Positions 1 to 64,000 of a DNA stretch of 64,000 bases are shown here, one piece after another (position 1 is the first letter of the stretch; every line of letters begins with the position of its first letter). The position numbers were made by a program, and so were the translations under genes. A model generated the notes under the pieces. It searched no databases. It had not been told where the DNA came from and was given only the letters and a program-made list of their open reading frames with translations. This DNA is from Pontibacillus marinus BH030004 = DSM 16465 (lineage in GTDB: Bacteria > Bacillota > Bacilli > Bacillales > BH030062), in assembly GCF_000425225.1 (NCBI RefSeq), contig NZ_AULJ01000008.1, positions 124,001 to 188,000 of the forward strand, given 5' to 3'.

Positions 1-494
1 CGTGCGAATTCACTATTTAAAAACACATCTTCTCCTGTTGATTCCATGACACGTCCCCATCTAGGCTCTCGGGATAGGTCAACCATAGGTGCGTAGGTTA
101 CATGAACGCCTGAAATAGCGGCTTCTTTTGCTGCAACTTCTGCACTTTTTTCAGCTAAGTCCAAGTCCCATGAACCACCGATTGCTAAGGGTACAGGGAA
201 TATGGTTTTGAAACCGTGTACAATATCGGACATAAATAATAAAGGGATTCCTAGACGGTTATCCTCTAAGTGTTTTTTCTGGATATTGATCGTTTCTTGT
301 GCGCCGGAAGCTCCCAGTACGGAACCAGCTTGTTCAATATCTTCTTCAGTAATATTCATGTCTACCATAGGACCTGTAATATGTCCTCGGTCTGAAGCTC
401 CTTTAAAAAATGGAGTGGCTAATTGAACAAGTTGTCCGACTTTCTCCTGTAATGTCATTTCATTTAGTAATGATTCTAGTTGGTCGTTTCTCAT
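1..494 (-). CDS. Glycoside hydrolase family 3 beta-glucosidase (BglX-like), N-terminal part
   Basis: The reverse strand reads from an ATG at 494, preceded by a GGAGG ribosome binding site at about 500, and runs off the window edge after some 164 codons. Visible GH3 hallmarks are the opening NEMTLQEKVGQLVQ, then MSDIVHGFKTIFPVPLAIG and YAPMVDLSREPRWGRVMES, the segment that forms the sugar pocket of BglX-type beta-glucosidases. No signal peptide is seen, so a cytoplasmic enzyme that splits imported glycosides is likely. It is divergent from a sugar ABC importer and shares a promoter region with twin operators, which suggests joint induction. The catalytic Asp and acid/base lie outside the window, so exact specificity is unknown. 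Confidence 0.9.
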   Translation of the reverse strand, partial: MRNDQLESLLNEMTLQEKVGQLVQLATPFFKGASDRGHITGPMVDMNITEEDIEQAGSVLGASGAQETINIQKKHLEDNRLGIPLLFMSDIVHGFKTIFPVPLAIGGSWDLDLAEKSAEVAAKEAAISGVHVTYAPMVDLSREPRWGRVMESTGEDVFLNSEFA

Positions 495-524
495 AATTAC
501 CTCCAGCAAACTGTGTGATGATTT

Positions 525-536
525 GAAACGTTTCGA
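525..536. promoter_or_regulatory. LacI-type operator, copy 1
   Basis: The 12-base sequence GAAACGTTTCGA, with a perfect GAAACGTTTC palindrome, lies just downstream of the leftward promoter's -10 box. An identical copy lies at 680-691. Its position should block transcription of the GH3 gene. The LacI regulator at 4094-5077 is the obvious candidate binder; this is inference from proximity and palindrome type. Confidence 0.7.
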
Positions 537-551
537 TTCGATTTAAGTAGA

Positions 552-580
552 AGTATATAGACCCGTATTCTCTGAGTCAA
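552..580 (-). promoter_or_regulatory. Sigma-A promoter of the GH3 gene
   Basis: On the reverse strand a -35 box TTGACT (575-580) and a -10 box TATACT (552-557) are separated by exactly 17 bp. The operator at 525-536 follows close to the expected transcription start. Confidence 0.75.
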
Positions 581-640
581 TAAGTAAACACTAAATAATA
601 AAGGGTTTTCATAAAAATTTAGAAAAAATTAAAAAAGTTG

Positions 641-669
641 TTGAAAGCGGATACATGATGTCGTAGAAT
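641..669 (+). promoter_or_regulatory. Sigma-A promoter of the sugar ABC operon
   Basis: A -35 box TTGAAA (641-646) and a -10 box TAGAAT (664-669) are 17 bp apart. The second operator begins 11 bp after the -10 box, in the position expected for repression at the transcription start. Confidence 0.75.
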
Positions 670-679
670 AACCTCAAGT

Positions 680-691
680 GAAACGTTTCGA
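680..691. promoter_or_regulatory. LacI-type operator, copy 2
   Basis: An exact second copy of GAAACGTTTCGA, 155 bp from copy 1 and directly after the rightward promoter. The symmetric placement after both -10 boxes supports one repressor controlling both directions, possibly with DNA looping. Confidence 0.7.
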
Positions 692-723
692 TTATTCATT
701 TTTTAAAAAAAGGAGAATTCTTA

Positions 724-1962
724 ATGAAAAAATTACTTGTCCTTATGTCGATGATGGTACTATCCCTTGCATTAGTTGCTTGTTCTGGTGGCGATGAAGG
801 TGAATCGGCAGATGGTGAAAAGACGTTAAAGGTATGGGCTATGGGTGAAGAAGGTAAGAAGCTTAAGGATTTTGTGAAAGATTTTGAAGAAAACAATCCG
901 AAAATTACTGTAGATGTACAAGCTATTCCTTGGGGGAAAGCTCATGACAAATTATTAACGGCTGTTGCATCAGGAAATGGTCCAGATGTTTTACAGATCG
1001 GAACAACTTGGGTACCAGAGTTCGCTGAAGCAGGTGCATTTAAGGATTTATCTGAGTACATGGATGACTATGAATCATTTAATAAAGACAATTTCTTCGA
1101 CGGATCTGTTTCAACCATGAAATATAACGATCAAGTCGTTGGGGTTCCTTGGTATGTAGATACACGCGTTATGTATTACCGTACAGACTTATTAAAAGAA
1201 GCTGGATTTGACCAAGCACCAGATACTTGGTCTGAATTGAAAGATGCTGCGAAAAAGCTAGCTGACCGTGGTGAAGGACAGTATGGAATTGATATTGACC
1301 GAAATGACCAGATCAATCCATTTATTTTTGCATGGCAGAATGGATATGAAGCTGACCTTGCGAATAAGGATCTGAATTTTGAAAGCCCTGAATTCAAAGA
1401 AGCGATGGAGTATTATGTAAGTTATTTTGAACAAGGTCTTAGTCAAAAAGAAAAAGGCGGAGACATTATCCAAGGCTTCAAAACAGGGAAAAAGCCAATC
1501 TTCTTCAGCGGTCCTTGGATGATAGACATTATTCAAGATAAGGCGCCAGGAATAGAAGGTAAGTGGGCAACAGCTGTAATGCCTAAGAAAGAATCTAGAA
1601 CATCAAGCATGGGTGGATCAAACCTTGCTGTATTCCACAACACAGATAAAGTAGATGCTTCACTCAAGTTTATCTCTTATATGACACAAGTAGATACACA
1701 ATTAGATTGGTTAGAAACGTCTAACACACTACCTTCTCGTACGGAAGCATGGGAAGACTCTGCATTAAAAGACGATCCAATGTATGAAACATTCGGAAAG
1801 CAGCTTGAGCAAACAAAACCAGGCATTCAAACAGAGCAGTTTGAGCGTATTGCACAAGAACTATTAGCAACATTAGAAAAAGTTGTTGTAGGAGATGCGG
1901 ATTTAGAAAAAGAACTAGAGAAATTCAATAAAGAAGCACAGGAATTAATTACGGAAGATTAA
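724..1962 (+). CDS. Sugar ABC transporter substrate-binding lipoprotein (family 1)
   Basis: A 412-residue extracellular sugar-binding protein. The first 20 residues form a lipoprotein signal peptide ending in the lipobox LVAC, with Cys20 the lipid anchor, followed by a Ser/Gly/Asp linker. The body has the family-1 solute-binding layout (KVWAMGEEGKKLKDFVKDF early, a GPDVLQIGTTWVPEF segment, SGPWMIDI near residue 265). An AGGAG site at about 711 supports the ATG. It is the first gene of an operon with two permeases and lies opposite a GH3 glycosidase, so an oligosaccharide or beta-glucoside ligand is inferred. No ATPase gene is present here; a shared MsmX-type ATPase is the usual solution. Confidence 0.9.
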   Translation: MKKLLVLMSMMVLSLALVACSGGDEGESADGEKTLKVWAMGEEGKKLKDFVKDFEENNPKITVDVQAIPWGKAHDKLLTAVASGNGPDVLQIGTTWVPEFAEAGAFKDLSEYMDDYESFNKDNFFDGSVSTMKYNDQVVGVPWYVDTRVMYYRTDLLKEAGFDQAPDTWSELKDAAKKLADRGEGQYGIDIDRNDQINPFIFAWQNGYEADLANKDLNFESPEFKEAMEYYVSYFEQGLSQKEKGGDIIQGFKTGKKPIFFSGPWMIDIIQDKAPGIEGKWATAVMPKKESRTSSMGGSNLAVFHNTDKVDASLKFISYMTQVDTQLDWLETSNTLPSRTEAWEDSALKDDPMYETFGKQLEQTKPGIQTEQFERIAQELLATLEKVVVGDADLEKELEKFNKEAQELITED

Positions 1963-1970
1963 AATGAATC

Positions 1971-1998
1971 GCAGGTGGAATCAGTCGATTTCGCCTGC
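1971..1998 (+). terminator. Intercistronic stem-loop after the binding-protein gene
   Basis: A 12-bp RNA stem (1971-1982 with 1987-1998, two G-U pairs, AGUC loop) starts nine bases after the stop codon of the binding-protein gene. Only a weak U-rich run follows. It fits the stem-loops in ABC operons that stabilise the upstream message and reduce expression of the permeases; this role is inferred. Confidence 0.6.
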
Positions 1999-2038
1999 CT
2001 TTCATCTACATCAAGATAGAATTAGGTGGTGTAAGACA

Positions 2039-2926
2039 ATGAACCGTTTATCTGGCAAACCAATTAATAAATATCCTTACCTATTCATTGCACCAGCCGT
2101 GATTTTATTGGTTATCTTTTTCATCATTCCGATTATAATAGCTTTTGGCGTTAGTTTTACGGATATGGACCTAAAAGGGTTAGCCAATTTATCGAATGTT
2201 AGTTTTGTTGGTTTGGAGAACTATACGGATTTGTTCTCAGATGAAAAGTTTCTAAAATCGATCTACAATACAGCGTTTTATGTTGTGATTGGAGTACCTC
2301 TAGTCATTATATCTTCTCTGTCAGTTGCTCTTATGCTGAACTATGGGAGTAATTGGTTGTTCAGGACCTTTCGTGGCGTTTATTACATGCCATCGATCAC
2401 AAACATCGTTGCAATTGCTGTGATCTGGGGGTATTTATACAACACGGATTACGGTTTGCTTAACTATATTTTGTCATTAATCAGTATCGATAAGATTCCT
2501 TGGTTGCAGGAGCCGACAATTGCTAAAATTTCTTTAATTATTTTGGCTGTCTGGAAAGGGATCGGAATTAATATGATCATCTTTTTAGCTGCATTACAAG
2601 GGATTCCAAAGAGCTATTATGAAGCAGCTGAAATGGATGGGGCAAATCGAATTCAAATTTTATTTAATGTCACACTACCTCTGTTGCGCTATGCGACATT
2701 CTTTGTAACGGTTACAACCTTAATTGGATGGATGCAATTCTTCGAGGAACCTTTTGTCATGACAGATGGTGGTCCATTAAATGGTACGTTATCTGTTGCG
2801 CTATTTATTTATAAGGAAGGTTTCCAGTTCAGTGAATTTGGATACGCTGCAGCCGCATCGTTTGTATTATTTATCATGATCATCATTGTAACATTGGTTC
2901 AATTTAAGTTTAGTAAATCGGAATAA
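2039..2926 (+). CDS. Sugar ABC transporter permease (MalF/UgpA type)
   Basis: A 295-residue membrane protein with about six hydrophobic segments and the permease loop EAAEMDGANRIQILFNVTLP (EAA motif), which contacts the ATPase. The start is placed at the ATG at 2039, where AGGTGG lies 8 bases upstream; the open frame extends back to 1964, but that part contains the intercistronic stem-loop and looks untranslated. The first residues, MNRLSGKPINKYPYLFIAP, are typical. It should form a heterodimer with the next gene product. Confidence 0.9.
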   Translation: MNRLSGKPINKYPYLFIAPAVILLVIFFIIPIIIAFGVSFTDMDLKGLANLSNVSFVGLENYTDLFSDEKFLKSIYNTAFYVVIGVPLVIISSLSVALMLNYGSNWLFRTFRGVYYMPSITNIVAIAVIWGYLYNTDYGLLNYILSLISIDKIPWLQEPTIAKISLIILAVWKGIGINMIIFLAALQGIPKSYYEAAEMDGANRIQILFNVTLPLLRYATFFVTVTTLIGWMQFFEEPFVMTDGGPLNGTLSVALFIYKEGFQFSEFGYAAAASFVLFIMIIIVTLVQFKFSKSE

Positions 2927-2964
2927 GATTAATAATGGAATGACTGAAGAGAGGTGTGACAACC

Positions 2965-3795
2965 ATGGCAAGTCGAGACAACAAAAATCGTGTCGAGAAA
3001 ACCATAGTAACAATATTATTGGTAGTGGGTGGAATCCTCGTATCGATTCCTTTTATATGGATGATCTTGAGTGCGTTTAAGCCAGAAAGTGAAGTCTTAG
3101 CGTTTCCACCAACTATATTCCCGGAAAATCCTACAATTGAAAACTTTGTTCATCTATTTACCAAGCTAGATTTTGGTATTTACTTTAGAAATACGGTTAT
3201 CATTGTTTTGGCATCCTTTGTTGGACTTCTATTTAATGCAATGGCTGGTTATGGGTTTGCGAAGTATTCCTTTAAAGGAAGAGATAAATTATTCTTTTTA
3301 GTACTCGCAACCATGATGATTCCAGGGCAGGTAACGATGATTCCTGTTTACCTTCTATTAAACGAAGTCGGATTAACGAACACCATGGTCGGGATTATTC
3401 TTCCTGGTCTTGCTGTAGCGTTCAGTATTTTCTTATTTAGACAGTTCATGACGACGGTACCAGACGATTTAATAGAAGCAGCTCGGTTAGATGGGGCAGG
3501 GGAGTTTTATATCTTCTTCCGTTTAATTATCCCCGTTGCAAAACCGATATTTGCTGTACAAGGGATTTTAACGTTTATCGCAGGTTGGAACAGCTTCATC
3601 TGGCCATTAATCATTGCGAGTGATGATAGCTTATACACCTTATCAGTAGGCCTATCCTTGTTACAAGGCCAATACGCTAGTAACTTCGCACTCCAAATGG
3701 CAGGTGCAGCATTTATGGTGATCCCGATTATCATTATCTTCTCCTTCTTCCAAAAATACATTGTAGAAGGATTTACAATGTCGGGTATCAAATAG
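2965..3795 (+). CDS. Sugar ABC transporter permease (MalG/UgpE type)
   Basis: A 276-residue inner-membrane permease with six predicted membrane spans and the EAA loop IEAARLDGAGEFYIFFRLII. It ends in the usual MalG-type tail YIVEGFTMSGIK. The ATG at 2965 is preferred over the in-frame GTG at 2956 because the GAGAGG site at about 2949-2954 is well spaced only for the ATG. It is the last gene of the importer; the regulator gene follows after a repeat-filled gap. Confidence 0.9.
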   Translation: MASRDNKNRVEKTIVTILLVVGGILVSIPFIWMILSAFKPESEVLAFPPTIFPENPTIENFVHLFTKLDFGIYFRNTVIIVLASFVGLLFNAMAGYGFAKYSFKGRDKLFFLVLATMMIPGQVTMIPVYLLLNEVGLTNTMVGIILPGLAVAFSIFLFRQFMTTVPDDLIEAARLDGAGEFYIFFRLIIPVAKPIFAVQGILTFIAGWNSFIWPLIIASDDSLYTLSVGLSLLQGQYASNFALQMAGAAFMVIPIIIIFSFFQKYIVEGFTMSGIK

Positions 3796-3804
3796 AGTAG
3801 TAGA

Positions 3805-3862
3805 AAGGGTGCCTGACCCCCACCACGCTATCGCGTTAAAGTGGTGGGGGTCAGGCACCTTT
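3805..3862. repeat. REP-like palindrome, copy 1 (GTGCCTGACCCCC family)
   Basis: Two perfect 19-base arms, 3808-3826 (GGTGCCTGACCCCCACCAC) and 3841-3859, enclose a 14-base loop. The element lies 12 bases after the permease stop codon. Three relatives occur at 5079, 5827 and 7284, around a RAYT transposase gene. Confidence 0.9.
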
Positions 3863-3868
3863 GAATCG

Positions 3869-4078
3869 GTGTCTAGCTCCAGCGCCCAGCAACGAAAGGA
3901 CTTGGGCCCACACGACGTGGGTCAGATCGACGTTGTCACAGGACGTGACGAACTTAGTCGATCATACTTTCTCCGTAAGATAAGTCAACATCGATTCACT
4001 TTGTTCATCGTGTTTCCTTTATCGTACTACGGGCTCAGTCCAGTCCCTTCGTTGCTAAACGGGCGCTTGCGCTTTTCT
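3869..4078. repeat. Long imperfect inverted repeat, probable dispersed Bacillaceae intergenic element
   Basis: This 210-bp block begins GTGTCTAGCTCCAGCGCCCA and ends in GGGCGCTTGCGCTTTTC. Its ends are imperfectly complementary: AGCGCCCAGCAACGAAAGGACT on one side answers AGCGCCC, AGCAACGAAGGGACT and GAGCCCGTAGTACGA read from the other. I recall similar blocks between genes in many Bacillaceae, but this cannot be checked here. It has no credible protein. It ends immediately before the AGGAGG site of the lacI-type gene, so it forms much of that gene's leader. Confidence 0.6.
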
Positions 4079-4093
4079 TAGGAGGTTATATGA

Positions 4094-5077
4094 ATGGCGA
4101 CGATTAAAGATGTAGCCAAGCGAGCGGGTGTGGCTGTCTCAACAGCTTCTTATGCTTTGAATGGTGTGAAGAAGGTAAGCGATGCTACGTTACAAAAAGT
4201 ATTGCAAGCTGCCGAGGAATTACATTATCAGAAGAATGGGTTCGCATCAGATTTAAAGAGAACAAAAACAAATACGATTGCTTTAATATTAAGAGACTTA
4301 TCTGGACCTTTCTATTCGGAGTTAATTAGAGGGATTCAAGAGGTTACGACAGCGAATGGATATGATCTAATTGCTTGTAGTGCGATAGGTGGAGATGATT
4401 CCACTGCTACAAAGTTTTTGAAAGAGAAAAGAGTAGATGGTGCAATTGTACTTGCTCATAATATTAGTGATGATATTATCAAAGCATCTGCTAATGCTGA
4501 TTTCCCTGTTGTCGTTTTAGATCGTCATCTAGATAATCCGCATATTCTTCATGTAGAAGTAGACAATTATCAAGGTGGATGGATAGCCACAGAGCATTTG
4601 ATTGAGAAAGGTCACAAGTCGATTGCGTTTATTAGTGGTCCCAAAAACTCGCATGACAGTGAAATGCGTTATAAAGGGTATCGAGATGCACTAGAGAAGC
4701 ATAATCTTACCTTTCAATCTCGTTTTAAATTCACGGGAGATTTTCAGAGAGAAAGCGGATATCGCTCAACGAAGATGTTAATCGCTCAACAAAATTTACC
4801 TGACGCTATCTTTTACGCCAATGATGAAATGGCGATCGGCGGATTGAAAGCGTTTGCTGATAATGGGATACGAGTACCTGAGGATATTTCAATTATTGGT
4901 TTTGATGATATACAAATTTCCGAGTATTTAAATCCACCATTAACGACCATACGTCAGCCAAAATACGAAGTAGGCGCATTGTCCGCTCATATGATTTTTC
5001 AATTGTTTACTGGAGAAGACGTTGAAAAGCATTATAGTTTGGTTACGGAGTTGGTTGAGAGAGAGTCTGTGAAGTAG
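4094..5077 (+). CDS. LacI-family transcriptional regulator
   Basis: A 327-residue repressor. Residues 1-50 hold the LacI helix-turn-helix (ATIKDVAKRAGVAVSTASYA) and hinge; the rest is a periplasmic-binding-protein-like sugar sensor with the expected ALILRDLSGPFYSELIRGI and NDEMAIGGLKAF segments. AGGAGG at 4080-4085 fixes the ATG at 4094. Being next to the sugar importer, it is the likely repressor acting at the twin GAAACGTTTC operators at 525 and 680; the effector is probably the imported sugar. No operator copy is seen upstream of its own gene. Confidence 0.92.
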   Translation: MATIKDVAKRAGVAVSTASYALNGVKKVSDATLQKVLQAAEELHYQKNGFASDLKRTKTNTIALILRDLSGPFYSELIRGIQEVTTANGYDLIACSAIGGDDSTATKFLKEKRVDGAIVLAHNISDDIIKASANADFPVVVLDRHLDNPHILHVEVDNYQGGWIATEHLIEKGHKSIAFISGPKNSHDSEMRYKGYRDALEKHNLTFQSRFKFTGDFQRESGYRSTKMLIAQQNLPDAIFYANDEMAIGGLKAFADNGIRVPEDISIIGFDDIQISEYLNPPLTTIRQPKYEVGALSAHMIFQLFTGEDVEKHYSLVTELVERESVK

Positions 5078-5078
5078 G

Positions 5079-5132
5079 AAGTGCCTGACCCCCACCGCGG
5101 TGATGTGATAAAGCGATGGGGGTCAGGCACTT
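5079..5132. repeat. REP-like palindrome, copy 2
   Basis: Arms 5079-5098 (AAGTGCCTGACCCCCACCGC) and 5113-5132 match in 19 of 20 positions around a 14-base loop. It starts two bases after the LacI stop codon and lies 162 bp upstream of the RAYT gene, which also has a copy right after it. Confidence 0.9.
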
Positions 5133-5294
5133 TTATATTATAGGAATAAATCTGATGCTATGTTTCGAATTTTCCCTCGGTGTATTTAGTTTATAAGGAG
5201 TTAATAGGAGCTTAAAATTAAATTTCATAGATTCGCATAATCCTCTTTCTTGTATTAACCTTTATTCAATCTATAAGAGGAGGTATGTTGATGA

Positions 5295-5828
5295 ATGGCT
5301 AGGAATCCAAGAATTTGGTATCCGGGAGCAATGTTTCATATTACAGCGCGAGGAAATCGAGGGAGTAGTTTGTTTAATGATGAAGCAGATTTTAATCAAT
5401 ATTTAGATCTGGTGAAGCTATGTCAAACAGAGTATCCCTTTAAACTTCATGCTTATTGCTTAATGACGAATCATATTCATTTGTTAATTGAAGTAGATAA
5501 TTATACTAGCGGGGAGATAATGAAGTTTATTCAATTTAAGTATGCAAAATATTATAACAAGCGGTATGAAGTCACAGGTCATCTCTTTCAAGGACGTTAC
5601 TACGCCAATGTCATTAAATCTATTGATTACCTACTAGAGGTGAGTAAATATATACATTTAAACCCTGTAAAAGCTGGGATTGTTCTATCACCTGAGTCTT
5701 ACAGATGGAGTAGTTATAATATCTATATGATGAGTGAAGTTAATAATGGTTTTGTAGATACTAGTAAAGTATTGAAACATTTTATAACCCCTAAGCAAGA
5801 ACAGTACAAAGAATATGTAAATGAATAA
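5295..5828 (+). CDS. REP-associated tyrosine transposase (RAYT, Y1-transposase family)
   Basis: A 177-residue protein of the IS200/REP-associated Y1 transposase fold. It opens RIWYPGAMFHITARGN, carries the metal-binding HUH motif as HIH at residues 60-62 (in CLMTNHIHLLIE), and has KYIHLNPVKAG, in which Tyr119 aligns with the catalytic Tyr of E. coli RAYT (Y-I-x-x-N-P). The family nicks and joins single-stranded DNA at REP hairpins. AGAGGAGG at about 5275 supports the ATG at 5295. Copies of the GTGCCTGACCCCC palindrome flank it at 5079 and 5827, the downstream one overlapping its stop codon, so these are its probable substrates. Confidence 0.88.
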   Translation: MARNPRIWYPGAMFHITARGNRGSSLFNDEADFNQYLDLVKLCQTEYPFKLHAYCLMTNHIHLLIEVDNYTSGEIMKFIQFKYAKYYNKRYEVTGHLFQGRYYANVIKSIDYLLEVSKYIHLNPVKAGIVLSPESYRWSSYNIYMMSEVNNGFVDTSKVLKHFITPKQEQYKEYVNE

Positions 5829-5880
5829 GTGCCTGACCCCCACCGCTTTACAGCATCACCGCGGTGGGGGTCAGGCACTT
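5827..5880. repeat. REP-like palindrome, copy 3
   Basis: Perfect 20-base arms, 5827-5846 and 5861-5880, enclose a 14-base loop. The left arm overlaps the stop codon of the RAYT gene. It also lies just after the end of the leftward HD-GYP gene and could act as a hairpin in either transcript. Confidence 0.92.
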
Positions 5881-5894
5881 TACAAGGCACTTTA

Positions 5895-6860
5895 CTACAT
5901 AGGCTCAATCATCAAAGTTGGGTGATCTGCCAAATCAATATCTCTTCCCTTCGATAACACGCGTACAACGGGTCTTTGCAGGTGTTGTTGTACTCGGGTG
6001 ACGATACCATCCTCTTTTGATGCGATTTTAACTTTTGTGCCAGGCGGGTATGTAGGTACGGCTTGACTAAATGCTTGTATAACATGAAAGCTATACGTAA
6101 CATCCGAAGTAGCCATTACAGCTTCCATCGCCTGGTGTGGTAACAGTTGTTCTTTGGATATGTGATTCTCATAGTTGTTAGCCACGCCAGCAATTTGAGC
6201 AACCTCCAAAACATCCGTAAGCTGTCGTGGAGCCCCTTTTCCATCAATCGTTTCATGGTGTTGGTATGCAATATGGGCTGACATTAGGCTGATTTGTCGG
6301 TTGCTTCTTAAATGATTAAATCCCTCTTCTGGGTGACTACTGTATTCGTCTGTAATCATTTTGCCAATATCATGTAAGATAGACCCTAGAGCAAGTTCCT
6401 TCATTTGGATGTTGTTGTAGCTCATTTTTTTAGCTGTTAATAATGACAAGATCGTTACGTTCACAGCATGTGCGTAGGGTTGAAGCTCTTGGTCAATAGC
6501 ACCTGAAGGAATGGTTACAAGGGTTGGCCTTTTCTTCACTTCTTCGATTAATTGATCGGCTACCCTTTGGACAGGTAGAATATTAGCTTCCTCTTCATCT
6601 CGTACTTGCTCAAAATACTCTTTTATCACTTGGATACAATCTGTCCACTTAGGCATGTCCAGCATATCATCAATATCGATTCCCTTAGAAATTTCATCTT
6701 CAACAAACAGATAGCTGATTCCCATTTGTTTTACACGATCTAAAACTTTAGGGTTAATACTTTTCCCAGCAGCAATTAAAATCCGTTTTTTTGAATCATA
6801 AACAGGTTTAGCTAATACCATTGTCTCATATTTATATTCGGAAACATTTATAAGTCTCAC
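5895..6860 (-). CDS. HD-GYP-type metal-dependent phosphohydrolase (variant)
   Basis: A 321-residue protein of the family that degrades cyclic di-GMP. The C-terminal half holds HDIGK with the HD pair at residues 163-164, HPEEGF at 176-181 and HHE at 201-203, as in HD-GYP domains. The signature GYP loop reads GKGAP at 207-211, so the Tyr is replaced by Ala, and the later Asp of the family's ADVYDA motif appears as GVANNYEN. The N-terminal 60 residues resemble the small leader domain of Bacillus HD-GYP proteins. No membrane span is seen. Activity on cyclic di-GMP is plausible given nearby riboswitches but is uncertain with these changes. Confidence 0.8.
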   Translation of the reverse strand: MRLINVSEYKYETMVLAKPVYDSKKRILIAAGKSINPKVLDRVKQMGISYLFVEDEISKGIDIDDMLDMPKWTDCIQVIKEYFEQVRDEEEANILPVQRVADQLIEEVKKRPTLVTIPSGAIDQELQPYAHAVNVTILSLLTAKKMSYNNIQMKELALGSILHDIGKMITDEYSSHPEEGFNHLRSNRQISLMSAHIAYQHHETIDGKGAPRQLTDVLEVAQIAGVANNYENHISKEQLLPHQAMEAVMATSDVTYSFHVIQAFSQAVPTYPPGTKVKIASKEDGIVTRVQQHLQRPVVRVLSKGRDIDLADHPTLMIEPM

Positions 6861-7007
6861 TTTCTTCCCTCTCTCTTACCAGAAATTCATATAGTCTTTT
6901 TCAACTATCTAAGTGTATCGGAACAATTTAATATTTTTAAATCAAAATATTATGTTTTTTTCCTGGTAAGTGTGAGATCAATGGGAAAAGGAGTGTAACG
7001 AAAAGCT

Positions 7008-7214
7008 TTATACTTGATTGTTTTGATATTCTTTAAATTGTTTAGCGACATTGATACCTTCAGTCATTCCAGCCCTATGTGACTGGCCGTGCATTTGATT
7101 CAGTAGGTGCATAATATGATATTTGTTGTTTTCTGTGACCTTGATATTATGTTCCTGTTCAACGATCTCTACAATTTTATGTAATGTTTCTTGTCTAACG
7201 TCAGATATACTCAT
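7008..7214 (-). CDS. Small hypothetical protein
   Basis: A 68-residue soluble, mostly helical protein, starting MSISDVRQETLHKIVEIVE. A GAGAGG site lies about 10 bases before its ATG. I recognise no family. It stands alone between the HD-GYP gene and REP copy 4, transcribed leftward. The length, good ribosome binding site and lack of overlap favour a real gene. Confidence 0.6.
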   Translation of the reverse strand: MSISDVRQETLHKIVEIVEQEHNIKVTENNKYHIMHLLNQMHGQSHRAGMTEGINVAKQFKEYQNNQV

Positions 7215-7283
7215 ACAAAACCTCTCTAATCAATAGTTGGAAATTTTAACTCTAGTTTATCATATACTTGCATTTACGTGTGA

Positions 7284-7329
7284 AGGTGCCTGACCCCCGC
7301 TGCTTTAAAGCGGTGGGGGTCAGGCACCT
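7284..7329. repeat. REP-like palindrome, copy 4
   Basis: Arms 7284-7303 (AGGTGCCTGACCCCCGCTGC) and 7310-7329 differ at two positions that would still pair as G-U in RNA; the loop is only TTTAAA. This copy is shorter in the loop than the other three. Confidence 0.88.
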
Positions 7330-7553
7330 GTCGGAATAGAATTTCTCAAAATAAGACTATAGTTTCATAAAGACAACACAACACCACTGGAGTATGGATA
7401 AAAAAGTATATTAACTAATTCATAAGTTCTCTTTTTTAACACCTAAAGATTAACAGACATAATTCGACAAAAATACCTATATACTTATGGTAGTATGAGC
7501 GCATTCGATTATTTTTTCAAAAAATTATATAGGAGGATGATCTTATTCGACAT

Positions 7554-9983
7554 TTGAAAGCAGTTGCAATTTTAGCCTTATTTTCTTTAGTGTTTACGAT
7601 TAATCCAAATCTTTCATTTGCACAGTTATCACAACAATCTAATGTGCCGGTGAACAAGATGTGGACGGTTCATTTTAACACCAATATGGACCAAGATTCT
7701 ATAGATGAAAACTCTATCTATATATTAAATGAGGAGGATCAAAAGCTAGAAGATATCACATTAAAATGGGTGAATAACTCTACTTTAAAGGTGATTAATG
7801 AATCTGCTTATGCTTATGATCATAACTATGACTTATACATAAAAGATAGTGTGAAATCTGCACGAGGTAAAGAAATCTCAAAAGAAGTGCACTTCTCATT
7901 TACTACACAAGAAAAACCAGAGAAGTTAAGCACTCAAGAAATCATTAAAAACAATGACCCTAAAGTTGTTATGGTAGAAACGGATTACGCTCAAGGTAGT
8001 GGGGTTATTGTAGGAGAAGGTCTAATCCTTACAAATGAACATGTTATAGCTGGTATGCAATCTGGAGAAGTTACTCTAAATAATGGAGACACTTTTTCAA
8101 TTGATGGTATTGTAAAAGCTAAAAAGGATGCAGATTTAGCTCTAATTAAAACAGAAGAACCTATGGATGTTGACCCTGTAAAAATTGGGGATCCAGACCT
8201 TCTAACTAAAGGTGATGAGATTGTTACGATTGGTAACCCAATGTCATTACAAAACACAGCTTCGACTGGAATGGTAAGCGGTTTTCATAACGAAGGTGTA
8301 GATTTAATTCAAATCACAGCCCCTATTACTCAAGGTAGTTCTGGTGGCGGTTTGTTTAATGAGCAAGGTGAGTTAGTTGGAATCACTTCGTTTGTATTAG
8401 GTGATTCAGGGAACTTAAACTTTGCTGTTTCAACAGATGAATTGCAAGATTGGATGCATCTTTTTGACGATGATTTGGAGGATTTAGAAACCAAAACATC
8501 AAATCCACCTACAAACGTTGGGGTTAGCCTCTTACCTTATGGTGGCGTAATGGTGGATTGGAATGAAGTAGATGGTGCAGATTTCTATAATGTTTATTAT
8601 AGTTATTCCAAAGATGGCCAATATAGTCTATTACAATCTCTCGAAGGTAATACGCGCTATACAGATTCTTTGTATTTAGATATCGATGTTGAGGCTGGCG
8701 AAACTTATTATTACAGCGTTGTTGCTGTTAAAGATGGTGTTGAATCTGAATTAAGTGAACCAGCAAAAGTGGTAATACCTGAGGAAACAGATTCGAATAT
8801 GCAACAAACATTGCTCGGTATGACAAAGAAAGAAGTTAAAATGCTTCAAAATGGCACTCTTTTAAAAGAGGAAGAGAATAAACTTACGTATAAAGGTGTA
8901 AACTCATATAACTTTGAATACAAGAGAGATTATATATTCTCTGACAATAAACTTATTGAAATGGAAGAAGTGATTCTACTTCCTGAACAAGATTCTCAAG
9001 AAGTACTTTCAGCAATGAAAGAGCAGTTCATTCTTCTAGCAAACTATGTATATGGGGAGCCTGTGGAGCAAGATAATGATTGGGATGATGATGCATCCGG
9101 AAGCTTTGTAGGAGCAAAATGGAATCGTGACTCTGAGCAGATGAAAGGTTCCTTTACATTTGATATAGGATTTGAAAATGACGAAATGGCGATCATAAAG
9201 ACGCTTGATGAAGGTGTATTAACAGATAATGCATCCCCAGAGCTGGATTATGCTGAAACAAGTTCTGCTAAAACATTAGATCTTTACTTTAGTGAAGATA
9301 TTTCGTTTGTAAGTAACCCTTCAACATTTTTAGAGTCAATCACGGCAACTAATTTAAATGTAGAGGGTGCAACGGTTGAGATTAATGATTCAATGCTTAC
9401 AGTAACATTAGGCGAAGGTCAAAAGTTTGATGATAACTACCAAGCAAACGACCTTTCCATTCAGTCAGGTGCCATCCAAGACCTTGCTGGTAATCGTTTC
9501 GAAGTATCCGGTGCAACTATTGTGGATGGATGGGTAGCACAAGTTCAAAATGTTACTTATATTGATAACAAAGAAGGAGGAGGCGCAACTCCTAATGACA
9601 TCGGAATTGAATTCGATGACATTGGTGAAGGGGACGAGTCTCAATCACCATACGACATTTCTGGATACTATGTAGTATTGTTTGAAGATGGTGTGACCCG
9701 CGAGCAAGCTTCATCTATGATTATGGATGCAATCATGGAGAAAGATCCAGATACAATAAGTCCTGGTGGTACATTGAAGGTGATTTTGTATGAAAACAAA
9801 TCTGCTGGATATGCTAAAGCCTCTAGTGAACATGATGGAAGTCCAAAAGGAATGTGGTCAGAACAACTTACATTCAGTGGTTCAGAAATTGGACCAGGAA
9901 ATTATGAACTCTATGTAATTCCAGTAGACCATAATTTAAACTATTCTATATCAGAACCAGCATCAGCTGTTGTTGGTGACTAA
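7554..9983 (+). CDS. Secreted trypsin-like serine protease with Ig-like and fibronectin-like domains
   Basis: An 809-residue exported protein. Residues 1-23 form a signal peptide ending SFA. Residues 30-118 are an SbsA-type Ig-like domain. Residues 128-300 are a trypsin/HtrA-fold protease with His163 (LTNEHV), Asp194 (DADLAL) and Ser263 (TQGSSGGGLF). A fibronectin-like domain follows near 315-410, then further Ig-like regions. No SLH or sortase anchor is seen. The start is uncertain: TTG at 7554 is 17 bases from AGGAGG (7531-7536), whereas an in-frame ATT at 7545 is 8 bases away and would add MRH. It probably processes extracellular or surface proteins. Confidence 0.85.
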   Translation: MKAVAILALFSLVFTINPNLSFAQLSQQSNVPVNKMWTVHFNTNMDQDSIDENSIYILNEEDQKLEDITLKWVNNSTLKVINESAYAYDHNYDLYIKDSVKSARGKEISKEVHFSFTTQEKPEKLSTQEIIKNNDPKVVMVETDYAQGSGVIVGEGLILTNEHVIAGMQSGEVTLNNGDTFSIDGIVKAKKDADLALIKTEEPMDVDPVKIGDPDLLTKGDEIVTIGNPMSLQNTASTGMVSGFHNEGVDLIQITAPITQGSSGGGLFNEQGELVGITSFVLGDSGNLNFAVSTDELQDWMHLFDDDLEDLETKTSNPPTNVGVSLLPYGGVMVDWNEVDGADFYNVYYSYSKDGQYSLLQSLEGNTRYTDSLYLDIDVEAGETYYYSVVAVKDGVESELSEPAKVVIPEETDSNMQQTLLGMTKKEVKMLQNGTLLKEEENKLTYKGVNSYNFEYKRDYIFSDNKLIEMEEVILLPEQDSQEVLSAMKEQFILLANYVYGEPVEQDNDWDDDASGSFVGAKWNRDSEQMKGSFTFDIGFENDEMAIIKTLDEGVLTDNASPELDYAETSSAKTLDLYFSEDISFVSNPSTFLESITATNLNVEGATVEINDSMLTVTLGEGQKFDDNYQANDLSIQSGAIQDLAGNRFEVSGATIVDGWVAQVQNVTYIDNKEGGGATPNDIGIEFDDIGEGDESQSPYDISGYYVVLFEDGVTREQASSMIMDAIMEKDPDTISPGGTLKVILYENKSAGYAKASSEHDGSPKGMWSEQLTFSGSEIGPGNYELYVIPVDHNLNYSISEPASAVVGD

Positions 9984-9986
9984 TTC

Positions 9987-10022
9987 AAAAAGCTGTCCTC
10001 ACGTTGAGTGGGACAGCTTTTT
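9987..10022 (+). terminator. Rho-independent terminator of the protease gene
   Basis: AAAAAGCTGTCC pairs with GGACAGCTTTTT around a short loop, directly after the protease stop codon; the run of T follows the stem. Confidence 0.85.
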
Positions 10023-10052
10023 ACGTGAGAGTGTCTGCTATTCGACAAAAAC

Positions 10053-10093
10053 CGGGTGGTGACAGGCACCACCCGAAAAAAAGCACCACCCGG
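10053..10093. repeat. Short palindromic repeat with CGGGTGGTG arms
   Basis: CGGGTGGTG (10053-10061) pairs with CACCACCCG (10067-10075) around ACAGG; a further CACCACCCGG lies at 10084-10093. The core GGTGGTGACAGGCACC resembles the ends of the GTGCCTGAC family but is distinct. It may be a second REP-type family. Confidence 0.6.
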
Positions 10094-10267
10094 AAACCAC
10101 CCGCAATATATCTTTTTAATATAGTTCATCAACAATATTCATATTTCAGAAAGCCACCAACAAATGGTACATTTAAATTATGTAAATATTCAGATAAAAG
10201 TTTGGACCAAGAATATTTACGGTTCAAAACTAATAGGATTGAAGAAATGAAAGGGGAGTTTGATCAT

Positions 10268-10747
10268 ATGGACGGACGTACATTTCGTAATGCAATGGGG
10301 AAGTTCGCGACAGGAGTAACGGTCGTAACAACGAAAAGTGGTGAGGATGTACATGGAATGACAGCGAATGCTTTCATGTCAGTTTCCATGGACCCACAGT
10401 TGATTTGTGTTTCGGTAGGACACAATGCAACGATGCATAACAAAATTAAGGATTCAGGTAAGTTTGCTGTAAGTATTTTATCTGATGCACAGCAGGATAT
10501 GTCCAATTATTTTGCAGGTCAGGTTAAAGAGAAAAAAGACATACCATTTGAATGGATTCATGAATATCCGGTTATTTCAGACTCACTAGTCAATATCATG
10601 TGTACCGTGTATGATGCACATCCTGCGGGAGACCACACACTTTACATAGGTGAGGTGCAAGATATTGCCGTAAAAGATGAAGGGGAACCTCTTACGTTCT
10701 TTGGCGGTAAATACTGTCGCTTAAATCGAGAAATTGAAGTTGAATAA
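10268..10747 (+). CDS. Flavin reductase family protein
   Basis: A 159-residue protein of the flavin reductase (HpaC/DszD-like) fold, which reduces free FMN or FAD with NAD(P)H for partner monooxygenases. Typical segments are RTFRNAMGKFATGVTVVTT, GMTANAFMSVSMDPQLICVS and the C-terminal LTFFGGKYCRL. The open frame extends back to 10004 through repeat DNA; the ATG at 10268 is chosen because AAGGGGAG (10251-10257) is well spaced and the protein then begins as in the family. A second in-frame ATG at 10247 is possible. No oxygenase partner is adjacent, so the electron acceptor is unknown. Confidence 0.85.
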   Translation: MDGRTFRNAMGKFATGVTVVTTKSGEDVHGMTANAFMSVSMDPQLICVSVGHNATMHNKIKDSGKFAVSILSDAQQDMSNYFAGQVKEKKDIPFEWIHEYPVISDSLVNIMCTVYDAHPAGDHTLYIGEVQDIAVKDEGEPLTFFGGKYCRLNREIEVE

Positions 10748-10796
10748 ATCCCTACAAAAATTCAAGGAAAGGAGTGAGTTTTTTCTTTCATTAAAA

Positions 10797-10810
10797 TGTA
10801 AGCGATTTCA
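10797..10810. promoter_or_regulatory. CcpA catabolite-responsive element (cre)
   Basis: TGTAAGCGATTTCA matches the consensus TGNAANCGNTNNCA at every fixed position. It lies 52 bp upstream of the symporter operon start and should place that operon under carbon catabolite control. Confidence 0.7.
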
Positions 10811-10861
10811 ATAAAGTCAGCTAGGCCAAGTCATAAGATCACTTTTGAGGAGGAGATGGAG

Positions 10862-10978
10862 ATGTTAGGAATGGAAAGTGCGTCCATTGCTATTGTATGG
10901 CTCTTAACGGTTTTGTCGGCGGTTGGTTGTGTGGTTTATGGCGCTATGATGTGGAATAAAGGAGGTCATGAAGAATGA
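10862..10978 (+). CDS. Symporter small accessory protein
   Basis: A 38-residue single-span membrane peptide, MLGMESASIAIVWLLTVLSA and so on, ending WNKGGHEE. A GAGGAGGAG site precedes its ATG at 10862, and its stop overlaps the start of the symporter gene (ATGA), indicating translational coupling. Tiny one-span partners of this kind are known directly upstream of some sodium:solute symporters. Its role is probably assembly or regulation of the transporter. Confidence 0.8.
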   Translation: MLGMESASIAIVWLLTVLSAVGCVVYGAMMWNKGGHEE

Positions 10979-12552
10979 ATATGGCCGTGCTGATTCCACT
11001 ATGTATCGTGTACATCGGTATTATGAGTGGACTAGCTTACTATGGATATAAAAAGACGACGACAAAACAAGATTACTTAGTCGGGGGACGTAACATTAAC
11101 CCTGTTGTTATGGCTCTGTCCTATGGAGCTACCTTCATTAGTACATCAGCTCTTGTAGGGTTTGGTGGTGCAGGTTCCATTTTTGGAATGGGTCTCTTAT
11201 GGTTAGCATTCTTAAATATTGCTCTTGGTATTTTTGTTGCATTCGCTATATTTGGAACTCGCATCCGAAAACTCTCTTTAAAACTAGATGTTTCTACGTT
11301 TCCATCTTTGCTAGGGAAGCGTTTTGACTCCAAGTTTATCACGGTGTTTGCTGGAGCTATGATTTTTATTTTCATGCCGGCTTATACGAGTATTGTATTA
11401 ATAGGTGGAGGGCGCTTCCTGCAAGAGTCACTGTCGCTAAACTTCAACGTAGCACTGTTTGTTCTTGCTGCAATCGTTGCTTTGTACGTAATCAGTGGTG
11501 GAATCAAAGCCGTTATGTACACAGATGCGTTTGGTGCTGTGATCATGCTTGTCGGTATGATGGTTTTCCTTGTTGTAACGTATAATGCTGTCGGAGGCAT
11601 TGTTGATGGTCACGCAGCTTTATCTGCAATGAAAAATATGGTGCCTGATTCGCTCGCTGCAGGTGGACACCAAGGCTGGACCAGTATGCCAGTGCTTGGA
11701 TCACCACTATGGTGGACACTCGTAAGTACGATCATTATGGGGGTTGGAATCGGAGTACTAGCGCAACCTCAGTTAGCGATGCGCTGTATGACGGTAAAAG
11801 ATGACCGTGCGTTGTATCGCTCCGTTCTAATCGGTGGGATTTTCATCTTCTTTATGACAGGTGCTGCTTTCATGATTGGACCTCTAAGTAACGTATATTT
11901 TATGGAGACATCTAATCAATTAGCTATTACAGCAGCTGGTGGAAACTCAGACTTAGTTATACCTAAATTTATTAATGAAGTCATGCCTGGCTGGTTTATT
12001 TATCTGTTCACTCTAACGTTAATGTCAGCTGCTATCTCAACCGTAAGCTCTTTGATCCACCTTCAAGCTTCAGCGTTTGGGGAAGATATCATGAGAACGC
12101 TTGGTATTGGTAAAGATGGTAAAACAATGACTCGAATTGGGGTTCTTGTTGGTGTAACAGCTGCCATTATTTTAGCTTACATCCTACCAGGTGGCGTAAT
12201 CGCGCGTGCGACTGCATTCTGGTTTGGCATCTGTGCTGCAGGGTTCTTACCAACATTAATGGGAGCTCTATTCTGGAAAGGTGCTACAAAAGCTGGGGCA
12301 ATCGCGAGTATTGTTACTGGTTTTGCTGTAAGTATTTTCGGATTCTTGTTCATGCATGTAAGTGAGTCTGGTGTATTTGGATTATCTAAAGCTTTATTTG
12401 GTAAAGATGCACTGTTCGCATTCCCTTGGACACATATTGATCCGTTGTTCTATGCGCTGCCACTTTCAGCTATTGTATTCGTAGCGGTTAGTGTACTAGA
12501 TAAAAGCAAGAGTGTAAGCGGCGATGTTGAACAAGAAGCCATTGCAAAATAA
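10975..12552 (+). CDS. Sodium:solute symporter family protein
   Basis: A 525-residue transporter with about 13 hydrophobic segments. SSS-family features include the opening YYGYKKTTTKQDYLVGGRNI, the GATFISTSALVGFGGAGSIF segment of the first core helices, ISGGIKAVMYTDAFGAVIM and the sodium-site region TLMSAAISTVSSLIHLQAS. The substrate cannot be read from sequence; acetate-type or other organic acid carriers are possible, since the cre site upstream implies a carbon-supply role. It is coupled to the 38-residue accessory protein and followed by a terminator. Confidence 0.9.
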   Translation: MNMAVLIPLCIVYIGIMSGLAYYGYKKTTTKQDYLVGGRNINPVVMALSYGATFISTSALVGFGGAGSIFGMGLLWLAFLNIALGIFVAFAIFGTRIRKLSLKLDVSTFPSLLGKRFDSKFITVFAGAMIFIFMPAYTSIVLIGGGRFLQESLSLNFNVALFVLAAIVALYVISGGIKAVMYTDAFGAVIMLVGMMVFLVVTYNAVGGIVDGHAALSAMKNMVPDSLAAGGHQGWTSMPVLGSPLWWTLVSTIIMGVGIGVLAQPQLAMRCMTVKDDRALYRSVLIGGIFIFFMTGAAFMIGPLSNVYFMETSNQLAITAAGGNSDLVIPKFINEVMPGWFIYLFTLTLMSAAISTVSSLIHLQASAFGEDIMRTLGIGKDGKTMTRIGVLVGVTAAIILAYILPGGVIARATAFWFGICAAGFLPTLMGALFWKGATKAGAIASIVTGFAVSIFGFLFMHVSESGVFGLSKALFGKDALFAFPWTHIDPLFYALPLSAIVFVAVSVLDKSKSVSGDVEQEAIAK

Positions 12553-12565
12553 CCAGATTTTACTC

Positions 12566-12597
12566 TCGCTCCTCTTTTAAGGGGGGGGCGATTTTTT
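12566..12597 (+). terminator. Terminator of the symporter operon
   Basis: TCGCTCCTC pairs with the G-rich strand GGGGGGGCGA around a short loop, followed by seven T residues. Confidence 0.7.
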
Positions 12598-12620
12598 TAT
12601 GTGATTCATGTCGAAATTAG

Positions 12621-12647
12621 TAAAGATTTTCGAAATTATGACGATAA
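12621..12647 (+). promoter_or_regulatory. Sigma-D (flagellar/chemotaxis) promoter
   Basis: TAAA at 12621-12624 and GACGATAA at 12640-12647 are separated by exactly 15 bp. This matches the Bacillus sigma-D pattern TAAA-N15-GCCGATAT in six of eight -10 positions, and it lies before a chemoreceptor gene, a classic sigma-D target. Confidence 0.7.
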
Positions 12648-12682
12648 TAATTATAATATTCAGAAAAACTAGGGAGGAGGAA

Positions 12683-12742
12683 GTGAAGAATATTTGTTCC
12701 TTAAACAAATTGATTTGGATACACAGGGGGAAATCAAAATGA
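12683..12742 (+). CDS. Possible 19-residue leader peptide coupled to the chemoreceptor gene
   Basis: A GTG at 12683 directly follows a very strong GGGAGGAGG site and opens a frame for [19 protein letters not shown]. Its TGA overlaps the ATG of the chemoreceptor gene as ATGA. Peptide similarity is unknown; the arrangement suggests translational coupling, but it could be chance. Confidence 0.35.
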
Positions 12743-14526
12743 AATTATTTAAATCGATTCGTGCAAAAATGATGGTAGCCATGACCGTGCTTTTACTATT
12801 ACCTATATCGATTCTAGGATTCATTTTTTATAATAATACCAGTATTTTAGGTCAAGCCATCATCCCGAAAGAAGTATTAGAGGAGAATAGTGATAAGGTT
12901 AAGGAAGTCTTTCAAGAGCATGAAAAGATGCTTTCATCTATAGGAAAAAGTTCTGAGATGGACTATAAGAACTATGAGTTTTCCAATGAGGTAGAGAATA
13001 GTATTTCGAACATGCCAAGTGTGAATGACCCTCAGAAAACAGAGTTCTATGAGGATCATTTGAATAACCTTGCAAGCGAAAGTGACTACATTATTAATCT
13101 ATACTTAGCTACTGCTGAAAAAGGAGAATTCTACTTATCCAATATTCCGCCTGAAGAGGTCAACTTAAATAAGTTCGATCCTCGTCAGCGTGAATGGTAC
13201 ACGCAAGCTATGGAAGCTGATGGTAAAGTGATTTATACGGAACCTTATCGCGATACAGGTACTGGTAAATCAACGATCACCCTAGCCAAAACAGTAACGA
13301 AAAATGGTGAAGTAATTGGCGTCTTAGGGATGGACTTTAGCATGTATAAGCTTTCTGGGCTCATCCGTGATGGTGTTAAAACAAATACGTTAATTATTGC
13401 AGGAGTAGCATTACTAGTTGCATTAAGCTTTGTTTTCTTCTACATCACTCGTATTAGCAAAAACCTCAATAGGGTAAATGAAGGAATGGCTAATGTGGCG
13501 AATGGTGACCTATCAATGGAAACGCTCGAAGTTAAAAGTAATGATGAGATTGGTAGACTCGCAGGAAGCTATAATGCCATGGTCATCAGCCTAAAAGAGC
13601 TTGTTTCCAATGTGTTAGAAACATCAGAGCAAGTTGCTGCGTCTTCTGAACAGTTAAGTGCAAATGCTGCTGAAACATCTACTGCATCAGAACAAATTGC
13701 AGGTTCTATACAAAACGTTTCTAGTGGAGCTGAGGATCAAAGCAGTAAAGTGGAAGAGTCGTCAGAATTAGTTCGTACGATATATGATGACATTGGAAAG
13801 ATCCATCGAGTAGTAGACCAGGTTCATGAGTCTTCAATGGAAACAGCAAATCAAGCAAGTGACGGAAAAGAGAATATCCAGCAGGCTATTGAACAAATGA
13901 GCATTATTAGTGAGAATACAGGAAATACAGGAAAGGTCATTGCTTCCTTAAATGAGAAATCAAATGAGATTGGCTCGATTGTTTCCTTAATTACGGATAT
14001 TGCAGAACAGACAAATCTACTAGCCTTAAATGCAGCGATTGAAGCGGCTAGAGCAGGGGAGCACGGTAAAGGTTTCGCTGTAGTTGCGGATGAGGTAAGA
14101 AAGCTTGCCGAGCAATCGAATAATTCGGCTCAAGAAATTAGCGGATTAATTAAAGACATTCAGGTAAGTACCGAAGATGCAGTAACTTCCATGGGAGAAG
14201 GCGAACAAGCTGTAAAAGAAGGCTTGGATGTGGTGAATTACGCTGGTCAAACTTTTGAAAAGATACACCAGTCTATTACGGATATCGCGAATCAAATGAG
14301 TGAAGTGAGCAACTCAGTAGAAACGATCAACAGTGGGACTGAGAATCTAACAAATGCGATGGATACCATTACAAGCATTACCCAAGAAGCATCAGGAGCT
14401 ACTCAAGAAGTTGCGAGTGCTGCTGAGGAACAAAATGCTTCAATGGAAGAAGTTTCGGGGGCTACACAGCAGTTAGCTGAGCAGGCGCAGGAACTGCAGG
14501 GGATGGCGAGTAAGTTTAGAATGTAA
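12739..14526 (+). CDS. Methyl-accepting chemotaxis protein
   Basis: A 595-residue receptor. An N-terminal membrane span (about residues 10-30) leads to an extracellular dCACHE-like sensor with [20 protein letters not shown] and [12 protein letters not shown], then a second span near 212-235, a HAMP domain, and a long helical signalling domain. The hairpin tip that contacts CheA/CheW is present around [20 protein letters not shown]. The ATG at 12739 has AGGGGGA 8 bases upstream; an in-frame TTG at 12694 is less likely. The sigma-D promoter upstream fits. The ligand is unknown. Confidence 0.92.
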
Positions 14527-14565
14527 CAATTAAATGAGCTACTATCTCTAATCTCCTTTGATTAG

Positions 14566-14596
14566 AAAAACCTCTCCATAATCGGAGAGGTTTTTT
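14566..14596. terminator. Bidirectional terminator
   Basis: AAAAACCTCTCC and GGAGAGGTTTTTT form a strong hairpin with T runs on both strands, between the chemoreceptor gene and the convergent subtilisin gene. Confidence 0.9.
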
Positions 14597-14603
14597 ACTA
14601 TCT

Positions 14604-16157
14604 TTATTCAAATGCCGAGTACACTGTTGTTAGACCATGTCCGAATTTTTCATCGTGGCCTTCAACACCAATATCTTCAGCTGTTTGCTTTAGCATAACT
14701 TTAATGTCACTTGGTGAAGCACCTTCATGCTCATCATATAAAAGAGCTGCAATTGCTGCTACTTTTGGAGAAGCCATTGAAGTACCTACATACCAACTAT
14801 AGCTAGGTCGAGTATATTCATAATCAACCACAAGACCATCTTCGTTCGTAATGTAATTCAGAACAGGTACGGAGCTAAATGCAAATTCAGTTGCATAAAG
14901 CATGTTATTCATATACTCATCAGATTTACCTTCAGCCTCATACTGCAGCATTAGGTCATAGTTACCACCTGGAGCCGCTACATCTACATATCCATTTCCA
15001 TAAGTAGAATAAACCGCTAACTCATCTTGTGGACCCGTAGCTGATACTGTCACAACGTTTGGAATATCCGCTGGAGCATAAACGCTAGCACCTTGGAACT
15101 CGTATCCTAACTCACCATAATTATCATTAGCTAACTCTGTTACAGTCTTAGGACTCTTAGCATCAATTGCATCGTTACCGGCAGAAGAAACGATTAATGT
15201 ACCTTTGCTTTCTGCATATTTAGCCGCACGCATATATGCAACGTACTCTGCGATATCGCTACCTAGACGTTCTTTTTCACCTGTAACAGGATTGTTGTAA
15301 TAAACCTGACCTTTAGAATAAATACCGCCTAGACTCATGTTAATAACGTCTACACCATCATTTGCAGCTGCAACAATTGCACTCATAATCCAAGCACTAT
15401 ATGCGCCGCCTTCAGCACCAAACACACGGTATGATTGGAATCCAACATCAGGTGCAACACCTAGCATAGCACCGTTACCAGCGATACTTCCGGCAACGTG
15501 AGTACCGTGGCCATTACGGTCCTGAACATCGTTAATGTCGCCAGTTTCAGAAGTGTCTACACCGTAGATGCCGCCGGCTGGAACAAAGTTTTTAGAGCCT
15601 GGAAGTAGGTTCTTTTGAACATCTGGGTGGTTTAAGTCGATACCAGAGTCAATAATCCCTACTACAACATCGTGACTTCCGCTATGTTCAGCAAAAGTAG
15701 CGCCATCATTTGTTAGGCGTTGAATATCCCACTGGTAAAGGTCAAAGAGAGACGCATCCTCTAAAAGGGTTTCAGACGAAGTAGTAGTTTTACCCTTTCC
15801 TTTTCCGTTACCATTATTGTTTGTTTCATCTTGCTCTTCGGCCATTTCCATCTCTATTGATTTGCCATCTGGCAATTCATATTGTAAGGATGGGTTAGCC
15901 GCAACAATTGAACTATTGTTGATTGCGTTACTCGCGAAACCAACAGGGGCTTCTACTTGTACAAGACCAATTTCAGGAACTTCGTATATAATCGTTCCTC
16001 CTAGGTCCTTTATTGTCTTTTTAGCATTCCCAGGAATGCTACTGTCTTTAAAGACTACTGTGAACTTTGTTGTTTCTTCCTCTGCGTTACCCATAGTTGG
16101 AGAAGTGATTCCTAGGATAACCACTAAACTCATCAAAATAGCTAAAAATTTCTTCAT
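14604..16157 (-). CDS. Secreted subtilisin-like serine protease (S8 family)
   Basis: A 517-residue preproprotease. Residues 1-24 are a signal peptide (MKKFLAILMSLVVILGITSP), then an I9-type propeptide to about residue 105, a Gly/Lys/Asn linker, and the catalytic domain with Asp170 (GIIDSGID), His217 (NGHGTHVAG), oxyanion Asn328 (SSAGND) and Ser460 (GTSMASP). The whole triad is present, so activity is expected. The frame extends to 16214, but the ATG at 16157 has GGAGG about 8 bases upstream and begins the signal peptide. It is divergent from a surface-protein gene and may provide nutrients or process surface proteins. Confidence 0.92.
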   Translation of the reverse strand: MKKFLAILMSLVVILGITSPTMGNAEEETTKFTVVFKDSSIPGNAKKTIKDLGGTIIYEVPEIGLVQVEAPVGFASNAINNSSIVAANPSLQYELPDGKSIEMEMAEEQDETNNNGNGKGKGKTTTSSETLLEDASLFDLYQWDIQRLTNDGATFAEHSGSHDVVVGIIDSGIDLNHPDVQKNLLPGSKNFVPAGGIYGVDTSETGDINDVQDRNGHGTHVAGSIAGNGAMLGVAPDVGFQSYRVFGAEGGAYSAWIMSAIVAAANDGVDVINMSLGGIYSKGQVYYNNPVTGEKERLGSDIAEYVAYMRAAKYAESKGTLIVSSAGNDAIDAKSPKTVTELANDNYGELGYEFQGASVYAPADIPNVVTVSATGPQDELAVYSTYGNGYVDVAAPGGNYDLMLQYEAEGKSDEYMNNMLYATEFAFSSVPVLNYITNEDGLVVDYEYTRPSYSWYVGTSMASPKVAAIAALLYDEHEGASPSDIKVMLKQTAEDIGVEGHDEKFGHGLTTVYSAFE

Positions 16158-16428
16158 GTTCTTCCTCCCTGTGAATTTTTTTACTACACCTATTTTTATT
16201 TCGAGATAATTCAAAATTCCCCTCTATAAATTTTCAATTTTCAGATTAATAGTACTTTTATCACTGCTTTTAAATAGTAAATTATAACTATTTAGAGTTA
16301 GTCACTAAAAGTTAACATGGAATAATAACCCACCATTACTAGTAGATTACTATTTATCCCCTACAAAATCCCACGTAAAATCAAAATGTAACAAAAATAT
16401 TACAAAGAAGTGGGAGAGTTTCAACAAC

Positions 16429-17934
16429 ATGAATGTCAAAAGAATCATAATAGGAATACTAGTCTTCTTAACAGTTCTTCATACGGACTTACCTGAAGTG
16501 ACTGCTGAAAAGACGACTACCTTTCAAGATTTAGTTCGATTTGAAGAGGAGATCCAGTACTTACATAACTTAGAGGTAATCAATGGATTCTCTGAAACGA
16601 CCTTCAAACCACTAGCAGAGATTAAAAGAGTCGACGCAGTGCGTATGATCATTCGAGAGATGGAAGTGGATTTATCAGAAGTGCAAGATCCAAACTTCAC
16701 GGATGTTCCAAAAGGGTTCTCAGGTTATAAGGAGATCGCCAAAGCGAAAGAGCTACAAATTATAAATGGTGTAGGGAATGGAAAGTTTGCTCCAAATGCA
16801 CCTTTAACTCGCGCTCAAATGGCAAAAATTTTATCAGAAGCTTATGATCTACAAAGTCAAACTGAGGTTGCTTTTACCGATGTAAACGAAAAGCATTGGG
16901 CAAAAGCCTATATTTCTGCTTTAGCTAGTAATCGCATTACGATCGGTTATCCAGACGATACATTCCGCCCCAAAAAGAATATTACACGTCAGGAATTCTC
17001 AGCGTTCTTGGCACGTCACTTAAATGAAGCGTTTGTTCCACATGAGTACGGAAATAAGCTATCTAATATCATCAATAGCGGTAACTTTGCGAAATCAGGC
17101 GATTGGGTTTACTTTGGTGACGCTGGGATTTGGAAGGTTTCTGAGAATGAGCGATATGTGAATCGTGTAGCTTCCGATCAGGAGAATAATGTTGCTTTTT
17201 TAAATGTAATTGGTGATTGGATTTATTATTCAAATGCCCAAGACAACTTATCTATTTATAAGGTTAAGAAGGATGGTTCAGACCGTCAAAAGCTTGTTAA
17301 CGCACCTGCCATGTATCTGCATGTAGTTGATGATTGGATGTACTACACAAACCCTGAAAAAGAAGCAATTTATAAAGCGAAAACAGACGGATCACAGTTA
17401 GTCAAAATCACAGAAACAAGTTCACCGTACACATCGGCTGTACACCAAGGTTGGATCTATTATGTAGATTCAAAAAGTGGTGGCTTCTATCGCATCAAAA
17501 CGGATGGAACACAGAAGACGAAACTCACATCCGAAATGGTAACGTACTTTGCTGTGTACGAGGACAAAATGTACTATGTGAATGAGTTTGACCAAAATCA
17601 TCTCTATAAAATGAACTTAGACGGAAGCCAACAGGAAAAAGTATTAGATGAATCGATGATTGGTTTTAATATTTCAGACGAGCGTGTTTATTATATTAGC
17701 CGTGAGAATGGTAGCCTGAATACGTGCTCTCTTGATGGGACTGTTCATGAAGAATTAGACGCTAATGGTTATGGAGGTTCAGTCATGATTCATGGTGACT
17801 GGCTATACTATAGTATGTATAAAGAAGATGGAACATATCAGTGGTATAAGATAAGAAAGAACGGGGAGGATCGTCATCAGTTTCCTGTGACGATTACGTT
17901 TTCTGAAGTACAAAAAGAAGAACAGACTAAGTAG
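16429..17934 (+). CDS. S-layer-homology protein with DUF5050-like beta-propeller
   Basis: A 501-residue exported protein. Residues 1-26 are a signal peptide (LTVLHTDLPEVTAE end). Three SLH domains follow to about residue 195, seen as LHNLEVINGFSETTFKPLAE, KELQIINGVGNGKFAPNAPL and ITIGYPDDTFRPKKNITR; these bind pyruvylated wall polymers. The C-terminal part consists of repeated 40-45 residue units with DWIYYSN/DGSDRQKL motifs, matching DUF5050-type propeller repeats. The ligand of the propeller is unknown. It converges on the giant SLH protein gene, sharing a bidirectional terminator. Confidence 0.88.
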   Translation: MNVKRIIIGILVFLTVLHTDLPEVTAEKTTTFQDLVRFEEEIQYLHNLEVINGFSETTFKPLAEIKRVDAVRMIIREMEVDLSEVQDPNFTDVPKGFSGYKEIAKAKELQIINGVGNGKFAPNAPLTRAQMAKILSEAYDLQSQTEVAFTDVNEKHWAKAYISALASNRITIGYPDDTFRPKKNITRQEFSAFLARHLNEAFVPHEYGNKLSNIINSGNFAKSGDWVYFGDAGIWKVSENERYVNRVASDQENNVAFLNVIGDWIYYSNAQDNLSIYKVKKDGSDRQKLVNAPAMYLHVVDDWMYYTNPEKEAIYKAKTDGSQLVKITETSSPYTSAVHQGWIYYVDSKSGGFYRIKTDGTQKTKLTSEMVTYFAVYEDKMYYVNEFDQNHLYKMNLDGSQQEKVLDESMIGFNISDERVYYISRENGSLNTCSLDGTVHEELDANGYGGSVMIHGDWLYYSMYKEDGTYQWYKIRKNGEDRHQFPVTITFSEVQKEEQTK

Positions 17935-17946
17935 AATATGATATGT

Positions 17947-17979
17947 AAAAAGGACGTCCGAAGTTTGGACGTCCTTTTT
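17947..17979. terminator. Bidirectional terminator between two SLH protein genes
   Basis: A perfect 13-base stem, AAAAAGGACGTCC with GGACGTCCTTTTT, around a 7-base loop, has T runs in both directions and lies between convergent genes. Confidence 0.92.
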
Positions 17980-17983
17980 GCTA

Positions 17984-20900
17984 CTAATTATTAAAATAAA
18001 ACTTACTCATTAATCGTTTTAGAACGACTGCACTTTCTGCACGTGTTGTTGTGTTATTTGGTAAAAGATTATTTTGTGAAGTTCCTTGAATAATACCTGC
18101 TTGTATAACCGCAGAAACATACTCTAATGATGTTTTCTTCAGTTTATTCGCATCATGATAAGTAGTTAGTGTATCAATCTTGAATTCCATTTCACCATTT
18201 ACGAAAATTAAAGCTCTAGCTGTCATTTCCATCAATTCTTCACGAGTAAGAGCTTGATTAGGTTTAAACTGATCATTATTATAGCCGCCTAATAGATTGG
18301 CTTGTATAGCAGATTGTAATTGAGTGTAGTACCAATCATCTTTTGAAACATCTTCATAAGGTACTTTTGTATCCTTATTAGGTGTTAATCCCATTGCTCG
18401 TGTTAAAAGCACAGCATATTCGGCGCGAGTAACGTTCGCTTCAGGATCAAAGTTTCCGTTGCTTCTGCCCTCGATAATTAATTGAGAAGCTAATGATTCA
18501 ATTTCTTTTTTGGCCCAATGATCTTGAATATCTTTGAATGTTTTATCTTTCATCTGAAGAACAGCGTAGGTACTATTTCCGTTTCGGTTGAAGATTGCTA
18601 CGGTATTTCCATCTTCATCAATTTCAATACGCGCTGGAACCGTATAAATGGAATCTGTCTCTTCATTATAGGTAACAACAAGTGTTTGATCAGCATCTAC
18701 TTCACGGTCTAGTACAATGCTACGTTCTACATACTGTGTGCCAAAGGATTCAATTTTTGTTACAGTGTCGTCTTCAATGATATTCACTTCAAAATTCATT
18801 GGTCGTGATACTAGTTCAAGGTCCTCATCACCATCAATATGTCTACTGATAGACTCTTGAACATTATCTGATGATTCACGTATACTTACTTCAATCTTAG
18901 CATCCTCACTAATATCACTGAAGTCAGTCATTTCTAATGGAAGCTGATAGGACCCACTATTTGATTTAATATAAAGGTGTTTTTCCTCTCCTTCTTCTTC
19001 CTTGGCACTATCAAGGAAGGACTTAGAAATGGAGAAGTCTACATAATCAGAATCATTTTCGCTCTCATATTCATAAATTTCTATAGGCTGTGTTGTAGTA
19101 CGTTTGATAAAGATATCCTTGTCGAATACTTCAACTTCAATTTCAGCTGTTGTTTCTCCGTCTTCTCCTTCAAGAATGTGCTCGATGACTTCATCAATCT
19201 CTTCATCAGTAAGTTCAGTCTCTTGATTATCCTCTTCATCTTCTTCGTAATTATCATCAATAATGACAGGTGTACTGTTATAAGATGAGTCATCCTCAGT
19301 ATTGGATTCCTCTTGAGTTGGATCCTCAGTTGTATCATTAGTACTATCATTTGAGGTATCAGTATTACTATCCCCAGTAGAATCACCATCAGTAGATCCA
19401 GAAGTATCAGTTGATGTATCATCAGATGGCGAGCTGCTAGATCCATCAAACGTTTTTGTTAGTGAAAATGACTGACTAGATTCTGTACCATTTAATTTTG
19501 CTGTTACTGCAAAATTAAGTGTTTTACCCATCCAATCACCAGTGACATAGCTTGTCACATCGTATTGCGTTTCTGTCAATGCATTCCCAAGACTAGAGAT
19601 AGTTGTAGCTCCATCCTCTTGGAAGTATAGATTGTATCCATCTGCATAGGCATTAGCATCCCAAGTTAAGAAAAATTGTCCTTCAGCATTAGCTGTGAGT
19701 TTCAAATTGTTCGGTGACTGAACGTCAAAGGATTGTGTTACATCAAATGTTTGAGTAGATTCAGCACCGTTAACGTTTGATGTTACAGCAAATTGCATTG
19801 TTTTGTCTTGCCATTCGCCAGTTGCTTTATCTGTTACATCTAATTGTGTACCTGAGATAAGTTGATCGAAACTAGAGATCGATGTGGATCCCTCTTCTTT
19901 GTAATAGATCGTGTATCCCTCAGTGTAAGGAACGCCATCCCAAGATAAAATGTGTTGCCCTTGTTCATTTAATGCATATTGCAAGTTCTTTGGTGGTACT
20001 ACATCAAAGGTTTTTGTAATGTTATAGGTTTGATCCGATTCTAAACCATTGATCGTAGATACTACTGCAAGTTGCAATGTCTTACCTTGCCATTCGCCTA
20101 ATGCTTGTTCTGTTACATTGGCTTGTGTCTCGGTGAAGAGATTATTAATGCTTGATACAGATTCGGTATCCTTATAATAGACTCTATATCCTTCCATGTA
20201 AGGTACAGCATCCCAAGTTAATAAGTGCTCACCTTTAGTGTTCTCTGCATATTGTTGATTTTCAGGAGCTTTTATCACAAACTCGTAAACCTTTTGAGCT
20301 GGATTAGATTGTATATCACAAATGTTGGTTGTAACACGGAATGTGACGGTATCTCCAAACCAAGGTTTAAATTGGCTTGGTGTGACTTGAAGTTGTGATT
20401 CTGTTAAAGAATTTTTAAGTGTATCGAAATACGACATACCAGATGTTTTATACTCTACCGTATAATCATCAGCAGTCATCGTATCCCAATCTAAGATGAA
20501 TTCATCGCTAACGTTAAAATTCGCTGTGAAGTTGGTTGGTTGAATGGCCCCAACTTTACTTGCAGAGTCAAAGCGATAGATTACCGATTTATCTTCAGGT
20601 TGAGCAAAAACTCTGCCAGTGGAGTCTGTTGTTACAAGATTAACTGTACATGGGAAGTCAGCCACCTTTGTGGTGGTGCCTCGCTCATACACGGCTGTTT
20701 TTGTGAATACATAGTTAGCATTCACATAGATAATTGGGTCAGTGTATAAGTTAGTAGTAGTTAATGCACTTGTATCAAACTGATTCATAGCATAAAAGAT
20801 GTCTGAACCATCTAAAATCACTTCTCGGTTTGGAGTAGAGAAATCCTGGCTACTTTCCTTTATTGCCCCAAAAGTTGATGCATCTATTGAGAAAAGTTGC

Positions 20901-22390
20901 GAACCAGTGCTTCCTGACTCTCCAATATAAAGGGTATCGTTAGTAGCATCTAATTCTATATCAGCTTCATAGAATGTATCTAGATTACTAAAGTTATTTG
21001 GGACTAGTTGTTCAGTCTCCGTTGATAAATCAATATGATGTAAATTTATATGCTGATCTTCAGGTGCGTAAAAAAGAGTAGAAGTCCCATCAGTTGTGAT
21101 ATTATATGGGTTTTGCTTTGTTGTTAGGTAAGTGACGGGTTCGTTATTAATATCATTAGTAGTTGATGGCTGGTATGTAGTTGATTCTCGGGTGATGTTC
21201 GTGCCACCAAAGTTGGCAATAAAAAGTTCATTATTTACTAGATCAATATCTGAAGGCATTGAACCTACAAACTTTTTATTCTCTACTTCCATGGTATCTG
21301 GATTAATGTAATAGAGCGTATTGCTTTCTTGAGAAATGCCGTAAAGCCTTTGATTTGTTTCGTCATATTCCCAATCACTAAGCTGATCGTTTAAAAGTAA
21401 ACGATTGTTCGAAGTGGTAGTCGTGCTGTCAGTTGATTGAGGGTTAAATGAGTATTGATAAATCGTTTGATCTGCAGGATTAAACATATAAACGTTTGTC
21501 ATGCTTGATCCTAGAATGAACTCTGTCTCAAAAGGTAAATCTGCTACCTTTTCAAAAGTCATTCTGGTAAAGATGTCATTATCTGTAAATACATAATTCC
21601 CTATGACTTCATATGCTGTTTCTTTTGAAGTGTCTGCATCATCAACATAAGTTCCCTTGATATTTTCTAGGTTGTTTGCATCTAGACGTTTACCTGCGTA
21701 AAAGATCTCTTGATTATCTAAGACGATTTTTCGTTCAGGTAATGAAAAACCGTATCCATCATCATAAGTGGAACGAGTCTTTAAGCTATAGTCTGTAGTT
21801 GAAATAGCATCAATAACAGAACCTGTCATATTCGATTCTCCAACATAAAGGGTGTCCGTATTATGGTCTACCTTTAGACTAGCTTGCTCGTAAGGTGAGT
21901 ATGCACCTTCGTCTTCTGGCAAAACAATTTCAGTTTCCTGATCCGTATCAAGATTATAAGAATACAATCTACCATCTGCATAGATCAGTTGATTTCCATG
22001 TACCGCAATTTCATTTGGCGCATTAAGTACATTTATATCTCTTTCTAAAGCTTTTGTTGAAATATCGACCGTTTTAATTAAATTGTTTCCTGCAAACGTT
22101 ACATAAAGCGTGCCACTATACATATCAAGTTCACTTGGGCTACTAGCTGCTAAATCAAGGGAAGATTCAATGCTTAGAGAACTTAATGATATAAAGTGGA
22201 GTGTTCCTGTACTTGTTACAGCATAAATTTGATTGTTTGGCTCATCCATAACCCAGTCTGTTAGGTCTTCATTTAAGGCTAAGTTAGCTAATTCACCTGC
22301 TGAAACCTTTTCTGGTGATGTTACTAAATCACTAAATAAAGTAGTGAAAACGAGCAACATGGCTGTAAAAAATGATACTACTTTCTTCAA
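17984..22390 (-). CDS. Giant S-layer-homology surface protein (propeller, fibronectin-like repeats, SLH)
   Basis: A 1468-residue wall-attached protein. The TTG at 22390 is chosen because AGGAGG lies 9 bases upstream and the protein then begins with a standard signal peptide (KKVVSFFTAMLLVFTTLFSD). Two related beta-propeller-like blocks of about 290 residues follow, each opening with LNxxLxDWxxDE. Four fibronectin-like repeats contain the recurring Y-x-E-G-Y-x-x-Y-Y-K motif. An acidic Ser/Asp/Thr linker and a further domain precede three C-terminal SLH domains, starting FKDIQDHWAKKEIESLASQ. It probably acts as an adhesin or matrix protein. Its transcript carries a cyclic-di-GMP riboswitch and terminator. 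Confidence 0.9.
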   Translation of the reverse strand: MKKVVSFFTAMLLVFTTLFSDLVTSPEKVSAGELANLALNEDLTDWVMDEPNNQIYAVTSTGTLHFISLSSLSIESSLDLAASSPSELDMYSGTLYVTFAGNNLIKTVDISTKALERDINVLNAPNEIAVHGNQLIYADGRLYSYNLDTDQETEIVLPEDEGAYSPYEQASLKVDHNTDTLYVGESNMTGSVIDAISTTDYSLKTRSTYDDGYGFSLPERKIVLDNQEIFYAGKRLDANNLENIKGTYVDDADTSKETAYEVIGNYVFTDNDIFTRMTFEKVADLPFETEFILGSSMTNVYMFNPADQTIYQYSFNPQSTDSTTTTSNNRLLLNDQLSDWEYDETNQRLYGISQESNTLYYINPDTMEVENKKFVGSMPSDIDLVNNELFIANFGGTNITRESTTYQPSTTNDINNEPVTYLTTKQNPYNITTDGTSTLFYAPEDQHINLHHIDLSTETEQLVPNNFSNLDTFYEADIELDATNDTLYIGESGSTGSQLFSIDASTFGAIKESSQDFSTPNREVILDGSDIFYAMNQFDTSALTTTNLYTDPIIYVNANYVFTKTAVYERGTTTKVADFPCTVNLVTTDSTGRVFAQPEDKSVIYRFDSASKVGAIQPTNFTANFNVSDEFILDWDTMTADDYTVEYKTSGMSYFDTLKNSLTESQLQVTPSQFKPWFGDTVTFRVTTNICDIQSNPAQKVYEFVIKAPENQQYAENTKGEHLLTWDAVPYMEGYRVYYKDTESVSSINNLFTETQANVTEQALGEWQGKTLQLAVVSTINGLESDQTYNITKTFDVVPPKNLQYALNEQGQHILSWDGVPYTEGYTIYYKEEGSTSISSFDQLISGTQLDVTDKATGEWQDKTMQFAVTSNVNGAESTQTFDVTQSFDVQSPNNLKLTANAEGQFFLTWDANAYADGYNLYFQEDGATTISSLGNALTETQYDVTSYVTGDWMGKTLNFAVTAKLNGTESSQSFSLTKTFDGSSSSPSDDTSTDTSGSTDGDSTGDSNTDTSNDSTNDTTEDPTQEESNTEDDSSYNSTPVIIDDNYEEDEEDNQETELTDEEIDEVIEHILEGEDGETTAEIEVEVFDKDIFIKRTTTQPIEIYEYESENDSDYVDFSISKSFLDSAKEEEGEEKHLYIKSNSGSYQLPLEMTDFSDISEDAKIEVSIRESSDNVQESISRHIDGDEDLELVSRPMNFEVNIIEDDTVTKIESFGTQYVERSIVLDREVDADQTLVVTYNEETDSIYTVPARIEIDEDGNTVAIFNRNGNSTYAVLQMKDKTFKDIQDHWAKKEIESLASQLIIEGRSNGNFDPEANVTRAEYAVLLTRAMGLTPNKDTKVPYEDVSKDDWYYTQLQSAIQANLLGGYNNDQFKPNQALTREELMEMTARALIFVNGEMEFKIDTLTTYHDANKLKKTSLEYVSAVIQAGIIQGTSQNNLLPNNTTTRAESAVVLKRLMSKFYFNN

Positions 22391-22414
22391 AATAAAACCC
22401 CTCCTCTTAAACAT

Positions 22415-22449
22415 AAAAAAGCCTTGTTGCCAAAAAAAGCACACAAGAC
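22415..22449 (-). terminator. Riboswitch-linked terminator before the giant SLH gene
   Basis: On the reverse strand GTCTTGTGTGC pairs with GCAACAAGGC (one bulge), followed by six U residues. It lies between the cyclic-di-GMP aptamer and the ribosome binding site, so it is the likely expression platform. Confidence 0.75.
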
Positions 22450-22458
22450 CCTCACGAA

Positions 22459-22545
22459 TGGTGGTAGCCCGGCGGTCATGGTCTTTATTAGACAGTAGAT
22501 CCGTGGCTTTGCGTCATCGCCTTTCGACGATTTTGCCTTTGACAA
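22459..22545 (-). ncRNA. Cyclic di-GMP-I riboswitch (GEMM), leftward
   Basis: The reverse strand carries the GEMM-I core in order: AAAGGCAAAA, a GAAA tetraloop stem (TCGTCGAAAGGCGATGA), the strongly conserved ACGCAAAGCCACGG, and the 3' part CCGCCGGGCTACC with the tetraloop receptor. A terminator hairpin follows and then the giant SLH protein gene. Family knowledge gives cyclic di-GMP as ligand. Whether binding turns expression on or off cannot be decided by eye. Confidence 0.92.
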
Positions 22546-22830
22546 CTTTTTGGTATGAAGTTGATAGAAAATTACTATATTTATAATAAGTTCTTTTCAC
22601 TAGAAGTCAAATTTTGTAGGTATATCGGTTATGATATATTTATTTGTAGAATGGACTTATCGTATTGTTTTTATTGATTAAATTGGAAAATGTGGTGTAT
22701 AATCCATGAATTCCTAACCACAAAAATTGTCGATCACTGTCGAAATGTAGGGGAAATGTACTAAATTAAATTAATTTTGTGGTACATGCATTTTAATGTT
22801 TATGTAAATGCCATTCTAAGGAGCGGTTAT

Positions 22831-23079
22831 ATGCAAACTAAAATAATATTTTTTCTTAGTGTTTTAAACTATGTCCTGATACTAGCATTAGTATATAGTG
22901 ATTTTGCGAAGAACTATCTATTGGTATCCATTTTGCCACCAATTATTTTAATTGTATTTCAAAGAGTGAGGTTAGATTCATCTAGACTAGCGCTCATCAA
23001 CTATATCCTCAATGTAATATATATACTAATCTATATAGTATTTTCTTTAATGGTCATTCAAAGTGTTCAATATCATTAA
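22831..23079 (+). CDS. Small hypothetical membrane protein
   Basis: An 82-residue protein with about three hydrophobic segments and few charges. The ATG at 22831 has AAGGAG 7 bases upstream; the upstream TTG at 22777 in the same frame has no such site. I recognise no family. It lies alone between the two cyclic-di-GMP riboswitch genes, divergent from the SLH protein gene, with no clear terminator after it. Confidence 0.6.
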   Translation: MQTKIIFFLSVLNYVLILALVYSDFAKNYLLVSILPPIILIVFQRVRLDSSRLALINYILNVIYILIYIVFSLMVIQSVQYH

Positions 23080-23232
23080 AAGGAGAAGTTAGAATCCTAA
23101 TAAAGATACCTCGCTACCATCTATAAAGCAGGGGTCTTGTTATATTTGATTTTTTGTGAATCCGCTTTCGAAATAATTAGAATTTATGATATGCTTAATA
23201 AGTATCAAGACTAAAAACCTACAAAATTAATG

Positions 23233-23312
23233 AAAAGGGCAAACTTGTCGAAAGGCAAGGACGCAAAGCCACGGGTCTAAAGTATCGTTTTACTAAGACA
23301 GCCGGTTGCCGT
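23233..23312 (+). ncRNA. Cyclic di-GMP-I riboswitch (GEMM), rightward
   Basis: The forward strand shows GGGCAAAC, a GAAA-capped stem (CTTGTCGAAAGGCAAGG), ACGCAAAGCCACGGGTCTAA and the 3' part GACAGCCGGTTGCC, all in GEMM-I order and spacing. A long terminator hairpin follows at 23329 and then the leucine-rich-repeat protein gene. Confidence 0.93.
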
Positions 23313-23328
23313 ATGAGTAAATACGAAG

Positions 23329-23389
23329 CTCCGATATTTGTTTATCACGGTAGTTCTATGTCCGTGGTAAATAAATATCGGAGTTTTTG
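23329..23389 (+). terminator. Riboswitch-linked terminator before the LRR protein gene
   Basis: CTCCGATATTT pairs with AAATATCGGAG, and inner bases TATCACGG/CCGTGGTA extend the stem; five T follow. It starts 17 bases after the aptamer and is the probable expression platform. Confidence 0.88.
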
Positions 23390-23456
23390 TGTTAGAGACA
23401 TATAACTTCAATTTTGTCCTAAAGCTTTTCGGGTTGCTTTTTAAAGGAGGAGAATA

Positions 23457-25649
23457 ATGAAACGTCAGATGTTAAAAGTGAAAGTAATAATTGTACTAGT
23501 GATGATTTCTCTTTTTTATTGGGGTGGTACTTCCTATGCTAATGAAAATGTAGAAGAGGATAAGATTACCTTTAAAGAATTGGATTCAGAGGCAGATGTA
23601 TCAATACATAAAAAATGGGAAATCACCTTTGACCGAGCAATGAAGCAAAAGCTTTTTGAAAAGAATATTTTGGTGGGGGATCGCTTAGATAACCTTATTC
23701 CGGTAACAGTGGAATCAAAAGATAATGGAAGAAAAGCTGTTATTCATCCTCCAGAGGGTGGTTATAAAGAAGGGAATATTTATTATATTGTGATCACCCA
23801 TTACCTAAGTGACCAGGAAGGGAGATTCTTCTCTCAACCAATCCTCAAGAAATTTGAAACTGAATATAGCGAAGAAGATATTGTGGAGATTCCTGACCCT
23901 AACTTAAAAGATAGACTTCTATCACAATTAGATAAGGTAACAAAGAATATAACAAAACAGGACCTTGAAAATATAAGAGGGATAGACCTTAGTAAAAGTA
24001 ATATAAAAAGTCTGGAAGGTCTCGAAATGGCTATAAATCTTCAAGAATTACATATGCCCAATAATCAAGTTTCTGACTTACAACCAATTTCACAGTTAAA
24101 ACAATTGAGGTATCTTAATGTACGGAATAATAACATCACGGACTTAGATCCTGTAAAGGAATTAAGTCAACTTCAAGTGTTATATGCAAGTCAAAACAAA
24201 ATAAAAAATCTTGATCCATTGGCTCAGCTGTTTAACTTAAGGAAGTTAGATATGGACTCTAACAATATAGAAAATATAGAACCATTAAGAAGTTTAGGAA
24301 CACTGTATTATATTTCGCTACTACAGAACCCATTGTCCGATGAGGCGATGGATGTAATTAATAATCTAAGACAACATGTTTATACAGTTCGTTATGGAAC
24401 AGAATTTCATTTTGAAGATCCTAATCTAGAAGAGGTAGTAAGGATGTCTCAGCATATTGAAAAAGATGTGCCGATTTATACAAGTGATGTAGATACACTT
24501 TATAACCTGGAGATTTATGATAGAAACATAAAAAGCTTAGAGGGGATTGGTGAATTGGTAAGCTTGAGGAATTTGGAAATTTCTCATAATAATATTACAG
24601 ATTACAGTCCTATAAACAAAGTAAAAGGATTAAAGGGTCTTTCTATTAATAACACGGACCTTAAGGAACTTGATTTTCTTAAAGGAATGGATCAATTAGA
24701 AAAACTTCATCTAAAGCATAATAAGATCTCAGATATAAGTGAACTTGAAAACCTAGAAAATTTAACATTCCTTAATGTGAAAGGGAATAAAATAGAAGAC
24801 CTTTCTGTGTTAAGTGAACTTAATAAAGTCCAAAATTTGATTCTAACAGATAATCATATAAAGGATCTTTCCGTATTTCAGGAATTAGAGAATGATTTCT
24901 ACTGGCTCTACTTAGATGATAATCAAATATCTGATATTTCTCCTTTAGTAAAGATGGTAAAAGATAAAAAATATAAGGGGTTATTAGATATTTCATTTAA
25001 CCAACTAGACTCAACAAGTAAGACAGTTCAAGATCAATTGTCAAAGTTGAGAGAGCAAAATGAATATTTATGGGCTCATTTTCAAATGCCTAAAACCATA
25101 GAAGAAGGCAAAGGAATCTTATATGGTAGGTACTATTCTATTAGTATGTATAGTCTCAAAACAAAACACATAGATGTAGAAAATGCTAAGGTACAACTGC
25201 TGAATCAGGATGGTGAAGTAGTAACATCATCAACTGTCCATGAGAATGGAAGATTTAAGACTAAACAAGTTCCTGCAGGGATGTATCATATCCAATTCAA
25301 AGGAACCCATTATACTCAAGATGCTCCAAGGGAAATAGAAGTTAAGTCAGGCAAGGCTATTTCTACAGACTTGTACGTCTTTCCCCTTCAAATTAAAGGT
25401 AATGTAACAATCAAAGACACACAAGTTAAAGTGAAGGAATATGAAATTCAGTTGTTAGATGAAGAGGGCCAAGAAACAGATGCTGAAATTAACAAAAACT
25501 ACAGTGAATTCGACATCATGTCATTAAGCAAAGGTACCTATACACTTCGTATAAATGCAGAAGGTTTCCAACCATATGAAAAGGTAATCGAGCTGAAGAA
25601 CAATTTAGATGTACAGGTAGAATTAGAACCTTTAAAGAGAAGTGAATAA
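23457..25649 (+). CDS. Secreted leucine-rich-repeat protein with Ig-like and carboxypeptidase-regulatory-like domains
   Basis: A 730-residue exported protein. Residues 1-29 are a signal peptide ending SYA. An SbsA-type Ig-like domain covers about 40-135. Two blocks of 22-residue leucine-rich repeats (for example LRYLNVRNNNITDLDPVKEL) are split by a capping region near residue 300; this is internalin-like LRR architecture. The end, from about 545, has two carboxypeptidase-regulatory/collagen-B-like domains. No LPXTG, SLH or GW anchor is visible, so retention at the surface is unclear. AGGAGG precedes the ATG. Control by the upstream cyclic-di-GMP riboswitch suggests an adhesion or biofilm role. 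Confidence 0.88.
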   Translation: MKRQMLKVKVIIVLVMISLFYWGGTSYANENVEEDKITFKELDSEADVSIHKKWEITFDRAMKQKLFEKNILVGDRLDNLIPVTVESKDNGRKAVIHPPEGGYKEGNIYYIVITHYLSDQEGRFFSQPILKKFETEYSEEDIVEIPDPNLKDRLLSQLDKVTKNITKQDLENIRGIDLSKSNIKSLEGLEMAINLQELHMPNNQVSDLQPISQLKQLRYLNVRNNNITDLDPVKELSQLQVLYASQNKIKNLDPLAQLFNLRKLDMDSNNIENIEPLRSLGTLYYISLLQNPLSDEAMDVINNLRQHVYTVRYGTEFHFEDPNLEEVVRMSQHIEKDVPIYTSDVDTLYNLEIYDRNIKSLEGIGELVSLRNLEISHNNITDYSPINKVKGLKGLSINNTDLKELDFLKGMDQLEKLHLKHNKISDISELENLENLTFLNVKGNKIEDLSVLSELNKVQNLILTDNHIKDLSVFQELENDFYWLYLDDNQISDISPLVKMVKDKKYKGLLDISFNQLDSTSKTVQDQLSKLREQNEYLWAHFQMPKTIEEGKGILYGRYYSISMYSLKTKHIDVENAKVQLLNQDGEVVTSSTVHENGRFKTKQVPAGMYHIQFKGTHYTQDAPREIEVKSGKAISTDLYVFPLQIKGNVTIKDTQVKVKEYEIQLLDEEGQETDAEINKNYSEFDIMSLSKGTYTLRINAEGFQPYEKVIELKNNLDVQVELEPLKRSE

Positions 25650-25751
25650 AATAGTAGCCCTCTTCCTGCTTGCTAGGAGGGAGGGGGTGTTAAATTCTTT
25701 CATTATTAATTGTACTAAGGACGTACATTTATGATTTGAGAGGGGTTAAAT

Positions 25752-26333
25752 ATGAGTGAAACTCCAATTATTAACGAATTATCTAATTTAGGAGTAAGTA
25801 TATCTGAAAAACCTTTCGATAAAGATCAACAAATGGAACACTTAAGAAAGATAGAAAATCTGTTTAGTATCAGTATCCCTGATGATTACAAAGAATTCCT
25901 TTTGCTCTATAATCAAGTGCTTTTTGAAAACTATATAACTATTTCACCCAAGGTATTACCAGAGTTAGGTGGGCATATCCTTGAAGAACTATATGGATTA
26001 GATTGTCTTTCTTATCACATGAATAGATATAGTGATAGAATACCTAGTTCATTCATTCCGATAGGAGAGTGTGTAGGAGGGGATTTAGTTTTAATAGGAA
26101 TTAAGGAAGATTCTGATGGGAAAGTATTCATTTGGGATCATGAAAATGAGCTGCAAGCAAGGCTAATGTTAGGTGAAAAAGTTGAAGCGGATCTAAATTC
26201 ATATAAGGAAAATTTACATTTAATTTCACAAACATTTGTAGAGTTCTTAAGTATCTTAGAGATTGATGATAACGATGATCTAGAACTTGATGGTGTTGAA
26301 ATATGGTTGGATGATGATCTGTTAGATGATTAA
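25752..26333 (+). CDS. SMI1/KNR4 (SUKH) family immunity protein
   Basis: A 193-residue acidic cytoplasmic protein. The SUKH signature is present: IPDDYKEFLLLYNQV near residue 37-52, then FIPIGECVGGDLVLIGI and GKVFIWDHENE. SUKH proteins neutralise toxins of polymorphic toxin systems and contact-dependent weapons. GAGAGGGG lies just before the ATG. No toxin gene is adjacent; it begins a short run that also includes an Imm70 gene, suggesting an orphan immunity cluster. Confidence 0.85.
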   Translation: MSETPIINELSNLGVSISEKPFDKDQQMEHLRKIENLFSISIPDDYKEFLLLYNQVLFENYITISPKVLPELGGHILEELYGLDCLSYHMNRYSDRIPSSFIPIGECVGGDLVLIGIKEDSDGKVFIWDHENELQARLMLGEKVEADLNSYKENLHLISQTFVEFLSILEIDDNDDLELDGVEIWLDDDLLDD

Positions 26334-26445
26334 GCATATTAGTGATAGGTTACGCTGGAATTTGTAATAATTCCGGATGTTTTTCTCTGGAACTTAAAGA
26401 AGCAGTGATTCTATATAATAGATGCCATGATGGAGGCAAAAAATA

Positions 26446-26505
26446 ATGGAGAACAAACGAAACTTCATGGGTATATTCATGATAGTATCTGTTTATTCTA
26501 TTTAG
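26446..26505 (+). pseudogene. Possible truncated small membrane-protein remnant
   Basis: A GGAGG site at about 26431 precedes an ATG that opens only 19 codons, MENKRNFMGIFMIVSVYSI, ending at TAG within a hydrophobic stretch. It looks like the start of a membrane protein cut by a stop. It may also be chance. Confidence 0.25.
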
Positions 26506-26556
26506 TTCTTCGGTTTTATCAATATACTCTCAAAATAAATTACTAGAAGGGACTTT

Positions 26557-26967
26557 ATGCTTATGGATGTCATTTTTGGGTTTATATTTTTCACATTACT
26601 CCCACTCGTTCTATGGGGATCGATCGTATATTTTGGAATAAGAATGTTAGTTGGGTTGTGGAAAAAAGATTTTCAATCAATAAAATGGAATGGTAGACTT
26701 CTATTTTATTTTATAAGCTTTTTTTTCAATTCAATCGTAATTATGATAATACTTATGTACTTAAATGTTTTGGAATCTTTTACTTTAAAGGGAATTATCA
26801 CATTAATTTTCTCCGCAATAATATTATATTTAACTCATAGGAGTAGAAGGAATAGTGTTACATATAAGGTGTTGGTGATTACTCAAGTTGTTTTCATCTG
26901 TTCGGTGATTATTTATGCTATCTTTTTTCTGGATCGCGGGCCTGTAGCTATTCCTGTAACAGCATAA
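26557..26967 (+). CDS. Hypothetical membrane protein
   Basis: A 136-residue hydrophobic protein with about four membrane spans. AGAAGG lies 6 bases before the ATG. The stop codon directly abuts the start of the next membrane gene (TAAATG), so the two are probably translated together. I recognise no family. The setting among immunity genes allows the guess that the pair protects against a membrane-targeting toxin; there is no motif evidence for that. Confidence 0.6.
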   Translation: MLMDVIFGFIFFTLLPLVLWGSIVYFGIRMLVGLWKKDFQSIKWNGRLLFYFISFFFNSIVIMIILMYLNVLESFTLKGIITLIFSAIILYLTHRSRRNSVTYKVLVITQVVFICSVIIYAIFFLDRGPVAIPVTA

Positions 26968-27189
26968 ATGAAATATAAAACATTTTTAAAATACATTTTT
27001 ATATTAACAGTTGTTATGATGTTAATCATATTTCCTATACTATACACTGATGGGGATATGACATCTGTTATAGTCTTTACATCGTTCCTTATCTTAATGA
27101 TAATATCAGGAAAATTAAATAAGTTACACAAAGTTATAATGTCGATTGCTATATTAATTAGTATAGTTATTGCGCTTTTGATAAAGTAG
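26968..27189 (+). CDS. Hypothetical small membrane protein
   Basis: A 73-residue protein with two to three membrane spans (FIFILTVVMMLIIFPILYT region and a second hydrophobic half). It starts at the base following the previous stop codon and has no separate ribosome binding site, so it depends on coupling. No recognised family. Confidence 0.5.
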   Translation: MKYKTFLKYIFILTVVMMLIIFPILYTDGDMTSVIVFTSFLILMIISGKLNKLHKVIMSIAILISIVIALLIK

Positions 27190-27344
27190 TCTTTTACTAG
27201 AACAGCTTGAATTTAGTCTTCCAACATATTTTAATGGTTGGAGTACTTCGAGTTTTTTATTAAATATATGAGCTCTGTTTCAGAACTATAGTGACGATGA
27301 TACTTTCTCTAGGGGACTATGGAACAATTAAGAGGTGATCTAAA

Positions 27345-27761
27345 TTGGCTGTTGGTTTTAAAATAGATTTCTTATGGTACCAAGTAGGTCATGGTGATTT
27401 CCTTCATTCATTTTTTTCAACAATTAGTTATCATTTGGAACCGAATGGCTGGGGGAGTGAATATCCATATTTAATGAATGAACTTTATCAAGGAAAACTC
27501 TCATGGAAGGATGTTCCGAAAGCATTAACAGAAGTGGGGGAAGTGCGTTCGAAATTAAAATCATTCACTCCTGATAAGGTGATATGGGATATAGAAGATA
27601 CTTCAAAACAACCACCCTGGGGCCAAAATATTAGTTCTACTATAACTAGCTTAGCGAATTACTTTGTTACAAGTGATGGCAGAGATATGTTTGAGGTTTT
27701 AGTTATGGCATTGAAAGATGCTGAGTATGAAAAGGTAGATATTGAGATTGAAAGTATTTAA
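27345..27761 (+). CDS. Imm70 family immunity protein
   Basis: A 138-residue soluble protein. The opening VGFKIDFLWYQVGHGDFLHS, then FFSTISYHLEPNGWGSEYP and the later SKQPPWGQNIS and NYFVTSDG segments match the Imm70 immunity family as I know it. Immunity proteins of this class protect against toxins delivered by neighbouring cells. The start is a TTG with AGAGGTG 7 bases upstream. A strong terminator follows. No cognate toxin is seen nearby. Confidence 0.8.
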   Translation: MAVGFKIDFLWYQVGHGDFLHSFFSTISYHLEPNGWGSEYPYLMNELYQGKLSWKDVPKALTEVGEVRSKLKSFTPDKVIWDIEDTSKQPPWGQNISSTITSLANYFVTSDGRDMFEVLVMALKDAEYEKVDIEIESI

Positions 27762-27772
27762 TTCCTTTAAAC

Positions 27773-27804
27773 CTGGTTGGTTGATTTAGCCAACCAGTTT
27801 TTTT
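27773..27804 (+). terminator. Terminator of the immunity gene run
   Basis: CTGGTTGG pairs with CCAACCAG around a 9-base loop, followed by seven T residues. Confidence 0.85.
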
Positions 27805-27827
27805 AAATTCCACTAATCTATCTGGAT

Positions 27828-28301
27828 CTAAAAAAATTGAATACCTGTAGAGAATGGTTCATCCCCAATTTTAGAATCGAAGAATTGGAACGTTACACCT
27901 TTATAGCTGAGATATTCATCTTTTTTGGATCTCATCGTAAGTATTTTTTCCATAGCCTTCTTTGTTAAGTCTATATCGTAATCAAGTTCTAAAATTTTTA
28001 GTGCCGAAGTAATTGATTTCATATTATAGATATCATATACGGCTATATCTGATTTTCGCGTATAGTTAACTATGGGAGGGTTTGGATCACTTTTTTCAGA
28101 AACAATAAACAACATTTTCTTGTCCCAAACGTCATATCCCATCTTCGTTAAAGTGGTATTTAATTCTTTCATAGATTTGGTTTGATGGATTTCTTGGTTA
28201 AATTCCACTTTTATATCATCATTACCTAATGACGTTTTGAAGGTAAATAAAGTGATAAGACCAATGCCTACAATTGTAATGAGCAATAAAGGTTTCTTCA
28301 T
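27828..28301 (-). CDS. Hypothetical exported or membrane-anchored protein
   Basis: A 157-residue protein with an N-terminal hydrophobic helix (LLLITIVGIGLITLF) and no lipobox, followed by a charged domain expected outside the membrane. I recognise no family. It is leftward, convergent with the Imm70 gene and downstream of the mannitol operon terminator. The A/T-rich codon use matches its immunity-gene neighbours. Confidence 0.6.
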   Translation of the reverse strand: MKKPLLLITIVGIGLITLFTFKTSLGNDDIKVEFNQEIHQTKSMKELNTTLTKMGYDVWDKKMLFIVSEKSDPNPPIVNYTRKSDIAVYDIYNMKSITSALKILELDYDIDLTKKAMEKILTMRSKKDEYLSYKGVTFQFFDSKIGDEPFSTGIQFF

Positions 28302-28383
28302 TAGTTTTTAACTCCTTAGCATAAATTGTTTTACCCCATTATAATTTCGACATTTCATTAGTTTATCTTAAATGATCTTTTAC

Positions 28384-28431
28384 AATAAAAATAATCGGCC
28401 CCTCTCTTTTGGGTAAGAGGAGACCGATTAT
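28384..28431 (-). terminator. Terminator of the mannitol operon
   Basis: ATAATCGG (28391-28398) pairs with CCGATTAT (28424-28431), with an inner CCTC/GAGG stem. On the reverse strand TTTTATTGT follows. It lies 14 bases past the mtlD stop codon. Confidence 0.85.
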
Positions 28432-28444
28432 AAGAACTACTTAT

Positions 28445-29593
28445 TTAGTTAGTCAATCTGTGTATTTGCTCACTAACAACACTAACCAAACGATTCCCTT
28501 GATCAAGCTCAGCTACCTGCTGCAATGCTTGAAGCGCGCCTTGATTTCGCACTACTTCCTGCAATTCCTTCGCCTCTTGATCACTCTCATTTTGATAAAG
28601 TAGGGCAGAGGCAATTACCTCAGCTAGATACTCTGGATCTTTTCCAACCGTTTCAATATGCTCTGAAGCTGGTCGAACTAGACGATCTTTTGGTCCAAGT
28701 TTGCGCTTAGGGCCACGACCTACACGTGTAACTTCATCTGAAAGGTCTGGGTTAAGGAAGCGTTCGATGATTTTTTCAATATAGGCTTCGTGTTGTGATT
28801 CATCAAAATTATATTTTTCAATTAAGACAGATCCAGTTTCCTTTAGTGTTCCGCGTACTTTTTCTAAAATTGTAGGGTCATCCATAGCTTGCTTAATCGT
28901 CTTGTGACCGTGATAATGTCCGAGGTAAGCGGCTGCGGCGTGTCCTGTGTTAACGGTGAATAGCTTTCGCTCAATGTAAGGGGTTAAGTCCTCTACATAG
29001 GTGATTCCATCTACGTTTGGTTGCTCCCCTTTAATGAGAGGTGTTTCAACAACCCACTCAAAATAAGGTTCCACTTTTACCGTTAAAGGATCGTCATTGT
29101 TTTGGTCTGGGACAATGCGATCAACAGCTGCATTTGGGAAGCCTACTGTTTCGTCTAGTATTTCATGCTTTGCTTCGTCAAGATTTTCAAGTACATGAGT
29201 ACGCAAGGCTTCACTGCCACCGATCATGTTTTCACAGGCGATTACATTTACAGGTCCACGGTTTTCAACCAAGCGTTTTTCGAGTCCTTGAGCTAAGACC
29301 TTTGAGATAGCTGGCAGAATGTGAGGACCCACAGCTGTTGTGATCAGGTCAGCTTCTGCGATCGCTTGAATCACTTCATTTTGTTGAGTCATGCTGTTGA
29401 GACCACTTACGTTTTGGACCTCGATGGTTTCATCACTTCCAGCTAGATCCACTGTGTAGCCCTTACGGTTATTTAGTTCATCAATTAATGTGTCATTTAC
29501 GTCTACAAAAATGGTCTCGTAGTTCGCTTGGTCGAGTAGTGCTCCGATAAATCCGCGTCCAATGTTTCCGGCTCCGAAGTGGACTGCTTTCAT
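28445..29593 (-). CDS. mtlD: Mannitol-1-phosphate 5-dehydrogenase
   Basis: A 382-residue cytoplasmic enzyme that oxidises mannitol 1-phosphate to fructose 6-phosphate with NAD. It opens with the NAD-binding MKAVHFGAGNIGRGFIGALL, and has VIACENMIGGSEALR and the active-site region KLFTVNTGHAAAAYLGH, all typical of MtlD. Length is normal. Its ATG lies one base past the mtlF stop, so the two are coupled. Confidence 0.97.
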   Translation of the reverse strand: MKAVHFGAGNIGRGFIGALLDQANYETIFVDVNDTLIDELNNRKGYTVDLAGSDETIEVQNVSGLNSMTQQNEVIQAIAEADLITTAVGPHILPAISKVLAQGLEKRLVENRGPVNVIACENMIGGSEALRTHVLENLDEAKHEILDETVGFPNAAVDRIVPDQNNDDPLTVKVEPYFEWVVETPLIKGEQPNVDGITYVEDLTPYIERKLFTVNTGHAAAAYLGHYHGHKTIKQAMDDPTILEKVRGTLKETGSVLIEKYNFDESQHEAYIEKIIERFLNPDLSDEVTRVGRGPKRKLGPKDRLVRPASEHIETVGKDPEYLAEVIASALLYQNESDQEAKELQEVVRNQGALQALQQVAELDQGNRLVSVVSEQIHRLTN

Positions 29594-29594
29594 A

Positions 29595-30032
29595 TTAGTT
29601 CACCTCGCTGAACATAGAAATGACTTCTTCTTTTGTCTCCGCATCAATGATCTTTTGAATGTTTTCTTCTTCAGAGCAAACGATTGCGATCTGAGATAGG
29701 ATTTCAAGGTGTTCGTCACCTTTTCCAGCGATACCGATTAGAAGTTTTACAATGTTACCATCACCGAAATCAACGCCTCCAGGGACGGTTACGACAGAAA
29801 TTCCTGTTTCGTGAACAGCTTTTTTCGCATCTTCTGTTCCGTGTGGGATTGCTACATAGTTCCCCATGAACGTGGAAGTGATTTCTTCGCGTTTAATCAT
29901 TTCGTCGATGTATTCCGGGCTAACATAGCCTTGCTCGTTTAGGATGCCTCCAACGTAACGGATCGCTTCCTCTTTATTGTTAAGCTCTTTATTCAGTACG
30001 ATATTTTCTGGTTTTAAAATGTTGTTAGACAT
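29595..30032 (-). CDS. mtlF: Mannitol-specific PTS enzyme IIA
   Basis: A 145-residue PTS EIIA protein that passes phosphate from HPr to the EIIB domain of MtlA. The phosphorylated His is His64 in NYVAIPHGTEDAKKAV. The opening ILKPENIVLNKELNNKEEAI is characteristic. It lies 12 bp downstream of mtlR and is coupled to mtlD, giving the order mtlA-mtlR-mtlF-mtlD. Confidence 0.96.
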   Translation of the reverse strand: MSNNILKPENIVLNKELNNKEEAIRYVGGILNEQGYVSPEYIDEMIKREEITSTFMGNYVAIPHGTEDAKKAVHETGISVVTVPGGVDFGDGNIVKLLIGIAGKGDEHLEILSQIAIVCSEEENIQKIIDAETKEEVISMFSEVN

Positions 30033-30044
30033 GTGAATTCTCCT

Positions 30045-32144
30045 TTAGGTTTGTTTAGATTTATAAAAGTCATAGAGTTGATTCGAAATATAGTGAATCA
30101 TTCTCTCTTCATCTTTTGACTGGAGGATGGTTGTGCAATCATCCTCTTCCACGATGAGGGAGCTAATAAAGCTTAAGATCTCTAAGCCCTCTTGATGGAA
30201 GTCTTCTGGTGCAAGCATCAGCAGAATGGTGTGCACCTGCATTTCCTCTTGATCCATTCCCTGAACTGTTAATGGTTCTTCCAATACATGAATGGTAAAA
30301 GAAGCCTGTTCAACTGCTGAACTTCTGGCGTGGTAAAGGGCAAGGTGTGTATCTGGTATGCCCAGTCCGCCTATTTTTTCTCGCTCCAGTAAATGCTCAA
30401 CAATAGGGGAAGGATCTGAAATAATTCCTGCTTGTTTTAATTGTAGAGAAGCTTCGTTAAGTGCTCCTTCTACATCTGTAGCTTTTAATGATTTTACAAA
30501 AAGGTTATTTAAAATCTGGTTCAGAGCTTCTGCATAGCGTTGGCTTTTTGCCAAGGATTGTCTGATAGCATCCAAGGATTCGTCTCCACTCTCTTTTGGT
30601 GTGGATGGTGCTTTTTGCAGTTGGCTCGTTACCTGTACGCGACGGATGATGTGCTCGATTTTCTGAATATCTTTTTGTGGGAGCACAGGGCTTACATGGA
30701 CATAAGATTCAAAATCCGTAAGCGCAATGGTTGATACGATCAAATCGAAAGAATCTGTATCAAGCTTTTCTAAATCAAAAAGCGATCGATGTTCGACAGT
30801 TTCAATCTGCTTAAATTGTCGCTGCAGTTTAGCTGCTAAAATTTTAGCTGTTCCCACGCCGCTGGAGCAAACGACTAATACATTGAGTCCTCGACCACCT
30901 TCTAAGTTGATCAGGGCAGAAGCGAAGTGCATGACGACAAAAGCCGTTTCTTCTTTTGGGAACTCAAACCCCGTAAACTCTTCATGGAGAGCTTTTTCAA
31001 CATGGTCAAAAAGCTCTGGATAATCCTGCTCGATTTGTTCGGTGAAGGTGTTTTCAATGTCCATTTTTTGTTGAAGTCGATAGACACTTGGTTTCAGGTG
31101 TACAACCAGGTCATTCAGCAAACGTTCAGATTCGTGTAAGTCGATGTTAATTCGTTTGGATACATTGGCGATTAGTTGTTTGGTTTTAAAAGCAATGCTA
31201 ATACTCGAATCCTTAAGCAACGTATCCTTTTCATATCGCGCTTTTGCTCCCATCAGGTGCATGGTGATATAACCTGTTTCAGCTTCAGGAATATTGAGTT
31301 CGAATGTGTCAGAGAGCTTCTCGATTAATTTTTCAGCAGTTGAAAATTCTTTTGCGGATCTGAGCTTTTGAAGTTGCTCTTGATCCATATTGATCGTTTC
31401 GCCTTGTTGGATCCGTTCAAGGGCTAGAGCCAGGTGAACGACGAGTCCAATGTAGGCGCTATCTGCTAAACGATAGGTTAGTTCATTTCGTAGTTCATCA
31501 ACATGCTGCTCGATTAAAGACAATTTATCTTTATTGACGAGGCCAAGCAGCTGCTCGGATACAGAGTCCACCAGGTTCTTAGGTTTTTCTTGAATGTTTT
31601 GGCGGAGTAGGGAGAAGAAGTCGAGTTCATCCATATGGCGCATGATCAGATAACTGATGGCTTCTCGGATTTTACTTTCTTCCCCTTCGATTTCAACACC
31701 GTATCCTCGTTTTCTTACTAACGTAAGTTGAAAGTCAGACAGATCTTCTTCAATTTTGTCGAGGTCATGACTAATCGTTGCGACGGTCACACCCAGTTCA
31801 CTTGCTAGAGCAATAAGCTTAACGGGCTCTCTTGCTTCTAGTAATGTTGAAAGGATCAATACATGTCGTTCTTCAGGCGTGTAATCTAAGGTAGTTTGTT
31901 GGTTCAATTCAAGTTTAAATGCTTGCTTGGATTCGAATGGACCTGTGATCTCAAGTTGACCTTCTGTTGCTTTTTCAAGTTGAAGGTTGTACTCATCCAA
32001 AAGGGATTCAATACTTTTGAGATCACGGTGAACAGTACGTGTGCTGACGTCCAATTCTTTTGCCATATGCTTGATTGTGGCTGGCTCATCCTGTTGAGAG
32101 AGCAGCATATCAAGAATTTTTCGTTCGCGCCCTGTAACATACAT
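30045..32144 (-). CDS. mtlR: Mannitol operon transcriptional activator
   Basis: A 699-residue multidomain regulator of the BglG/MtlR class. Two N-terminal winged-helix segments (ILDMLLSQQDEPATIKHMAK and ASELGVTVATISHDLDKIEE) precede two PRD domains, an EIIB-like domain with LVVCSSGVGTAKILAAKL, and a C-terminal EIIA-like domain with THLALYHARSS. The PTS phosphorylates PRDs and EII-like domains to set its activity according to mannitol and glucose supply. It lies inside the mannitol operon, after a gap with a palindromic candidate MtlR site and the mtlA terminator. Confidence 0.95.
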   Translation of the reverse strand: MYVTGRERKILDMLLSQQDEPATIKHMAKELDVSTRTVHRDLKSIESLLDEYNLQLEKATEGQLEITGPFESKQAFKLELNQQTTLDYTPEERHVLILSTLLEAREPVKLIALASELGVTVATISHDLDKIEEDLSDFQLTLVRKRGYGVEIEGEESKIREAISYLIMRHMDELDFFSLLRQNIQEKPKNLVDSVSEQLLGLVNKDKLSLIEQHVDELRNELTYRLADSAYIGLVVHLALALERIQQGETINMDQEQLQKLRSAKEFSTAEKLIEKLSDTFELNIPEAETGYITMHLMGAKARYEKDTLLKDSSISIAFKTKQLIANVSKRINIDLHESERLLNDLVVHLKPSVYRLQQKMDIENTFTEQIEQDYPELFDHVEKALHEEFTGFEFPKEETAFVVMHFASALINLEGGRGLNVLVVCSSGVGTAKILAAKLQRQFKQIETVEHRSLFDLEKLDTDSFDLIVSTIALTDFESYVHVSPVLPQKDIQKIEHIIRRVQVTSQLQKAPSTPKESGDESLDAIRQSLAKSQRYAEALNQILNNLFVKSLKATDVEGALNEASLQLKQAGIISDPSPIVEHLLEREKIGGLGIPDTHLALYHARSSAVEQASFTIHVLEEPLTVQGMDQEEMQVHTILLMLAPEDFHQEGLEILSFISSLIVEEDDCTTILQSKDEERMIHYISNQLYDFYKSKQT

Positions 32145-32240
32145 CTCTGCCTGACCTCCTTTCTTGTGACAAAATTGAAATAGCTTACACTCTAATGGTA
32201 AGCCGTTTTATGGGCCTTATCAATGAATAGAAAAAGCATG

Positions 32241-32264
32241 TTCGTCACGTGGGGTGTGACAAAA
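32241..32264. promoter_or_regulatory. Candidate MtlR site upstream of mtlR
   Basis: TCGTCACGTGGGGTGTGACA shares GTCA, identical spacing and TGTGACA with the site upstream of mtlA at 33887. The inner GTCAC/GTGAC is an inverted repeat. MtlR binding is inferred. Confidence 0.5.
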
Positions 32265-32282
32265 TTTAATTACTGATATATA

Positions 32283-32316
32283 AAAGAAAGGACCTGACTC
32301 GGGTGAATCAGGTCCT
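32283..32316 (-). terminator. Terminator after mtlA
   Basis: AGGACCTGA (32289-32297) pairs perfectly with TCAGGTCCT (32308-32316); on the reverse strand TTTCTTTTA follows. It begins six bases past the mtlA stop and would partly separate mtlA from mtlR expression. Confidence 0.85.
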
Positions 32317-32321
32317 AAGAA

Positions 32322-33791
32322 TTAGTCTTCGTTTTTGAGTTCTTTTACAAGTTCATCATACTTAGGACTATTTAAGAAGTTTTCCACAGAAATGTGGTGA
32401 GCATTCGGTACTTTTTGAATGGCACGTTCTGTTAAGTCCTTGTGTGTGATGACGATGTCTACGTCACTTGGTAAGTCGTTGATTGCCATGTTTGTGACAT
32501 CAATGTCGATGTTTTCTTTCTTGAACTTGTTTTTCAGTAGGGAAGAGCCCATCGCACTGGAGCCCATACCTGCGTCACAAGCGAAGATGATTTTGTCCAC
32601 TTGGCTACGATCGACATCTGGTACTTCATTTGTATTACGATTTTCAGTCTGCTCTTCTTGCGCTTCAGCTTGCTCTTCATTTGTTAACTGGTCAGAAACG
32701 CGGCTTTTCTTACCTTTCATTTCTTCCATTTTAGCTGTAGCGTCGTTCAAGTCGCCTTCTTCTTCTTGCTTACTAAACTTCAGGATGAAGGAAGCTACGA
32801 CAAAAGATGCGATTGTTGCTAGAAGCACACCTAGAATAACTCCGAAAATATCTCCTTTAGCCGTTAGTGGTAGTAAGGCTACGATACTTCCTGGTGAAGG
32901 TGTTGCTGTTAGTCCTACACCTGTGAATACGAATGTTGCTGTACCTGTTACACCACCTGCAATGGCCGCTAAAATTAAGGACGGTTTTGCAAGGATATAA
33001 GGGAAGTAAATTTCGTGAATACCACCAAAGAAGTGGATGATTGCTGCACCTGGAGCTGTTTGACGAGAAATTCCTTTTCCGAAAAACATGAAAGCGAGTA
33101 GTACGCCTAAACCAGGTCCAGGGTTTGTCTCAAGTAAGAATAGTACAGATTTACCTAAGTCTTGTGTTTGTTCAACGGCAATTGGGCTTAAGATACCATG
33201 GTTGATGGCGTTGTTTAAGAATAGAACTTTAGCTGGTTCGATAAAGATATTAACTAATGGTAGTAGTCCGATATTGATTAAGAATTCAACACCAGCGCCA
33301 AGAACATTTGTTAAGCCAGCCATAATTGGTCCAATAATGTAATAGCCAATGATAGCAAGGATTGCGCCTGTAATACCTGCAGTAAAGTTGTTCACTAACA
33401 TTTCAAATCCGGAGCGAATGCGACCTTCTAGCGGCTTGTCGACAGCTTTAATCGCTGCACCTGCTAGTGGTCCAATGAGCATTGCCCCAAGGAACATCGG
33501 AATGTCAGCTCCGACGATAACACCCATTGTGGCCGTCGCACCAACAACTCCTCCGCGTAATCCGTGAACCAATCGTCCACCAGTGAAACCGATGAGTAAT
33601 GGTAGAAGATAGTTGATCATCGGTCCAACCATCTCTGCTAAGTTTTCATTTGGAAAATATCCATCAGGAATAAATAATGCTGTTATAAGACCCCATGCAA
33701 TAAATGCACCAATATTCGGCATAATCATGCCACTTAAAAAACTTCCGAATCGCTGCACACGTGCGCGAATTCCAGTTTGTTGCTCACTCAT
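32322..33791 (-). CDS. mtlA: Mannitol-specific PTS enzyme IICB
   Basis: A 489-residue mannitol permease-phosphotransferase. Residues 1-345 form the EIIC membrane domain (opening QRFGSFLSGMIMPNIGAFIA; GGIHEIYFPYILAKP is the sugar-site loop). After a charged linker, the EIIB domain has its phosphorylated Cys405 in IIFACDAGMGSSAMG. There is no EIIA domain; that is supplied by mtlF. The upstream region holds a cre-like site and a palindrome shared with mtlR. Confidence 0.97.
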   Translation of the reverse strand: MSEQQTGIRARVQRFGSFLSGMIMPNIGAFIAWGLITALFIPDGYFPNENLAEMVGPMINYLLPLLIGFTGGRLVHGLRGGVVGATATMGVIVGADIPMFLGAMLIGPLAGAAIKAVDKPLEGRIRSGFEMLVNNFTAGITGAILAIIGYYIIGPIMAGLTNVLGAGVEFLINIGLLPLVNIFIEPAKVLFLNNAINHGILSPIAVEQTQDLGKSVLFLLETNPGPGLGVLLAFMFFGKGISRQTAPGAAIIHFFGGIHEIYFPYILAKPSLILAAIAGGVTGTATFVFTGVGLTATPSPGSIVALLPLTAKGDIFGVILGVLLATIASFVVASFILKFSKQEEEGDLNDATAKMEEMKGKKSRVSDQLTNEEQAEAQEEQTENRNTNEVPDVDRSQVDKIIFACDAGMGSSAMGSSLLKNKFKKENIDIDVTNMAINDLPSDVDIVITHKDLTERAIQKVPNAHHISVENFLNSPKYDELVKELKNED

Positions 33792-33841
33792 GAGAAGTTC
33801 CTCCTTCGTCTCTGTTTCTGTGTTTTTTCTGTACTTTTATG

Positions 33842-33855
33842 ATAAAGCGGTTACA
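33842..33855. promoter_or_regulatory. cre-like site in the mtlA promoter region
   Basis: ATAAAGCGGTTACA matches the cre consensus TGNAANCGNTNNCA except at its first two bases. It overlaps a possible leftward promoter (TTGTAG, 18 bp, TATCAT). CcpA control of mannitol uptake would be usual. Confidence 0.45.
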
Positions 33856-33886
33856 GCCGAATCTACAAGACAATCTAAATGCAGGT

Positions 33887-33906
33887 TTGTCATAGGTCCT
33901 GTGACA
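33887..33906. promoter_or_regulatory. Candidate MtlR site upstream of mtlA
   Basis: TTGTCATAGGTCCTGTGACA is an interrupted palindrome (TGTCA and TGTGACA) lying about 95 bp before the mtlA start and upstream of the likely -35 box, an activator position. Its twin is at 32241. Confidence 0.5.
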
Positions 33907-33939
33907 TCATTAAAAAGTCGGATTTGGTGGGAGTTTGGC

Positions 33940-34139
33940 GCGCTCATATTTTAGGGGGTGCGCTCTTAAAAGGGGCAGATCGCTCATAATTCAAGGGGTG
34001 CGCTCATAAAAGAGGCAGGTCGCTCATATTCTAGGGACTGCGCTCATTAAAGCAGTAGGCCGCTCTTATTCCAGGGATTGAAATCATAAATGAAGTGACT
34101 CGCTCATATCTCCAAGATCGCGCGCATAAATGAAAGATA
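33940..34139. repeat. Array D: ten-unit tandem repeat with 20-bp period
   Basis: Ten consecutive 20-bp units start at 33940, 33960 and so on, most beginning with GCGCTCAT, TCGCTCAT or a close variant. Odd and even units differ (TCGCTCATATTCTAGGGACT versus GCGCTCATAAAAGAGGCAGG), giving a 40-bp higher-order period. Units decay toward the right. No indel disturbs the phase. It lies between the mtlA regulatory region and a small membrane-protein gene and has no coding sense, since the period is not a multiple of three. Confidence 0.85.
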
Positions 34140-34169
34140 TCACTAACTATCAATAAGCTATCCCCAAAA

Positions 34170-34189
34170 TTGATCAAACGTTTGATCAA
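34170..34189. promoter_or_regulatory. Perfect 20-bp palindrome, probable operator
   Basis: TTGATCAAACGTTTGATCAA is fully self-complementary and lies 57 bp before the small gene at 34246. The core ATCAAACGTTTGA recurs at 36389 and 43482. The binding factor is not known; a LacI- or TetR-type regulator would suit the symmetry. Confidence 0.5.
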
Positions 34190-34245
34190 GTATAACCATC
34201 CGCCTTCATGTCCATGATGATAAAAACATCATAGGAGGTTGAATT

Positions 34246-34353
34246 ATGGAGGAAGAAGGCAACATTTTTGAAGGATTGTTCTGGGGCATCTTTTTTAGCA
34301 TACCCTTATGGATGTCGATCATAGGATGGTACAAGATTCTCTTCAAGTCCTAA
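34246..34353 (+). CDS. Small single-span membrane protein
   Basis: A 35-residue peptide opening MEEEGNIFEGLFWGIFFSIP, with one hydrophobic span and a short basic tail ending KILFKS. AGGAGG lies 7 bases before the ATG at 34246. No family is recognised. The perfect palindrome upstream suggests specific regulation. Confidence 0.6.
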   Translation: MEEEGNIFEGLFWGIFFSIPLWMSIIGWYKILFKS

Positions 34354-34370
34354 AAAATGTCTCATAAACA

Positions 34371-34379
34371 TGTTATAAT
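34371..34379 (+). promoter_or_regulatory. Extended -10 promoter of the Fic antitoxin-toxin operon
   Basis: TGTTATAAT is a full TGnTATAAT extended -10 box, 37 bp before the antitoxin start codon. The -35 region (TAAAAA) is weak, as extended -10 promoters allow. Confidence 0.6.
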
Positions 34380-34415
34380 AGAGGTTAGGGACAACGTACT
34401 AAAGGGGAGAACAGT

Positions 34416-34703
34416 ATGGTTACATCTGAGCTATTAAAAGAAGCTCCATCGATAACGATGAGACGAACAAAACCGCAGGAAAAAGCTGATACGTTAAAAA
34501 CCTATTATGCGAAACTGAAAGGGGTCGTTCCATCCGTGCGTGATTCAGAAATCCAAAAGGGTATGAAGTCAGTTAAAGGAACATTAGCGATGGAAGGACT
34601 TGATTTGCAGTCTGAGGAAGAAAAGCTGATCCGAGCCAAAGTAGAAGGTGAGCTTTCCGAGGAAGAATTTATGCAAAAGGTGCAAGAACTAGCTTATGAA
34701 TGA
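34416..34703 (+). CDS. VbhA-type antitoxin of a Fic toxin
   Basis: A 95-residue helical protein directly upstream of a Fic gene, overlapping it by 8 bp. Residues 56-61 read TLAMEG, fitting the class I Fic inhibitory motif [S/T]xxxE[G/N], in which Glu60 would block ATP binding in the toxin. The C-terminal part (SEEEKLIRAKVEGELSEEEF) matches the usual tail of Fic-associated antitoxins. AGGGGAG precedes the ATG. Confidence 0.82.
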   Translation: MVTSELLKEAPSITMRRTKPQEKADTLKTYYAKLKGVVPSVRDSEIQKGMKSVKGTLAMEGLDLQSEEEKLIRAKVEGELSEEEFMQKVQELAYE

Positions 34704-35277
34704 TAAATATGTCTATCCAGATAGTGATGTTTTGCAAAATAAATTTGACGTGAAGAATCAAGATAAGCTTGAACGCCTTGAGCGCATGCTTACAGGTCGC
34801 CGACTAATAGAGCTTTTTAAGGATCCATTAGAAGGTCAGTTTGATTTGAACCACTTACAAAGAATTCACAGTTATATTTTTCAGGATATTTATGAATGGG
34901 CTGGTGAACTCCGCACAGTCAACATCACAAAAGGGAATTATTTTGCCCTCCATAACGTGATGGTTCCCTATTTTGAAGAACATGTGACCGTTCCTTTGCA
35001 TGAGGAGAAATTTTTGGAAGGCGTTAGTGGAAAATCTGATTTGGCACAGCGAATGGCAATTTATTTTGACCATGTAAATGCCGCCCATCCTTTTCGCGAA
35101 GGTAATGGAAGAGCACAGCGAGAATTTTTCCGAACGCTAGCATTGCGCCATGGGTTTCAGCTTGATTGGAGTAAGGCCTCACAGGAGGAAATGATCGAAA
35201 GTTCGAAACAGGCTCTTGCTAAAATGGATCCTACCGGCTTAGAAGAAATCTTATATCGTTGTATGTATAGAGTCTAG
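34696..35277 (+). CDS. Fic domain AMP-transferase toxin
   Basis: A 193-residue Fic protein. The complete catalytic motif HPFREGNGRAQR is at residues 131-142, with the nucleophile-activating His131. The flap region NITKGNYFAL and the helix LNHLQRIHSYIFQDIYEWAG match the VbhT/Doc-Fic family. Such toxins AMPylate targets such as DNA gyrase and topoisomerase IV. Overlap with the antitoxin frame (ATGAATGA) indicates a coupled toxin-antitoxin operon. Confidence 0.92.
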   Translation: MNDKYVYPDSDVLQNKFDVKNQDKLERLERMLTGRRLIELFKDPLEGQFDLNHLQRIHSYIFQDIYEWAGELRTVNITKGNYFALHNVMVPYFEEHVTVPLHEEKFLEGVSGKSDLAQRMAIYFDHVNAAHPFREGNGRAQREFFRTLALRHGFQLDWSKASQEEMIESSKQALAKMDPTGLEEILYRCMYRV

Positions 35278-35321
35278 TAATCTCATGGTTTTGTGCCATG
35301 GGGTTTTTTAGTTTTATAGAA

Positions 35322-35353
35322 AAAGGGAGCAGCTGTCGGGGCTGCTCCCTTTT
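35322..35353. terminator. Bidirectional terminator after the Fic operon
   Basis: AAAGGGAGCAGC pairs perfectly with GCTGCTCCCTTT around a 7-base loop. T runs are present in both directions, serving the Fic operon and the leftward small membrane genes. Confidence 0.85.
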
Positions 35354-35356
35354 GAA

Positions 35357-35485
35357 TTAGGATTGTCTATGATTAAAGAAATCTAAAAAGGAATGATAAA
35401 TCTCAATTCCTTGAAAGAGCATTAGACTTAATGAAGTAGCGGAAAAAGCTCCTATAAGAATCATGCGTACCCAAAACATCATCAT
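35357..35485 (-). CDS. Small single-span membrane protein
   Basis: A 42-residue peptide, starting MMMFWVRMILIGAFSATSLS and ending DFFNHRQS, with one hydrophobic span. AAGGAGG lies 6 bases before the ATG at 35485. It follows the 106-residue membrane gene by 23 bp and is probably in the same transcript. No family is recognised. Confidence 0.6.
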   Translation of the reverse strand: MMMFWVRMILIGAFSATSLSLMLFQGIEIYHSFLDFFNHRQS

Positions 35486-35508
35486 GGTTTCCTCCTTTTT
35501 GTTAGGGA

Positions 35509-35829
35509 TTATGGAGAAGTGACGATGTTTTGCCGAAAATAATTCGATTGATAAAAGACCGAGGACAAAAAGTGCATGAACTTTTGCCTGCGATCAAGTA
35601 GCGTTCCGCTAATGATTAGCAAGGATGCTAATGTAATAGGAAGGTATCCGAATTTAGTGACAGAGGAGGACTGATCATCCTCATGCCCATCCATTAGATT
35701 AACAGATTCACCAGTCTCTACAATGGAGGTGATCGGTACTTGGATGTTCGATGTATAGGTGAACTGAATAATGATTCCGATCATGACCGTAAATAGTATC
35801 AACTTCCACCGCTTTTGAATCATCTTCAA
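35509..35829 (-). CDS. Hypothetical membrane protein
   Basis: A 106-residue protein with two membrane spans (LILFTVMIGIIIQFTY and FGYLPITLASLLIISGTLL) around an acidic outside loop. The start may be TTG at 35829 or ATG at 35823; the AAGGTGG site upstream is compatible with either. It heads a two-gene leftward unit with the 42-residue peptide. Function is not recognised. Confidence 0.6.
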   Translation of the reverse strand: MKMIQKRWKLILFTVMIGIIIQFTYTSNIQVPITSIVETGESVNLMDGHEDDQSSSVTKFGYLPITLASLLIISGTLLDRRQKFMHFLSSVFYQSNYFRQNIVTSP

Positions 35830-36036
35830 CTCACCACCTTCCTAAAGGATTTGTTATTTCTATTTTAGTACCTTTGGACACTGTTGGAAAGCTTTATGTT
35901 GTAAGGGGAGCGTCCATTTTTTATGTTTATGTTGGGGTGGGGTTGTTTGATGATTGTTTGTTTTAGGTTAATGTGAAAGTGACACCACTTTTGGTAGTTT
36001 TCAATCAATGAAAAGAAGTGAAGGGAGGTAAATTTC

Positions 36037-36342
36037 TTGAAAAAGTCAAAAGCAGAGAAACAACGTGACCGAGAAATACTAGAGTTATATCATAAAAAGG
36101 TCACAGAAGAAGCATTAGAGCCACTCTGGAATTACTTCGAACAATGGAAAGCAGGAGAGTATCCATATTATGAGCTCACTGAACGCATCCACGAATTTCA
36201 TAATGAAAATCAAGAAATCTATAAAACCTTTCAATACTTACAAAGGGAGAGGTTAATTTTTAAAGCTAAAAAGGAAATGGATATGTTTAATGAAGAGGAT
36301 CTTCAGAAGGAAATATATCAGAGATGGCTGGATTTAGATTAA
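36037..36342 (+). CDS. Hypothetical helical protein
   Basis: A 101-residue, highly charged and probably all-helical cytoplasmic protein. TTG start with GAAGGGAGG about 8 bases upstream. Trp and Tyr are frequent (PLWNYFEQWKAGEYPYYELT). No family recognised. A strong hairpin terminator follows, so it appears to be a single-gene unit. Confidence 0.6.
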   Translation: MKKSKAEKQRDREILELYHKKVTEEALEPLWNYFEQWKAGEYPYYELTERIHEFHNENQEIYKTFQYLQRERLIFKAKKEMDMFNEEDLQKEIYQRWLDLD

Positions 36343-36382
36343 GTGAAAGCAGGGAACAAATAAAGGTACGATTATTAAGTGA

Positions 36383-36416
36383 GGAATTGATCAAACGTTT
36401 GACCAATTCCTTTTTT
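36383..36416 (+). terminator. Terminator containing the ATCAAACGTTTGA palindrome
   Basis: GGAATTGATCAAACG pairs with CGTTTGACCAATTCC in a 28-base near-perfect palindrome (one mismatch) followed by six T. The centre repeats the 34170 palindrome, so the same sequence may serve as operator and terminator stem. Confidence 0.75.
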
Positions 36417-36470
36417 GATGAAAAATCTTGTTGATTATTGTAAAATAATGTTACTAGAATGAGAGGAGTG

Positions 36471-37469
36471 ATGATACTGAATAATATTAAAAGGGAAATC
36501 CCTTTAGACATCCCACAAAAAGAAGGAGTTTTAAGAAGGATCACGCCACATAATCCAAAACGGAAACGAGTCGAAGAGAAGTTGAAAAGAAGGTGGTCAG
36601 GTCACAAAGGAGAACTTGCGCTTGATTATCATCTGCGATTTTTACCTTTTAAATCCTATCAAGTCATTCGTGGTGTTCGATTACGAGCTTTCGGAAATGC
36701 TTTTCAAATAGACACCCCTATCCTCAATCCTCATGCCATATTTATTACTGAAGCCAAAAATCATAAGGGAACCATCACATACAATGAAGAAAAGAACCAT
36801 TTTGAACAAACGATAAATGGCGTCACGAAACACATGGATGATCCATTACTTCAAGTAACCGAACATAAGCAACAATTAGAAGAATGGCTTCGCTATCGAG
36901 GCATTTATGGTTACCCCGTCGTTCCTCTGGTAGCCTTCACTAATCCCTCAACCGTAGTAATCCCACCTCAAAACCATAAACACAACTGGTCACTTATGAA
37001 TGCAGTCCACATTGTCGACAAAATTAAAGAAATTGAAAGACAGTATAAAGATCGCCCCACCTTTAATATTGATAAAATTAGAGACGCTCTCCTAGCTGAA
37101 AACACCCCACTCGAGCAAGATATCCTCCAATCCTTTTCAATCAAATCCTCTGATATTATCCGTGGAGTCATGTGTCCCAAATGTGAAAGCTATGCTATGG
37201 AGTGGGTGCGTTTGAGGTGGCAGTGTCCTAAATGTAGTTATCGCTCAAACAGTGCTCATCTCTTAGCACTAGCGGATTATTTTTTGTTAGGGAAGGACTC
37301 TATTACGAATCGGGAGTTTAGGGATTTTGCTTTGGTTTCTGATAGGAATACAGCGCTAAGAATGCTAAAGAGTAGCGGTTTAGAATATGAAGGTCTTTCA
37401 AAAAAGAGAGTTTATAAGAAGCCAGATGATTTACCAGCTTTTGTGAAGCATGCGATTAATCAAAAGTAG
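36471..37469 (+). CDS. NERD-domain protein with C-terminal zinc ribbon
   Basis: A 332-residue protein. The NERD nuclease-related domain is seen from about residue 45 (GHKGELALDYHLRFLPFKSY, IDTPILNPHAIFITEAKNHK). Toward the end, MCPKCESYAMEW and WQCPKCSY form a CxxC-CxxC zinc ribbon, followed by a short helical tail. NERD proteins are thought to act in DNA processing. ATG at 36471 is chosen because the protein then opens like its relatives; GAGAGGAG lies close upstream. It is followed directly by tandem array A. Confidence 0.85.
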   Translation: MILNNIKREIPLDIPQKEGVLRRITPHNPKRKRVEEKLKRRWSGHKGELALDYHLRFLPFKSYQVIRGVRLRAFGNAFQIDTPILNPHAIFITEAKNHKGTITYNEEKNHFEQTINGVTKHMDDPLLQVTEHKQQLEEWLRYRGIYGYPVVPLVAFTNPSTVVIPPQNHKHNWSLMNAVHIVDKIKEIERQYKDRPTFNIDKIRDALLAENTPLEQDILQSFSIKSSDIIRGVMCPKCESYAMEWVRLRWQCPKCSYRSNSAHLLALADYFLLGKDSITNREFRDFALVSDRNTALRMLKSSGLEYEGLSKKRVYKKPDDLPAFVKHAINQK

Positions 37470-37517
37470 TATTGGAAGCAGGGAGAAATGCTGGTGCAGA
37501 CAAAATCTCTTACACAC

Positions 37518-37979
37518 ACCCGAGCGAAAGCAAGACGCACCCGAGCGGAAGCAGCTCGCACCCGAGCGAAAGCGGCCTGCACCCGAGCGAAAGCAACTCG
37601 CACCCGAGCGAAAGTAGCTCGAACCCGAGCGAAAGCAGCTCGCACCCGAGCGAAAACAGCTCGCACCCGAGCGAAAACAGCCCGCACCCGAGCGAAAGCA
37701 GCATGCACCCGAGCGAAAGCAGCGCGTACCCGAGCGAAAGCAGCTCGCACCCGAGCGAAAGCAGCTCGCACCCGAGCGAAAGCAGGACTCACCCGAGCGA
37801 AAACAGCTCGCACCCGAGCGAAAGCAGCCTGTACCCGAGCGAAAGCAGCGCGTACCCGAGCGAAAGCAGAGCGTACCCGAGCGAAAGCAGCTCGTACCCG
37901 AGCGAAAACAGCTCGCACCCGAGCAAAAGCAGCGCGTACCCGAGCGAAAGCAGCTCGTACCCGAGCGAAAACAGCGCTG
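37518..37979. repeat. Array A: 22-unit, 21-bp tandem repeat (ACCCGAGCGAAAGCAG core)
   Basis: Twenty-two units start every 21 bp from 37518 to 37959 with no phase slip. Bases 1-16 are nearly constant (ACCCGAGCGAAAGCAG); the last five vary (CTCGC, CGCGT, CCTGT and others). In units ending CTCGC, CGAGC and GCTCG could pair as a small hairpin. All six frames are open over most of the array, but none has a ribosome binding site. It starts 48 bp after the NERD gene stop and ends before a hairpin terminator. Confidence 0.95.
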
Positions 37980-38015
37980 CCGCCTGCCCCACAGCCTCAG
38001 CCCCAAAATAGGATA

Positions 38016-38037
38016 GATTCCTGCCGTGGCAGGAATC
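38016..38037 (+). terminator. Hairpin after array A
   Basis: GATTCCTGC and GCAGGAATC form a perfect 9-bp stem with a CGTG loop. No clear T run follows, so it may be a stability hairpin rather than a full terminator. Confidence 0.5.
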
Positions 38038-38058
38038 TCCCATATCATCACCAATCAA

Positions 38059-38092
38059 AGCCCCTCGTTACTCAGCCAACGAGGGGCTCTTT
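38059..38092 (+). terminator. Terminator downstream of array A
   Basis: AGCCCCTCGTT pairs perfectly with AACGAGGGGCT around an 8-base loop, followed by CTTTAT. It would end transcripts entering from the NERD gene or the array. The remaining sequence to 38306 shows no gene or clear motif. Confidence 0.75.
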
Positions 38093-38306
38093 ATCTACCA
38101 AAAAGCCATATCCTACCATTCACCCACAACTATCCCATTAGCCCTAGACTACACATCAAAATACCACCCCTCCCATAGTCAGGAAGGCCGATTCTGTCGA
38201 GATTTCGTTGAATTGCATGCGTTCTGCGTCGATACATGTAGTACGAAACGTCGTGGAATGTCGTCTAACTGACTTAACATGCACGAACAATAAGGGGGTG
38301 ATGTGA

Positions 38307-39482
38307 TTGGGGAGAACAGTTGTTACTGGAATGGGGATTCAGGCGCCACAAATTCAATCGACCAACGATTTTGAACATGTGCTTGAGAAAGGTGTCTGCA
38401 CACACTCTATCCTTCATGATCATGGGCCGAATCATTCTAGTATTGTCGCCGGCCAAATCACCCAAGAACCCCTCAACGAGAGAGCATACAAACGGTATCC
38501 ACGCTCAAGTCGGTTAGCTATGGCTGCAGCAGACGAAGCACTACGGCAAGCTGACATCAAAAACATCAATCCATCCAGAATTGCAGTCATTATGGGGACT
38601 TCCCTTGGGAGTCTGCTTGAAATTGAACAAAATTGCGATGCCGCAAAGGATTTCCGTAAGTTTCCGTGTCACGGTGTTGTACTCGCGGATTCGCATACGC
38701 TTTCCTCATCTGTCGCAATGTACACAGGAGCAAAAGGTCACGTCCACACGATTACAACAGGATGTGCATCTAGCTCAGACGCTATTTTGATGGGAAAGCT
38801 TTTGCTAGATTCGAACCAGGCGGATGTCTGTATCGTTGGTGGAGCGGATGCATCACTAGGGCAGTGGAGTACATATGGATTCGCCAAACTCAGATCCATC
38901 GCTCAAAACACAGATCCTCGCCACACCGGCGTTCCTTTTTCAAATGAGCATCATGGATTTGTCATGTCAGAAGGCGCTGGCATTATCACCTTGGAGCGAG
39001 AAGACCACGCTAACCAAAGAGGAGCAATCATTCATGGCATCGTGGAAAATGTGTACTCCAACAATGAAGCACTACCAATGCTTAAAGCTGATGAGACTGG
39101 AGAATCCATGCTCGAAGCTTTAAATGGTGTACTCCAAAATCATCAGCCCAGCTATGTAAACAGCCAAGCACTCGGTCTACAAACAAACGACAATGTAGAA
39201 AAAATAGTGCATCATAAGCTTTTTGGCAATTCGATCCCAATTACATCCATCAAAGGCATGACCGGGCATATTTTTGGATCGATGGGCGTCATCCAAGTCA
39301 TCTCATCATTGATTTCTTTTAACAAAAACTTTATACCACCAACGATTAATACGAACGGCAAAGGTTACGAAGATCTTCCAATTGTTTATGAACCAAAGTA
39401 TCAGCCGGTCACCAGTGTTGCCATCACAACGCACGGTAATGGTGGCAATAATACGTGTTTATTAATGAAAAAATATGAGTGA
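38307..39482 (+). CDS. Beta-ketoacyl synthase family protein with altered active site
   Basis: A 391-residue thiolase-fold condensing enzyme resembling FabF. The nucleophile is Cys153 (ITTGCASSSDA), the Lys-Gly segment SIKGMTGHIFGSMG keeps Lys316 and His321, and SEGAGIITLE is typical. The first catalytic His, normally in VNAHGTST, is missing: the sequence reads VNSQALGLQTND, with Gln287 in its place. Decarboxylating condensation may thus be lost or changed. TTG start with AGGGGGTG 7 bases upstream. It lies 13 bp before a GGDEF-EAL gene and is probably co-transcribed with it; no acyl carrier protein is nearby. Confidence 0.85.
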   Translation: MGRTVVTGMGIQAPQIQSTNDFEHVLEKGVCTHSILHDHGPNHSSIVAGQITQEPLNERAYKRYPRSSRLAMAAADEALRQADIKNINPSRIAVIMGTSLGSLLEIEQNCDAAKDFRKFPCHGVVLADSHTLSSSVAMYTGAKGHVHTITTGCASSSDAILMGKLLLDSNQADVCIVGGADASLGQWSTYGFAKLRSIAQNTDPRHTGVPFSNEHHGFVMSEGAGIITLEREDHANQRGAIIHGIVENVYSNNEALPMLKADETGESMLEALNGVLQNHQPSYVNSQALGLQTNDNVEKIVHHKLFGNSIPITSIKGMTGHIFGSMGVIQVISSLISFNKNFIPPTINTNGKGYEDLPIVYEPKYQPVTSVAITTHGNGGNNTCLLMKKYE

Positions 39483-39495
39483 AGGAGGCACGTAC

Positions 39496-41901
39496 ATGCT
39501 ATTTATTTTCATGACGTTATTTGCAATTATTCCATTAGTTATCGGAATCACGATTTATTTTATGCTTAAGAAAACGAAGCTTGCCTCAGCACTCCTTTTA
39601 TTCTTAGGTCTCGCGAGTGTTTGGCAGTTTGATGTTGCCATCTTGTATGCGCACGAATTTTTCTCCTATGAAGTGATTGATACAGTTTTCCGTGCGTTAC
39701 GTTTCGGATCCATCATGCTGACGCCGACTCTGTTTTATGTAGCCTACCTTGTTGTAAAAGAACATCTTCCTCAAATGAAGGGGACGAAGTGGAAGCGTTT
39801 TATGGACATCAAAGTGGTCTGGGCATTTTACGCATACAGTCTTTTTGCGTATGCCGTGGGCTGGAGTCATCGTGGTATTAGTGGTCTAAAGCTAATGGAA
39901 TCTGACTCATTTAACAGTTTTTATTTCCCGCAGTATGGACCGTTATCATGGGTGTTCACTACAAACGTGATTTTATTTATATTTTGTACCGTCGTAACAT
40001 GCTGGTTAAGTTTGAAAATTAAAAAGCAAGGCATCGGAACGTTTCTTACTTATTTTCTTTTCTCCACATCTGTTGGCTACGTGATAGGAATTTTGAATAT
40101 GATGCCAGAAGCGAGACTGTTCCCAAGTGCCATCGCTGTTATGGTTTTTGCCCTCACTATCCTCGTTTTAGTAACCAAGATAGTTAACGAGAAAAGTGAG
40201 GAGCTAGAGGAAAAAGAGGCTTTCTTAAGGTCGATCATTGATATTAATCCGAACTACATATATGCAACGGATAAAAACGGCACGCTCACACTTGCGAACA
40301 AAGCATTTGCTGAGTTGAGTGGCACGACAACAGATGAAGTCATCGGAAAACGAAAAGAGGATACTTTCGACACATTAAAGACACCACTTACAGATGACGA
40401 TGATTGCTTCTTTTTACAAGCAACAAAAGATACAGAGGAAGTCATCACAGACGTTCACGGGAATAAGAAATGGATTCATACCGACGAGATTCCTTTCCAA
40501 ACTACACAAGAAAATCTCTTATTGGGGGTTTCCACGGACATCACGAAAATTAAGCAAAAAGAAGTGGAGATCATCTGGCAGGCGTTTCATGATGAGTTAA
40601 CGGGTCTTCCGAATCGCCGATATTTCAATGAGATTTTACAAAAAGAGATTGAAAAAGCTGAAGGCGTACATCAAGAGATCGCCGTTATGTTCTTAGACTT
40701 GGATCGATTTAAATACATTAACGATACGCTTAGTCATGAGGTTGGGGATGCCCTGCTGAAGCAGGTTTCCGTGCGTCTGCAGCAAAGCAGCCGGAACAAG
40801 AAAGGGAAGCGAGCTAAGGTATGCCGCATAGGTGGAGATGAATTCACCTTTATTCTACCGAACAGTAATGGTCCTGAGGCTGTGCTATTTGCAAAAGAAA
40901 TCATCGCATCTTTTGAAGAAGTTTTTACAGTGTACGGGCACAACCTTTATATAACGCCAAGCATTGGAATAAGCTTGTACCCATTTGATGGCGTAACAGC
41001 CAACACCCTTATCAAAAACGCTGATTCTGCCATGTACTATGTAAAAGATAAAGGAAAGAACGGGTTCCAGATCTTCAACTCTGATATGAACCATGACTTT
41101 TATCGCAAGATGGTGCTGGAAAAAGAGTTGCGTCAGGCGATTGAGAGAGATGAGCTTTCTCTTCATTACCAACCACAACTCAACCTTGAGTCAGGACGTG
41201 TTGTTGGAATGGAGGCACTTGTGAGATGGGATAGCCAGGAGCTTGGACGAGTATCACCAGGTGAGTTTATCCCGCTAGCTGAAGAGACAGGATTGATCCT
41301 ACCTGTAGGCGAATGGATTTTACGTAGAGCTTGCCGACAAAATAAAGAATGGATTGACCAGGGGTATGAACCACTGCGTGTAGCGGTGAATATCTCCCAA
41401 ATGCAATTCATGAATCCTAAATTCTCAGATCTAGTATTGCAGGTTTTGGAGGAAACTGGGTTGCCTGCAGAGTACTTAGAACTTGAAATCACCGAGAACA
41501 TCGCGATGACAGACGAACAACGAGTGATTTCAGTTCTAAGTAAACTCACGAAAAACGGTGTGAAAGTCGCGATTGATGACTTTGGTAAAGGGTACTCATC
41601 CCTTGGCTACCTCAACAAATACTCGGTCGATTACCTGAAGATCGACAAAACATTCATTCAAGATCTACCATACCATCCGGATAACATTGCAATCGTTAAG
41701 AGCATTATCTCGGTAGCGGAGCATCTTGAAATTGAGTTGATTGCTGAAGGAATTGAAAATGAAAAAGAGCTTCAGTTTGTGAGGGAACTGGGATGTCAGT
41801 ATGCGCAAGGCTATTATATCGGCCATCCAACTCCTGCGAACAATTTTGAAGAGAATGTATTAGGGAAGATTGGGCAGTTTCGGATTAATGGAATTACTTG
41901 A
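39496..41901 (+). CDS. Membrane PAS-GGDEF-EAL cyclic-di-GMP enzyme
   Basis: An 801-residue signalling protein. About seven membrane spans cover residues 1-235 (7TM sensor type). A PAS domain follows (IIDINPNYIYATDKNGTLTL), then a GGDEF domain with an intact GGDEF at about 446-450 and an EAL domain with EAL at about 573-575, plus IAIDDFGKGYSSLGYL-like metal-site sequence. Both synthesis and hydrolysis of cyclic di-GMP are possible; the net direction is unknown. ATG at 39496 has AAGGAGG 7 bases upstream and is preferred to the ATG at 39475. It follows the ketosynthase-like gene. Confidence 0.93.
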   Translation: MLFIFMTLFAIIPLVIGITIYFMLKKTKLASALLLFLGLASVWQFDVAILYAHEFFSYEVIDTVFRALRFGSIMLTPTLFYVAYLVVKEHLPQMKGTKWKRFMDIKVVWAFYAYSLFAYAVGWSHRGISGLKLMESDSFNSFYFPQYGPLSWVFTTNVILFIFCTVVTCWLSLKIKKQGIGTFLTYFLFSTSVGYVIGILNMMPEARLFPSAIAVMVFALTILVLVTKIVNEKSEELEEKEAFLRSIIDINPNYIYATDKNGTLTLANKAFAELSGTTTDEVIGKRKEDTFDTLKTPLTDDDDCFFLQATKDTEEVITDVHGNKKWIHTDEIPFQTTQENLLLGVSTDITKIKQKEVEIIWQAFHDELTGLPNRRYFNEILQKEIEKAEGVHQEIAVMFLDLDRFKYINDTLSHEVGDALLKQVSVRLQQSSRNKKGKRAKVCRIGGDEFTFILPNSNGPEAVLFAKEIIASFEEVFTVYGHNLYITPSIGISLYPFDGVTANTLIKNADSAMYYVKDKGKNGFQIFNSDMNHDFYRKMVLEKELRQAIERDELSLHYQPQLNLESGRVVGMEALVRWDSQELGRVSPGEFIPLAEETGLILPVGEWILRRACRQNKEWIDQGYEPLRVAVNISQMQFMNPKFSDLVLQVLEETGLPAEYLELEITENIAMTDEQRVISVLSKLTKNGVKVAIDDFGKGYSSLGYLNKYSVDYLKIDKTFIQDLPYHPDNIAIVKSIISVAEHLEIELIAEGIENEKELQFVRELGCQYAQGYYIGHPTPANNFEENVLGKIGQFRINGIT

Positions 41902-41907
41902 TAGAGG

Positions 41908-41936
41908 AGGACCTTAAGCTTGGCTTAGGGTCCTTT
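41908..41936 (+). terminator. Terminator of the GGDEF-EAL operon
   Basis: AGGACCTTAAGC pairs with GCTTAGGGTCCT (one G-U pair) around TTG, followed by a short T run. It comes before array C. Confidence 0.65.
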
Positions 41937-41961
41937 CTATGAATAAGGAAAAGCAGTGCCA

Positions 41962-42108
41962 ACCCGATGGAAAGCAGTGCCAACTCGATGGAAAGGAGTG
42001 CTGACCCGATGGAAACCAGTGCCGACCCGACGAAAAGCAGTGCCAACCCGACGGAAAGCAGCACCGACTCGACGAAACCCAATCCCCACCCAAGAAAAAG
42101 CGTGATCT
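41962..42108. repeat. Array C: 7-unit, 21-bp tandem repeat
   Basis: Seven units start at 41962, 41983, 42004, 42025, 42046, 42067 and 42088, the last two degenerate. The typical unit begins ACCCGATGGAAAGCAGTG or ACCCGACGGAAAGCAG. It is the same family and strand as arrays A and B. A partial unit, GGAAAAGCAGTGCCA, precedes it. It fills the space between two convergent transcription units, and its last unit runs into the bidirectional terminator. Confidence 0.85.
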
Positions 42109-42130
42109 CCCAAGGAGCATCACGCTTTTT
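42095..42130. terminator. Bidirectional terminator
   Basis: AAAAAGCGTGAT pairs perfectly with ATCACGCTTTTT around a 12-base loop, with T runs on both strands, at the end of the leftward zinc-ribbon gene. Confidence 0.9.
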
Positions 42131-42141
42131 CAACTCTCTAG

Positions 42142-42462
42142 TTAAGCCATCATCATCAAAGCACTCAGTATAATTGAGATAATCAACACAATTACTGACA
42201 CAACCATTAACACAATGCCATGTACTTTACTTCGCTTCCTAAACGTCAGTACACCCATCACGAACGCTGCTGGGCCAAAGATGATCGGAAGTACAATTAA
42301 CGTTAGAACAACAAATACCCAACCTAATATAGGATAGATTTTACCTTCACTTTCTGTTGTAGCTGACATTTCCTGTGCTGCGTTCACTGGGAGTTCAGCT
42401 TCACAAGCACCACACGTTGTTTTATGTTTTGAAACGGATTTTCCGCATGATGGACATTTCAT
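42142..42462 (-). CDS. Zinc-ribbon membrane protein (DUF4190-like)
   Basis: A 106-residue protein. Residues 1-22 are a zinc ribbon (MKCPSCGK and CGACE, two CxxC pairs). After a linker come two membrane spans, GWVFVVLTLIVLPIIFGPAA and GIVLMVVSVIVLIISIIL, in the DUF4190-like layout. Function is unknown. It is a single leftward gene between array C and the muropeptide operon. Confidence 0.75.
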   Translation of the reverse strand: MKCPSCGKSVSKHKTTCGACEAELPVNAAQEMSATTESEGKIYPILGWVFVVLTLIVLPIIFGPAAFVMGVLTFRKRSKVHGIVLMVVSVIVLIISIILSALMMMA

Positions 42463-42565
42463 ATAAAGTCCTCCTTCGGTAATCTTACTTATTTCATAAC
42501 ATAACCTTGAGTGAAAAAATTAAACCTCATACGATTATCGTTAATATGATGATGTTGTCTAATTA

Positions 42566-42580
42566 TGAAATATTATTTCA
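42566..42580. promoter_or_regulatory. Candidate MurR operator 1 (before the kinase gene)
   Basis: TGAAATATTATTTCA is a perfect 7-1-7 palindrome, 17 bp upstream of the -35 box of the muropeptide operon. Matching sites at 48229 and 50460 precede the other two units, and the RpiR-family gene murR lies within the cluster. Confidence 0.7.
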
Positions 42581-42597
42581 CATTATAAATAAAATAA

Positions 42598-42625
42598 TTG
42601 AATTAATATAACTCTCCTTTATAAT
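42598..42625 (+). promoter_or_regulatory. Sigma-A promoter of muropeptide operon I
   Basis: TTGAAT (42598-42603) and TATAAT (42620-42625) are 16 bp apart, 30 bp before the first start codon. Confidence 0.7.
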
Positions 42626-42655
42626 AGAAGTAACAAAAACGATGGAGGAATCCAC

Positions 42656-43636
42656 ATGTACGTAATTGGAATAGACGGGGGCGGTACGAATTCAAGAGCT
42701 ACTTTATGTGATGAGATGGGACACGTATATGCTCTTGCGAAGGCTGGTCCAGTGAATCAAAATAGCGTATCCATACAAAAGGTTGAAGCAGAGTTCCAAC
42801 TTTTAATGCAAAATTTGCGCCAACAAGCTCCTGAGCATTTTCAACAAGTAAGTTATGTTTTTGCAGGAGTCGCTGGAACAGGAAAAGAAGAAGCACGCCT
42901 TCGTGTTCATGAAATCCTTGAAGATTTAAGGCCATTGAATGCATCAATTGAGGTAAAACATGATGGTTACAATGCGTTGTATGCAGGAACTTTAGGAGAG
43001 CCTGGTGTTGTACAGATCTCAGGCACTGGTTCGCTAACTTTTGGTATGAATTCACAAGGTAATACAGCCCGTGCTGGAGGTTGGGGATATCTAATTGGAG
43101 ACGAAGGAAGCGGCTATGCGCTTGGACGCGATGCACTATCTGCTATGGCTAAAGAGCAAGATGGATGGGGGGAGCCCACTTCGTTATCTGACTATATTCT
43201 GAACCAATTTGAGGTCAAAAACCCTCATGACATAATTCCTCATATATATAATCAGAGTCACCCTCGTCAACATATTGCAAATCTAAGTCGATATGTGATG
43301 GATGCTGCTATCAATCATGACACTGTAGCACAAAACATTATTCAAAAAGCCGCTCATGATCTCTCGGAACAGATAAGAGCTGTTGTAACAAAGCTTTTTG
43401 ATAAACATCAAAAAGTTCCAGTTGTTCTTACAGGCGGTGTTTTTACTAGGGCTGATCTGTTCACTCCATATATTAATCAAACGTTTGATCAATATAATAT
43501 TAACATTGATTTAATCGAGCCTAAACTAACTCCGCTGGGAGGAGCAGTGATTGCTGCGTTCCGTGCCTCTGATATGCAAGTAAACTCAGGGTTTGTTAAC
43601 CAATTTATACAAACAACTAGGGATGGGTTGGAATGA
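42656..43636 (+). CDS. BadF/BadG-type amino-sugar kinase (MurK-like)
   Basis: A 326-residue ATPase of the BadF/BadG/BcrA/BcrD sugar-kinase group. It opens YVIGIDGGGTNSRATLCDE, the phosphate-1 loop, and has GEPGVVQISGTGSLTFG and GGWGYLIGDEGSGYALG, diagnostic of GlcNAc/MurNAc kinases of this family. MurK of Clostridium acetobutylicum phosphorylates MurNAc and GlcNAc at position 6. Here the kinase would feed MurNAc 6-phosphate to MurQ, replacing the phosphorylating MurP transporter. GATGGAGG precedes the ATG. Its end overlaps the GNAT gene by 4 bp. Confidence 0.85.
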   Translation: MYVIGIDGGGTNSRATLCDEMGHVYALAKAGPVNQNSVSIQKVEAEFQLLMQNLRQQAPEHFQQVSYVFAGVAGTGKEEARLRVHEILEDLRPLNASIEVKHDGYNALYAGTLGEPGVVQISGTGSLTFGMNSQGNTARAGGWGYLIGDEGSGYALGRDALSAMAKEQDGWGEPTSLSDYILNQFEVKNPHDIIPHIYNQSHPRQHIANLSRYVMDAAINHDTVAQNIIQKAAHDLSEQIRAVVTKLFDKHQKVPVVLTGGVFTRADLFTPYINQTFDQYNINIDLIEPKLTPLGGAVIAAFRASDMQVNSGFVNQFIQTTRDGLE

Positions 43637-44586
43637 AGGTCATAGAATGGAACAAAAAATATGTCTCAGAGCTAGTTGATCTCTGGAATACTGAACTAGG
43701 AAACGAATATCCCATGCGTGAAGAGCTCTTTCTCCAAAATAGCTTTCAAGATAAAAATCTTCTAAAAGAGGGTTCTTTTATAGGCTTAGAAGAAGACAGG
43801 CTGATTGGCTTTGTAATATCAAAACGTTGGCAGGAAACGTTAGATGTAGCTATGAGTACGGAGGTTGGTTGGATTCAAGCTTGTGTTATTCATAATGATT
43901 TTCAAGATCAAGGAGTGGGGACTGCTCTGTTAAAGCGAGCTGAGGTAGCGCTTTGGGAGAGTGGTGTGACCAAGATTCATATGGGGAGTGACCCGTGGCA
44001 TTACTTTCCGGGCGTTCCCACAACCTGTGAAAAAGCTCATTACTGGATGAGTAAAAACAACTATCAAAAAGGTGTTACAGAATATGATCTACTGAATGAT
44101 GGGAAGGGAGTATTTACTTACCCTTCTCATTTTGAAAATGTTGAATTTAAGCTACTAAACCTTAATCACAAGCAAGAGCTAGTTGATTTCTTACATAAAA
44201 ACTTTCCTGGAAGATGGGAATATGAAGCCCTTCACTATTTTAATAGAAAAGGGACTGGGCGTGAATTTATTGTAGCCACTAAGAATGATAAGATTATTGG
44301 TTTTTGCCGGATCAATGATAGTCTTTCACCGTTCATTGCCCAAAATGTGTACTGGTCGCCTCTATTCGAGAAAGCTTTAGGTGGAATAGGACCACTTGGG
44401 GTGACTGCTCAAGAACGTGGGAATGGATATGGGGATGGTTTAGTGCAAGCAGCGATTTATTTTCTAAGAGATAGAGGAATTCAAAACATAGTAATTGATT
44501 GGACTGGGTTAGTAGATTTTTATAAGAAGTTTCATTTTGAACCTTGGAAATTATATGTTTCTTACTCAAAGGAGCGAGAAGAATGA
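43633..44586 (+). CDS. GNAT family N-acetyltransferase (two GNAT domains)
   Basis: A 317-residue cytoplasmic protein with two GNAT-fold halves. The first has the acetyl-CoA loop in VIHNDFQDQGVGTALLKRAE (about residues 84-103); the second has LGVTAQERGNGYGDGLVQAA. It overlaps both neighbours through ATGA junctions, so it is tightly built into the muropeptide operon. Acetylation of a glucosamine residue or of a peptide amine on imported wall fragments would fit, but no substrate can be read from the sequence. Confidence 0.8.
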   Translation: MKVIEWNKKYVSELVDLWNTELGNEYPMREELFLQNSFQDKNLLKEGSFIGLEEDRLIGFVISKRWQETLDVAMSTEVGWIQACVIHNDFQDQGVGTALLKRAEVALWESGVTKIHMGSDPWHYFPGVPTTCEKAHYWMSKNNYQKGVTEYDLLNDGKGVFTYPSHFENVEFKLLNLNHKQELVDFLHKNFPGRWEYEALHYFNRKGTGREFIVATKNDKIIGFCRINDSLSPFIAQNVYWSPLFEKALGGIGPLGVTAQERGNGYGDGLVQAAIYFLRDRGIQNIVIDWTGLVDFYKKFHFEPWKLYVSYSKEREE

Positions 44587-45635
44587 TGCGCGAAAAGGTA
44601 TTGAAATTTTTACAGCAGGAGATTGATGCTCAACACATACCCGGAGCCGTTATACACGTATCTCATCAGGGGGAAGTGTTGATGCAGGACGCCATAGGTA
44701 GTCGGTCTTTATATCCTGGGAGAAACCCTATGAGTATTGACACTGTGTTTGATATTGCTTCATTAACGAAGGTAGTTGCAACGTTACCTGCAGTTCTTCG
44801 ATTGTTGGAAAAGGGAGAACTACATCTTGATGATCCAGTACATTACTTTATATCTGATTTTAAAGGTGAAGGGAAAGAAGGAATAACGATCAAGCACCTC
44901 TTAACTCATACTTCAGGATTACCATCTCACCGTCCATATCATTTAGAACGACTTAATGCTTCTCAAATTATAGAGCGAGTATGTGTTGAGGAAATCTCAG
45001 CGCCAATAGAGGAACGCATTATATATTCTGATCTAAATTTTATTCTTCTTTATCATATCATTGAACAATTAACTAATAAGCCTTTCCAAGAGTTCGTTAG
45101 TGAGGAAATTTTTAAACCACTTGGCATGAAAGAGACGATGTTTTTACCTCATTTCTCAAAAGAACGGTTTGCATCTACAGAATATTTTGACCATCTTCAA
45201 GATTATAAGTGTGGTATGGTCCATGATGAAAATGCTGAATCAATGGGGGGAGTAAGTGGCCATGCAGGTCTATTTTCTACCATAGATGACTTAGCTAAAT
45301 ACTGCCTAATGATTGAAAGAGAGGGTACAAACGAATTTTCAACATTTCTATCAAAGGTAACCCTTCAATTAACCAGGAGAAATTTCACTCCGTATGATCC
45401 CCATGAATTTCGAGGGTTAGGATGGATTTTAAAAGGACCTAAACAATCTTCATGTGGTGACTTATTTTCAACTAACTCTTACGGTCACACTGGGTTTACA
45501 GGGACAAGTATATGGTTTGATCCAGACGAAGAACTTCATATTATTTTACTAACTAATCGAGTTCATCTTGGGCGGAAATCTCCAATCATTCGATTGCGAT
45601 CAAGGCTACACAATATTATTCGTGCGAGTATATAA
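44583..45635 (+). CDS. Beta-lactamase-fold serine hydrolase, AmiE-like MurNAc-L-alanine amidase candidate
   Basis: A 350-residue protein of the class C beta-lactamase/esterase fold. The nucleophile motif is SLTK at residues 60-63 (FDIASLTKVVATLP), YSDLN supplies the tyrosine element, and GHTGFTG is the third motif. In the equivalent B. subtilis cluster the serine hydrolase AmiE cuts peptide from MurNAc. Unlike that exported enzyme, no signal peptide is seen here. ATG at 44583 has AAGGAG 8 bases upstream and overlaps the GNAT stop; the longer frame from 44544 is less likely. Confidence 0.8.
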   Translation: MMREKVLKFLQQEIDAQHIPGAVIHVSHQGEVLMQDAIGSRSLYPGRNPMSIDTVFDIASLTKVVATLPAVLRLLEKGELHLDDPVHYFISDFKGEGKEGITIKHLLTHTSGLPSHRPYHLERLNASQIIERVCVEEISAPIEERIIYSDLNFILLYHIIEQLTNKPFQEFVSEEIFKPLGMKETMFLPHFSKERFASTEYFDHLQDYKCGMVHDENAESMGGVSGHAGLFSTIDDLAKYCLMIEREGTNEFSTFLSKVTLQLTRRNFTPYDPHEFRGLGWILKGPKQSSCGDLFSTNSYGHTGFTGTSIWFDPDEELHIILLTNRVHLGRKSPIIRLRSRLHNIIRASI

Positions 45636-45649
45636 GAGGGGGGATAAAG

Positions 45650-47230
45650 GTGACGACGTTAAAACAAAGAGTAGGCAGTATGCTTGTTGTAGGGTTTGAT
45701 GGAAAAGTAGTAGATCGTCATATTAAACATATGATACATCAATATCGTGTAGGAGGGATCATCCTTTTTGGGCGGAATATCGGAACGCCTAAAGAAGTTT
45801 TACGACTTACTACAGATTTACAACTTGAAGCTGAAAAAGCTGGCTATAATACTCCTCTTTTAATATGTATCGATCAAGAAAACGGAGTAGTGAGACGCCT
45901 GGGGGAAGGAACGACCAGGTTTCCAGGATCCATGCTAATAGGCGCTACACAAAATCCAATGAATGCTTACCATGTAGGAAAGGCAACGGGGGAAGAGCTT
46001 CGAGCTTTAGGGATCAATTGGAATTTGGCTCCATCCGTAGATGTAAATAGCAATCCGAAAAATCCAGTTATAGGAGTTCGTTCTTATGGTGAATCTGCTG
46101 ATATGGTTAGTGCTTTTTCAAAAGAAAATATCCGTGGGATGAAAGAAGCAGGAATTCTCTCTACAATCAAACACTTTCCGGGTCATGGCGATACAGAAGC
46201 AGACTCACATCTTGGTTTGCCAGTAGTTCCTCATACTAAAAGCCGCTTAATGAATGTTGAACTAAAACCTTTTATAGATTGTATAGAAGCAGGAGCAGAT
46301 GCGGTCATGAGTGCTCATATCCATTTGCCATCAATCCAAATAGAAGAAGGTCGACCTGCTACGTTGTCAAAATCTATTATTACTGGTTTGTTACGAGACG
46401 AGCTTGGCTTTGAAGGTGTAGTTACTACAGACTGTATGGAGATGGATGCAATCTCCAAAGGTATTGGAACTCCCCAAGGTGGAGTTGAAGCCATTAAAGC
46501 TGGGGTTGATTTAGTAATGGTCTCTCATACACAGGGAATTCAAGAGGAAACGATTGAAGCTATTGTCGAAGCGGTTAAAAAAGGTGAGATTACTGAAGGA
46601 AGAGTAGAGGAATCAATGAAACGTATTCAAAAATTAAAAGAATCTTCATTAAGCTGGAATCAAATCGAAACCTCAATAGATGTCCCATCAGTAGTCGGTT
46701 GTAATGAACATAGAGAATTGGCTCAACGTGTATTTGATGAAGGAGTGACTCTTGTTCATGATATAGGGATTTTACCACTGTCACAGGAACATACTGTGCT
46801 TGTTGTGTATCCACAGACTTCTTTGCTAACACAAGCTGAAGATCCTGCAGGGAACTCAACAAAGCTGGGAGACACTGCTCAATCCTATTCTGCAAATGTA
46901 GATGTAATGCAATTAAATGAACCAATTAATGCAATAGATGTCAGTAATGTTTTAAAACAAGCTGGAGATTATGATGTAGTTATTGTTGGTACCGTGTCGG
47001 CTAAACTTGAAAGCTTCCAGGTTGAACTCATCAATAAATTAAAGGAAGCCAAATCCCCTGTTATTGTAGTATCTACACGTAATCCGTATGATGTAATGCG
47101 TTTATCTGAAGTAGATGCTTATATCACAACATATGAAAATACAAGTGCAGCATTAGAAACAGCAGTAGCTGGTATTTATGGTGAGACCACCTTAAAAGGG
47201 AAGCTTCCTGTAACCCTGAAATCGTTGTAA
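45650..47230 (+). CDS. nagZ: Exo-beta-N-acetylglucosaminidase NagZ (GH3)
   Basis: A 526-residue GH3 enzyme that removes GlcNAc from GlcNAc-MurNAc muropeptides. The NagZ-type His/Asp dyad is in KHFPGHGDTEADSHLGLP (His179, Asp181), and the nucleophile Asp lies in VTTDCMEMDAISKG. After about residue 340 comes the second alpha/beta domain seen in Bacillus NagZ. No signal peptide is visible (opening TTLKQRVGSMLVVGFDG), so the enzyme should work in the cytoplasm. GGGGG precedes its GTG-type start region; it follows the AmiE-like gene by 14 bp. Confidence 0.93.
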   Translation: MTTLKQRVGSMLVVGFDGKVVDRHIKHMIHQYRVGGIILFGRNIGTPKEVLRLTTDLQLEAEKAGYNTPLLICIDQENGVVRRLGEGTTRFPGSMLIGATQNPMNAYHVGKATGEELRALGINWNLAPSVDVNSNPKNPVIGVRSYGESADMVSAFSKENIRGMKEAGILSTIKHFPGHGDTEADSHLGLPVVPHTKSRLMNVELKPFIDCIEAGADAVMSAHIHLPSIQIEEGRPATLSKSIITGLLRDELGFEGVVTTDCMEMDAISKGIGTPQGGVEAIKAGVDLVMVSHTQGIQEETIEAIVEAVKKGEITEGRVEESMKRIQKLKESSLSWNQIETSIDVPSVVGCNEHRELAQRVFDEGVTLVHDIGILPLSQEHTVLVVYPQTSLLTQAEDPAGNSTKLGDTAQSYSANVDVMQLNEPINAIDVSNVLKQAGDYDVVIVGTVSAKLESFQVELINKLKEAKSPVIVVSTRNPYDVMRLSEVDAYITTYENTSAALETAVAGIYGETTLKGKLPVTLKSL

Positions 47231-47244
47231 AGAGAATGGCAGTT

Positions 47245-47273
47245 TTGACAAATCTATAAAGACCATGAACAAT
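47245..47273 (+). promoter_or_regulatory. Possible promoter of murR
   Basis: TTGACA (47245-47250) and AACAAT (47268-47273) are 17 bp apart in the 77-bp gap before murR. The -10 box is poor. Confidence 0.35.
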
Positions 47274-47307
47274 AGTATTATCATAGCTAAGAAAGGACCG
47301 AACGGAC

Positions 47308-48165
47308 ATGTCATTTCATACTGGTGGTCTGGTTATGCTCTCAGAAATGTTAGATGAGCTTCCTCGATCAGAGAAAAATATAGCTTCATATATCTTAGAA
47401 CATCCACAAGAAGCAATTAATATGACAGCAAGTGATTTAGGCAAGGCAAGTAGTACAAGCAGTGCTGCAGTTATTCGTTTATGTAAATCACTTGATCTAA
47501 AAGGATTTCAAGAGTTAAAAATTCGTGTCGCAGGTGATCTGCAAAAAACAGAAGAAGCAGGATTTAGAGATATAGAGCCAAATGAATCCTTGCATTCGAT
47601 TACGGAAAAAATGACGTTTAATAGTATTCAAACATTACGTGAAACTGCAGAAATTCTTCGTGCAGAAGAGCTTGAGAAAGCGATCAAGGCTTTAGCTGAA
47701 GCGGAAAATGTTCACTTTTTTGGAGTGGGAGCTTCGGCTATTATTGCTCAGGATGCACAACAAAAATGGCTAAGAATTGACCGCAATGCCTTTGCATTTC
47801 CAGATGTCCATATGGCTGCTACCCTAGTTGCAAATACAAAGCCTGGTGATGTAGTTTGTGGAATTTCCTTTTCTGGTCAAACAGTAGAAGTAACAAATAT
47901 TATGGAGTTGGCGAAGTCAAAGGGAGCAACTACAATCAGCTTAACGAAGTATGGAAGTTCTCCTGTGACAGAATTAGCCGATATTCGTTTATATACTTCT
48001 GCTACAAAAGAAGCTACATTTCGAAGCGGAGCCACATCATCTCGTCTTGCCCAACTGCATGTGGTAGACATTCTCTTTATGTGTCTTGCTTCAATGAAAT
48101 ACGATGAAACAATTACTCACTTGGATGATACCCGTGCCGCAATAGATGCCATACGTAAGTATTAG
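47308..48165 (+). CDS. murR: RpiR-family regulator MurR
   Basis: A 285-residue regulator with an N-terminal RpiR helix-turn-helix (MLDELPRSEKNIASYILEHP; SSTSSAAVIRLCKSLDLKGF) and a C-terminal SIS domain (VHFFGVGASAIIAQDAQQKW; GISFSGQTVEVTNIMELAKS) that binds phosphosugars. The context identifies it as MurR, probably sensing MurNAc 6-phosphate. Candidate operators are the TGAAAT-ATTTCA palindromes at 42566, 48229 and 50460. They lie upstream of the -35 boxes, so either activation or repression remains possible. Confidence 0.9.
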   Translation: MSFHTGGLVMLSEMLDELPRSEKNIASYILEHPQEAINMTASDLGKASSTSSAAVIRLCKSLDLKGFQELKIRVAGDLQKTEEAGFRDIEPNESLHSITEKMTFNSIQTLRETAEILRAEELEKAIKALAEAENVHFFGVGASAIIAQDAQQKWLRIDRNAFAFPDVHMAATLVANTKPGDVVCGISFSGQTVEVTNIMELAKSKGATTISLTKYGSSPVTELADIRLYTSATKEATFRSGATSSRLAQLHVVDILFMCLASMKYDETITHLDDTRAAIDAIRKY

Positions 48166-48192
48166 AAACGTTCCTAATTGGGACGTTTTTTT
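48166..48192 (+). terminator. Terminator of muropeptide operon I
   Basis: AAACGTTCC pairs with GGGACGTTT (one G-U) around a 5-base loop, with a seven-base T run. It begins at the murR stop codon. Confidence 0.88.
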
Positions 48193-48228
48193 ATTTTGGA
48201 AAGGGAGGGAGTGAGATAAAGAATTAAT

Positions 48229-48243
48229 TGAAATAATATTTCA
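48229..48243. promoter_or_regulatory. Candidate MurR operator 2 (before namZ)
   Basis: TGAAATAATATTTCA is the exact reverse complement of operator 1. It lies 73 bp upstream of the namZ promoter -35 box. Confidence 0.65.
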
Positions 48244-48316
48244 GACGTTTTAAGGCTGCAGTAAAGTGATGAAAAATATTGGTTAAAAATATAATTTCAT
48301 AATATTACTTAAAAGT

Positions 48317-48345
48317 TTGATATTTTATTTCAATTCGAATACAAT
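48317..48345 (+). promoter_or_regulatory. Sigma-A promoter of namZ-murQ
   Basis: TTGATA (48317-48322) and TACAAT (48340-48345) are 17 bp apart, 40 bp before the namZ start codon. Confidence 0.75.
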
Positions 48346-48385
48346 AGTTGTAGATAATACGATTCCAAAAGAGGGGAGGGATCAT

Positions 48386-49537
48386 ATGAAATTAGGTGTG
48401 GAAACCTTCTTTTCTGATTATACTGAGGCATACTCAGGGAAACGAATTGGACTTGTTACAAATATGACCGGAGTAGATCATGAGTTATGCTCAACCATTG
48501 ATCATTTTTATGAACATGAAAAGTTAAACTTGGTAGCTTTGTATTCCCCTGAGCATGGGATAAGAGGTATGGCTCAAGCAGGAGAAAAAGTCAACTCAAA
48601 TAGTGACCCCTACACGGGTTTACCCGTGTACAGCCTTTATGGTGATACCCGAAAACCTTCAGCTGACATGCTGCAAAACATTGATGTGATGGTTTATGAT
48701 CTTCAGGATATTGGAAGTCGTTACTATACATATATCTACACGATGGCCTACGTCATGCAGGCATGTGGGGAACAAGGGATTGATTTTGTTGTTCTGGATA
48801 GACCTAACCCCATAGGTGGGATTGAGGTTGAGGGGAATCTTGTTGAACCTGAGTTACGTTCCTTTGTGGGCCTTTACCCAATACCTAACCGTCACGGATT
48901 AACTGTTGGAGAGCTTGCTTATTTGTTTAAAGGTGAATTTGATGTAAAGGCAAATCTCACGGTAATTCCGATGACGGGGTGGAGTAGAAGTATGAGCTTT
49001 CAAGATACAGACCTTTTATGGGTACCTCCATCTCCAAATGTTACAAGTGAGGAAATGTGTTTATTGTATCCAGGAACCTGTTTGATAGAAGGTACAAATC
49101 TATCAGAAGGTAGAGGGACAACTCGTCCATTTGAATATATTGGGGCCCCTTTTATAAATGGGATGCATCTTGCGAAGGAGTTAAATAAAGCTCGTCTTCC
49201 TGGTGTAATTGCACGTCCAGTTTCTTTTAAACCCACCTTTCATAAGTTTGAAGATGAGCAATGTGAAGGTGTGCAACTTCATATCACGAATAGAAACGAG
49301 TTAAAAAGTCTTGAAGTAGGCGTACAACTTTTGGTTACAATTTCCTGGTTGTATCAAGAAGCCTTTCGCTTTGAAAAATATGAGGAACACAAGCATTACT
49401 TTTTTGACTTACTTGCTGGGACAAAATCGTTACGAAAGAGCATCTTAGCAGGAGAAGTGAATGACTATCTAGAGGAATTGGACAAGCAAAGCTTAGCTTT
49501 TAAAAAGCAACGAGAACCATACTTACTTTATAACTAG
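48386..49537 (+). CDS. namZ: Exo-beta-N-acetylmuramidase NamZ (YbbC family, GH171)
   Basis: A 383-residue enzyme that removes MurNAc from the non-reducing end of peptidoglycan fragments, as shown for B. subtilis YbbC/NamZ. Family segments seen are KRIGLVTNMTGVD, ALYSPEHGIRGMAQAGE, YDLQDIGSRYYTYIYTMAYV and DRPNPIGGIEVEGNLVEPE. No signal peptide is present, in contrast to the exported B. subtilis protein. ATG at 48386 has GAGGGGAGGG just upstream; the frame reaches back to 48317, but that part is the promoter. It is followed 9 bp later by murQ. Confidence 0.93.
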   Translation: MKLGVETFFSDYTEAYSGKRIGLVTNMTGVDHELCSTIDHFYEHEKLNLVALYSPEHGIRGMAQAGEKVNSNSDPYTGLPVYSLYGDTRKPSADMLQNIDVMVYDLQDIGSRYYTYIYTMAYVMQACGEQGIDFVVLDRPNPIGGIEVEGNLVEPELRSFVGLYPIPNRHGLTVGELAYLFKGEFDVKANLTVIPMTGWSRSMSFQDTDLLWVPPSPNVTSEEMCLLYPGTCLIEGTNLSEGRGTTRPFEYIGAPFINGMHLAKELNKARLPGVIARPVSFKPTFHKFEDEQCEGVQLHITNRNELKSLEVGVQLLVTISWLYQEAFRFEKYEEHKHYFFDLLAGTKSLRKSILAGEVNDYLEELDKQSLAFKKQREPYLLYN

Positions 49538-49546
49538 GATGATTGC

Positions 49547-50449
49547 ATGGAGAAGTTATCAACATTAACGACCGAAATGAGTAATGACAAGACAACCAAT
49601 TTAGACCAAATGTCGACTAGAGAAATGTTAACGGTTATGAATGAAGAGGATCAAAAAGTTGCATTAGCTGTACAAGATGAAATTGAGCCCATTGAAAAAA
49701 CGGTTGAAGTTATTCATGAAGCATTCTTGAATGGAGGTAAACTCTTCTACATTGGTGCAGGAACTAGTGGTCGAATTGGCTTTTTAGATGCAGCTGAATG
49801 CCCGCCTACTTTTAGCTCACCTCCAGAACTTATTCAAGCTGTTATTGCTGGTGGTTATGGGGCAATGAAGGAAGCTGTTGAGGGAGCTGAGGATAACGAG
49901 GAACAAGGAGCAAAAGACTTATTGGATAGAGGGTTGGGGCCAAACGATGTAGTGATTGGGATTGCAGCCAGTGGTCGAACTCCTTATGTTATAGGTGCTC
50001 TTAAGTACGCTCAATCCATTGGTGCTAAAACGGTTAGCTTAACGAGTAACGAACAAGCTTTGATAAGTCAGTATGCGGATATTCAAATCGAAGTCATTAC
50101 GGGTCCTGAAGTATTAACAGGTTCCACTCGTTTAAAAGCAGCTACAGCACATAAGCTTGTGTTAAACATGATTTCTACTACTGTCATGATGAAAGCGGGG
50201 AAAGTCTATCAAAATTTGATGGTAGATCTTAATGTCAGTAACCACAAGCTTATGGAGAGGGCTAAGTCTATTATCTCAAGTGTTACAGGTGCTTCTCGAG
50301 AAGTTTCTGCAGAGGCCTTAAATTATGCTGATCTAGAAGTGAAAACAGCTATAGTAATGATTCAGACAAACACTACAGCTGAAGTGGCCAGAAATCTTTT
50401 AGGCCAAAATAAAGGTTTTGTGCGTATGGCTATTCAGTCTTCAAAATGA
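49547..50449 (+). CDS. murQ: N-acetylmuramic acid 6-phosphate etherase
   Basis: A 300-residue SIS-domain enzyme that cleaves the lactyl ether of MurNAc 6-phosphate to GlcNAc 6-phosphate and D-lactate. Hallmarks are KLFYIGAGTSGRIGFLDAAE, the catalytic-region ECPPTFSSPPELIQAVIAGG, and ASGRTPYVIGALKYA. The C-terminal helical part (LLGQNKGFVRMAI) is complete. It depends on a kinase or phosphotransferase for substrate; here the MurK-like protein should supply it. Confidence 0.96.
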   Translation: MEKLSTLTTEMSNDKTTNLDQMSTREMLTVMNEEDQKVALAVQDEIEPIEKTVEVIHEAFLNGGKLFYIGAGTSGRIGFLDAAECPPTFSSPPELIQAVIAGGYGAMKEAVEGAEDNEEQGAKDLLDRGLGPNDVVIGIAASGRTPYVIGALKYAQSIGAKTVSLTSNEQALISQYADIQIEVITGPEVLTGSTRLKAATAHKLVLNMISTTVMMKAGKVYQNLMVDLNVSNHKLMERAKSIISSVTGASREVSAEALNYADLEVKTAIVMIQTNTTAEVARNLLGQNKGFVRMAIQSSK

Positions 50450-50459
50450 AGTGACATTT

Positions 50460-50474
50460 TGAAATTAAATTTCA
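50460..50474. promoter_or_regulatory. Candidate MurR operator 3 (before the ABC importer)
   Basis: TGAAATTAAATTTCA is a perfect palindrome of the same type as operators 1 and 2, ten bp upstream of the importer promoter's -35 box. The 216-bp gap between murQ and the importer contains this and the promoter. Confidence 0.68.
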
Positions 50475-50484
50475 ATAATTATGT

Positions 50485-50513
50485 TTGACTTTTAAAATTT
50501 AGTTTAATATACT
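50485..50513 (+). promoter_or_regulatory. Sigma-A promoter of the muropeptide ABC importer
   Basis: TTGACT (50485-50490) and TATACT (50508-50513) are 17 bp apart, with a leader of about 145 bases before the first gene. Confidence 0.78.
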
Positions 50514-50665
50514 CAATACAAATAGAAAATTAAGTCACTATTATCGTTCATTTAAGACTATGTAAAACTTAAAAATGAAAGGGGTTTCATTGGGGCGGAG
50601 AAGCTTTACTGCTTTGGTTTTGTGAATGTACTTTCAGAAAATAATAAAAAAGGGGAATGTTGAAT

Positions 50666-51958
50666 ATGAAGAATATCAAGTTATTTTCGATCATGATGCT
50701 TGTGACAGTACTGTTGCTCGCCGCATGTAGTGAAGATTCATCTAATGAATCTAGTTCCGATAATAATGATGGTGGGAAAAAAGAAATTGAATTCTGGACA
50801 ATGCAACTTAAGCCAACTTTTACAGATTACATAGAAGGTGTAATTTCAGACTTTGAAAAAGAAAATCCAAATATCAGTATTAAATGGGTGGACGTTCCAG
50901 CTGCGGACTTAGAGAAAAAGATTCTTTCTGCTGTAAGTTCAAACACAGCTCCTGATGTTGTTAACCTTAACCCTACATTTGGATCGAAAATCGCTGCTCT
51001 TGATGGTTTGGTAAACATGGATGAAGCTCTATCAGATGAGCAGAAAAGTCGTTATGTACAAGGAGCTTGGAAAGCCAACCAATTAAACGGTAACACATTT
51101 GCAATTCCTTGGTATCTAAACACAGAAGTGACGCTTAATAATAAAGCAATCTATGAGGAAGCGGGTCTAGACCCAAATAAGCCTCCTAAAACATATGAAA
51201 AAGCGATGGAATACGCTAAGACTGTTAAAGAAGAAACAGGTAAATACGGTTACTACCCATCCCTTGACTTATCTTTAGTTCTACAACACATGGTGAAAAT
51301 GGGAGCAGATCTTACAAATGAAGAAGGAACAAAAGCTGCTTTCAATACCCAAGAAGGGCTAAATACTTTTAAATATTTTACGGAACTATATAAAAATGAT
51401 CTCATTCCACGTGAAGCATTAACAGGTGATCAGCGTGAAACAATTGATATGTATTCTTCCGGTCAAGTTGGGTTCTTCGCTGGATCTAACTTTATCACAC
51501 AAATTAAGAAGAATGCTCCAGATGTTTACGATCAAACATTTGCCTCTCAATCTATCACAGGTAAATCTGGTAAAGTAACGTTAAGTGTACAAAACGTTGT
51601 TGTTCCTAACCAAACGAAGCATCAGGATGCAGCCGTTAAGTTTGCTTTATTCCTAACAAATGCTAAGAATCAACTGGCATTTACAAAACTAGTGCCGATC
51701 TTGCCTTCTGCTAAATCAGCACTTGATGACCCATACTTTAGTGAATTGCCTGAAGATGCAACAGCAACTGATCAAGTAAGAATTACAGCGGCTAATCAAT
51801 TAGATAAAGCAGAAGTACTTATACCACCGATGGAAAACTACAATAAGCTGAAAGATGCAATGCACGATGCAATTTCCGCAGCGATGCTTGAGGAAATGTC
51901 TCCACAAGAAGCTTTAGATCAAGCTGAAAAAGAATGGAATAAAATTTTAAGTGAATAA
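50666..51958 (+). CDS. ABC transporter substrate-binding lipoprotein, probable muropeptide/amino-sugar binder
   Basis: A 430-residue family-1 solute-binding lipoprotein. The signal peptide ends in the lipobox LLAAC (Cys21), followed by a Ser/Asn/Asp linker. Family segments include KEIEFWTMQLKPTFTDYIEG and NTFAIPWYLNTEVTLNNKAI. ATG at 50666 is chosen because AAAGGGG ends 10 bases upstream; the ATG at 50657 is too close. The MurR-type operator and position directly after murQ make MurNAc, GlcNAc-MurNAc or muropeptides the likely ligand. This is inference, not seen in the protein itself. Confidence 0.88.
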   Translation: MKNIKLFSIMMLVTVLLLAACSEDSSNESSSDNNDGGKKEIEFWTMQLKPTFTDYIEGVISDFEKENPNISIKWVDVPAADLEKKILSAVSSNTAPDVVNLNPTFGSKIAALDGLVNMDEALSDEQKSRYVQGAWKANQLNGNTFAIPWYLNTEVTLNNKAIYEEAGLDPNKPPKTYEKAMEYAKTVKEETGKYGYYPSLDLSLVLQHMVKMGADLTNEEGTKAAFNTQEGLNTFKYFTELYKNDLIPREALTGDQRETIDMYSSGQVGFFAGSNFITQIKKNAPDVYDQTFASQSITGKSGKVTLSVQNVVVPNQTKHQDAAVKFALFLTNAKNQLAFTKLVPILPSAKSALDDPYFSELPEDATATDQVRITAANQLDKAEVLIPPMENYNKLKDAMHDAISAAMLEEMSPQEALDQAEKEWNKILSE

Positions 51959-51987
51959 AGGAGGAGGGGGGATATTCCCTCCTTTTT
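51957..51987 (+). terminator. Intercistronic stem-loop after the binding-protein gene
   Basis: AAAGGAGG pairs with CCTCCTTT around a purine-rich loop and is followed by a T run. It overlaps the stop codon of the binding-protein gene and should favour that gene's message over the permeases, as at 1971. Confidence 0.75.
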
Positions 51988-52092
51988 CTATTAATAGGGA
52001 CAAATCAGAGAGGTTTAATATTCTGGAAGAGTAGCACCTTACTTGTAACGTACTAATAATTAACTTTCACCAAGGGAAGAAGGAGAGCGTAT

Positions 52093-52971
52093 ATGAATCG
52101 ATTAAAATTTACGCCATACTTATTTTTGCTTCCGGGTTGTATCATTCTCGGGGCCTTCATCTTTTACCCTATGCTACAAGCTATATGGTTAAGCCTTACC
52201 GACTATAATATGGTTCAACAAAACCCGAATTTCGTAGGCTTTGATAACTATGTGAGATTGTTCCAAGATGATTTGTTCTGGAAGGTGTTAGGGCAAACCA
52301 TCCTATATCTTGTTATTGTTGTACCGGGGCTCGTTTTTCTGCCAATCTTTTTAGCAATTCTAGTAAACCAGCAGATTAAAGGAATCTCATTCTTTCGTTC
52401 AGCCTATTATCTGCCCGTGGTAACATCTATGGTTGTTGTAGGGATCGCGTGGAAATGGATGTATGCGGAACAAGGGATACTAAATTATGTACTAGATATA
52501 ATGGGGGTTATTGATGAACCTGTTCATTGGCTTACACAAACATCTACTGCTATTTTTGCTGTTATGGTAGTTACCGTATGGAAAGGTATGGGTTACTACA
52601 TGGTTATATATTTAGCAGGTTTACAAGCTATACCTGATGACTTATATGAAGCAGCTCGCATTGATGGAGCTAGTAAGTGGAGGCAGATCATACACATTAC
52701 CATACCATTATTAATGCCTTCTATTATGATCGTATCCATTATGTCTTCTATAGCAGCCATGAAGGTATTTGAGGAGATTTATGTTATGACAGGTGGTGGC
52801 CCATTAAACAGTTCATCAACGCTTGTTTTCTATATCTATGAACAGGCCTTTGATAACCTTGAGATGGGTTATGCTAGTGCTGCAGGTGTAATCTTATTCC
52901 TTATTACACTAATATTCTCGATTATCAACATTACCTTCATGAATAAAAAAGAAGAAGCAATGAAGGGGTGA
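52093..52971 (+). CDS. ABC transporter permease (MalF/UgpA type)
   Basis: A 292-residue membrane protein with six spans and the EAA loop YEAARIDGASKWRQIIHITI. AGAAGGAGAG precedes the ATG. It opens RLKFTPYLFLLPGCIILGAF, typical of the group. It pairs with the next gene product. Like the importer at 724-3795, the operon has no ATPase gene, so a shared MsmX-type subunit is needed. Confidence 0.9.
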   Translation: MNRLKFTPYLFLLPGCIILGAFIFYPMLQAIWLSLTDYNMVQQNPNFVGFDNYVRLFQDDLFWKVLGQTILYLVIVVPGLVFLPIFLAILVNQQIKGISFFRSAYYLPVVTSMVVVGIAWKWMYAEQGILNYVLDIMGVIDEPVHWLTQTSTAIFAVMVVTVWKGMGYYMVIYLAGLQAIPDDLYEAARIDGASKWRQIIHITIPLLMPSIMIVSIMSSIAAMKVFEEIYVMTGGGPLNSSSTLVFYIYEQAFDNLEMGYASAAGVILFLITLIFSIINITFMNKKEEAMKG

Positions 52972-52977
52972 TAGTGA

Positions 52978-53913
52978 ATGAAAAATGTTGAGGAAATTGA
53001 AAAGAACACAAATCCTAATGTCAGAACTCCAAATCCAAATAACCCTAAAAAAGATCCAACGATGCTCACGAAAAAGAAAAGGATTAAACCCAAAGAAGTT
53101 TTTCAAAAAGTGTTAACATATAGTATTTTAATTTTCGTTACAATCCTAATGGTAGGACCGTTTCTTTGGTTGCTATCAACATCACTAAAATCAGCTGATG
53201 CGAATATATTCCAATACCCTCCTAAGCTCATACCTGAGAATCCAACATTTAAATATTATGGAGAGGTTATGGAGTACTTCCCATTCGCAAGGTACTTATT
53301 AAACAGTACGATTGTAGCAGTGTTAACAGTTGGTTTTAATATGTTATTTTGCTCGCTGGCAGCTTATCCTTTAGCTCGTATGAATTTTAGAGGGAAAAAT
53401 CTTGTGTTTATCTTAATCATTAGTACGATGATGATTCCGTTCCAACTACTCATGATCCCGATTTATATTCTTGCGCTAAATCTAGGATTGCAAAACACGT
53501 ATATGGGACTGGTTCTACCGCATGCCACAACAGCATTTGGAATCTTCATAATGCGACAGGCCTTTCTCACAATTCCATACACATTAGATGAATCAGCTCG
53601 AATGGACGGAGCTAATACATTTCAAATCTGGTGGAGAATATTAATGCCACTTGTAAAACCATCCCTCGTTACCATGGCGATATTCACGTTTATGATGGCA
53701 TGGGGAGATTTTCTGTGGCCATTAATTATAACAAATGATCAGAGTATGTACACGCTTCCACTAGGAGTTCAAGCTTTACAAGGAAGCTTCGCAGGAAACT
53801 GGAGAACGATAGCTGCAGGTTCAATCATTTCGATCATTCCAATCATTACTGTATTCGCAATCCTTCAGCGTCAGTTTATATCAGGTGCTATGAAGGGTGC
53901 TGTAAAAGGTTAA
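52978..53913 (+). CDS. ABC transporter permease (MalG/UgpE type)
   Basis: A 311-residue permease. Residues 1-35 are an unusually long, charged and Asn/Pro-rich N-terminal extension before the first membrane span (TYSILIFVTILMVGPFLWLL). The EAA-loop equivalent is DESARMDGANTFQIWWRILM, where DES replaces the usual EAA. The end, RQFISGAMKGAVKG, is standard. GAAGGGG precedes the ATG, and a terminator follows. Confidence 0.9.
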   Translation: MKNVEEIEKNTNPNVRTPNPNNPKKDPTMLTKKKRIKPKEVFQKVLTYSILIFVTILMVGPFLWLLSTSLKSADANIFQYPPKLIPENPTFKYYGEVMEYFPFARYLLNSTIVAVLTVGFNMLFCSLAAYPLARMNFRGKNLVFILIISTMMIPFQLLMIPIYILALNLGLQNTYMGLVLPHATTAFGIFIMRQAFLTIPYTLDESARMDGANTFQIWWRILMPLVKPSLVTMAIFTFMMAWGDFLWPLIITNDQSMYTLPLGVQALQGSFAGNWRTIAAGSIISIIPIITVFAILQRQFISGAMKGAVKG

Positions 53914-53945
53914 TTAACAAATTATTCTCTCCTAAATTGTTATTA

Positions 53946-53997
53946 AAAAGCTGTTCCTAAGGTGGATCGTTATGATCTCCTTTTGGAACAGCCTTTT
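53946..53997 (+). terminator. Terminator of the muropeptide importer operon
   Basis: GCTGTTCC (53950-53957) pairs with GGAACAGC (53985-53992) around a long partly paired loop; CTTTT follows. AAAA on the left gives some bidirectional character toward the SEC-C gene. Confidence 0.75.
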
Positions 53998-54002
53998 ATA
54001 TA

Positions 54003-55205
54003 CTACTTCCCACAACACTTCTTATATTTCTTCCCACTCCCACAAGGGCAGGGTTCATTACGTCCAACTTTCGTGCTCTTTATAGGTTGCGTAGCCTGAT
54101 TATTGGCTTTTTGTTTCTTAAACTCCTCAAACTTTGCTTGGATTTCTCTGTGCATCTGCTCCTCTTTTTCTGGAGCGTTTTCTTTATCTAGAAGGTCTTT
54201 CCATTCATCGAGTTTTGGATGATCAATTTTATTGATGACAAGGTTCGGGTATAACACTTCTTCTAGTAAAAGCATTTGTGTATCATAACCCGTCTCGATG
54301 AGTTGTTCTACTTTTGGAATGCCTTTAGTGGATAATTGGAAACATAGTGATTCAGCAATTGACGTTTTCGCCATAACTCCACTTACTTGGTCAAAACCGG
54401 ATAAAAGTGCTTCTTCTGCTTTTTCTGTTTTGATCGCTTCTATAACACCTATGGGATGGAACCCTTTCGTGATAAGGGGCTGAACGTGTTCAACCACTTC
54501 ATCTGTGCCTATTCGCTTCAATGCTTCAGCGATTAGCTCGACCGCATAATCTTCATCATTCTCATCATGGATTAAAGGTGCAATGTCTGGAATCAATTCT
54601 GTACAATTCGCTATTCCAGCAGCATACAGGTGGAGAAGACCATTAATATCAAACTCATCCTCTTGAATACAATCACGCACAGTTTCTGCGATCTCGGAAT
54701 TCGATAAGATATTTCGTTGGACCATGTTTTCAATAACTTTCTTTCCGTACTGGAACTTCGTATCGTCGTATTCTTTTTCTAAGGCGTATGCAATGATTTC
54801 GAGGTTTTCATGCATCTCTTCTTCACTTTTATCAGGTAGTTTCGCATATACATTAATCATTTCAGGTGCAAAAAGTTCTTCTAGCTCTGAACGGAATGTG
54901 TGAAAGTGCTTAGCGCTAGATTGTAATACACGAGCTTTATACCAATCGTAATTCGCATCATCTTTCTTCATCCGTTCTAGCAAAGCTTTGAATCCTTTTT
55001 CGCCTATCGGAATGTTTTTCGTTCGAGGAATAATATTATTAAATATAGCTTTCGGTTCATTACGGTCGTTAGCTTCTAGCGCTAGAAAGAATGTCTCTTC
55101 ATTACCAAGGTGTCCTTCATCAATCATACGAAGAACAAAATTTTGTACATGTGGATCGTTACTCAAGATATAAGGGTGAATTTTCTCTAAAAATGTTTGA
55201 GTCAT
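54003..55205 (-). CDS. SEC-C motif protein
   Basis: A 400-residue, mainly helical acidic protein ending in a SEC-C zinc-binding motif, [20 protein letters not shown]. The body has repeated two-helix units suggestive of a HEAT-like scaffold, with similarity in style to DUF1186 proteins. SEC-C tails are found on SecA and on many uncharacterised bacterial proteins and may mediate protein contacts. It is a single leftward gene with an AAGGA site upstream of its ATG. Role unknown. Confidence 0.82.
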
Positions 55206-55374
55206 TTACATGATCCTTTCTTCAACTAATCTTCTTCTCATTGTGATATATAAGGGGAGAATTAGCAAAGGTGAGAGTAGAAATTGGAAGTTATGTAGAG
55301 ATAAAAAGGGGAATGGTTCTATAGAATAGAATTACGAAACTAGAACGGATTTTAACATGTCTGGAGGATGGATC

Positions 55375-56721
55375 ATGGCGCAAAACGCTGAAGAACGCAT
55401 TCATTATACGAAGAGCTATTTACGCAAACAGACGATTCATACGATTTTGGAACAATTCGATGGAACCATTATGGGATTAAGCAAGACGGATCGAAAAGCG
55501 AAATATAACAAAATGAAGCAGGATCCGTTTTGCTTTTTCCGAGGCAGTGCGTATCTATTTTACTACGACGTCATGAATATGCCGTTTACGTACCACACAT
55601 CTGAGGATAAGCCCACGTGGATTATGGGTGACCTTCATTTTGATAACTTTAGTGCGTTTCAAAATGAGAGCGGTGATATCGTTTTTGACGTTGATGATTT
55701 TGACGAAGGATATTTAGGATCCTACTTATATGATGTACTGCGTATGGTTGTAAGTATTCGATTATTTGCTGAGCAACAAGGGTTTGAAAAAGAGGCGCAA
55801 GAAGAGTTCGTCGAGAAGTTTTGTAAGGCTTATCGCAAACAATTGAAAAAGTTCAATGAAGATGAAGAAGATCCAGTTACGACCCAATTCACAGTCGACA
55901 ATACGAAAAGTGCTATTAAGAAGGCGTTGAAAAAGTTAGAAAAGCGTAAAGCAACACATGAATTAGATAAACAAACGGTTGTGGATGACGAAGGGAATCG
56001 TGCATTTGATCGTGAACACACAAAACTACAGTCCGTTTCGAAAAATGAGTATAGCGAACTTCAAAAGATTTGGAATCAGTACCTTGAAAGTATTGCAGAG
56101 GAAAGCTTTCAAGAGGATGAACACTATGAAATTAAAGATATCGTGAAGAAAAAAGGTGCAGGTATCGGCTCTACTGGCTTGAAGCGCTTCTATATTTTAA
56201 TTGAGGGTCAGCATGATAATGAGCATCATGACGACATCATTTTAGAAGCAAAAGAAGCACGAACGCCAATTCCGGCTTACTTCTTCCCATATGACGAGCA
56301 ATTTTGGAAGTCTCACAAGCATCAGGGTGAGCGCGTAATTACGACCCAACAAGCGATGCACCATATGGCCGATCCTTATCTAGGTTACTTTACGATGAAA
56401 GGTCGCGACTACTACGTGCGTGAACGTTCTCCTTATGAAAAAGACTTGAAGGAAAAGCATTTAGAAGACTTCAAATCCGTAAAGCAAACCGTAAAAACCA
56501 TGGGCAAAATCGCTGCCAAAATTCACGCCCGTGCCGATGTGGATCTGGAGCATGGTATTCTGAGTTATCACAGTGAAGAAGAGATTCTAAATGTGATCGG
56601 TGATGATAAAGAAGGTTTCATTAAGGAGATGCAAGTTTGGTCTGGATTTTATAAAGAACGAGTGGAAGAAGACCATGCTCTGTTTAATGAATGGTTGAAA
56701 GAGTATTTTTATAGTAAGTAA
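55375..56721 (+). CDS. DUF2252 family protein
   Basis: A 448-residue cytoplasmic protein. The kinase-like-fold segments IMGDLHFDNFSAFQNESGD and VFDVDDFDEGYLGSYLYDV match DUF2252, a group related to aminoglycoside phosphotransferase-like proteins; biochemical role is unsettled. ATG at 55375 has GGAGG 7 bases upstream and is preferred to the ATG at 55357. A terminator and then array B follow. Confidence 0.85.
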   Translation: MAQNAEERIHYTKSYLRKQTIHTILEQFDGTIMGLSKTDRKAKYNKMKQDPFCFFRGSAYLFYYDVMNMPFTYHTSEDKPTWIMGDLHFDNFSAFQNESGDIVFDVDDFDEGYLGSYLYDVLRMVVSIRLFAEQQGFEKEAQEEFVEKFCKAYRKQLKKFNEDEEDPVTTQFTVDNTKSAIKKALKKLEKRKATHELDKQTVVDDEGNRAFDREHTKLQSVSKNEYSELQKIWNQYLESIAEESFQEDEHYEIKDIVKKKGAGIGSTGLKRFYILIEGQHDNEHHDDIILEAKEARTPIPAYFFPYDEQFWKSHKHQGERVITTQQAMHHMADPYLGYFTMKGRDYYVRERSPYEKDLKEKHLEDFKSVKQTVKTMGKIAAKIHARADVDLEHGILSYHSEEEILNVIGDDKEGFIKEMQVWSGFYKERVEEDHALFNEWLKEYFYSK

Positions 56722-56727
56722 GGAGGG

Positions 56728-56756
56728 AACCACCTTGGCGTTCAAGGTGGTTTTTT
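56728..56756 (+). terminator. Terminator of the DUF2252 gene
   Basis: AACCACCTTG pairs perfectly with CAAGGTGGTT around GCGTT, followed by a T run, six bases past the stop codon. Array B starts after it. Confidence 0.9.
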
Positions 56757-56782
56757 ACGTGAGAAAAGCGAAAGCAGCTGTG

Positions 56783-57453
56783 ACCCAGGGAAAGCAGCAT
56801 CGACCCGAGGGAAAGCAGCACCGACCCGAGGGAAAACAGCATCAACCCGAGGGAAAGCAGCACCAACCCGAGGGAAAGCAGCATCGACCCGAGGGAAAGC
56901 AGCACCAACCCGAGGGAAAGCAGCACCGACCCGAGGGAAAACAGCATCAACCCGAGGGAAAGCAGCACCAACCCGAGGGAAAGCAGCATCGACCCGAGGG
57001 AAAGCAGCACCAACCCGAGGGAAAGCAGCACCGACCCGAGGGAAAACAGCATCAACCCGAGGGAAAAGAGCACCAACCCGAGGGAAAGCAGCTCCAACCC
57101 GAGGGAAAGCAGTGCGTACCCGAGGGAAAGCAGCTCGAACCCGAGCAAAAGCAGTGCGAACCCGAGCGAAAGCAGCTCGAACCCGAGCGAAAGCAGCTCG
57201 AACCCGAGGGAAAGCAGCTCGAACCCGAGCGAAAGCAGCGTCGACCCGAGCAAAAGCAGCTCGTACCCGAGCGAAAGCAGCTCGAACCCGAGCGAAAGCA
57301 GCTCGAACCCGAGGGAAAGCAGCTCGAACCCGAGGGAAAGCAGCTCGAACCCGAGCGAAAGCAGTGCGAACCCGAGCGAAAGCAGCGTCGACCCGAGCGA
57401 AAACAGCACCGACCCAAAAGAAAAAGCCCCCAACCCGAGAAACATCCCGAATC
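56783..57453. repeat. Array B: about 32-unit, 21-bp tandem repeat
   Basis: One 20-bp unit at 56783 is followed by units every 21 bp from 56803 to 57433 without a phase slip; the last two are degenerate. The left half has the core ACCCGAGGGAAAGCAG with ends CACCG, CATCG or CACCA; the right half has ACCCGAGCGAAAGCAG as in array A. The 105-bp block 56824-56928 is repeated exactly at 56929-57033. The array fills the gap between the DUF2252 terminator and the end of the convergent SNF2 gene. Confidence 0.95.
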
Positions 57454-57471
57454 GAAAGCTTCAACCTAAAT

Positions 57472-57605
57472 CTACAACGACAATATCTCCTTAATATCCT
57501 CCTCGGAAAGAGAATTCAAGTTCGTCTGACCTGACTTAATCAAGTTATCAAACAAGTTCTGCTTCTTCTCCTGCAAGGCTTGAATCTTTTCTTCAATTGT
57601 GTACC
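57472..57605 (-). pseudogene. Displaced C-terminal coding segment of the SNF2 helicase
   Basis: In the frame shifted from the main helicase frame, the reverse strand reads TIEEKIQALQEKKQNLFDNL, then SLSEEDIKEILSL and stop at 57472. This is the standard end of SNF2 proteins (GTIEEKI...LSEEEIREIL). It joins the main frame at about 57600, where GGTACACAATTG appears to hold two extra bases. Confidence 0.8.
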
Positions 57606-60600
57606 TTGGGCAATCATCTTCACAACCTGAACGGAATTCTTTTGACCAATACGGTGTGCACGGTCGGCTGCTTGTTGTTCTACAGCTGGGTTCCACCACA
57701 AGTCATACAAAACAACCGTATCGGCGCCTGTTAAGTTAAGGCCAGTTCCGCCGGCTTTTAAGGAAATTAAGAAGATATCTTTTTCCCCTTCGTTAAAGCG
57801 GCCGGACATTTCTACGCGCGATTCAGAAGGGGTATTTCCATCAAGATAGAAGTATGTTAATCCTTCTTCCTCCACAACTTTGGCGATCAAGCCGAGCATG
57901 GTTGTGAACTGAGAGAAGATGAGCATGCGTTGGCCATTTTCACTCGCTTCTCGAATAAAGGCGCGTAACTCTTCCAACTTACCAGATTCCCCTTCGTAAT
58001 TCTCCACGAACAAGGAAGGGTGACAGCACAGCTGACGTAAGCGCGTTAAGTCACTCAGAATCTGCATACGGCTCTTTTGGAAGCCTTGTGTTTTCAACTG
58101 TGATTTAGTCTTAGCCTGAATCTCGTTCAAGTAACCAACATAGAGCTGACGTTGTTCCTTTGTAAGCTCGGTGTAACGTACGGATTCGATCTTATCAGGC
58201 AGTTCTGTTAAAACCTCTTTCTTCGTTCGGCGCAGAACAAACGGTGATATTTTTTTCTGAATGATCCCTTGATCTAGACCTTTAAACGATTTGCGGTCAT
58301 ACAACAACCCTGGCATTACAATCGAAAATAGGGACCATAGCTCTTCAGCACGGTTTTCAACAGGGGTACCTGTTAGACCAAAAGCTTGCTCAGAGCGGAT
58401 ACCGCGAATTGCTTTATACGTTTGCGAAGCATGGTTTTTAAAGGATTGAGCTTCATCTAAAAGAAGTCCTTGGAACACGTATGGCATATACAGGTCTGTA
58501 TCGCGACGAATTAATGGATACGAAGTGATGCATAAGTCCACACCTTCAAGGTTTTCCATCTGTGCACGGCGCTGTGCCTTCGAACCTGAAATGACACGCA
58601 CATTCAAGGATGGTGCGAATTTTTCAGCTTCCTTCTTCCAGTTATAAATGAGGGAAGAAGGTGCAACCACAAGATAAGGATGAGCTTCTGGTTTTTCTTT
58701 GCGACCAGCCAAAATAAAAGCTAGACCTTGTAGAGTTTTACCAAGTCCCATTTCATCAGCTAAAATACCGCCAAATCCGTGTTTCGCTAGCGCGCGCATC
58801 CATTGAAATCCTTGTATCTGATATTCACGTAAGTCAGCCTGTAGTTCATCTGGTGGTGTTTCGTTCGCAATCTCTGGATGCTTGATCGATTCAACAAGAT
58901 CACGAAACGCTTCACTTTGTGTTACACCTCTGGCTTCATCCATTTGCAGGGCATGGTATTTCGGTAAATGCATGACGCCATCCTGGATATCATTCGACTG
59001 AATCTCTAGTTTTTCGAAAAGATTGCGGGCGTCACTCCATGCATCATCCTCCAACTGCAACACTTTTCCGTTATGAAGCTGATGGTAGGAATCTTTTTGC
59101 TGTAACGATTTGAAGAGATTCGCAATATCCTCATCGGACAGATCATCAGTAGGGAAGCGCACTTCAAACCATCCATAATTCTCATCTACATCAAATGTTA
59201 GTGGAATCTCAGATGGTATATCATTGAACATCTCATCCACTTCTGGGTCTTTAACAACTTCCGCACGCTGTTCAAGCTCAGGCAAAATGTTGTAGAAGAA
59301 ACGCCCTAAATCTTGCCCGTTCACTAGAGATAACACTTCGCCATTCCAGTGGAAGTTCGCTTGTTCGATCAGGCTCATAATTTGGCGCTCTTTTTTCATG
59401 TTACGAGAGATAATTTGGTCCTCTTTGCTACGTCCTTGTTGGAAAGGATGGATGTGCTCATCACCATACCGGAATTGAAGATTTGCCTGAAGCGCCTGCC
59501 CATCTTTTTTCAATTCAAGAATCGGCTCACATTGGTGGCGCACCATGTTTTCTGCAATCGAAGAATCAGTCTCAAGTAAGTCATATGCCTCTAAAATAGG
59601 GAAAAGTGTTCCGGCCATTTGCTCTATGTGTTCTCGCGTGAAAAACTGATTGTTTCTCGTATATTGTTTCAAGTGGTTAAAAAGCGGAACCACATTTTGG
59701 TGTAAGCTTTCATTTAATTTGTACAGTTTGTTGTGCTTGCTAAAGTAGGGTGAATCCCCGACTGTATGCCCGAGAAATCCATTATCCTTGATCGATAGCG
59801 TATAATACATTCCTTCTTTAGAGAGGTAGAACTGTTCAGGAAAGCTGTCATGGATAACCTCAAAAGGCATTTCTTTTGATGCTACTTTTACTGTCACAGC
59901 ATCGCAATTCTCTAATAAAGGAAAAACCTCTTTTATAAAATGGTTCGGTAGTGAAATAGCTTTTCCTGAAGATGAAGGGCTTCGAAAATAGGGATTTTCA
60001 TCGAACCATTGCTGGCTTTTCACAAGAGGATAAAGCTGATCCATAACAGCCGCATCTTCTTCAGAAATAATTTGTTGACTCGGGTCGTAGGTGAAATTTT
60101 GCGTGAAGTAAAGTTGTTTTTGCTGCTTCCACGCATCGATAAAATCTGCTGGATCTTTTACTACATACAGCCGTGACGTACCAGCTTTCATGGATAACTC
60201 TACAGTTTCACTACGTCTTGCATCAGAATGTACTTTGCTGAGCTCGAACTGAATATAAAGGGGTTCCTTTGCTGCAGGAACCAAGTTCTCATCATCATTG
60301 GTAATCTGATCCATTAGTTGATCGACGAAAGATGAAGCGGTGTTGATTTGATAGCTAGAAGGTTGTGTCAGTTTTGGTTCTTCATTTTCTTGAGCTGATC
60401 TATCTTTTTTACTCCATACCGTTGTGTGGTTTGTATAACGTTCAATGGTCTCAAGCATTACGGCGATCATGTGCTTGCAAGGTGTGATGCCATCTGCAAA
60501 AGCAGGGCATGAGCAGGAACCTGTTTGATACATCCCACGTTCCGTAAATACCAGCTGCACCTCGTATGCAGTGTTTCGACTTCCTTCAACCTCAGCCACG

Positions 60601-60749
60601 ATATGCGTTCCTTGGCCAGTAGGTCGGTATGTCGAGATATTAGACACAGCCCCGTCCTGGAAATACTGAGCTCCACGCTTATACATCAACCAACCACTAC
60701 GCTCCAAAACTTCTGATGTAGAAAGATCTATCATAAAGTACGACCCCAT
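57540..60749 (-). CDS. SWIM zinc-finger SNF2-family helicase, frameshifted at its C-terminus
   Basis: A 1069-residue frame encoding a Swi2/Snf2 DNA-dependent ATPase. An N-terminal SWIM zinc finger has Cys79, Cys81, Cys91 and His93 (GSCSCPAFADGITPCKH). The ATPase has Walker A DEMGLGKT near residue 664, LLLDEAQSFKN (DEAQ box), GLTGTPVENRAEELWSLF and the helicase C-terminal domain ending DRAHRIGQKNSVQVV. The last roughly 20 residues are out of frame: a two-base excess near 57600 diverts the end, and the true tail lies in another frame to 57472. The start could also be the ATG at 60734. Core ATPase motifs remain intact. Confidence 0.88.
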   Translation of the reverse strand: MGSYFMIDLSTSEVLERSGWLMYKRGAQYFQDGAVSNISTYRPTGQGTHIVAEVEGSRNTAYEVQLVFTERGMYQTGSCSCPAFADGITPCKHMIAVMLETIERYTNHTTVWSKKDRSAQENEEPKLTQPSSYQINTASSFVDQLMDQITNDDENLVPAAKEPLYIQFELSKVHSDARRSETVELSMKAGTSRLYVVKDPADFIDAWKQQKQLYFTQNFTYDPSQQIISEEDAAVMDQLYPLVKSQQWFDENPYFRSPSSSGKAISLPNHFIKEVFPLLENCDAVTVKVASKEMPFEVIHDSFPEQFYLSKEGMYYTLSIKDNGFLGHTVGDSPYFSKHNKLYKLNESLHQNVVPLFNHLKQYTRNNQFFTREHIEQMAGTLFPILEAYDLLETDSSIAENMVRHQCEPILELKKDGQALQANLQFRYGDEHIHPFQQGRSKEDQIISRNMKKERQIMSLIEQANFHWNGEVLSLVNGQDLGRFFYNILPELEQRAEVVKDPEVDEMFNDIPSEIPLTFDVDENYGWFEVRFPTDDLSDEDIANLFKSLQQKDSYHQLHNGKVLQLEDDAWSDARNLFEKLEIQSNDIQDGVMHLPKYHALQMDEARGVTQSEAFRDLVESIKHPEIANETPPDELQADLREYQIQGFQWMRALAKHGFGGILADEMGLGKTLQGLAFILAGRKEKPEAHPYLVVAPSSLIYNWKKEAEKFAPSLNVRVISGSKAQRRAQMENLEGVDLCITSYPLIRRDTDLYMPYVFQGLLLDEAQSFKNHASQTYKAIRGIRSEQAFGLTGTPVENRAEELWSLFSIVMPGLLYDRKSFKGLDQGIIQKKISPFVLRRTKKEVLTELPDKIESVRYTELTKEQRQLYVGYLNEIQAKTKSQLKTQGFQKSRMQILSDLTRLRQLCCHPSLFVENYEGESGKLEELRAFIREASENGQRMLIFSQFTTMLGLIAKVVEEEGLTYFYLDGNTPSESRVEMSGRFNEGEKDIFLISLKAGGTGLNLTGADTVVLYDLWWNPAVEQQAADRAHRIGQKNSVQVVKMIAQGTQLKKRFKPCRRRSRTCLIT

Positions 60750-60980
60750 TTCACCGAATCTCGTTATTACACAATACTCCTATTTTAACCTATATAGCAG
60801 TTGAAACGAAAGGCGAAGGGTAGAGGAGAGATTTGGGAGGACTAACACCCACCACCGATAGAACATGAAATTCTTCCATCTTAATTAAAAAAGCATTACA
60901 AGTATTACAAATGTTTTTCTCCTTTTTTACATATTTTTTTGAGAAAAATGAGAAAAAGTTCAAAATTGTCAGATAACGTG

Positions 60981-60986
60981 TATAAT
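60981..60986 (+). promoter_or_regulatory. -10 box in the gap before the oligopeptide importer
   Basis: TATAAT lies 72 bp before the first importer gene; the best -35 candidate is a weak TTCAAA 16 bp upstream. The rest of the 309-bp gap 60750-61058 is A/T-rich and shows nothing else. Confidence 0.4.
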
Positions 60987-61058
60987 TAAGAGCAACACAT
61001 TTTCAGTTGATTCAGAAAAGACAGACAATTCAATCCCGTTCTCGTAAGGGGGATACAT

Positions 61059-62051
61059 ATGGAACAGGAACCGATACTTCAAGTTGAAAATTTGCATACA
61101 CATTTCTTCACCAAGTCAGGGGTTGTTAAAGCGGTTGATGGCGTGAGTTTTGACATCAAACCGGGGGAAACTCTTGGGATCGTTGGTGAATCGGGATCAG
61201 GTAAAAGTATCACCGCCATGTCCATCATGCGGCTGATCAAGGATCCTCCAGGAAAAATCGTGGATGGAAGAGTTCTTTTTAAAGGAGAGAACCTTCTTGA
61301 AAAGTCCAAAAAAGAAATGCGATCCATTCGAGGGAATCAAATTTCAATGGTCTTTCAGGATCCAATGACATCCCTCAATCCGGTTTTTACCGTTGAAAAG
61401 CAGATGGTTGAAACCATTCAGACACACCGAAAAGTTTCCAAAAAAGAAGCGATTGACCGTGCCGTTGAACTTCTTGATCTAGTTGGGATTCCATCCGCAC
61501 GCAGCCGTCTCAAAAGCTACCCACATGAATTCAGTGGGGGGATGAGACAACGTGTAATGATTGCACTTGCTTTATCGTGTGATCCGGAAGTTCTCATTGC
61601 AGACGAACCGACAACAGCACTAGACGTAACGATTCAGGCGCAAATTCTTGAATTACTTGAGCGTCTTCAAAAAGAACTTGGTATGGCGATTGTAATGATT
61701 ACACACGACTTAGGTGTTGTAGCGGAAGTTTGTGATCGAGTTATGGTTATGTACGCCGGGAAACCCGTTGAATTTTCTGAAGTAACCGAGCTATTCGATC
61801 ATCCGAAGCATCCATATACGTGGGGGCTGATGAGTTCCATCCCACAAATCAAAAATAGACAAGATCGCCTGGAGGCCATTTCAGGTCTTCCGCCAGATTT
61901 ACGTGATCTGCCGCAGGGTTGTAGCTTTGCACCTCGCTGTAAGCATGCGATGGATAAGTGTCATGAAGTCGACCCAGCGTTTAGAGAACACATACCAGCA
62001 CACCATGTTCGTTGCTTACTGTATGAAGAGAAAGAAGAGGTGACAACATGA
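61059..62051 (+). CDS. Oligopeptide/dipeptide ABC transporter ATPase (OppD/DppD)
   Basis: A 330-residue ATPase with Walker A GESGSGKS, signature [15 protein letters not shown], Walker [14 protein letters not shown] and the C-terminal oligopeptide-transporter extension with Cys residues ([20 protein letters not shown]), which holds an iron-sulphur or zinc site in some members. It drives peptide uptake together with the next gene product. AAGGGGG precedes the ATG; its stop overlaps the next start (ATGA). Confidence 0.95.
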
Positions 62052-63037
62052 GCAATCTCTTAGAAGTAAAAAATCTAAAAAAGCATTTTCCGATAAAAAA
62101 AGGAGCAATTTTCCCGAAGCAAGTTGGAGCTGTTAAAGCTGTTGATGGCGTTTCTTTTCATGTGCGAAAAGGAGAAACACTAGGACTTGTAGGGGAAAGT
62201 GGTTGTGGGAAATCCACCACAGGCAGAGCGATATTGAATCTGATTCAGCCATCAGAAGGCGAAGTAATTTATAAAGGCGAGGACATTTCCCATTACAAAG
62301 GGGAAAAGCTTCGTAAATTGCGCCAGGATATCCAAATCATTTTCCAGGATCCTTATGCATCCTTAAATCCGCGTATGACGGTGGAGCAGATCATTGCTGA
62401 ACCGATGAGAGCTTTTGGCACTCCTAAGAAAGAACGAGAGGAAAAGATTGATTACTTACTTGATGTGGTTGGATTAAGTTCATATCACAAACATCGTTAT
62501 CCACATGAGTTCAGTGGAGGACAGCGTCAACGTATCGGAATTGCTCGAGCTCTTACGCTTGATCCAGAATTAATCATTTGTGATGAGCCAGTATCCGCAC
62601 TAGACGTGTCTATACAGGCGCAGGTCATCAATTTAATGGAAGACCTGCAAAAAGAATTTGATCTCACATTTATTTTTATCGCCCATGACCTTAGTGTCGT
62701 GCACCATATAAGTGATCGCGTAGCGGTTATGTACTTAGGAGAAATTGTTGAGGTTGGGGAAGTAGAAGAGCTTTATGCTAACCCGAAGCATCCTTATACA
62801 CAAGCTTTACTTTCTGCTATTCCAGAAGCCGATCCACACCTTAAGCGTGATCGCATGGTTCTTGAAGGCGACCTTCCAAGTCCGTCAAACCCTCCAGCAG
62901 GGTGTAAGTTCCACACGAGGTGCCCGTTTGCCGAGGAGATTTGTCGGACGGAACATCCTGAGCTGAAAGATGTCTCTACAGGAGATCATCAGGCAGCTTG
63001 TCATCTTGTTAAGGAGGTGGTTGGAAGTAACGGATAG
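62048..63037 (+). CDS. Oligopeptide/dipeptide ABC transporter ATPase (OppF/DppF)
   Basis: A 329-residue partner ATPase. It has Walker [10 protein letters not shown], signature [16 protein letters not shown], Walker [15 protein letters not shown] and the C-terminal [20 protein letters not shown] extension. The group-F opening [20 protein letters not shown] is present. It is coupled to the OppD-like gene. The binding-protein gene follows; permease genes must lie beyond the window. Confidence 0.95.
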
Positions 63038-63100
63038 CGCATTATCGGTACAGCCAACCAAGAAGAAACACAGATCCATAATCAATAGGGGGTAATTTTC

Positions 63101-64000
63101 TTGAAAAAACATTTGTTTCGCACGCTTCTAGCACTAAGTTTGCTAGTTGTGCTAGCTCTAGCAGCATGTAGTGGTGAATCAACATCGTCTGAAAATCCAG
63201 ATGATAGCTCAGACCAGAGCAACGAAGAAGATAACAGCAGCAATAATAACGATGGTAACAGTGATGAAAATGCAAGTGAAGGTTCTGGTAAGGATACATT
63301 AGTATTTGGTCGTGGTGCTGACTCCAAGCAGTTAGACCCATCTAAAGTAACAGATGGTGAGTCCATCTACGTTACACAGCAAATTTATGATCAGCTTGTT
63401 ACGTATGAGCAAGATAGCACAGAGGTAAAACCAGCTCTTGCTACAGATTGGAAAACAAGTGATGACGGCACAGTTTGGACTTTCACTCTACGTGAAGGTG
63501 TGAAATTCCACGATGGTACATCTTTTGAAGCGGAAGACGTTGTCTACAACTTCGAACGTTGGACGAAATCTAAAGACTACATTTACTACGGTTATATGTT
63601 CGGTGGTCATGAAGATGGCTTGATCGAAAAAGTTGAAGCTGTAGATGAGTACACAGTTAAATTTACATTAAAAGAACCAAACGCTCCATTCATTCAGACT
63701 CTAGCAATGCCTCCATTTGGTATCGCAAGTCCTGATGCAATTGAAAAACATGGTGAGAATTACTTCAAGAACCCAGTAGGAACTGGACCATTCAAGTTTG
63801 AAAGCTGGACTCGTGGAGACCGCATCGAACTTTCAAGAAACGACGACTTCTGGGGTCAAAAAGCAGGCGTTAAAAACCTAACATTCCGTGTTATTCCGGA
63901 TAACGGAGCACGTTTCATGGAACTTCAGTCTGGCTCTATTGACTTAATGCTTGGTTTAAACCCACAGGATCTTGAACCAGCTGAAAATGCTGATGGTCTT
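63101..64000 (+). CDS. Oligopeptide-binding lipoprotein (SBP family 5), N-terminal part
   Basis: The first 300 codons of a peptide-binding protein that runs off the window. TTG start at 63101 with AGGGGG 8 bases upstream. A lipoprotein signal ends LALAAC (Cys23), followed by a very long acidic Ser/Asn/Asp/Glu linker of about 45 residues before the folded part (TLVFGRGADSKQLDPSKVTD). The segment KFHDGTSFEAEDVVYNFERW is the family-5 hallmark. The acidic linker suits a halotolerant surface protein. Confidence 0.93.
   Translation, partial: MKKHLFRTLLALSLLVVLALAACSGESTSSENPDDSSDQSNEEDNSSNNNDGNSDENASEGSGKDTLVFGRGADSKQLDPSKVTDGESIYVTQQIYDQLVTYEQDSTEVKPALATDWKTSDDGTVWTFTLREGVKFHDGTSFEAEDVVYNFERWTKSKDYIYYGYMFGGHEDGLIEKVEAVDEYTVKFTLKEPNAPFIQTLAMPPFGIASPDAIEKHGENYFKNPVGTGPFKFESWTRGDRIELSRNDDFWGQKAGVKNLTFRVIPDNGARFMELQSGSIDLMLGLNPQDLEPAENADGL

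What the first reader, a model, noticed from the sequence alone, without database searches (positions are those of the whole stretch)
37518..37979. Family of strictly phased 21-bp intergenic tandem arrays
Array A has 22 units with a constant ACCCGAGCGAAAGCAG core and a variable 5-base end, and not one base of slippage. Arrays B (56783) and C (41962) carry the same core on the same strand. Twenty-one bp is two helical turns, so each core would face the same side of the DNA, as in plasmid iterons and partition sites. The arrays sit after genes, next to terminators. A protein-binding or chromosome-organising role is inferred. I know of no described system with this unit.
Basis: partly seen in the sequence, partly recalled or inferred. 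Interest (0 to 1): 0.8.

Follow-up and report, generated by a model that had tools for sequence, protein, structure and literature searches.

The report
Replication-aligned 21-bp repeat arrays in Pontibacillus
A bacterium of the salt-loving genus Pontibacillus carries a dozen blocks of an exactly 21-letter repeated DNA word after its genes, all pointing the way the chromosome is copied; part of the word barely varies while the rest drifts, which suggests that something in the cell reads it, but what does so is unknown.

Summary
Array A (37518-37979) is 22 exact 21-bp units; B and C are relatives. The genome belongs to Pontibacillus. I found 12 such arrays ("type 1") in it. All 12 follow the 3' end of a gene (by eye 10 after its terminator, 2 between stop codon and terminator), on that gene's coding strand and on the leading strand of replication. 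272 of 279 unit spacings are 21. In 9 long arrays (189 units) positions 1-7 and 10-12 deviate in 0-3% of units, positions 13-21 in 10-38%: a short core is held, the rest drifts. The sister genome G002 has type-1 units at 8 of 11 mapped sites, fewer at each. Only these 2 of 397 genomes of the order matched a two-unit pattern. At such sites other Pontibacillus mostly have no array, some a different one. A second 21-bp family (type 2) sits inside palindromic repeats and lies mostly on the lagging strand. Best reading: polar, fast-evolving, satellite-like arrays of a protein-recognised site; binding is inferred, not shown. A non-functional minisatellite with strand asymmetry is nearly as likely. 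Translation, RNA structure and mobile-element origin are disfavoured for type 1.

The parts
37518..37979 (+). Array A: 22 type-1 units of 21 bp, between the stop codon of a NERD-domain gene and a terminator-like hairpin
   Evidence: gene identity
41948..42103 (+). Array C: 7-8 degenerate type-1 units between a GGDEF-EAL gene and a convergent ORF (106 aa, weak zinc-ribbon matches below Pfam cut-offs)
   Evidence: genes
56762..57448 (+). Array B: about 33 type-1 units between a DUF2252 gene and a convergent SNF2 helicase gene
   Evidence: genes; orthologous array in G002
36459..37469 (+). gene upstream of array A, NERD domain (PF08378)
39475..41901 (+). gene upstream of array C, PAS-GGDEF-EAL
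55357..56721 (+). gene upstream of array B, DUF2252 (PF10009)
38059..38088 (+). intrinsic-terminator-like hairpin after array A
56729..56756 (+). terminator-like hairpin and T run before array B (read by eye; not listed by the strict scan)
41908..41940 (+). terminator-like hairpin before array C (read by eye, weak T run; not listed)

Best explanation
Type-1 arrays are polar, satellite-like arrays of a sequence-specific recognition site. The site is the short core ACCCGAG[C/G][G/A]AAA, repeated every 21 bp (two helical turns); the other 9 bp act as a spacer of fixed length but looser sequence. Shown: type-1 units lie at 8 orthologous sites in the two array-bearing Pontibacillus genomes, on the same strand after the same genes, so they were there before the split; unit number differs greatly between the two; in the long arrays core positions are held while spacer positions vary; polarity agrees with replication. 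Inferred: that the arrays started as short seeds (G002 could also have lost units); that units change in number by slippage or unequal recombination; that the core is held because a protein reads it (a DNA-binding protein, or an enzyme at the replication fork that drives amplification); and that polarity reflects a replication-coupled action or selection. The reader protein is not known.
For: Family in many places of one genome, in whole units. 272 of 279 spacings are 21 (five of 20, one of 22, one of 23; 18 array pieces in two species; the chain finder allows 18-24 and penalises steps other than 21, so it leans towards 21). Core versus spacer: in 9 long arrays, 189 units cut in one fixed phase, deviation from the array consensus is 0-3% at positions 1-7 and 10-12, 7% and 12% at 8 and 9, 10-38% at 13-21 (chi-square 446, 20 df; units share ancestry, so the p value is far too small). 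Polarity: 12 of 12 arrays in G000 and 5 of 5 in G002 are on the G-rich strand; on the complete chromosome G002 the upstream orthologs of 11 sites are all on the leading strand by map position (dnaA at base 1 recognised by eye, skew change between 1.9 and 2.1 Mb). In 7 convergent gene pairs, where a gene end is available on either strand, the array follows the leading-strand gene in 7 of 7. Shared sites: 5 with arrays in both species and 3 with about 2-3 units in G002 (by eye) where G000 has 23, 25 and at least 17. Indels: 7 gap openings per 46 mismatches in flanks (515 aligned bases) against 7 off-phase steps among 279 spacings, with about 2 deviations per unit.
Against: Only 2 of 8 Pontibacillus genomes and 2 of 397 genomes of the order match the two-unit pattern, so the arrays are dispensable. 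Unit number is labile. In G002 arrays that I did not include in the core test the core itself is changed (L144: ACCTGACGGAAAGTCG; L145: AGCCGAGAGAAAGCAG and ACGCGAGAAAAAGCAG). The core test used 9 arrays chosen for length, in the phase with most ACCCGA; units outside that phase were left out (33 of 50 in L061, 10 of at least 17 in L076). All type-1 upstream genes are themselves leading-strand genes, so transcription and replication polarity are separated only by the 7 convergent cases. No binding protein was searched for.
Confidence: 0.4

Rival explanations
1. Non-functional minisatellites. GC-rich repeats after terminators, where DNA is little constrained, expand and shrink by replication slippage. 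Strand polarity comes from replication asymmetry (purine-rich leading strand, as in many Firmicutes), not from function; the uniform core reflects recent common origin and uneven mutation.
For: Unit-number lability between sister species; absence from most congener sites; different arrays at some of the same sites; location in 3' intergenic DNA, none of 12 in a divergent pair; changed cores in G002. Counted by eye, the leading-strand reading is purine-rich for type 1 (12 of 21 in A, 14 of 21 in B), type 2 (13 of 21), the G007 atpC unit (34 of 42) and the G001 pta unit (15 of 20); it is not for the G001 atpC unit (9 of 21) (units; leading strand in G001 and G007 taken from the gene, not measured). 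Purine asymmetry in Firmicutes: PMC4070872, search listing and start of abstract only.
Against: Position-specific constraint inside arrays and few off-phase steps are not expected from neutral slippage; within-array identity (0.782) is only little above between-array identity (0.715), unlike locally homogenised satellites.
Confidence: 0.36
2. Type-1 arrays are cargo or remnants of the palindromic (MITE-like or cassette-like) element whose ends read TGAAGACTTG...GAGATAA, as type-2 arrays are.
For: Type-2 arrays share ACCCGAG[C/G]GA with type 1 and lie inside this element. At the gntR site G000 has element ends with 10 type-1 units inside, and G002 has a plain element at the same place.
Against: By eye, 11 of 12 type-1 arrays show no element ends in the 140 bases before and 120 bases after (one of them, L071, has an internal gap of N). 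Complementarity of 5' and 3' flanks equals that of swapped pairs (mean -10.2 against -10.0, 16 pieces). Orientation differs: type 1 all leading; type 2 lagging in 9 of 10 arrays of G002 and 8 of 11 of G000, one of these with weak skew.
Confidence: 0.12
3. The arrays act at the RNA level, as back-up terminators or structured 3' transcripts, possibly against antisense read-through from the convergent gene.
For: Position next to terminators and at 7 convergent gene ends. On the minus strand 8 stretches of array A are picked up as terminator-like; the B stretch with 11 pairs at 57185 lies in array B.
Against: The stretch with array B gives no excess (3 terminator-like sites, 3.3 in shuffles). Fold z-scores of 8 stretches (6 of type 1, 2 of type 2, both strands) range from -2.4 to +0.65 without a consistent strand. 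The small hairpin of array A depends on spacer bases that vary between arrays. 10 of 12 arrays lie beyond a terminator already (by eye).
Confidence: 0.08
4. One frame is translated into a repetitive protein with a 7-residue repeat.
For: 21 is a multiple of 3 and several long frames cover array A.
Against: None of the six frames is free of stops in all 18 array pieces: frame +1 holds 5 stops in L144 and 4 in L145, frame +2 holds 9 in L061, frame +3 holds 5 in L061, and the three minus frames hold 9 in L072, 6 in L061 and 1 in A. Orthologous sites with about 2-3 units leave no room for such a frame.
Confidence: 0.02

Closest known systems
STAR elements of staphylococci (PMC3532100, passages read)
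   Same: GC-rich intergenic direct repeats with a constant motif and spacers that differ between loci, 32-39 loci per S. aureus genome; repeat number changes; locations differ between species; function and spreading mechanism called unknown there.
   Different: STAR motif is 14 bp with spacers of about 40 bp and 1-7 copies at the loci described; here the unit is 21 bp with 3-50 copies, spacers vary inside one array, and polarity follows replication. The word orientation does not occur in the main text held of that paper.
Plasmid iterons and partition sites with direct repeats (recalled)
   Same: Direct repeats with a unit near 20-22 bp, same helical face.
   Different: Those lie at one replicon locus beside rep or par genes; here 12 chromosomal places; the 11 mapped ones are 0.33 Mb or more from the origin.
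KOPS/SRS and other polar, leading-strand chromosome motifs (recalled)
   Same: Leading-strand polarity.
   Different: Those are dispersed single octamers across a clade; here 3 of the 100 core places listed (159 in all) are isolated and the family was found in two species only.
Bacterial minisatellites / VNTR loci such as MIRU (recalled)
   Same: Intergenic tandem arrays with variable unit number.
   Different: Strict orientation with replication and a split of held core and drifting spacer.

Membership tests
STAR elements | 14-bp motif T(G/A/T)TGTTG(G/T)GGCCC(C/A) | tested here: not met
   unit consensus ACCCGAGCGAAAGCAG + 5 variable bases compared by eye on both strands with the motif quoted
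STAR elements | intergenic direct repeats at many loci, variable number | tested here: met
Plasmid iterons / centromere-like repeats | repeats bound by a Rep or ParB/ParR-type protein encoded next to them | tested here: inconclusive
   neighbour genes differ between the 12 arrays (names partly by recall); binding not testable
Palindromic (MITE-like) element of Pontibacillus | element ends TGAAGACTTG..GAGATAA on both sides | tested here: not met
   by eye 11 of 12 type-1 arrays lack them; flank complementarity equals control; met for L074 and for type-2 arrays
SpoIIIE/FtsK orienting sequences | dispersed single oligomers skewed to the leading strand across the clade | tested here: not met
   97 of 100 listed core places are in arrays; no two-unit match in 6 of the 8 genus genomes; single cores were not counted in congeners
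Coding repeat | one frame open in all arrays and conserved in the sister species | tested here: not met
Structured RNA family | match to an Rfam model or stable conserved fold | tested here: not met
   (no match at the arrays at gathering threshold)

The most novel reading that the evidence does not exclude
The arrays are distributed, polar docking sites for an unknown replication-coupled or nucleoid protein of Pontibacillus: each is a ruler of near-identical sites on one face of the helix at the downstream end of leading-strand transcription units, often where a head-on gene ends, and the site turns over so fast that different species carry different versions at the same kind of place.
Probability: 0.2. 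Interest if true: 0.8.

Novelty: new variant of a known kind. Interest (0 to 1): 0.5.

Why it matters
If the core is bound, this is a replication-aligned array system that evolves like a satellite but keeps its site and its phase, in a bacterium: a model for how repeat arrays and their reader protein change together. If not, it shows that strand-specific growth of repeats alone can orient and phase arrays this strictly. Either way the arrays are candidate markers for typing strains of these species.

Tried and rejected
Rejected: translation, RNA structure and Rfam family, terminator array (for A in favour, for B not), origin of type 1 from the palindromic element (the same flank test says nothing for type 2, own -13.2 against swapped -15.2, because those elements share their ends), phage or plasmid origin (no match of array A in phages or plasmids at E 1e-3, with BLAST's low-complexity filter on, and no two-unit pattern in viral contigs). 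A three-unit pattern gave nothing in genome contigs, where the own and very near genomes may be left out. GAGCGA pairs on one strand: none at 20 bp and one at 21 bp in 80 named loci, mostly Bacillales, against 8 intergenic GAGCG[A/G] pairs at 20, 21 or 40-42 bp in the samples of four Pontibacillus genomes, 2 of these 8 on the leading strand; so strict leading-strand polarity does not extend to these weaker arrays. Literature: the searches listed no paper on this unit; as a string CCCGAGCGAAAGCAG is in no paper of the library. A relative of the cassette recombinase on a Sporosarcina plasmid showed no cassette array by its annotation.

Limits of the census: one search did not return array C, so weak arrays elsewhere may be missed; two-unit matches in L150 and the weak hit in L152 were not classed. 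Several G000 arrays (L066, L068, L071, L075, L077) contain runs of N, so their lengths are lower bounds. Gene calls are longest-ORF calls: a 215-aa minus-strand ORF call at L071 that overlaps the array and gap, and a 105-aa minus-strand ORF call before L143 (the crh place), were set aside as spurious. A single type-2 unit at G002 3795 kb was left out of the type-2 count. Of 20 skew samples of G002 one (3.5 Mb) has the other sign, and two (0.3 and 3.9 Mb) have more coding length on the other strand. Terminators outside the window were read by eye.

Full report
What is there. Array A occupies 37518-37979 and consists of 22 units of exactly 21 bp. The 16-mer ACCCGAGCGAAAGCAG with up to two mismatches occurs 52 times in the window, all on the + strand, against 0.04 expected in shuffles. 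B (about 56762-57448, 33 units in my chain, one step of 20) and C (about 41948-42103, 7-8 degenerate units) belong to the same family.

Genome and relatives. The window is part of a 4.28-Mb draft genome (G000). Two of its congeners are named through 100% identity over more than 4.3 kb: G006 is Pontibacillus chungwhensis BH030062 and G003 is P. litoralis JSM 072002, so the genus is Pontibacillus; the species of G000 was not named. A two-unit pattern with up to three mismatches matched 2 of 8 genomes of the genus, own included (G000 and G002), and with up to two mismatches 2 of 397 genomes of the order. G002 is a single 3.98-Mb contig; two proteins of the window are 95% and 97% identical there.

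Two kinds of array. A pattern and a BLAST survey and stretches around the hits gave 12 type-1 arrays in G000 (A, B, C, and those in L061, L062, L063, L065, L071, L072, L073, L074, L076) and 5 in G002 (L142-L146). The listing shows 100 of 159 places, and one search did not return C, so weak arrays may be missing. Type 2 (unit ACCCGAGCGATTCCGTCGCCT and variants) lies inside a longer palindromic element whose ends contain TGAAGACTTG...GAGATAA and its complement. That end motif, with up to two mismatches, has 195 sites in G000, 175 in G002, 230 in G007, 180 in G001, 7 each in G004 and G006 and none in G003 and G005.

Position. All 12 type-1 arrays in G000 follow the 3' end of a gene on the same strand; 7 are in convergent and 5 in co-directional gene pairs, none in a divergent pair (two minus-strand ORF calls were set aside, see Tried and rejected). 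By eye, in 10 of 12 an intrinsic terminator lies between gene and array; in A and L063 the array lies between stop codon and terminator. Upstream genes include atpC, pta, efp, coaA, whiA-crh and a thiolase (names by recall from the sequences).

Polarity. The sign of GC skew around each array gives the leading strand; for G002 it is checked against the map, with dnaA at base 1 (recognised by eye) and a skew change between 1.9 and 2.1 Mb. Type 1: 12 of 12 in G000 and 5 of 5 in G002 on the leading strand (the five are orthologs of G000 arrays, so 12 independent cases). About three quarters of coding length is on that strand in the G002 samples, so following any gene end would give 12 of 12 with probability about 0.03; in the 7 convergent pairs the choice of the leading-strand gene in 7 of 7 has probability 1/128. 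Type 2 as written lies on the lagging strand in 9 of 10 arrays of G002 and 8 of 11 of G000. Weaker 20-21-bp arrays with GAGCG[A/G] in the samples are on the leading strand in only 2 of 8 cases. Ten of 11 type-1 sites mapped on G002 lie 0.33-0.93 Mb from the origin on arms of about 2 Mb, one at 1.43 Mb; gene order in G000 was assumed collinear, which sites that share a contig support.

Core and spacer. In 9 long arrays read in one fixed phase (189 units) the deviation from each array's own consensus is 0-3% at positions 1-7 and 10-12, 7% at 8, 12% at 9, 24% at 13, about 10% at 14-16 and 17-38% at 17-21. I chose these arrays for length and the phase by ACCCGA; units outside that phase were dropped, and the G002 arrays L144 and L145, whose cores are changed, were not in the test. 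Over 18 array pieces 272 of 279 steps are 21 (the chain finder penalises other steps). Flanks of orthologous arrays show 7 gap openings per 46 mismatches; the arrays show far fewer phase changes per substitution. Units share descent, so these contrasts are strong but not formal tests. Type-2 units do not show the same split (61 units of 4 arrays).

History. Five sites carry arrays in both species with different unit numbers: B 33 and 15, atpC 50 and 25, L065 17 and 14, whiA-crh 13 and 4, efp at least 10 and 3. At coaA, SDR and thiolase G002 has only about 2-3 units (by eye) where G000 has 23, 25 and at least 17. So at all 8 shared sites G000 has more units; whether G000 gained or G002 lost them is not decided. 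At pta G002 has a type-2 array on the other strand, at gntR a plain palindromic element; site C in G002 aligned only up to the terminator. In the other congeners 46 stretches at eight sites were examined (51 with G002): 3 of 46 hold a 20-21-bp based array at the site, namely pta in G001 (GGAGCGAGA...), atpC in G007 (GGAGCGGATAA... and GTGACGGATAA...) and atpC in G001 (another sequence). Arrays found more than 1 kb away in the same stretches (for example G006 and G004 near SDR, G007 near whiA) were not counted. At the site of B, three of six other congeners (G004, G005, G006) hold arrays around GTGCCAGACACC or GTGTCAGACACC (by eye); on the P. chungwhensis record, which is G006, the repeat finder gives 37 bp x 4.2. 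In G001, G003 and G007 the next gene is another one and no array was seen.

Mechanism. I favour a protein-read site: a short held core, a fixed 21-bp step, a freer spacer, one polarity. It explains the split of core and spacer better than neutral slippage does. The polarity could be due to a replication-coupled reader or to strand-asymmetric growth; the lability between sister species, the changed cores in G002 and the absence from most congeners show that the arrays are not essential and behave like satellites. I put the two readings at 0.40 and 0.36.

Known kinds. The nearest described kind that I found is the STAR element of staphylococci (PMC3532100, passages read): intergenic GC-rich direct repeats with constant motif and variable spacers, whose function and spread are called unknown there. 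Motif, spacing and copy number differ, so membership fails while the resemblance stands. The passages that I saw of a MITE review and a stem-loop family survey (PMC10969869, PMC2267715), of a paper on triplex repeats (PMC4666352) and of the Pontibacillus genome paper (PMC4641356) name no such family.

Limits. No expression, binding or population data were available. Gene calls and several terminators are crude or by eye. G000 is a draft in which some arrays contain gaps.

Noticed in passing
L417 (G002:C1:330001-349900), sites from 1348 to 19680; L414 (G000:C17:52000-64000), sites from 2583 to 9005: Integron-like layout: 14 and 9 minus-strand copies (up to 3 mismatches; one plus-strand match in each) of a palindromic site (TTATCTCGAATTCAAGTCTTCA, mostly followed by GGGCGC), mostly with one or a few small ORFs between; L417:7109-7951 encodes a XerD/XerA-like tyrosine recombinase (NF040815 220.4 against cut-off 220) that fails the integron-integrase model (103 against 265). 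The same core forms the ends of the palindromic elements that carry type-2 arrays.
   Followed up: partly
window 33941-34077: A degenerate array of 20-bp units (40-bp period in the repeat finder) with ATGAGCG cores on the minus strand; similar 20-21-bp arrays with GGAGCGA or ATGAGCGA occur in the G001 samples.
   Followed up: partly
G005 genome; L193 9298-9454 (P. chungwhensis): 178 sites GTGYCAGACACC in G005 (100 listed), many as inverted pairs some 28-45 bp apart, some in 37-bp tandem arrays between genes.
   Followed up: partly
flanks of type-1 arrays: The 30 bases before arrays are poor in C (14%) and rich in G (33%), the 40 bases after are rich in C (38%) and poor in G (12%) (16 pieces); cause unknown.
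   Followed up: no
window 22460-22547 (-) and 23228-23313 (+): Two c-di-GMP-I riboswitches on opposite strands about 700 bp apart.
   Followed up: no
window 3907-3973 (-): Bacillaceae-1 RNA match.
   Followed up: no
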